A stretch of 17,466 nucleotides of DNA from Thermoplasmata archaeon (lineage in GTDB: Archaea; Thermoplasmatota; E2; UBA9212). The DNA lies in contig DUKC01000115.1 in the NCBI GenBank assembly GCA_013329495.1, positions 2,364-19,829 of the forward strand. Reading direction: 5' to 3'. This document shows, in pieces, positions 1 through 17,466 of the stretch. A program made the position numbers and the translations under genes. The notes beneath the pieces were generated by a model. That model had not been told where the DNA came from, made no database searches, and worked only from the letters and a program-made list of their open reading frames with translations. The stretch's first letter is position 1, and every line of letters starts with the position of its first letter.

Positions 1-3
1 CTA

Positions 4-22
4 AAAAACTAGGGGGTGCCAT
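4..22. repeat. Left copy of a 19-base inverted repeat
   Basis: The sequence aaaaactaggggg-tgccat here reappears as its reverse complement at 7225-7245. The only difference inside the match is the G run, five here and seven there. Such a match in 7 kb is unlikely by chance. It could be the edge of a small dispersed repeat, which would also explain why the contig starts here, or it could be an amplification artefact. No transposase gene is nearby. Confidence 0.5.
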
Positions 23-180
23 GTAAAACAAATCATCATTGTTAGCGTTCCCCCAGAATTGTTGAATATTATAACGAGAGAGGGGAAGCAGGTAAAATTT
101 AAAAGCTTTTATTCCTCATATCTTTCATGCACAAATCTTTACACTTATATTATGATAAGAAAAAAACTATGAGTGTATTT

Positions 181-672
181 ATGAGTTCCCTGAGTGATCA
201 ATTATTAAAGGCTGGTCTTGTAACTAAGGATCAGGTAAAAAAGGCTGCTGAGAAGCCGAAATTTATCAAAAAGAAAAGAAAAAACACAAAAAAGTCTAAA
301 GAAGAACCGTCTGATCTCGCAAATTTTTATCAGCAAAGAGCCAATGAAACTAATAAAGAGAAACAAGAAGCAGCTCGAATAAAGCAGGAAGCGGCTAGAA
401 TAAAGAAGCTAACAAATAAGAAAATTAATAAACTTATTACGGAGAATCTACTCAACGATGAGGCTGCAGAGATTCGCTATAATTTTGTAGTAGGAACTAC
501 AATTAAGTATTTATATGTAACTGAGCAACAGCAACAAGATTTAGCTGATGGCAAGCTCGCTATAACATTCTTAGGAGGAAAGCGCTCCATTATACCTATA
601 GATATTGGCCATGAAATCTTGAAAATTAACCCCGATAAAATTGTGGTTTCCATCGAGGATAAGTCTGATTAA
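181..672 (+). CDS. DUF2058 (YaiL-type) protein
   Basis: This is a highly charged cytoplasmic protein of the DUF2058 family, found in gammaproteobacteria and represented by YaiL of E. coli; its role is not settled. The opening MSSLSDQLLKAGLV is the usual N-terminus of the family, so I start at 181 rather than at the in-frame ATGs at 127 or 169; none has a strong ribosome binding site. A lysine-rich stretch and a Glu/Ala/Lys coiled-coil region with a tandem EAARIKQ repeat (about residues 60-75) follow. The C-terminal half is a compact domain with KYLYVTEQQQQDLADG and the ending typical of the family. It has no visible enzyme motif. It is separated by 122 bases from the TonB-like gene and is probably its own unit. 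Confidence 0.8.
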   Translation: MSSLSDQLLKAGLVTKDQVKKAAEKPKFIKKKRKNTKKSKEEPSDLANFYQQRANETNKEKQEAARIKQEAARIKKLTNKKINKLITENLLNDEAAEIRYNFVVGTTIKYLYVTEQQQQDLADGKLAITFLGGKRSIIPIDIGHEILKINPDKIVVSIEDKSD

Positions 673-725
673 GTTGTATTTTAGGGTCGTCATACAATCA
701 GATCGCAATATCTGTCTTGATGTGA

Positions 726-731
726 TATAAT
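726..731 (+). promoter_or_regulatory. Possible -10 box upstream of the TonB-like gene
   Basis: A perfect TATAAT lies in the 122-base gap before the TonB-like gene. I see no good -35 box 16-18 bases upstream (TCGCAA at 703-708 is poor), so this is a weak bacterial promoter call. It would serve the long gene block from 795 to 6617. Confidence 0.3.
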
Positions 732-794
732 TAGCTTAGCGGCGGGGTTCGCGGGCAAAACTAAACTAATATAAATACAATAATAAATCTGCTT

Positions 795-1679
795 ATGTCT
801 TCTACAGTAAAAAAAATCAGTAAATCTCCACTTTATTTCACAATACCTGCGTCATTGTTATTACATGCTGGTTTGTATTCAATGGGTATTCGACCACCTG
901 ACTTTCCGGAAGCTCCTCGAGCTCCAACTTTTGATGTGACAATGGTAATACCTCAAAATGTTGAAGCACCTGAGAAAGCAGACTTTATTGCCAATGCGAA
1001 CCAAGTTGGTAGCGGTAGTGAAGACAAGAAAAGTCGAATAAAAAGCCAGTTTGCATCAAACCAACAAAATTTTAATACGGGTGAAGATCTAGTCGATGCG
1101 GAAAAAAGTGTAGCTGAAATTACACCAAAACCAGAGCCGCAGATACTAACCACTAAAGGGAAGACAGATAAATTTGTAGATAAACTCCCAGAAGAAAAGC
1201 CACAAGAAGACCCTGTTACAACAGTAGTCAATAATTCTGAAAAAACTGAAGCGATAGCGCAGTTGATGGCAGAAATGAGCAAACAGGAAGAGCAGTTTGC
1301 TAGACGGCCTAGGATACATTTTGTTGATTCACTCAGCGCAAAAGGGAGCGAAGCAGCAGAATATATTTATAAGTGGTCTAAAAAACTTGAACGCATCGGG
1401 AATATTAACTTTCCGCAAAAAGCGTTGGACCTAAGTTTAAGTGGTACACTCATTTTAAATGCTACTATAGATAGAGCAGGTAGGTTAGTTGAAATACAAA
1501 TTGCCGTATCATCTGGCTCAAAAATTCTTGATGATGCAGCGATTAAAATTGTTAAATTAGCGGCACCATATGATCCACTATCTAAAGGAATACGGAAGAA
1601 GTACGACCAATTAAATATCACTCGAACCCTTGTTTTTCATAAATCTGAAGGTGAAGAGGCGGTATTCTCCTCAAATTAA
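795..1679 (+). CDS. TonB-family energy transducer-like protein
   Basis: This 294-residue protein has the TonB layout. A short cytoplasmic N-terminus leads to one membrane anchor (about residues 13-32), then a long Pro/Glu/Lys-rich periplasmic spacer, and a C-terminal TonB-like domain (about 205-280) containing SGTLILNATIDRAGRL and SSGSKILDDAAIKIV. TonB proteins carry proton-motive energy from ExbB/ExbD to outer-membrane receptors. No exbB, exbD or receptor gene is present here. Its position just before yqgE, ruvX, pyrR and pyrB matches Pseudomonas aeruginosa, where the TonB3 gene occupies this place and has been linked to twitching motility; I recall that from the literature and it is not shown by this sequence. 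It may serve pili or the cell envelope rather than iron uptake. The start at 795 puts the anchor at the normal distance from the N-terminus. Confidence 0.85.
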   Translation: MSSTVKKISKSPLYFTIPASLLLHAGLYSMGIRPPDFPEAPRAPTFDVTMVIPQNVEAPEKADFIANANQVGSGSEDKKSRIKSQFASNQQNFNTGEDLVDAEKSVAEITPKPEPQILTTKGKTDKFVDKLPEEKPQEDPVTTVVNNSEKTEAIAQLMAEMSKQEEQFARRPRIHFVDSLSAKGSEAAEYIYKWSKKLERIGNINFPQKALDLSLSGTLILNATIDRAGRLVEIQIAVSSGSKILDDAAIKIVKLAAPYDPLSKGIRKKYDQLNITRTLVFHKSEGEEAVFSSN

Positions 1680-1707
1680 CATACACTAGCGAGACCAACG
1701 CAACACC

Positions 1708-2289
1708 ATGGCAAGTGAAAATACAGACACGGAAAGTAGCTTTCTGCAAAGCCAGCTACTGATAGCAATGCCGAGTATGGGTGACCCTTACTTTGAGCAT
1801 TCTGTGACTTTAATTTGCCAGCATAATAATGATGGTTGCTTTGGGCTCACGATTAATAGACCAATTGAAATAACAATTGATGAGCTTTTTGACCAGCTCG
1901 ACATTCCAACGGAAGATTCTCTAGTAAAAGGTATACCTGCACTGAGAGGTGGTCCTGTTCAAATAGAGCAAGGCTTTATTATCCATGATACCGATAGACA
2001 ATGGGAAAACACACTAAGCATTTGTGATGATCTGGCGGTAACTGCCTCACGAGATATTTTATTTGATATTGCAAAAGGCGAAGGTCCTGATAATTTTTTA
2101 TTAACACTCGGCTGTGCAAGCTGGGCGCCAGGGCAGATGGAAGAAGAAATCATGAATAATTCATGGTTAAACTGTCCTGTGGATAAGCAAATAATATTTG
2201 ATACTCCCTATGAAAAGCGCTGGAAAGGCGCTGCTGATACATTAGGGTTTGATGTCAATATCATTAGTGATGTTGCTGGACACGATTGA
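1708..2289 (+). CDS. yqgE: YqgE/AlgH family protein (UPF0301)
   Basis: This 193-residue protein matches the YqgE/AlgH family along its whole length. It has the opening LLIAMPSMGDPYFEHSV, the ICQHNNDGCFGLTINRP block, GGPVQIEQGFIIHD, LLTLGCASWAPGQMEEEI, and the typical ending SDVAGHD. The family fold is known but its biochemical role is not; in Pseudomonas it was named AlgH for an effect on alginate regulation. It directly precedes ruvX, as in most gammaproteobacteria, with no gap between stop and next start. The ribosome binding site before 1708 is weak (a GAG about 17 bases upstream). Confidence 0.93.
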   Translation: MASENTDTESSFLQSQLLIAMPSMGDPYFEHSVTLICQHNNDGCFGLTINRPIEITIDELFDQLDIPTEDSLVKGIPALRGGPVQIEQGFIIHDTDRQWENTLSICDDLAVTASRDILFDIAKGEGPDNFLLTLGCASWAPGQMEEEIMNNSWLNCPVDKQIIFDTPYEKRWKGAADTLGFDVNIISDVAGHD

Positions 2290-2715
2290 TTGGCTACGGT
2301 TATAGCTTTTGATTTTGGGCTTAAACGCACTGGGGTTGCAGTTGGCAATACGCTAATGGGTAGCGCCTCGCCAGAATGTACGTTAATCGGTAAAGATGAG
2401 CAACCAGATTGGGAAGGCATCACCAGATTATTTAATGAATGGAAGCCAGCCCAGTTAGTCGTTGGGATGCCAACTGAACTAGATGGTAGCGAAAGCCCAC
2501 TAAAAAAACGGATTGAACGTTTTTGTAATCAGCTTCATGGTCGGTATCAGTTACCTGTTGATCAGGAAAATGAACAGTTTACATCTATAGAGGCAGCACA
2601 ACGATTAAAACAGTTACGCCAAAGTGGTCGTAAACAAAAAGTTACAAAAGAAGAAGTAGATAAAATAGCAGCAGCAATCATTTTAGAAAACTGGATGCAA
2701 AAAAACGGGCACTGA
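2290..2715 (+). CDS. ruvX: RuvX/YqgF Holliday-junction resolvase-like nuclease
   Basis: This is a 141-residue RNase H-fold protein of the RuvX/YqgF family, which acts on Holliday junctions and has been linked to 16S pre-rRNA 5' maturation. Three acidic residues fit the catalytic set: Asp8 in FDFGLKRTGVAVG, Glu95 in the NEQFTSIEA segment, and Asp124 in VDKIAAAIILENW. The family usually shows DER where this protein has NEQ, so the acidic residue is kept but its neighbours differ. GMPTELDG (59-66) is also conserved. The start is a TTG at 2290, directly after the yqgE stop, which gives a full-length N-terminus and implies translational coupling. Confidence 0.92.
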   Translation: MATVIAFDFGLKRTGVAVGNTLMGSASPECTLIGKDEQPDWEGITRLFNEWKPAQLVVGMPTELDGSESPLKKRIERFCNQLHGRYQLPVDQENEQFTSIEAAQRLKQLRQSGRKQKVTKEEVDKIAAAIILENWMQKNGH

Positions 2716-2737
2716 ACAAGTTAATGTGGGACAGAAT

Positions 2738-3274
2738 ATGAGCACGGTGATGAAACATCAAAATAATAATGAATATAATGTTGATGAACTATTAGATAGT
2801 ATGGCACATGAACTGCGTGAGCAATTTGGAAGTGCACTTGATGAAACAGTTATGGTGGGGATTCACTCTGCAGGTGTGTGGGTTGCTCAACGTCTTCATG
2901 ATTTACTTAAAATTAAAGAGCCACTAGGAAAGCTGAATATCAGCTTTTATCGAGATGACTTCAGCCGTATTGGCTTGCATCCGCAAATTAAACCATCAAA
3001 ACTTCCTTTTACGCTAGAAAATAAACATATCATTTTAGTAGATGATGTACTATATACAGGACGAACCATTAGAGCAGCGATGAATGAGCTGTTTGATTTT
3101 GGTCGACCCGCAAGCATAACTTTGGCAGTGTTAATCGACAGAGGCCATAGGGAGCTTCCAATAGAAGCGCAAGTTGTTGGTTTCAAAAGAGAGATGGAAG
3201 TTGATAGTTATTTTAAACTAACAAATGATGATAATAAGTTGGAATTAAGCATTATAAATCGTGAGCAAAACTAA
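2738..3274 (+). CDS. pyrR: PyrR-type bifunctional regulator/uracil phosphoribosyltransferase
   Basis: This 178-residue type I phosphoribosyltransferase has the PRPP-binding loop [10 protein letters not shown] at residues 101-110, and [13 protein letters not shown] and [12 protein letters not shown] upstream of it, as in PyrR. PyrR converts uracil and PRPP to UMP, and in Gram-positive bacteria also binds pyr mRNA; no attenuator is visible here, and in Pseudomonas-type genomes the regulatory role is unclear. I choose ATG 2738 because GTGGGA at 2726-2731 makes a ribosome binding site six bases upstream; a GTG start at 2726 is possible. The 3' end overlaps pyrB by 14 bases. Confidence 0.9.
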
Positions 3275-4292
3275 CTCACCAGAAAACCAAGGGAGAGAAA
3301 TCAATATAACTCCCGGCCCTTTGCCATCATCCATGCAACTCAATGCAGATGGCAAGCTTAAACATTTTCTGACAATTGAAGGTTTGCCACCTTTATTATT
3401 GGAAGAAATCCTTAATCGCGCAGATCAGTTTGTTTCTCTTCCCGGAAAAGCACAGGTTCAAGCACCATTGCTAAGAGGCAAAACGGTGATGAACTTATTC
3501 TTTGAAAATTCTACACGAACTAGAACTACATTTGAACTCGCTGCAAAAAGACTTTCTGCTGATCTCTTAAATCTCGATATACGCAATTCATCCGCAACTA
3601 AAGGCGAAAGTTTACTTGATACCATTCGCAATTTAGAAGCTATGGGTTGTGATATGTTTGTTGTTCGACACTCAAGTAGTGGTGCTGCACACTTTATCGC
3701 GCGTTATTGCGCACCACATATTAGCGTTATAAATGCCGGAGATGGAAAGCATGCTCATCCGACTCAGGCGATGCTGGATATGCTTACGATCCGCCAACAT
3801 AAAGGTGATTTCCCGCCACTTAAAGTTGCCATTGTAGGTGATATTAAACACTCTCGGGTGGCACGTTCCCTAATCCATGCTTTAACGACGCTATGTTGTG
3901 GAGAAATTCGAGTTATCTCACCAAAAACTTTAATGCCAGAAAGTATTGAGCAGATGGGTGTTAATGTGTATACAGATATTGAAAAAGGTGTTGTGGATGT
4001 TGATGTAGTGATCATGTTGCGCTTGCAACATGAGCGCATGAACTCTGCTCTTTTACCTTCAGTCAGAGAATATTATGCACGCTATGGTTTAACTGAAGAG
4101 CGCCTTGAACTGGCTAAACCTGATGCAATTGTCATGCACCCCGGCCCAGTAAACCGAGGTGTTGAAATTGATTCACGAGTAGCAGATGGACCACAGTCAG
4201 TTATTATGCAACAGGTAACCAATGGAGTTGCAGTACGTATGGCTGTTATGTCGATGGTGCTTGGCTCACAAGCAATGGTTGATGGGAGCTAA
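3261..4292 (+). CDS. pyrB: Aspartate carbamoyltransferase catalytic subunit
   Basis: PyrB joins carbamoyl phosphate and aspartate to make carbamoyl aspartate, the first committed step of pyrimidine synthesis, in the cytoplasm. The 343-residue protein has the carbamoyl-phosphate loop STRTRTT at 84-90, HPTQ at 166-169 and MHPGP at 292-296. The N-terminal extension of about 35 residues before [10 protein letters not shown] is typical of the Pseudomonas-type enzyme, which forms a large complex with an inactive dihydroorotase-like partner instead of using PyrI. That partner is the next gene, one base away. The start is a GTG inside the end of pyrR; the only ATG that would keep the core is at 3333 and has no ribosome binding site. 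Confidence 0.95.
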
Positions 4293-4293
4293 T

Positions 4294-5580
4294 ATGAGCA
4301 ACCATTCAACCCTCATCAAAGATGGCCGGATACTAGATCCGCAATCAGGCATTGATAAAGTTACTAATTTGGCTATCATGAAGGGCAAGATTATTGGCAT
4401 AGGTGAAGCTATACCTTCTAATTTTAAGCCTAAAAAAACCATCGATGCTAAAGATTTGTGGGTTTTACCCGGCATCGTTGATTTAAGCGCATATCTACGT
4501 GAACCCGGACAGGAAAATAAAACCAGAATCCCATTTGAAACTTATAGTGCGGCAAGTGCTGGAATAACCAGAATTTGTTGTATGCCAGAGGCAGATTCAC
4601 CAATTGATAGCGGCGCAACTGTAAAACTAATAAAAAGCAAAGCCAAGCAGGCTGGTTTTGCAAGAGTAAGTGTTATTGGCGCGCTAACGCAAAATCTTGC
4701 AGGTGAACAACTAAGTCATATGGGTAGCCTTAAATATGTTGGCTGCGTGGGCTTAAGTCAGGGGCATGAATCCATAAAAGACCTGGCAACCTTAAGAAAA
4801 GCGATGGAGTATGCCGCAACTTATGAGTTGCCATTATTTCTTCATCCTTTTGAGCATTCACTGATGGCACAGGGAGGCATGCATGAAGGTGCTCTCTCGA
4901 CTCGGTTAGGGTTACCTCCAATACCAGTTGCGGCGGAAACCGCTGCGATTGCACAAACACTGACTTTAGTGGAACAAACTCACACCCCAGTACACTTTTG
5001 TCGCCTTTCCACTGCTGACAGTGTAACAATGCTGACACAGGCAAAGCAAAGTGGCCTACCTGTAACAGCCGATGTGGCAGTTCATCAATTGTTTTTAACC
5101 GAAATGGATGTCAGCGAGTATAATCCACTTTGTCACACCATTCCTCCTCTGCGTTCAGAGAGAGATCGTGATGCATTGCGTGAAGCAGTTTCAAACGGGG
5201 TAATTGATGCAATTTGTTCAGATCACCAGCCCCATGAGATTGATGCAAAACTTGCGCCTTTTGAAGAAACTAGTCCGGGAATATCAGGTTTTGAAACCTT
5301 ACTTCCCTTGGCATTACGTTTAGTAGAAGAAAAATTAATTAGCCTTAGCCAAGCGATTTCTTACTTAACTCATCAGCCTGCCAAACTGGTTAATTTAAAA
5401 GCTGGCTCGCTAGAAACGGGGCACAGTGCTGATTTCAGTCTATTTGATCCCAATAATCTATGGCAACTGGATGTGAGTAAACTATTAAGTGAAGGTAAAA
5501 ACACACCTTTTTCAGGCTGGAGTTTTCAGGGGAAAACAGTAGAAACATTTATTAAAGGTAAAAGCGTCTTTAGCCTATGA
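4294..5580 (+). CDS. pyrX: Dihydroorotase-like protein lacking metal ligands (PyrC', PyrX)
   Basis: This 428-residue protein is an amidohydrolase-fold relative of dihydroorotase that is probably inactive. Active enzymes have HxH before LREPG to bind zinc; here residues 63-72 read DLSAYLREPG, so both histidines are replaced (Ser65, Tyr67). The later SDHQPHE segment near the C-terminal third is kept. In Pseudomonas the same inactive protein, encoded just after pyrB, is needed to assemble aspartate carbamoyltransferase, and a separate true dihydroorotase is made elsewhere; I infer the same here. ATG 4294 follows the pyrB stop by one base and has GGGAG five bases before it. In-frame codons upstream lie inside pyrB and give an unrelated N-terminus. 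Confidence 0.92.
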   Translation: MSNHSTLIKDGRILDPQSGIDKVTNLAIMKGKIIGIGEAIPSNFKPKKTIDAKDLWVLPGIVDLSAYLREPGQENKTRIPFETYSAASAGITRICCMPEADSPIDSGATVKLIKSKAKQAGFARVSVIGALTQNLAGEQLSHMGSLKYVGCVGLSQGHESIKDLATLRKAMEYAATYELPLFLHPFEHSLMAQGGMHEGALSTRLGLPPIPVAAETAAIAQTLTLVEQTHTPVHFCRLSTADSVTMLTQAKQSGLPVTADVAVHQLFLTEMDVSEYNPLCHTIPPLRSERDRDALREAVSNGVIDAICSDHQPHEIDAKLAPFEETSPGISGFETLLPLALRLVEEKLISLSQAISYLTHQPAKLVNLKAGSLETGHSADFSLFDPNNLWQLDVSKLLSEGKNTPFSGWSFQGKTVETFIKGKSVFSL

Positions 5581-6617
5581 GTTTATCGCGGATAGTAAAA
5601 GCTATGCTGGGTTTTTTCTGCCTGATTTCAACTTGTCATGGAAGCCCTTTAAAATCAGATGAAAGTGTTTTCTTTTTCCCCACATCCGCCAATCAGGATA
5701 AGAATTTAAAATGGAATATTCCCATTCATCACTGGGTCTTTGAAAAAGAAGAAGACGGCATAGGCAATATATTTACCCAAAAGGTTTTCTCTGAGATTGC
5801 TGAAACACTGGAGGTTACTGAGGAGCAAGCACATTCTGAGCTTTTTAGAAAACGTCTAGGATGGTTTCTGGTCGATAATGAACGCAATAAAAAAATAGAG
5901 ATTTGCCTTGAAAATAAACAAAAAGAACAATTAGAACTTACCTCTGCAAATGGTCACGCAACTACAGCGTTTACATTTGAAACAAAGGCTCAAGACTCTA
6001 CGTGGTTAAGCTATAAGGTACTCAAAGATGATCGTTTGTTTGAAGGCAAGGTACAATTAATTCCTAAAACTGGTTTAACGGTCATATCAGATATAGATGA
6101 CACAATTAAAGTCAGTGAAGTTCTGGATAAGAAAACGCTGATCAAAAATACCTTTCTTGAGCCTTTTAAAGCAACAGCTGGAATGCCTGAATATTATAAA
6201 AAGCTACAAGAGCAGGGTGCATATTTCCATTATGTTTCTGCATCTCCCTGGCAGCTATATCCCAGCCTGGAACTTTTTATGGAGGAAAACTACCCAGCAG
6301 GAACAGTATCCTTAAGAAACTTTCGTTTAAAAGATAGTAGCATTCTTAAATTTTTAAAATCTTCAGAAAATTATAAGACGGCACAAATTAGAAATATTAT
6401 ACAACGCTACCCAAAGCATCAGTTCATTCTAATAGGAGATAGTGGAGAGCACGACCCAGAAGTGTATGCTGCCATATACGAACAATTTCCAACAGCAATC
6501 AAGTCTATCCAGATTCGTGCTGTCACAAATTCTGATTTGAGTGATCAACGCTTTAATGCAACCTTTAAAGAGGTTCCCAAGAGAATTTGGAAGCTATTTT
6601 CCGAGCCTAATAAATAA
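5577..6617 (+). CDS. Exported App1-type (DUF2183) phosphatase
   Basis: This 346-residue protein contains the catalytic domain of the App1/DUF2183 family, HAD-like phosphatases; yeast App1 is a phosphatidate phosphatase. The nucleophile motif SDIDDTIK is at 171-178, followed by YVSASPWQLYP (219-229) and the acidic motif GDSGEHDPE (287-295). An N-terminal signal peptide ends near CHGSP (residues 20-24), so it probably acts in the periplasm; Cys20 could make it a lipoprotein, but the lipobox is poor. Its ATG overlaps the stop of the previous gene (ATGA), which ties it to the pyr block although no link to pyrimidines is obvious. The substrate could be a phospholipid; this is inferred from the family only. 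Confidence 0.85.
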   Translation: MSLSRIVKAMLGFFCLISTCHGSPLKSDESVFFFPTSANQDKNLKWNIPIHHWVFEKEEDGIGNIFTQKVFSEIAETLEVTEEQAHSELFRKRLGWFLVDNERNKKIEICLENKQKEQLELTSANGHATTAFTFETKAQDSTWLSYKVLKDDRLFEGKVQLIPKTGLTVISDIDDTIKVSEVLDKKTLIKNTFLEPFKATAGMPEYYKKLQEQGAYFHYVSASPWQLYPSLELFMEENYPAGTVSLRNFRLKDSSILKFLKSSENYKTAQIRNIIQRYPKHQFILIGDSGEHDPEVYAAIYEQFPTAIKSIQIRAVTNSDLSDQRFNATFKEVPKRIWKLFSEPNK

Positions 6618-6726
6618 ACCTAGAATCCTCGTTAGACAGGATAAGTGTGCTACTGTGGTGCGTGGCTAGGCGAAACTGTGTGGAATATTGTTGCACCATG
6701 CCAGCGCTCAACTGAGGACTTTAAGT
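6618..6726. other. Converging intergenic stretch with nested inverted repeats
   Basis: This gap lies between two genes that converge. TCCTCGTT (6626-6633) can pair with AACTGAGGA (6710-6718) with one bulge, and inside it TGGTGC (6656-6661) pairs exactly with GCACCA (6693-6698). It is richer in G and C than its neighbours. It lacks a T run, so a standard terminator is not shown. It may be a structured RNA end or a repeat. Confidence 0.25.
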
Positions 6727-6993
6727 TCAACTTACCGCTTTCTTAAGTGGGAATTGATGACCGTGCAGCATGAAATGCATGTGAACAAAAAGAGCATAGG
6801 CACGTCTTTCCCTATTCAATGAATGTGCATGGCGTTCAGCTTTATAAGCTTCAGCTCTACGAATATGATTGGCAACATACTGTTGTGTCTCTGCCAGATA
6901 TGCTGCTTCGCAGGACTTGGTATCACAAGCCGATGCATTAAATGAAAACATCACCGAGAATAATAAAAAAAAGCTGCTAATTAAACGACGCAT
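6727..6993 (-). CDS. Small exported protein of unknown function
   Basis: This 88-residue protein has a clear signal peptide: MRR, then a hydrophobic stretch (about 4-21) ending at NASA. The mature part starts with CDTKSCEAAYLAE, giving two cysteines four residues apart, and continues as a basic, His- and Arg-rich helix-like segment with HIRRAEAYKAERHAH. I do not recognise the family. GGAG lies five bases before the ATG on the minus strand, and TATAAAT just upstream of that could be a -10 box. It converges with the App1-type gene and so is transcribed alone. The ribosome binding site and signal peptide make it a likely real gene. Confidence 0.7.
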   Translation of the reverse strand: MRRLISSFFLLFSVMFSFNASACDTKSCEAAYLAETQQYVANHIRRAEAYKAERHAHSLNRERRAYALFVHMHFMLHGHQFPLKKAVS

Positions 6994-7166
6994 GGCTTAC
7001 TCCAAATATTTATATCAATTATTTTATTCGGCAGTATATTTTTCAGAATCTAATTAAAGTAGTCGCTTCAGATTTTCGGGGTATATAAGCAGATAATACT
7101 ATTCTGATGAGAATTGGCGGTAATATTTAGCTGATCAATGAATCCAGCCTGTTGAGCCATGCGTAT

Positions 7167-7185
7167 ACTGTAGGAAGACTACAGT
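7167..7185. other. Perfect 7-base hairpin
   Basis: ACTGTAG and CTACAGT flank the five-base loop GAAGA. It sits in the gap between the small exported protein and the thioredoxin gene, 40 bases before the inverted repeat. It has no T run after it, so it could be an operator or chance; no function is shown. Confidence 0.25.
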
Positions 7186-7224
7186 TCCAGAAAAACACTG
7201 TTGTGTAAAACGTAAAAAATCAAT

Positions 7225-7245
7225 ATGGCACCCCCCCTAGTTTTT
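7225..7245. repeat. Right copy of the inverted repeat
   Basis: ATGGCA, seven C, TAG and five T form the reverse complement of positions 4-22, with a two-base length difference in the C run. It lies 40 bases before the start of the thioredoxin gene. Together the two copies bracket almost the whole bacterial segment. Confidence 0.5.
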
Positions 7246-7284
7246 AATATCAGCTTTCAAGCAGGATGGAGACACATCATTAAA

Positions 7285-7890
7285 ATGAATAAATATATAC
7301 TTGCAACATTGATATCGTTATTTCTTTTTGTCTCATCGATATGGTCACTTGAAGATCCGAAAAAAAATGATTTGATTGCATGGCAGGAGTGGACTGCTGA
7401 ATCCTTCGCTAAAGCAAAGAAAGAAGACAAACTAGTGATTATGGATCTTGAAGCCGTCTGGTGTCACTGGTGCCATGTGATGGATGCAAAGACCTATCAT
7501 GACCCAAATGTAGCAGCATTGATTAATAAACACTTTGTACCAATTAGGGTTGATCAAGATGCGCACCCAGATATTTCTAATCGCTATGAAGAATATGGCT
7601 GGCCAGCTACCGTTGTTTTTGATGCGAATGGTAAAGAGATTGTAAAAAAGAGGGGCTATATTGGACCAAGGTTTATGGGCTGGTTTCTTGAGGCAGTGAT
7701 CGCTGACCCCAATCCAGAAGCACATGAAAACAAAAATATCGTTGTAACAACAGGCAGAAATGCTTTTTTGACAAAAGAACAAAAGCAGCTTCTAAATTCT
7801 CGCTATGAAGCAATCTATGATAAAAAGCATAAAGGTAAAGTGACACCAAAAGCTTTATTAAGGAATAGATATTTCCTTTTATCGGATTAA
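7285..7890 (+). CDS. Exported thioredoxin-fold (DUF255-like) protein, 3' end replaced
   Basis: The N-terminus is a signal peptide (about residues 1-21), followed by a thioredoxin fold with the CHWC redox motif at 60-63 and the cis-proline segment GWPATV at 106-111. It would be a periplasmic disulphide or redox protein. ATG 7285 is chosen because it begins the signal peptide and has GGATGGAG upstream; an in-frame ATG at 7225 is inside the inverted repeat. After residue 184 (YDKKHKG) the text turns into KVTPKALLRNRYFLLSD and stops. Relatives that I recall carry on after this point with a WGTVHK-like segment and a long C-terminal part. I think the true gene is cut at about 7837, and the last 17 residues are read from archaeal promoter DNA. 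Confidence 0.75.
   Translation: MNKYILATLISLFLFVSSIWSLEDPKKNDLIAWQEWTAESFAKAKKEDKLVIMDLEAVWCHWCHVMDAKTYHDPNVAALINKHFVPIRVDQDAHPDISNRYEEYGWPATVVFDANGKEIVKKRGYIGPRFMGWFLEAVIADPNPEAHENKNIVVTTGRNAFLTKEQKQLLNSRYEAIYDKKHKGKVTPKALLRNRYFLLSD
7848..7861 (+). promoter_or_regulatory. Archaeal-type BRE and TATA box for the Yip1 gene
   Basis: AAAAGC (7848-7853) followed by TTTATTAA (7854-7861) fits an archaeal BRE plus TATA box. Transcription would start near 7883, about 20 bases before ATG 7904. It lies inside the apparent 3' end of the thioredoxin frame, which supports placing the DNA switch upstream of it. Confidence 0.45.
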
Positions 7891-7903
7891 TTTCGGATAG
7901 GTA

Positions 7904-8527
7904 ATGAAAATGAAAGGAATAGATATAAAAGGTCTTATAAATCAAGTTAAAAACCTTCTGATGAAACCGAAGGATGCTTTGGCAGAAGCAAGAGATGTTC
8001 GTCCAGCCATGAAGGACTTGATCGTGTATCTTGCAATAGTTGCAGTGCCTACGTTGATAGGCATCCTAGTCGGTTACGGTCTGGTAGGTTATGGAACGTT
8101 TAGGGTATATGCCAGAATGCCAATTGGATGGGCCGTTGGATGGGCGCTCTTTCAATATATTTTCTCGATCATTGGCATCATAATCTTTGCTTATGTTGTA
8201 AATGCACTGGCGCCAAGCTTTTCGTCAAAGAAGGATCAAATTCAGGCAACGAAGCTTGCTGTTTACACCGCAACGCCATGGCTAGTGGCTGGAATTCTCT
8301 TCATATTCCCGCCAATTTCTTTTCTAGTTCTCTTGGCAGGACTCTATGGAGTGTACATTATGTATCTGGGCTTACCGGTGCTTATGGAGACGCCTGAGAA
8401 TAGAAAAATCGCATATCTAGTAGTATCCCTCATAGTGTTCATCGTCGTTATGTGGGTAGTTGGCCAAGTCTCGACGGCGGTAATGCAAAGTGCAATGGGT
8501 GTAGGATATCATTTCGCATTCTATTGA
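7904..8527 (+). CDS. Yip1-family membrane protein (archaeal type)
   Basis: This 207-residue protein resembles the prokaryotic Yip1 domain family. A basic amphipathic N-terminus with GLINQVKNLLMKPKDALAEA (about residues 10-29) is followed by five likely membrane segments, near 38-58, 75-105, 120-140, 145-157 and 167-187. The opening with KNLLMKPKDALAEAR and the phrase YTATPWLVAGILFIFPPI are characteristic. Its function in archaea is unknown; it sits in the cell membrane. GGATAGG lies just before ATG 7904, and another in-frame ATG is at 7910. It is the first gene in the window that looks archaeal. Confidence 0.8.
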   Translation: MKMKGIDIKGLINQVKNLLMKPKDALAEARDVRPAMKDLIVYLAIVAVPTLIGILVGYGLVGYGTFRVYARMPIGWAVGWALFQYIFSIIGIIIFAYVVNALAPSFSSKKDQIQATKLAVYTATPWLVAGILFIFPPISFLVLLAGLYGVYIMYLGLPVLMETPENRKIAYLVVSLIVFIVVMWVVGQVSTAVMQSAMGVGYHFAFY

Positions 8528-9184
8528 GGCCAAAGAATCTAGGAAAATACCCTTTGGTTTGGTTGCAACAAATACCTTCTAGCTTGTAGCTAGCACATTA
8601 GTATAATTCAAACACCTCCCTTTTATACTATTTATGCACTGATACATATTTTGGATGGCTTTATGGACTGGAGTAACTGAGCCTGCCAGTGTGCATGTAG
8701 AACGCCCAAAGACAAAAGAATCTTCTTTGTAGTGTTGGTTGCGGAACATTCAGCAATTATCGGCATAGTCACGTGAATTGCAAGTGAGGCAACAGAGACC
8801 CTTCGGCCTATCTGTATAGACCACGACGTAACGTATATTCAGCGACCCAAGGGCGAGCAACCCTCCCTTCTTTTCTAAAGGCTCAACATGAGACAAGAGA
8901 AAGTTCAGATGGCAAGGATATCTATAACAAATTTTTGTGTTTGGGTTTTTGTTGTACCTAATGTTTAATGGTGTACTCTCCAAATTGGTTATCAGATTTG
9001 AAAACTCTCATCCCAGCCTTACAGTCATGTTGCTGTATTATTTTTTAAAGATATTCAATATAGCTTTTTAAATCACAAGGATTTTAAAACACCTACAGTC
9101 TTTACCTCTTAAGGCACTTCACTAAAAGGGTGAAAACAAAGATGGGTTAAAAAATAAAAACTTAAGAATTAAGAAGGAGGAACC
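8528..9184. other. 657-base gap without a convincing gene; possible decayed coding remnant
   Basis: I found no RNA gene or complete protein. At 8655-8732 a plus-strand frame of 25 residues opens MALWTGVTEPASVHVERPKT with no ribosome binding site. At 8777-8875 a 33-codon open stretch is followed, after one TAA, by another 29 codons in the same frame beginning RLNMRQEKVQMARIS. These read like a decayed protein tail, perhaps from a mobile element, but I cannot name it. The minus strand is open over 8750-8983, which I take as a shadow. The last 60 bases are A-rich and include the ribosome binding site of the next gene. Confidence 0.35.
8530..8557 (+). terminator. Possible hairpin after the Yip1 gene
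   Basis: CCAAAG (8530-8535) pairs exactly with CTTTGG (8552-8557) across a 16-base loop, three bases after the Yip1 stop, followed by TTTGGTT. A second small palindrome, CTAGC-TTGTA-GCTAG, is at 8579-8593. Archaea do not need hairpins to end transcripts, so the call is weak. Confidence 0.25.
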
Positions 9185-9739
9185 ATGCAAATAAAAAATG
9201 CTGTGAAAGAATCTCTTCCGTTCCTCATTCTCTGCGGGCTCGGGGAGATTTTTGCGGGAAGCATTTTTGGAAGTATGCATTCCTTCATGGAATCGATACC
9301 CTCCCTGATTGTGCTAATACCTCCCATAATCGGACTTAGAGGAAACATAAACGCAACGCTTGGATCCCGGCTGACTTCCGCAGCCCATATGGGATTAATA
9401 GACTTCAAAACCTTGGGTAACGATGAGTTAAAAGAAAACATAAAATCTTCCCTAATCTTGAGTTTCCTGATGTCCGTATTTGCTGGCGTGCTGGCCCACT
9501 CAACAACCTTGATGCTTGGCTTGCAGTCAGCAGGAATTTTAAAGCTCGTAGGCATAGCCTTGCTCGCGGGAACCACTTCCGGAGTTCTGTTGGCCTTTCT
9601 AACTCTGTTCATTGTTTCTTTCTCCTTCAAACGAGGATGGGACCCTGACAACATCACAGGTCCTGCTCTCTCGACTCTTGGAGATATATTTACAATGCTT
9701 TGTATTTTTGGCAGTGCTCTGCTGATTGGAGGTATGTAA
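9185..9739 (+). CDS. MgtE-like divalent cation transporter half, first copy
   Basis: This 184-residue membrane protein matches the transmembrane domain of the MgtE/SLC41 family (PF01769) but lacks the bacterial cytoplasmic N and CBS domains. The pore-type motif IPPIIGLRGNINATLGSRL spans about 45-63. The DPDNITGPALSTLGD motif (153-167) corresponds to the DPA..GP..TT..D signature whose aspartates bind Mg2+ in MgtE. It has about five membrane segments. Family members need a dimer, so it may pair with the next gene product. GGAGG at 9176-9180, four bases before the ATG, fixes the start. It is the first gene of a four-gene operon; the substrate is probably Mg2+ or another divalent cation. Confidence 0.85.
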   Translation: MQIKNAVKESLPFLILCGLGEIFAGSIFGSMHSFMESIPSLIVLIPPIIGLRGNINATLGSRLTSAAHMGLIDFKTLGNDELKENIKSSLILSFLMSVFAGVLAHSTTLMLGLQSAGILKLVGIALLAGTTSGVLLAFLTLFIVSFSFKRGWDPDNITGPALSTLGDIFTMLCIFGSALLIGGM

Positions 9740-9741
9740 GA

Positions 9742-10299
9742 ATGCACCCCACCCTAAAGAGAATACTAAAGGAGTCAATCCCCCTCCTCTCCATCTGTCT
9801 AATTCTCGGGACAGTTGGTGGACAACTGCTGAATGCAAGGTTAGAACACTTATCACTCCTCCCTGTATTCCTGGTGTTTGTACCTGTAATAAATGGGGTC
9901 GGTGGAAATTTAGGGTGCGTACTCGGAGCAAGAGTCTCATCTGGTTTACACCTCGGCACAATCCAACCAAAACTAAAAGGAAAGGAACTTAAGCAAAACA
10001 TTTTGGTTTACTTTTTACTAGGCATAATTACTTATACAACAATCAGCATATTTATTTGGATAGGGATCCCCTTGCTTGGAATTAGAACTGATCTATCCTT
10101 CATGAAGTTTAGCGGAGTTTTGTTGTTTGCTGGAGGACTGCTGGTCTGTTTAGTAGTTTTGCTGGTCCTATCCACCGCTTTTGTATCCTTCAAGAAGGGT
10201 CTCGATCCCGACAACACTGTGCTCCCCCTGGTTACGTCCGTGACCGATTTGGCCGGAATTTCTTGTCTGATCCTTGCCATGGGGGTGATTGGTCTATGA
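9742..10299 (+). CDS. MgtE-like divalent cation transporter half, second copy
   Basis: This 185-residue protein is a second copy of the same domain, and clearly diverged from the first. It has VPVINGVGGNLGCVLGARV (about 47-65) and DPDNTVLPLVTSVTDLAG (155-172) in the places of the conserved pore and cation-site motifs. Five hydrophobic segments are visible. The start at 9742 follows a perfect GGAGGT (9728-9733) with an eight-base spacer. The first copy ends two bases before it. The pair probably forms a heterodimer equivalent to one bacterial MgtE dimer pore. The stop overlaps the next start (ATGA). Confidence 0.85.
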   Translation: MHPTLKRILKESIPLLSICLILGTVGGQLLNARLEHLSLLPVFLVFVPVINGVGGNLGCVLGARVSSGLHLGTIQPKLKGKELKQNILVYFLLGIITYTTISIFIWIGIPLLGIRTDLSFMKFSGVLLFAGGLLVCLVVLLVLSTAFVSFKKGLDPDNTVLPLVTSVTDLAGISCLILAMGVIGL

Positions 10300-10949
10300 T
10301 AAAAGGAATAGCAAGGCTAAAGAAACGGCTTCCAAGATGGAAAAAGGCAGAATTCGAAGCCGTTCGATACGTTCCAACCAACGTCAAGGCGTTGTTAACC
10401 GAGATGAAGGACATAAGCGAAATCATAGTTGATCTTGCATATTCAGCCGCTTTATACAAGAATAGAGAGATCGCAGAAGAAGTTAAATATCTAGAAGTGA
10501 GAATGGACAAGCTGAACTACCAGATAAGAATGATTGCCATGTTGGCGGCGAGGGATCCTCAAGATGCAGAGCAACTGGCTGGAGTTTTGCAAATAGCAGA
10601 GGCCGCCGAATCGATCTCAAATGCGGCAGGTGATATTGCTTCTCTAGTCTATTCCGCTGAGGCCACCGAACCCGTCTTTTCTTACATAATGGAAAGATCA
10701 ATAGAAAAGATAGGCCGAATGATAGTCAGTCCCAACTCAAAGGCCTGCGGCATTTCTCTAGACGAGCTGGAAATAGAGCTTAAGACAGGTTGCAAAGCCA
10801 TCGCAATACGGAGAGGGGAAACTTGGATTTACGACCCAGACGAAACTACAAAAATATTGGAAAAAGACTCCTTGCTAGTTGTAGGCCCCAAGGAGGGATT
10901 AAAGAAATTGAGGTCATTCTTGAAGGGAGAGAAGGAGCTGCTTGAATGA
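10296..10949 (+). CDS. PhoU-like/TrkA-C regulatory protein, first copy
   Basis: This is a 217-residue cytoplasmic protein with two domains. Residues about 28-130 form a PhoU-like helical bundle with DISEIIVDLAYSAALYKNRE and an AEAAESISNAAGDIASLVYS helix. Residues about 145-212 form a TrkA-C (RCK_C) ligand-binding domain with TGCKAIAIRRGETWIYDPDE and EKDSLLVVGP. TrkA-C domains bind small ligands and gate transporters, so this protein likely controls the MgtE-like pair just upstream. The start at 10296 overlaps the previous stop and has GGGGGTGAT at 10281-10289. A TTG at 10263 would lengthen it without need. Confidence 0.85.
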   Translation: MIKGIARLKKRLPRWKKAEFEAVRYVPTNVKALLTEMKDISEIIVDLAYSAALYKNREIAEEVKYLEVRMDKLNYQIRMIAMLAARDPQDAEQLAGVLQIAEAAESISNAAGDIASLVYSAEATEPVFSYIMERSIEKIGRMIVSPNSKACGISLDELEIELKTGCKAIAIRRGETWIYDPDETTKILEKDSLLVVGPKEGLKKLRSFLKGEKELLE

Positions 10950-11518
10950 AAAGCGAAGAGGGCTTGCTCGAATTAAAGGAAAAAACAGAACTCATGGTTG
11001 ATCTGGCCTATTCGGCCATAATATACGACAACGTCAAGCTCGCTAAGGAAGTTTATGAGCTCGAAGAGTTTATAGATGAAAAAAACAAGGAAATACAAAA
11101 AACCATAATGGAAGAAATTGAAAGAAGAGAAATAGATACCGATAAAGCTCTTGTTCTTTCGAGGTTAGCTCGTTCAACCGAAGCCATTGCTGATGGTGCG
11201 CTTGAACTTGCAGATGTTGAGTTGAGAGACGTGGAACTCCATCCCATAATAAAGGAGAGCGTCAGAGAGTCAGACACGACCTTCACTAGGGTTACAGTAA
11301 ACAACTCCTCTGTCTTTGCTGGAAGAAAGCTGTCAGAGCTCAGATTGGCTAGCAAAACTGGTATGATGGTCATTGCGATAAGAAGAGAAAAAGAGTGGGT
11401 ATGCGGGCCAAAAGGAGACTTTCAGATAGAAAAAGGAGACGTTTTACTAGCAAAAGGTCCGGCAGAAGCAGAAATGGATTTTATAAAGTTGGCAAGAGGA
11501 AAGAAGAGGAAAATTTGA
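10946..11518 (+). CDS. PhoU-like/TrkA-C regulatory protein, second copy
   Basis: This 190-residue protein is a shorter paralogue of the previous gene with the same order of domains. The PhoU-like helices contain KTELMVDLAYSAIIYDNVK (13-31) and RSTEAIADGALELADVE (about 76-92). The TrkA-C domain (about 115-185) contains GRKLSELRLASKTGMMVIAI and EKGDVLLAKGP. The two paralogues probably pair, one for each transporter half. ATGA overlap with the previous gene indicates coupled translation. It ends the operon; a T run follows at 11606. Which ligand it senses cannot be told from the sequence. Confidence 0.85.
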   Translation: MKSEEGLLELKEKTELMVDLAYSAIIYDNVKLAKEVYELEEFIDEKNKEIQKTIMEEIERREIDTDKALVLSRLARSTEAIADGALELADVELRDVELHPIIKESVRESDTTFTRVTVNNSSVFAGRKLSELRLASKTGMMVIAIRREKEWVCGPKGDFQIEKGDVLLAKGPAEAEMDFIKLARGKKRKI

Positions 11519-11605
11519 GCAATGAGGAAAGAGAAAAGCAAAGTTTTGAAGTAATTAAGATTATGAGAACAACCAAAAAACACGAGAGCCCGCATTGACA
11601 AAACG

Positions 11606-11612
11606 TTTTTTT
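11606..11612 (+). terminator. Oligo-T terminator after the MgtE/PhoU operon
   Basis: Seven T in a row lie 88 bases after the last stop of the operon and before the cstA promoter. Archaeal RNA polymerase terminates at such T runs without a hairpin. Confidence 0.4.
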
Positions 11613-11615
11613 ACT

Positions 11616-11631
11616 CTTTAACCATATAGAT
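11616..11631 (+). promoter_or_regulatory. Possible TATA region of cstA
   Basis: The A/T-rich stretch CTTTAACCATATAGAT lies about 20-33 bases before ATG 11649. A TATA box here would place the transcription start within a few bases of the ATG. As no ribosome binding site precedes that ATG, the cstA message is probably leaderless. Confidence 0.35.
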
Positions 11632-11648
11632 ATTTTTGCTGTAAAAGA

Positions 11649-13325
11649 ATGAATTCTGTATGGGTTGCTCTTGTTGGAATATCGGCGTTGCTGCTCGGTT
11701 ACTTTTTTTATGGAAGATTTATCGAGAGACGAATAGCTAAACCAGATGACCGTATCGCAACTCCTGCCCATAAGCTAGAAGACGGGTTGGATTACTCCCC
11801 AGCAAAGCGCATAGCCCTCTTTGGCCATCACTTTTCTTCAATCGCTGGTGCAGGTCCCATCCTTGGTCCAGTGGCTGCTGCAATAGCTTTTGGATGGGCT
11901 GGTTGTTGGATTTGGATTGTGCTAGGGGGAATACTCATTGGGGCAGTGCATGACTATCTTGCCCTGATGATTTCTACAAGGCATAAAGGAAGATCCCTGC
12001 CTGACATTTCTGGAGAAGTACTGAGTCCAATGTCAAGATACCTTTTTTTAGCATTTGTTTGGATTACCTTGGTGCTTGTGATTGCAGTCTTTGGTAGAAC
12101 TGCTGCTAGTGCCTTAACTTCCACTCCCCAGGTGGTTATCCCAGTACTCTGCTTAATCCCCATTGCAATCCTTTTTGGTTTGCTTGAGAATAAAGTAAAG
12201 ATGAATTTTTGGCTGGCAACTCTCATAGCTCTGTCCCTCATGGTTGGCGCTCTCGTTCTCGGGCTCTTCTTTCCAATTTCTCTTCCCGTGGGTCCTGGTC
12301 AAGCCATTCTAATTTGGTTCACAGTCCTTATGATCTACAGTCTGTTTGCATCTGTCCTACCCGTATGGCTCTTACTTCGACCTAGGGATTATCTTAGCAT
12401 CTACATGCTTTTTGCATGTTTAGTACTCGGTTATGCGGGTCTTTTTGCTTCCCATGCTCCAATCTCAGCCCCTGCATATGCTGGGTTTAAAAGTGCAACT
12501 CATGGCCCGATATGGCCAATGCTTTGCATAACCATTGCTTGTGGCGCCATATCTGGCTTTCATTCTATTTGTGCAGGAGGAACCACTTCCAAACAACTAA
12601 ACAAAGAAAGCGATGCTAAGCCAATCGGTTTTGGCTCCATGATTTTAGAATCAATTTTGGCCATCCTAGCATTGCTTGCTGTGACAGCAGGTTTATACTG
12701 GAAAGCCCCCTCGGGAATGGAAGAGTTCAGCTTTCCCTATTTCATGGAGTCTGGAGGTGGAGGCTGGATAGCTGCTTTTGGTACGGGTTACGGCAGATTT
12801 CTTGAAGCGCTAGGCATACCACTTGCCCTAGGAATCACACTAGGAATCTTGACTGTCCAACAATTTGTCATAACCTCTCTCGACACTTGCACAAGACTAG
12901 AAAGGTACATAGGAACTGAGATGGTGGGCAAGAAATTCCCCATACTAAGGAACAAATGGGTTATAACTCTCATCCCCATTTCAGTAGCTTATTATCTTGG
13001 GTTCACCTCGGCATATGAATGGGTGTGGCCCCTGTTTGGTTCAGCCAATCAGTTAGTTGCTGCTTTGACCTTGCTTGTAATATCCTCATGGTTAGCAAGC
13101 TTAAAGAGAACGACGCTCTATACACTGATTCCATGCATATTCATGTTGTGCACTACCATAGGGGCTCTACTCTGGCAAATACCCACTAATCTTTCTCAAG
13201 GAAACCCTCAGCTCAGCGCGATTGGTGTAGTGTTGGTTGGCTTAGCCTGCATTCTTGTGAGAGAAGCAGTTAAGCAAGCAAGAAGGATGAAAAGCGAGAA
13301 GAGGACCCCAGTCAATTCTCCCTAA
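11649..13325 (+). CDS. cstA: CstA-family transporter (peptide or pyruvate uptake)
   Basis: This 558-residue membrane protein belongs to the CstA family. The signature FGHHFSSIAGAGPILGP is at 58-74, followed by AIAFGWAGCWIWIVLGG and HDYLALMISTRHKG (101-114). About 13-15 membrane segments are visible. E. coli relatives CstA and BtsT take up peptides and pyruvate; the bacterial protein is about 700 residues, and this shorter form lacks part of the C-terminal region. It is followed by a 2-oxoacid:ferredoxin oxidoreductase operon on the same strand after 278 bases with its own promoter, so pyruvate import is an attractive but unproven role. The upstream sequence TTTTTGCTGTAAAAGA has no ribosome binding site. 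Confidence 0.88.
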   Translation: MNSVWVALVGISALLLGYFFYGRFIERRIAKPDDRIATPAHKLEDGLDYSPAKRIALFGHHFSSIAGAGPILGPVAAAIAFGWAGCWIWIVLGGILIGAVHDYLALMISTRHKGRSLPDISGEVLSPMSRYLFLAFVWITLVLVIAVFGRTAASALTSTPQVVIPVLCLIPIAILFGLLENKVKMNFWLATLIALSLMVGALVLGLFFPISLPVGPGQAILIWFTVLMIYSLFASVLPVWLLLRPRDYLSIYMLFACLVLGYAGLFASHAPISAPAYAGFKSATHGPIWPMLCITIACGAISGFHSICAGGTTSKQLNKESDAKPIGFGSMILESILAILALLAVTAGLYWKAPSGMEEFSFPYFMESGGGGWIAAFGTGYGRFLEALGIPLALGITLGILTVQQFVITSLDTCTRLERYIGTEMVGKKFPILRNKWVITLIPISVAYYLGFTSAYEWVWPLFGSANQLVAALTLLVISSWLASLKRTTLYTLIPCIFMLCTTIGALLWQIPTNLSQGNPQLSAIGVVLVGLACILVREAVKQARRMKSEKRTPVNSP

Positions 13326-13561
13326 ATCGCTCAGGTGTTATTGGTCAAATTTTTGTTAACTTCTCAGTGCTCTGGGGAAGATAAAGAACGGCTTTAGGAG
13401 GGGCAAATACCTACAGGGTCTTGCAATTCCCAAATTCTCAGGGAAAAAAGTGTAGAACCTTCAAAATTCTAGCCAAACCACAATATTTCAAACCTCTTAA
13501 ATCCATTTGCTTCAACCCCAGACCTCGCCTCTTCATTTGAAAATTTGAAAGAGAGCAAGAG

Positions 13562-13569
13562 TTATAAAC
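13562..13569 (+). promoter_or_regulatory. Archaeal TATA box of the por operon
   Basis: TTATAAAC, preceded by the purine-rich AGCAAGAG as a BRE, lies about 39 bases before ATG 13604. Transcription would start near 13590, leaving a short leader that begins just before the ribosome binding site GGTGAGG (13592-13598). Confidence 0.6.
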
Positions 13570-13603
13570 CCCAAATTTAATACTACTCTGTGGTGAGGAT
13601 TTT

Positions 13604-14179
13604 ATGGCGTTTTTATTAGAAATTAGACTCCATGGGAGAGGGGGTCAAGGAGCTGTTACGGCTGCAAACTTGCTCGCAGTAGCCGCTCTTAGATCTGGCA
13701 ATAAAGACGCTCAGGCATCCCCCTTCTTTGGAGCGGAGAGGAGAGGTGCGCCCGTAAAAGCATTCGCAAGAATATCAAGCGAGGAGATCAATCTAAGATC
13801 TCAGATTTATAACCCTGACTTGGTGATCGTTCTTGATCAGCATCTCTTGGACCTCGTTGATGTCACCGAAGGGTTAAAGAAAGGTGGCACGCTGCTAATC
13901 AACACGAAAAAAAGGCCAGCTGAAATAGTATCCTATTTTCCAAACACAATTAGAGTTGCGACAGTTGATGCGACAGGACTCGCTCTCAAGTACGAGATTA
14001 AGGTTGGAGGGATCCCAGTTGTGAATACTGCAATTCTCGGGGCCATTCCTAAAGTGACCTCAGCAATAAAGATTGAAAAGATAATAGAGGTAATCAAGGG
14101 AAGGTTCCCTGGAGAAAGTGGAGACAAAAATGCCAAAGCGGCCCGAGACGCATTCGGGATGACTGAGGTGAGTCCATGA
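13604..14179 (+). CDS. porG: 2-Oxoacid:ferredoxin oxidoreductase gamma subunit
   Basis: This 191-residue protein is the gamma subunit of the pyruvate/2-oxoacid:ferredoxin oxidoreductase family. It shows GRGGQGAVTAANLLA (11-25) and FFGAERRGAPVKAFARIS (41-58), the two blocks that define it. The gamma subunit completes the enzyme that turns a 2-oxoacid and CoA into acyl-CoA, CO2 and reduced ferredoxin in the cytoplasm. It is the first gene of a gamma-delta-alpha-beta operon, the usual order in hyperthermophilic archaea. GGTGAGG five bases before the ATG supports the start. It overlaps porD by four bases (ATGA). Confidence 0.93.
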   Translation: MAFLLEIRLHGRGGQGAVTAANLLAVAALRSGNKDAQASPFFGAERRGAPVKAFARISSEEINLRSQIYNPDLVIVLDQHLLDLVDVTEGLKKGGTLLINTKKRPAEIVSYFPNTIRVATVDATGLALKYEIKVGGIPVVNTAILGAIPKVTSAIKIEKIIEVIKGRFPGESGDKNAKAARDAFGMTEVSP

Positions 14180-14433
14180 GAGAGATATTCACGACCATTT
14201 CTCGCCCCGTAAAAGGAGCGACGGAAAAGACCGGGCAATGGAGAACATTTAAACCCCTGCTTGATAAAAAGAAATGCACCAGATGCTTGAGGTGCTGGAT
14301 ACTCTGTCCAGATGGAGCAATCCAGCGAAATGAAGATGAATCGGTCGAAATAAACCTGGAATACTGCAAAGGTTGTGGAATCTGTGCGAATGAGTGCCCT
14401 GTAAAGGCAATAAGGATGGTGAGAGAGGAATGA
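14176..14433 (+). CDS. porD: 2-Oxoacid:ferredoxin oxidoreductase delta subunit (two 4Fe-4S clusters)
   Basis: This 85-residue ferredoxin-like subunit passes electrons from the catalytic subunits to external ferredoxin. Eight cysteines form two classic cluster motifs: CTRCLRCWILCP (34, 37, 40, 44) and CKGCGICANECP (64, 67, 70, 74). The N-terminus (MREIFTTISRPVKGATEKTG) is the short lead typical of delta subunits. It overlaps porG before it and porA after it, both as ATGA. Confidence 0.93.
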   Translation: MREIFTTISRPVKGATEKTGQWRTFKPLLDKKKCTRCLRCWILCPDGAIQRNEDESVEINLEYCKGCGICANECPVKAIRMVREE

Positions 14434-15602
14434 AGTTGATTATGGATACCGCAAATCATATCGCTGGAGAGGCAGCAAAAGCTGCAAGAGCAGAGGTTGT
14501 AGCTGCCTATCCGATAACTCCTCAGACCACAGTCGTCGAGTACATCCAGAAGTTAATCTCGAATGGTGAGTTCGATGCGGATTTTATCTGCGTCGAATCC
14601 GAACATTCGGCAATGGCAGCTACAATTGGGGCGAGCGCAACTGGAGTAAGGACCTTCACCGCAACCTCCTCTCACGGATTGTTGTACATGCACGAGATGC
14701 TGCATTGGGCAGCGTTGGCGAGGTTACCAATAGTTATGGTAAACATTAACCGAACAATTGGTCCTGGCTGGAACATCTGGGCAGACCATCAAGATTCAAT
14801 GGCTCAAAGAGACACGGGCTGGCTCCAGTTTCATTGTGGATCAAATCAAGAGGTTTTTGACACAGTCATCCAGTCCTATAAGATAGCTGAGGCCGAAGAG
14901 ATCCAACTGCCTATAATGGTAAACTTCGATGCCTTTATTCTTTCCCACACCTCGATGCCGGTTTCAATTCCAGACCAGCCTGTGATAGACAAATTTTTGC
15001 CAAAAAGGAAACCAGTTTGGAAGCTCGACTCCTCCGATCCCCTAACCCACGGAAACATAATCCCACCTGACCCCTATCTGGAAATTAGGAAGTCGATGCA
15101 GGAATCTCAAGATAAGGCAAGGGATTTAATAAGAACCACAGCCGAGGAGTGGAAGAAACTAACGGGTTTCTGGCACGGAGGAACGGTAGAGGAATACAGG
15201 GCCGAGGATGCCGATCTTGTGGTGTTGGCAATGGGAACCCTGGGGTCAGAAGCAAAGGTAGCAGTCGACAGGCTGAGAAAGGAAAGAATAAAAGCAGGGG
15301 TATTTAGAATAAGGTCGTTTAGGCCGTTTCCAATCGATGAGATTAAAAAACTTTCGGAAGAGACTAAGCTCGTGGTTGTCGACAAGGCCCTTTCCTTTGG
15401 AGGGGAGGGGGTGCTCTACAGCGAGGTAAAATCCGCATTGTATGGGAGAAAAAACGAAATCTTTGGTTGGATTGCAGGCCTGGGAGGAAAGGACGTGAGC
15501 TGGCAGGATCTAGTTCAGATGGTTAAGGCAGTTAAGGATGGAAAAGCAAAACCGGTCAATTGGCAAAAAGGAGGTAAAGGTGCCATTACGGGATTTATCT
15601 AA
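14430..15602 (+). CDS. porA: 2-Oxoacid:ferredoxin oxidoreductase alpha subunit
   Basis: This 390-residue subunit has the YPITPQTTVVEYI block (27-39), ESEHSAMAATIGASATGVRT (56-75), TSSHGLLYMHEMLHWAA (79-95) and WADHQDSMAQRDTGW (117-131) of the family's alpha chain. It binds the thiamine cofactor together with the beta subunit. Where many pyruvate enzymes have ALSAPLSIWNDHQD, this one has TIGPGWNIWADHQD, and TSSHG instead of TSSQG or TASQG. The substrate could therefore be pyruvate or another 2-oxoacid such as 2-oxoisovalerate; the gene symbol is provisional. ATG 14430 overlaps the porD stop and has GAGAGAGGA upstream; a longer reading from 14394 would lie inside porD. Confidence 0.9.
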   Translation: MKLIMDTANHIAGEAAKAARAEVVAAYPITPQTTVVEYIQKLISNGEFDADFICVESEHSAMAATIGASATGVRTFTATSSHGLLYMHEMLHWAALARLPIVMVNINRTIGPGWNIWADHQDSMAQRDTGWLQFHCGSNQEVFDTVIQSYKIAEAEEIQLPIMVNFDAFILSHTSMPVSIPDQPVIDKFLPKRKPVWKLDSSDPLTHGNIIPPDPYLEIRKSMQESQDKARDLIRTTAEEWKKLTGFWHGGTVEEYRAEDADLVVLAMGTLGSEAKVAVDRLRKERIKAGVFRIRSFRPFPIDEIKKLSEETKLVVVDKALSFGGEGVLYSEVKSALYGRKNEIFGWIAGLGGKDVSWQDLVQMVKAVKDGKAKPVNWQKGGKGAITGFI

Positions 15603-16482
15603 GGAGGAACTCTATCTTCCCGGAAGCGCAGCGTGTGCGGGGTGCGGTGACGGGATAGCTTTAAGGATTGCGTTGAAAGCACTTGGTAAGGATACAATTT
15701 TTACTGTTCCTGCTTGCTGCACCTCGGTCATCGAGTCTTCCTATCCTAACACCTCGTTTGGAATTCCCGTGATGAACATCGCATTTGCGGCCTCAGCCGC
15801 CTGTGCGTCTGGCATCAGAGCAGGGTTGAGGCGTCAGGGGAAAGAAACGCAGGTTGTTGTTTGGGCTGGAGACGGAGCAACCTATGATATAGGGGTTGCA
15901 TCTCTTTCTGGTGCATGGGAGAGAGAAACAGACTTTCTCTACATCTGTTACAACAATCAAATGTATTCCAACACGGGAATACAGCGTTCAGGGGCAACTC
16001 CCTTCGGAGCATGGACCACCACCACCTGGAAAGGAAAGGAAGAATCTGAAAAAGATATGATAGCGATTGCCATGGCTCATCATCTGCCTTACATAGCAAC
16101 TGCAACCATAGGATATCCTGAAGATTTGCACAGGAAAGTTCAAAAGGCAAAATCCATCCCCGGGCCAAAGTACATTGAAATCTTGAGCCCTTGTCCACCG
16201 GGATGGAGATACGACATGAGCAAAACCGTTGAGATGAGTAAATTATCCATTGCAACGGGGGTATGGGCCTTGCTAGAGGTTGAGGAGGGAAACATAACCT
16301 TTAACGGAAGGAGCAAGGCGATTCTAGAGGGCAAGATAAAGCCAAAACCTGTCGAGGATTGGCTCTCAGGGCAAGGAAGATTTGCACATTTGTTTAAACC
16401 CAAAAGAGACGAAGAAAGAATCAAAAAGTTTGAAGAGATAATCGACCAGAAATGGCAGAGGCATAGGGAAGGAAAGCTTTAG
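15580..16482 (+). CDS. porB: 2-Oxoacid:ferredoxin oxidoreductase beta subunit (thiamine binding)
   Basis: This 300-residue subunit binds thiamine pyrophosphate: the motif GDGATYDIG (97-105) and its partner NNQMYSNTGIQRSG (125-138) are intact. Cysteines for its 4Fe-4S cluster are visible at CAGCGDG (19 and 22), VPACC (46, 47) and SPCPPGW (205). I start at GTG 15580 because GGAGGT at 15570-15575 is four bases upstream and the protein then begins at the normal place; an ATG at 15538 would add 14 unrelated residues. The gene overlaps porA by 23 bases. It ends the operon, meeting rnhA tail to tail. Confidence 0.92.
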   Translation: MPLRDLSKEELYLPGSAACAGCGDGIALRIALKALGKDTIFTVPACCTSVIESSYPNTSFGIPVMNIAFAASAACASGIRAGLRRQGKETQVVVWAGDGATYDIGVASLSGAWERETDFLYICYNNQMYSNTGIQRSGATPFGAWTTTTWKGKEESEKDMIAIAMAHHLPYIATATIGYPEDLHRKVQKAKSIPGPKYIEILSPCPPGWRYDMSKTVEMSKLSIATGVWALLEVEEGNITFNGRSKAILEGKIKPKPVEDWLSGQGRFAHLFKPKRDEERIKKFEEIIDQKWQRHREGKL

Positions 16483-16600
16483 CTTCTTTATCTAGCATCT
16501 TATTAACATAATCCCTTAATTCCTTCTCGTTCATCTTTTCATCAGAGAGTAATATAGCGAGGCAACCCCCAAATAGGCGCTTTCTTTCTGCTAGTTGTTT
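16483..16600 (-). pseudogene. Possible remnant of a coding sequence downstream of rnhA
   Basis: On the minus strand an open frame from 16600 reads KQLAERKRLFGGCLAILLSD, then EKMNEKELRDYVNKMLDKEAKA, before running into the antisense of porB. It looks like a normal helical protein, but it has no start codon near its beginning (the only ATG is at 16534) and no family I know. TTTTT at 16598-16602 may also serve as a plus-strand terminator for the por operon. It could equally be chance. Confidence 0.25.
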
Positions 16601-16605
16601 TTAAC

Positions 16606-17067
16606 TCATTTATTACCTTTTCTTCGCTCCATCTTTTCATTCATATAGTTCCTGTATGCTATTCTACTCAATGAATCTGCTTCTGCATTGTTCTCTCTCT
16701 TCACCCACTCAAGTCGAACCCTTTTTCCACGCAACAGCCTCTTTATTTCGGGAACATATTTTCGAGAAGTTTGTGATCTCACTTGCCAAATTCCTTTTAT
16801 CTGATTTATTACAAGCATCGAATCTCCTTTTATTACTATTTCATCTTCTATTCCCTGCTCATCGAACCATTCCAATGCCCTTTTCAATGCGCCAAACTCT
16901 GCAACATTATTTGTCATCCCTGCACCTTCACCGATGGCTCTATATCCCCTTTTGATTGTATTCCCATTCTGATAGATAACATAGCCATAGGTTGCTACCC
17001 CACCTGGATTTCGTGGACCGCCAAGATAGGCACTTTCACAAAGGCCATCAAAGTAAATAGTTATCAA
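16606..17067 (-). CDS. rnhA: Ribonuclease HI
   Basis: This 153-residue RNase HI cuts the RNA strand of RNA-DNA hybrids. The four catalytic acidic residues are all present: Asp7 in YFDGLCES, Glu57 in NNVAEFGAL, Asp82 in KGDSMLV and Asp131 in NNAEADSLS. It is the short type with no hybrid-binding N-terminal domain. The start codon is TTG at 17067, on the minus strand, six bases after GAGGTGA (17080 down to 17074), so an upstream ATG is not needed. It lies downstream of an AbrB-type gene and is almost certainly in the same transcript. The C-terminal MNEKMERRKGNK is a charged tail. Confidence 0.9.
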   Translation of the reverse strand: MITIYFDGLCESAYLGGPRNPGGVATYGYVIYQNGNTIKRGYRAIGEGAGMTNNVAEFGALKRALEWFDEQGIEDEIVIKGDSMLVINQIKGIWQVRSQTSRKYVPEIKRLLRGKRVRLEWVKRENNAEADSLSRIAYRNYMNEKMERRKGNK

Positions 17068-17079
17068 GAGTTCTCACCT

Positions 17080-17226
17080 CTACTCTTTTTCCAGCTTGGT
17101 TATTCTTGCCTCAATTAATTCCTTCTCTTTGAGTTGCATCTTATCTACAATCTCCTTTGGAATTGGTATAATTAACATGCCCCCCGTTTTCCTAATAGTT
17201 TTTGAGTATGAAAGGCTTGTAATCAT
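17080..17226 (-). CDS. AbrB/MazE-like (SpoVT-AbrB) small DNA-binding protein
   Basis: This 48-residue gene reads MITSLSYSKTIRKTGGMLII, then PIPKEIVDKMQLKEKELIEA and RITKLEKE. KTIRKTGG...IPIPKEIVDKM.L.E.ELIEA is the swapped-hairpin AbrB pattern common in archaea, where such proteins act as transcription regulators or as antitoxins. The protein is short but complete. Its stop codon (17082-17080) touches the ribosome binding site of rnhA, so the two are one operon. The ATG at 17226 has no clear ribosome binding site, and the TATA box 32-39 bases upstream implies a very short leader. No PIN- or MazF-type toxin gene is beside it; the neighbour is RNase HI. Confidence 0.75.
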   Translation of the reverse strand: MITSLSYSKTIRKTGGMLIIPIPKEIVDKMQLKEKELIEARITKLEKE

Positions 17227-17257
17227 AGTACCAACATATTATAACAATATTTATTAT

Positions 17258-17273
17258 CATATATAGAGCTTTT
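17258..17273 (-). promoter_or_regulatory. Archaeal BRE and TATA box for the AbrB-rnhA operon
   Basis: Read on the minus strand, AAAAGCTC is followed by TATATATG (17265 down to 17258). The start point would be near 17236, about ten bases before ATG 17226. Confidence 0.6.
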
Positions 17274-17314
17274 GTTTCATCAATCCATCCCTTAAGGATG
17301 CTCTCAACATAATA

Positions 17315-17418
17315 AAAACGAGGTGCCCATACTGTGATAATCTAGAAAAAAGCAACTGAGATGCAGGCAGGTATTCCATAAGGAAAAGAAGGGAAGTGTA
17401 TTGAATGTAGGAAGTTAT
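17315..17418 (+). pseudogene. Decayed zinc-ribbon coding sequence
   Basis: One frame reads KTRCPYCDNLEKSN (17315-17356), then a TGA, then DAGRYSIRKRRE. With one frameshift the next codons are CIECRKL, a second CxxC pair. CPYC...RKRRE-CIEC is the layout of a zinc ribbon such as in NrdR or in small transposases. At least one in-frame stop and one shift make it non-functional, and there is no start codon. It ends next to the apparent mobile-element terminus, so insertion or general decay may have inactivated it. I cannot tell which family it came from. Confidence 0.4.
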
Positions 17419-17445
17419 AAGTTTTGATTATACCCCAAATACAAC

Positions 17446-17466
17446 TGACATACTCCCACGACTGAA
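17446..17466 (-). mobile_element. First bases of an IS200/IS605-type terminal hairpin
   Basis: TGACATACTCCCACGACTGAA at the edge is half of the palindrome CCCACGACTGAAGTCGTGGG, a stem-loop I recall from the right end of many IS200/IS605 and IS1341-type elements that carry tnpB. In the usual layout the element would lie to the right of the window with tnpB on the minus strand, and the sequence just outside would be read into its guide RNA. The other half of the stem and the gene are not in the window, so this rests on recognition of the end sequence. Confidence 0.5.

Follow-up and report, generated by a model that had tools for sequence, protein, structure and literature searches.

The contig analyzed here has two origins, a part of about 10.2 kb from a Cocleimonas-like sulfur bacterium left of a join and an archaeal part of about 9.6 kb right of it, and the bacterial part ends inside a thioredoxin-fold gene. 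With a probability of roughly 94%, it is a chimeric metagenome assembly in which a Cocleimonas-like and a Thermoplasmata-type fragment were combined and binned with the archaeon.

The analyzed stretch of 17,466 nucleotides (hereafter the window; all positions refer to it) corresponds to bases 2364-19829 of contig C145, which is 19,829 bases long, so that the right end of the window is the contig end. The left block extends 2363 bases beyond the window, up to the left end of the contig. The assembly (G000) is a draft of 1.49 Mb in 216 contigs with a completeness of 81.9% and a contamination of 2.8%. It is archaeal: rRNA genes of archaeal type (16S and 23S), with a tRNA gene in between, were found on its contig C63.

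The following features were identified:
Far left end of the contig, outside the window: penicillin-binding transpeptidase (PF00905)
1..7836, no strand: Cocleimonas-like (Thiotrichaceae) block (collinear with the Cocleimonas sp. locus L038; 4-mers and codon usage nearest Cocleimonas; sole PF00905 match of the assembly)
175..6617, plus strand: DUF2058, TonB-like, YqgE, RuvX, PyrR, PyrB, PyrC and APP1 phosphatase genes (family matches; Cocleimonas order)
6727..6993, minus strand: small ORF of 88 aa (same position in Cocleimonas L038, 68% identity over 66 aa)
7285..7836, plus strand: 5′ part (184 codons) of a long-form Thioredox_DsbH/DUF255 gene (PF03190, E 4.9e-28; alignment)
7837..7890, plus strand: 17 unrelated codons and a stop codon (family fit no better than shuffled tails)
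7837..7903, no strand: join interval (family match stops at 7836; archaeal gene begins at 7904)
7904..8527, plus strand: Yip1-domain membrane protein of archaeal type (PF04893; class distribution; tree)
9185..11518, plus strand: pair of MgtE half-transporters and two PhoU-TrkA_C proteins (family matches)
11649..13325, plus strand: CstA carbon-starvation family protein (PF02554)
13604..16482, plus strand: 2-oxoacid:ferredoxin oxidoreductase genes (gamma, ferredoxin, alpha, beta; family matches)

A bacterial and an archaeal half in one contig

Nine left genes, from DUF2058 to APP1 together with the small minus-strand ORF, are arranged in the same order in the Cocleimonas sp. locus L038, with protein identities of 55-88%. 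When the left PyrB was compared with contigs of named genomes, the best of the 80 loci listed were a Cocleimonas sp. contig (88%) and the contig of a Thiotrichaceae MAG (87%). For the 88-aa ORF, searches of Pfam and NCBIfam gave zero matches, and the thioredoxin gene is absent from the corresponding place in L038. The transpeptidase gene is the single PF00905 match in the whole assembly; among 14 control genomes, 10 gave a match to this family, and none of these 10 is one of the four that we take to be archaea. The original prediction that every left gene is gammaproteobacterial holds for nine genes by collinearity and for the transpeptidase by family only, and not gene by gene throughout.

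The left block is an ordinary piece of bacterial chromosome. It appears to duplicate functions that the MAG has elsewhere: two additional genes of the OTCace family, located on different contigs of the assembly, share 36% and 32% identity with the left PyrB. A protein resembling PyrC, also encoded elsewhere in the assembly, is 27% identical to the left PyrC.

On the right side, 8 of the 80 genomes in the archaeal class were found to carry Yip1; one of them is the genome studied here, and the proteins of the other seven are 43-48% identical. A further Yip1 with 94% identity (P0121) lies on a contig of 2,026 bases. Among the 63 genomes of the Cocleimonas family (the family of genome G080), one distant match was detected (23% identity). 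In a tree of 62 rows, the window Yip1 and all seven other class relatives fall into a group of 26 rows, 18 of them without an organism name, with a support of 100/100. This group is separate from the proteins named as gammaproteobacterial and gemmatimonad. The sequence comparison thus gives a good archaeal placement for Yip1, though not by close species, and the predicted archaeal Yip1 gene after the join is supported by both tree and class matches.

The first MgtE is related to proteins of 55 of the 79 class genomes, its own among them, with identities of up to 59%. For PorB, 120 of 7003 hits were listed, of which 12 carry an organism name, and all 12 belong to Thermoplasmata-type archaea. 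We take the class of the right block to be Thermoplasmata-type because of these named PorB relatives. Yip1, the first MgtE and PorB were placed by their relatives, in line with the archaeal origin predicted for the right genes. The second MgtE, the PhoU-TrkA_C pair, CstA, the other Por genes and an RNase-H-like ORF were placed only through pooled codon usage and composition, where the pooled codon usage omits the RNase-H-like ORF and the small ferredoxin.

Some further properties of the right block were observed. Between Yip1 and MgtE, about 650 bases (8528-9184) contain no evident gene, and the part from 8638 to 9137 scored +0.4 nats in the composition model described below. The MgtE pair (9185-10299) consists of two adjacent half-size proteins. 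Within the class, MgtE is mostly found as two open frames of about 185-215 aa in families f1 and f2, and mostly as a single frame of approximately 400-450 aa containing both halves in families f5, f8, f9 and f10. The transporter is accordingly split or fused in a lineage-specific way. Two consecutive PhoU plus TrkA_C proteins (10296-11518) follow on the same strand and perhaps form one operon with the MgtE pair, in which they would act as a transporter regulator. A second, diverged set of Por gamma, ferredoxin, alpha and beta genes lies on assembly contig C80 (locus L010) and is 43-56% identical to 13604-16482.

Codon usage separates the two halves. The distance of the left part was 0.146 to Cocleimonas and 0.387 to the MAG; that of the right part was 0.144 to the MAG and 0.383 to Cocleimonas. 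The share of AGA and AGG among the arginine codons was 0.31 on the left (Cocleimonas 0.30) and 0.84 on the right (MAG 0.77). In a fourth-order Markov model, in which positive values are MAG-like, the left part scored −13.7 and the right part +27.3 nats per kb. Of 43 other contigs of the assembly that were sampled, all 40 readable ones were MAG-like in this model. With plain 4-mers, the left block was nearest to Cocleimonas, and all 21 sampled contigs of at least 5 kb were closer to the right than to the left part. The TETRA z-score correlations with the MAG sample were 0.516 (left) and 0.520 (right) and did not separate the halves. A difference in tetranucleotide usage was seen with plain 4-mers, alongside codon usage, and not with TETRA. 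Taken together, gene relatives, codon usage and composition bear out the proposed split into a bacterial left and an archaeal right side.

The cut thioredoxin gene and the place of the join

The frame starting with ATG at 7285 contains the WCHWC motif together with the thioredoxin-fold domain of PF03190. In an alignment of 15 family sequences, it is collinear with its family up to the glycine of YDKKHKG (residue 184, codon GGT at 7834-7836) and diverges afterwards, exactly as had been predicted. The following 17 residues were described as unrelated to the family, and this proved correct. Their mean BLOSUM62 sum in the same columns was −20.8 against the homologs, compared to +38.3 for the family members among each other. 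Shuffled tails had a mean of −18.5, and 1229 out of 2000 equaled or exceeded the real tail. For this scoring, 40 of the 119 listed homologs were used, namely those with the anchor motif and 17 residues beyond it.

In the Cocleimonas family, 26 of the 63 genomes match the thioredoxin at an E-value of 1e-15 or better and five at 1e-30 or better, the best value being 1.4e-47. Two of these five (G097 and G099) encode intact long-form proteins of 530 and 523 aa. In tblastn searches against the contig, these matched with their residues 10-169 and 20-158, respectively. Both alignments end near position 7722, and the match up to 7836 rests on closer homologs. For the C-terminal part of the long forms, nothing better than E 3.4 was found on the contig apart from the matches of the thioredoxin part.

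Since the window frame continues into the long-form linker beyond the thioredoxin domain, it is considered a long form that has been cut. It resembles other Thioredox_DsbH (DUF255, PF03190) proteins in the thioredoxin-fold N-terminal part with WCHWC, but differs from the long form in lacking about 340 C-terminal residues. Relatives of the thioredoxin were also seen in 13 of 40 other genomes belonging to the archaeal class, where the best E-value was 6.8e-28, and none were found in the viral contigs searched.

In an alternative without any switch of organism, the thioredoxin beside a native Yip1 would be naturally short, frameshifted or naturally truncated. This draws on three of the five nearest Cocleimonas-family relatives, which occupy frames of 175-186 aa between stops, and on the short DUF255 proteins that are common among the listed homologs (125-332 aa, a length limited by the search). 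It is already largely contradicted and can practically be dismissed. The three short relatives carry a WCxFCKK motif and end directly behind their thioredoxin domain, but the window frame enters the linker of the long WCHWC form. For the missing remainder of the long forms, none of the contig's reading frames offers a credible match, and a frameshift was rejected for this reason. The flanks also differ in nearest genomes and composition.

With the match to the bacterial family reaching as far as 7836 and the archaeal Yip1 beginning at 7904, the join is placed between 7837 and 7903. This interval is probably the archaeal leader of Yip1. The predicted switch of organism within the truncated gene is thereby upheld at its proposed position. 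A join further to the right, between Yip1 and MgtE, was considered since the composition of 8528-9184 is undecided. It was rejected on account of the grouping of Yip1 with its class relatives and of the one distant match in the Cocleimonas family.

The best single change point by composition was 7634, which is about 200 bases left of the family break. Change points within 3 nats of the best were found between 7567 and 7972, although not at every position, and the family break itself scored about 3.5 nats below the best. The region 7837-9184 is weakly archaeal in composition (+7.2 nats per kb). The change-point model misclassified 15 of 321 Cocleimonas blocks and 36 of 577 MAG blocks; 15 of the latter stem from three contigs of the sample that consist entirely of N. 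Composition is in agreement with the join and cannot alone place it.

An archaeal BRE/TATA box had also been proposed near the join. The pattern AA[AG]..TTTAT, which was picked after inspection of the window, precedes 6 of 117 MAG genes compared to a mean of 1.2 after shuffling. This is weak evidence and is compatible with an archaeal promoter at this position.

The surroundings of the join were searched for other signals. No direct or inverted repeats of at least 14 bases were reported within 7400-8400, and sigma-70-like and terminator-like sites in 6900-9300 occurred at chance level. The region 7000-9200 matched no phage record, and no second copy of it was matched in the assembly at the search sensitivity used. 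The window contains no tRNA gene, and its Rfam scan at gathering scores yielded nothing. Integrase or transposase domains were absent from the 20 window proteins scanned. The join is spanned by no close relative of either parent with which a short sequence shared by both might be shown.

Origin of the join

By far the simplest interpretation is that the archaeal MAG contains a chimeric contig produced by misassembly. It is favored because an ordinary block of bacterial chromosome, with no repeats of at least 14 bases reported at its boundary and no mobile domains among the 20 proteins scanned, appears to duplicate functions of the MAG and ends within a gene. The nearest organisms differ between the flanks, with Cocleimonas on the left and the archaeal MAG and its class on the right. 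Composition and codon usage change at the join, which composition places to about 7567-7972; TETRA did not show the change. The assembler would have joined the bacterial piece of about 10.2 kb to the archaeal piece of about 9.6 kb within bases 7837-7903, and the product would then have been binned with the archaeon. In that case, the bacterial thioredoxin gene would be cut merely because the join happened to land inside it. We infer that the join was made by the assembler and not by a cell.

Several observations count against a chimera. These are the relative rarity of misassemblies compared to mis-binning, the lack of a demonstrated k-mer common to both parents at the join, the off-set change point, the weakly archaeal composition of 7837-9184, the TETRA result, the missing thioredoxin gene at the corresponding place in L038, the thioredoxin relatives in the archaeal class and the short stand-alone thioredoxins in three Cocleimonas-family genomes.

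In the GUNC publication, a chimeric contig is defined as fragments of different sources that were wrongly assembled into one, and misassemblies are described there as relatively rare compared to mis-binning (PMC8201837). The contig studied here is similar to this type in that fragments of two sources are found in one MAG contig; in the present case, the sources belong to two domains of life and a gene is interrupted at the join.

Searches for the same arrangement in other genomes bear on whether the join is real. According to the original prediction, a second genome with the thioredoxin-Yip1 neighborhood would indicate a genuine arrangement, and such a genome was not encountered. None of seven archaeal Yip1 neighborhoods (13-18 kb each) contained the thioredoxin. 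Among 40 other class genomes searched with both proteins, none had both, 13 had a relative of the thioredoxin and three had Yip1. These searches covered class genomes, with no close strains of either parent among them.

Inter-domain lateral gene transfer into archaea is a known system. A real and very recent transfer, by which the archaeon acquired at least 10 kb of a Cocleimonas-like chromosome broken inside the thioredoxin gene, would be consistent with a continuous contig that is part of an archaeal assembly and with bacterial genes on an archaeal-binned contig. It is nevertheless very unlikely. Unlike known transfers, the contig carries a whole collinear block of housekeeping and cell-wall genes whose order and codon usage are bacterial, which repeats functions that the MAG appears to have already and ends in a gene. 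Furthermore, neither the same arrangement elsewhere nor a mobile-element signature at the boundary was found, as the scan of 20 proteins revealed no mobile-gene domain and repeats close to the join were not reported. The acquired piece would include cell-wall and pyrimidine genes, and an insertion of these into a Thermoplasmata-type archaeal chromosome is equally improbable.

The opposite direction, in which a Cocleimonas-like genome gained a fragment of archaeal DNA that caused the contig to be placed in the archaeal bin, is extremely improbable. The left part of the contig is indeed a normal region of a Cocleimonas-type chromosome, but the right half fits the sampled archaeal MAG contigs in codon usage and 4-mers, and the 63 Cocleimonas-family genomes provide just one distant Yip1 match.

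Consequences for gene assignment

Under misassembly, the window is most likely an artifact to be split and no biological discovery. If the join were real, it would represent a striking recent transfer between domains. The hybrid protein of 201 aa (7285-7890) is already present in the protein collection as P0001, and the artifact may spread in databases. The advice to split the contig before any gene is assigned to an organism is sound, and its genes should then be assigned anew. Otherwise, the genes left of 7837, among them those for the peptidoglycan transpeptidase, the TonB-like protein and PyrR, would be misattributed to the archaeon.
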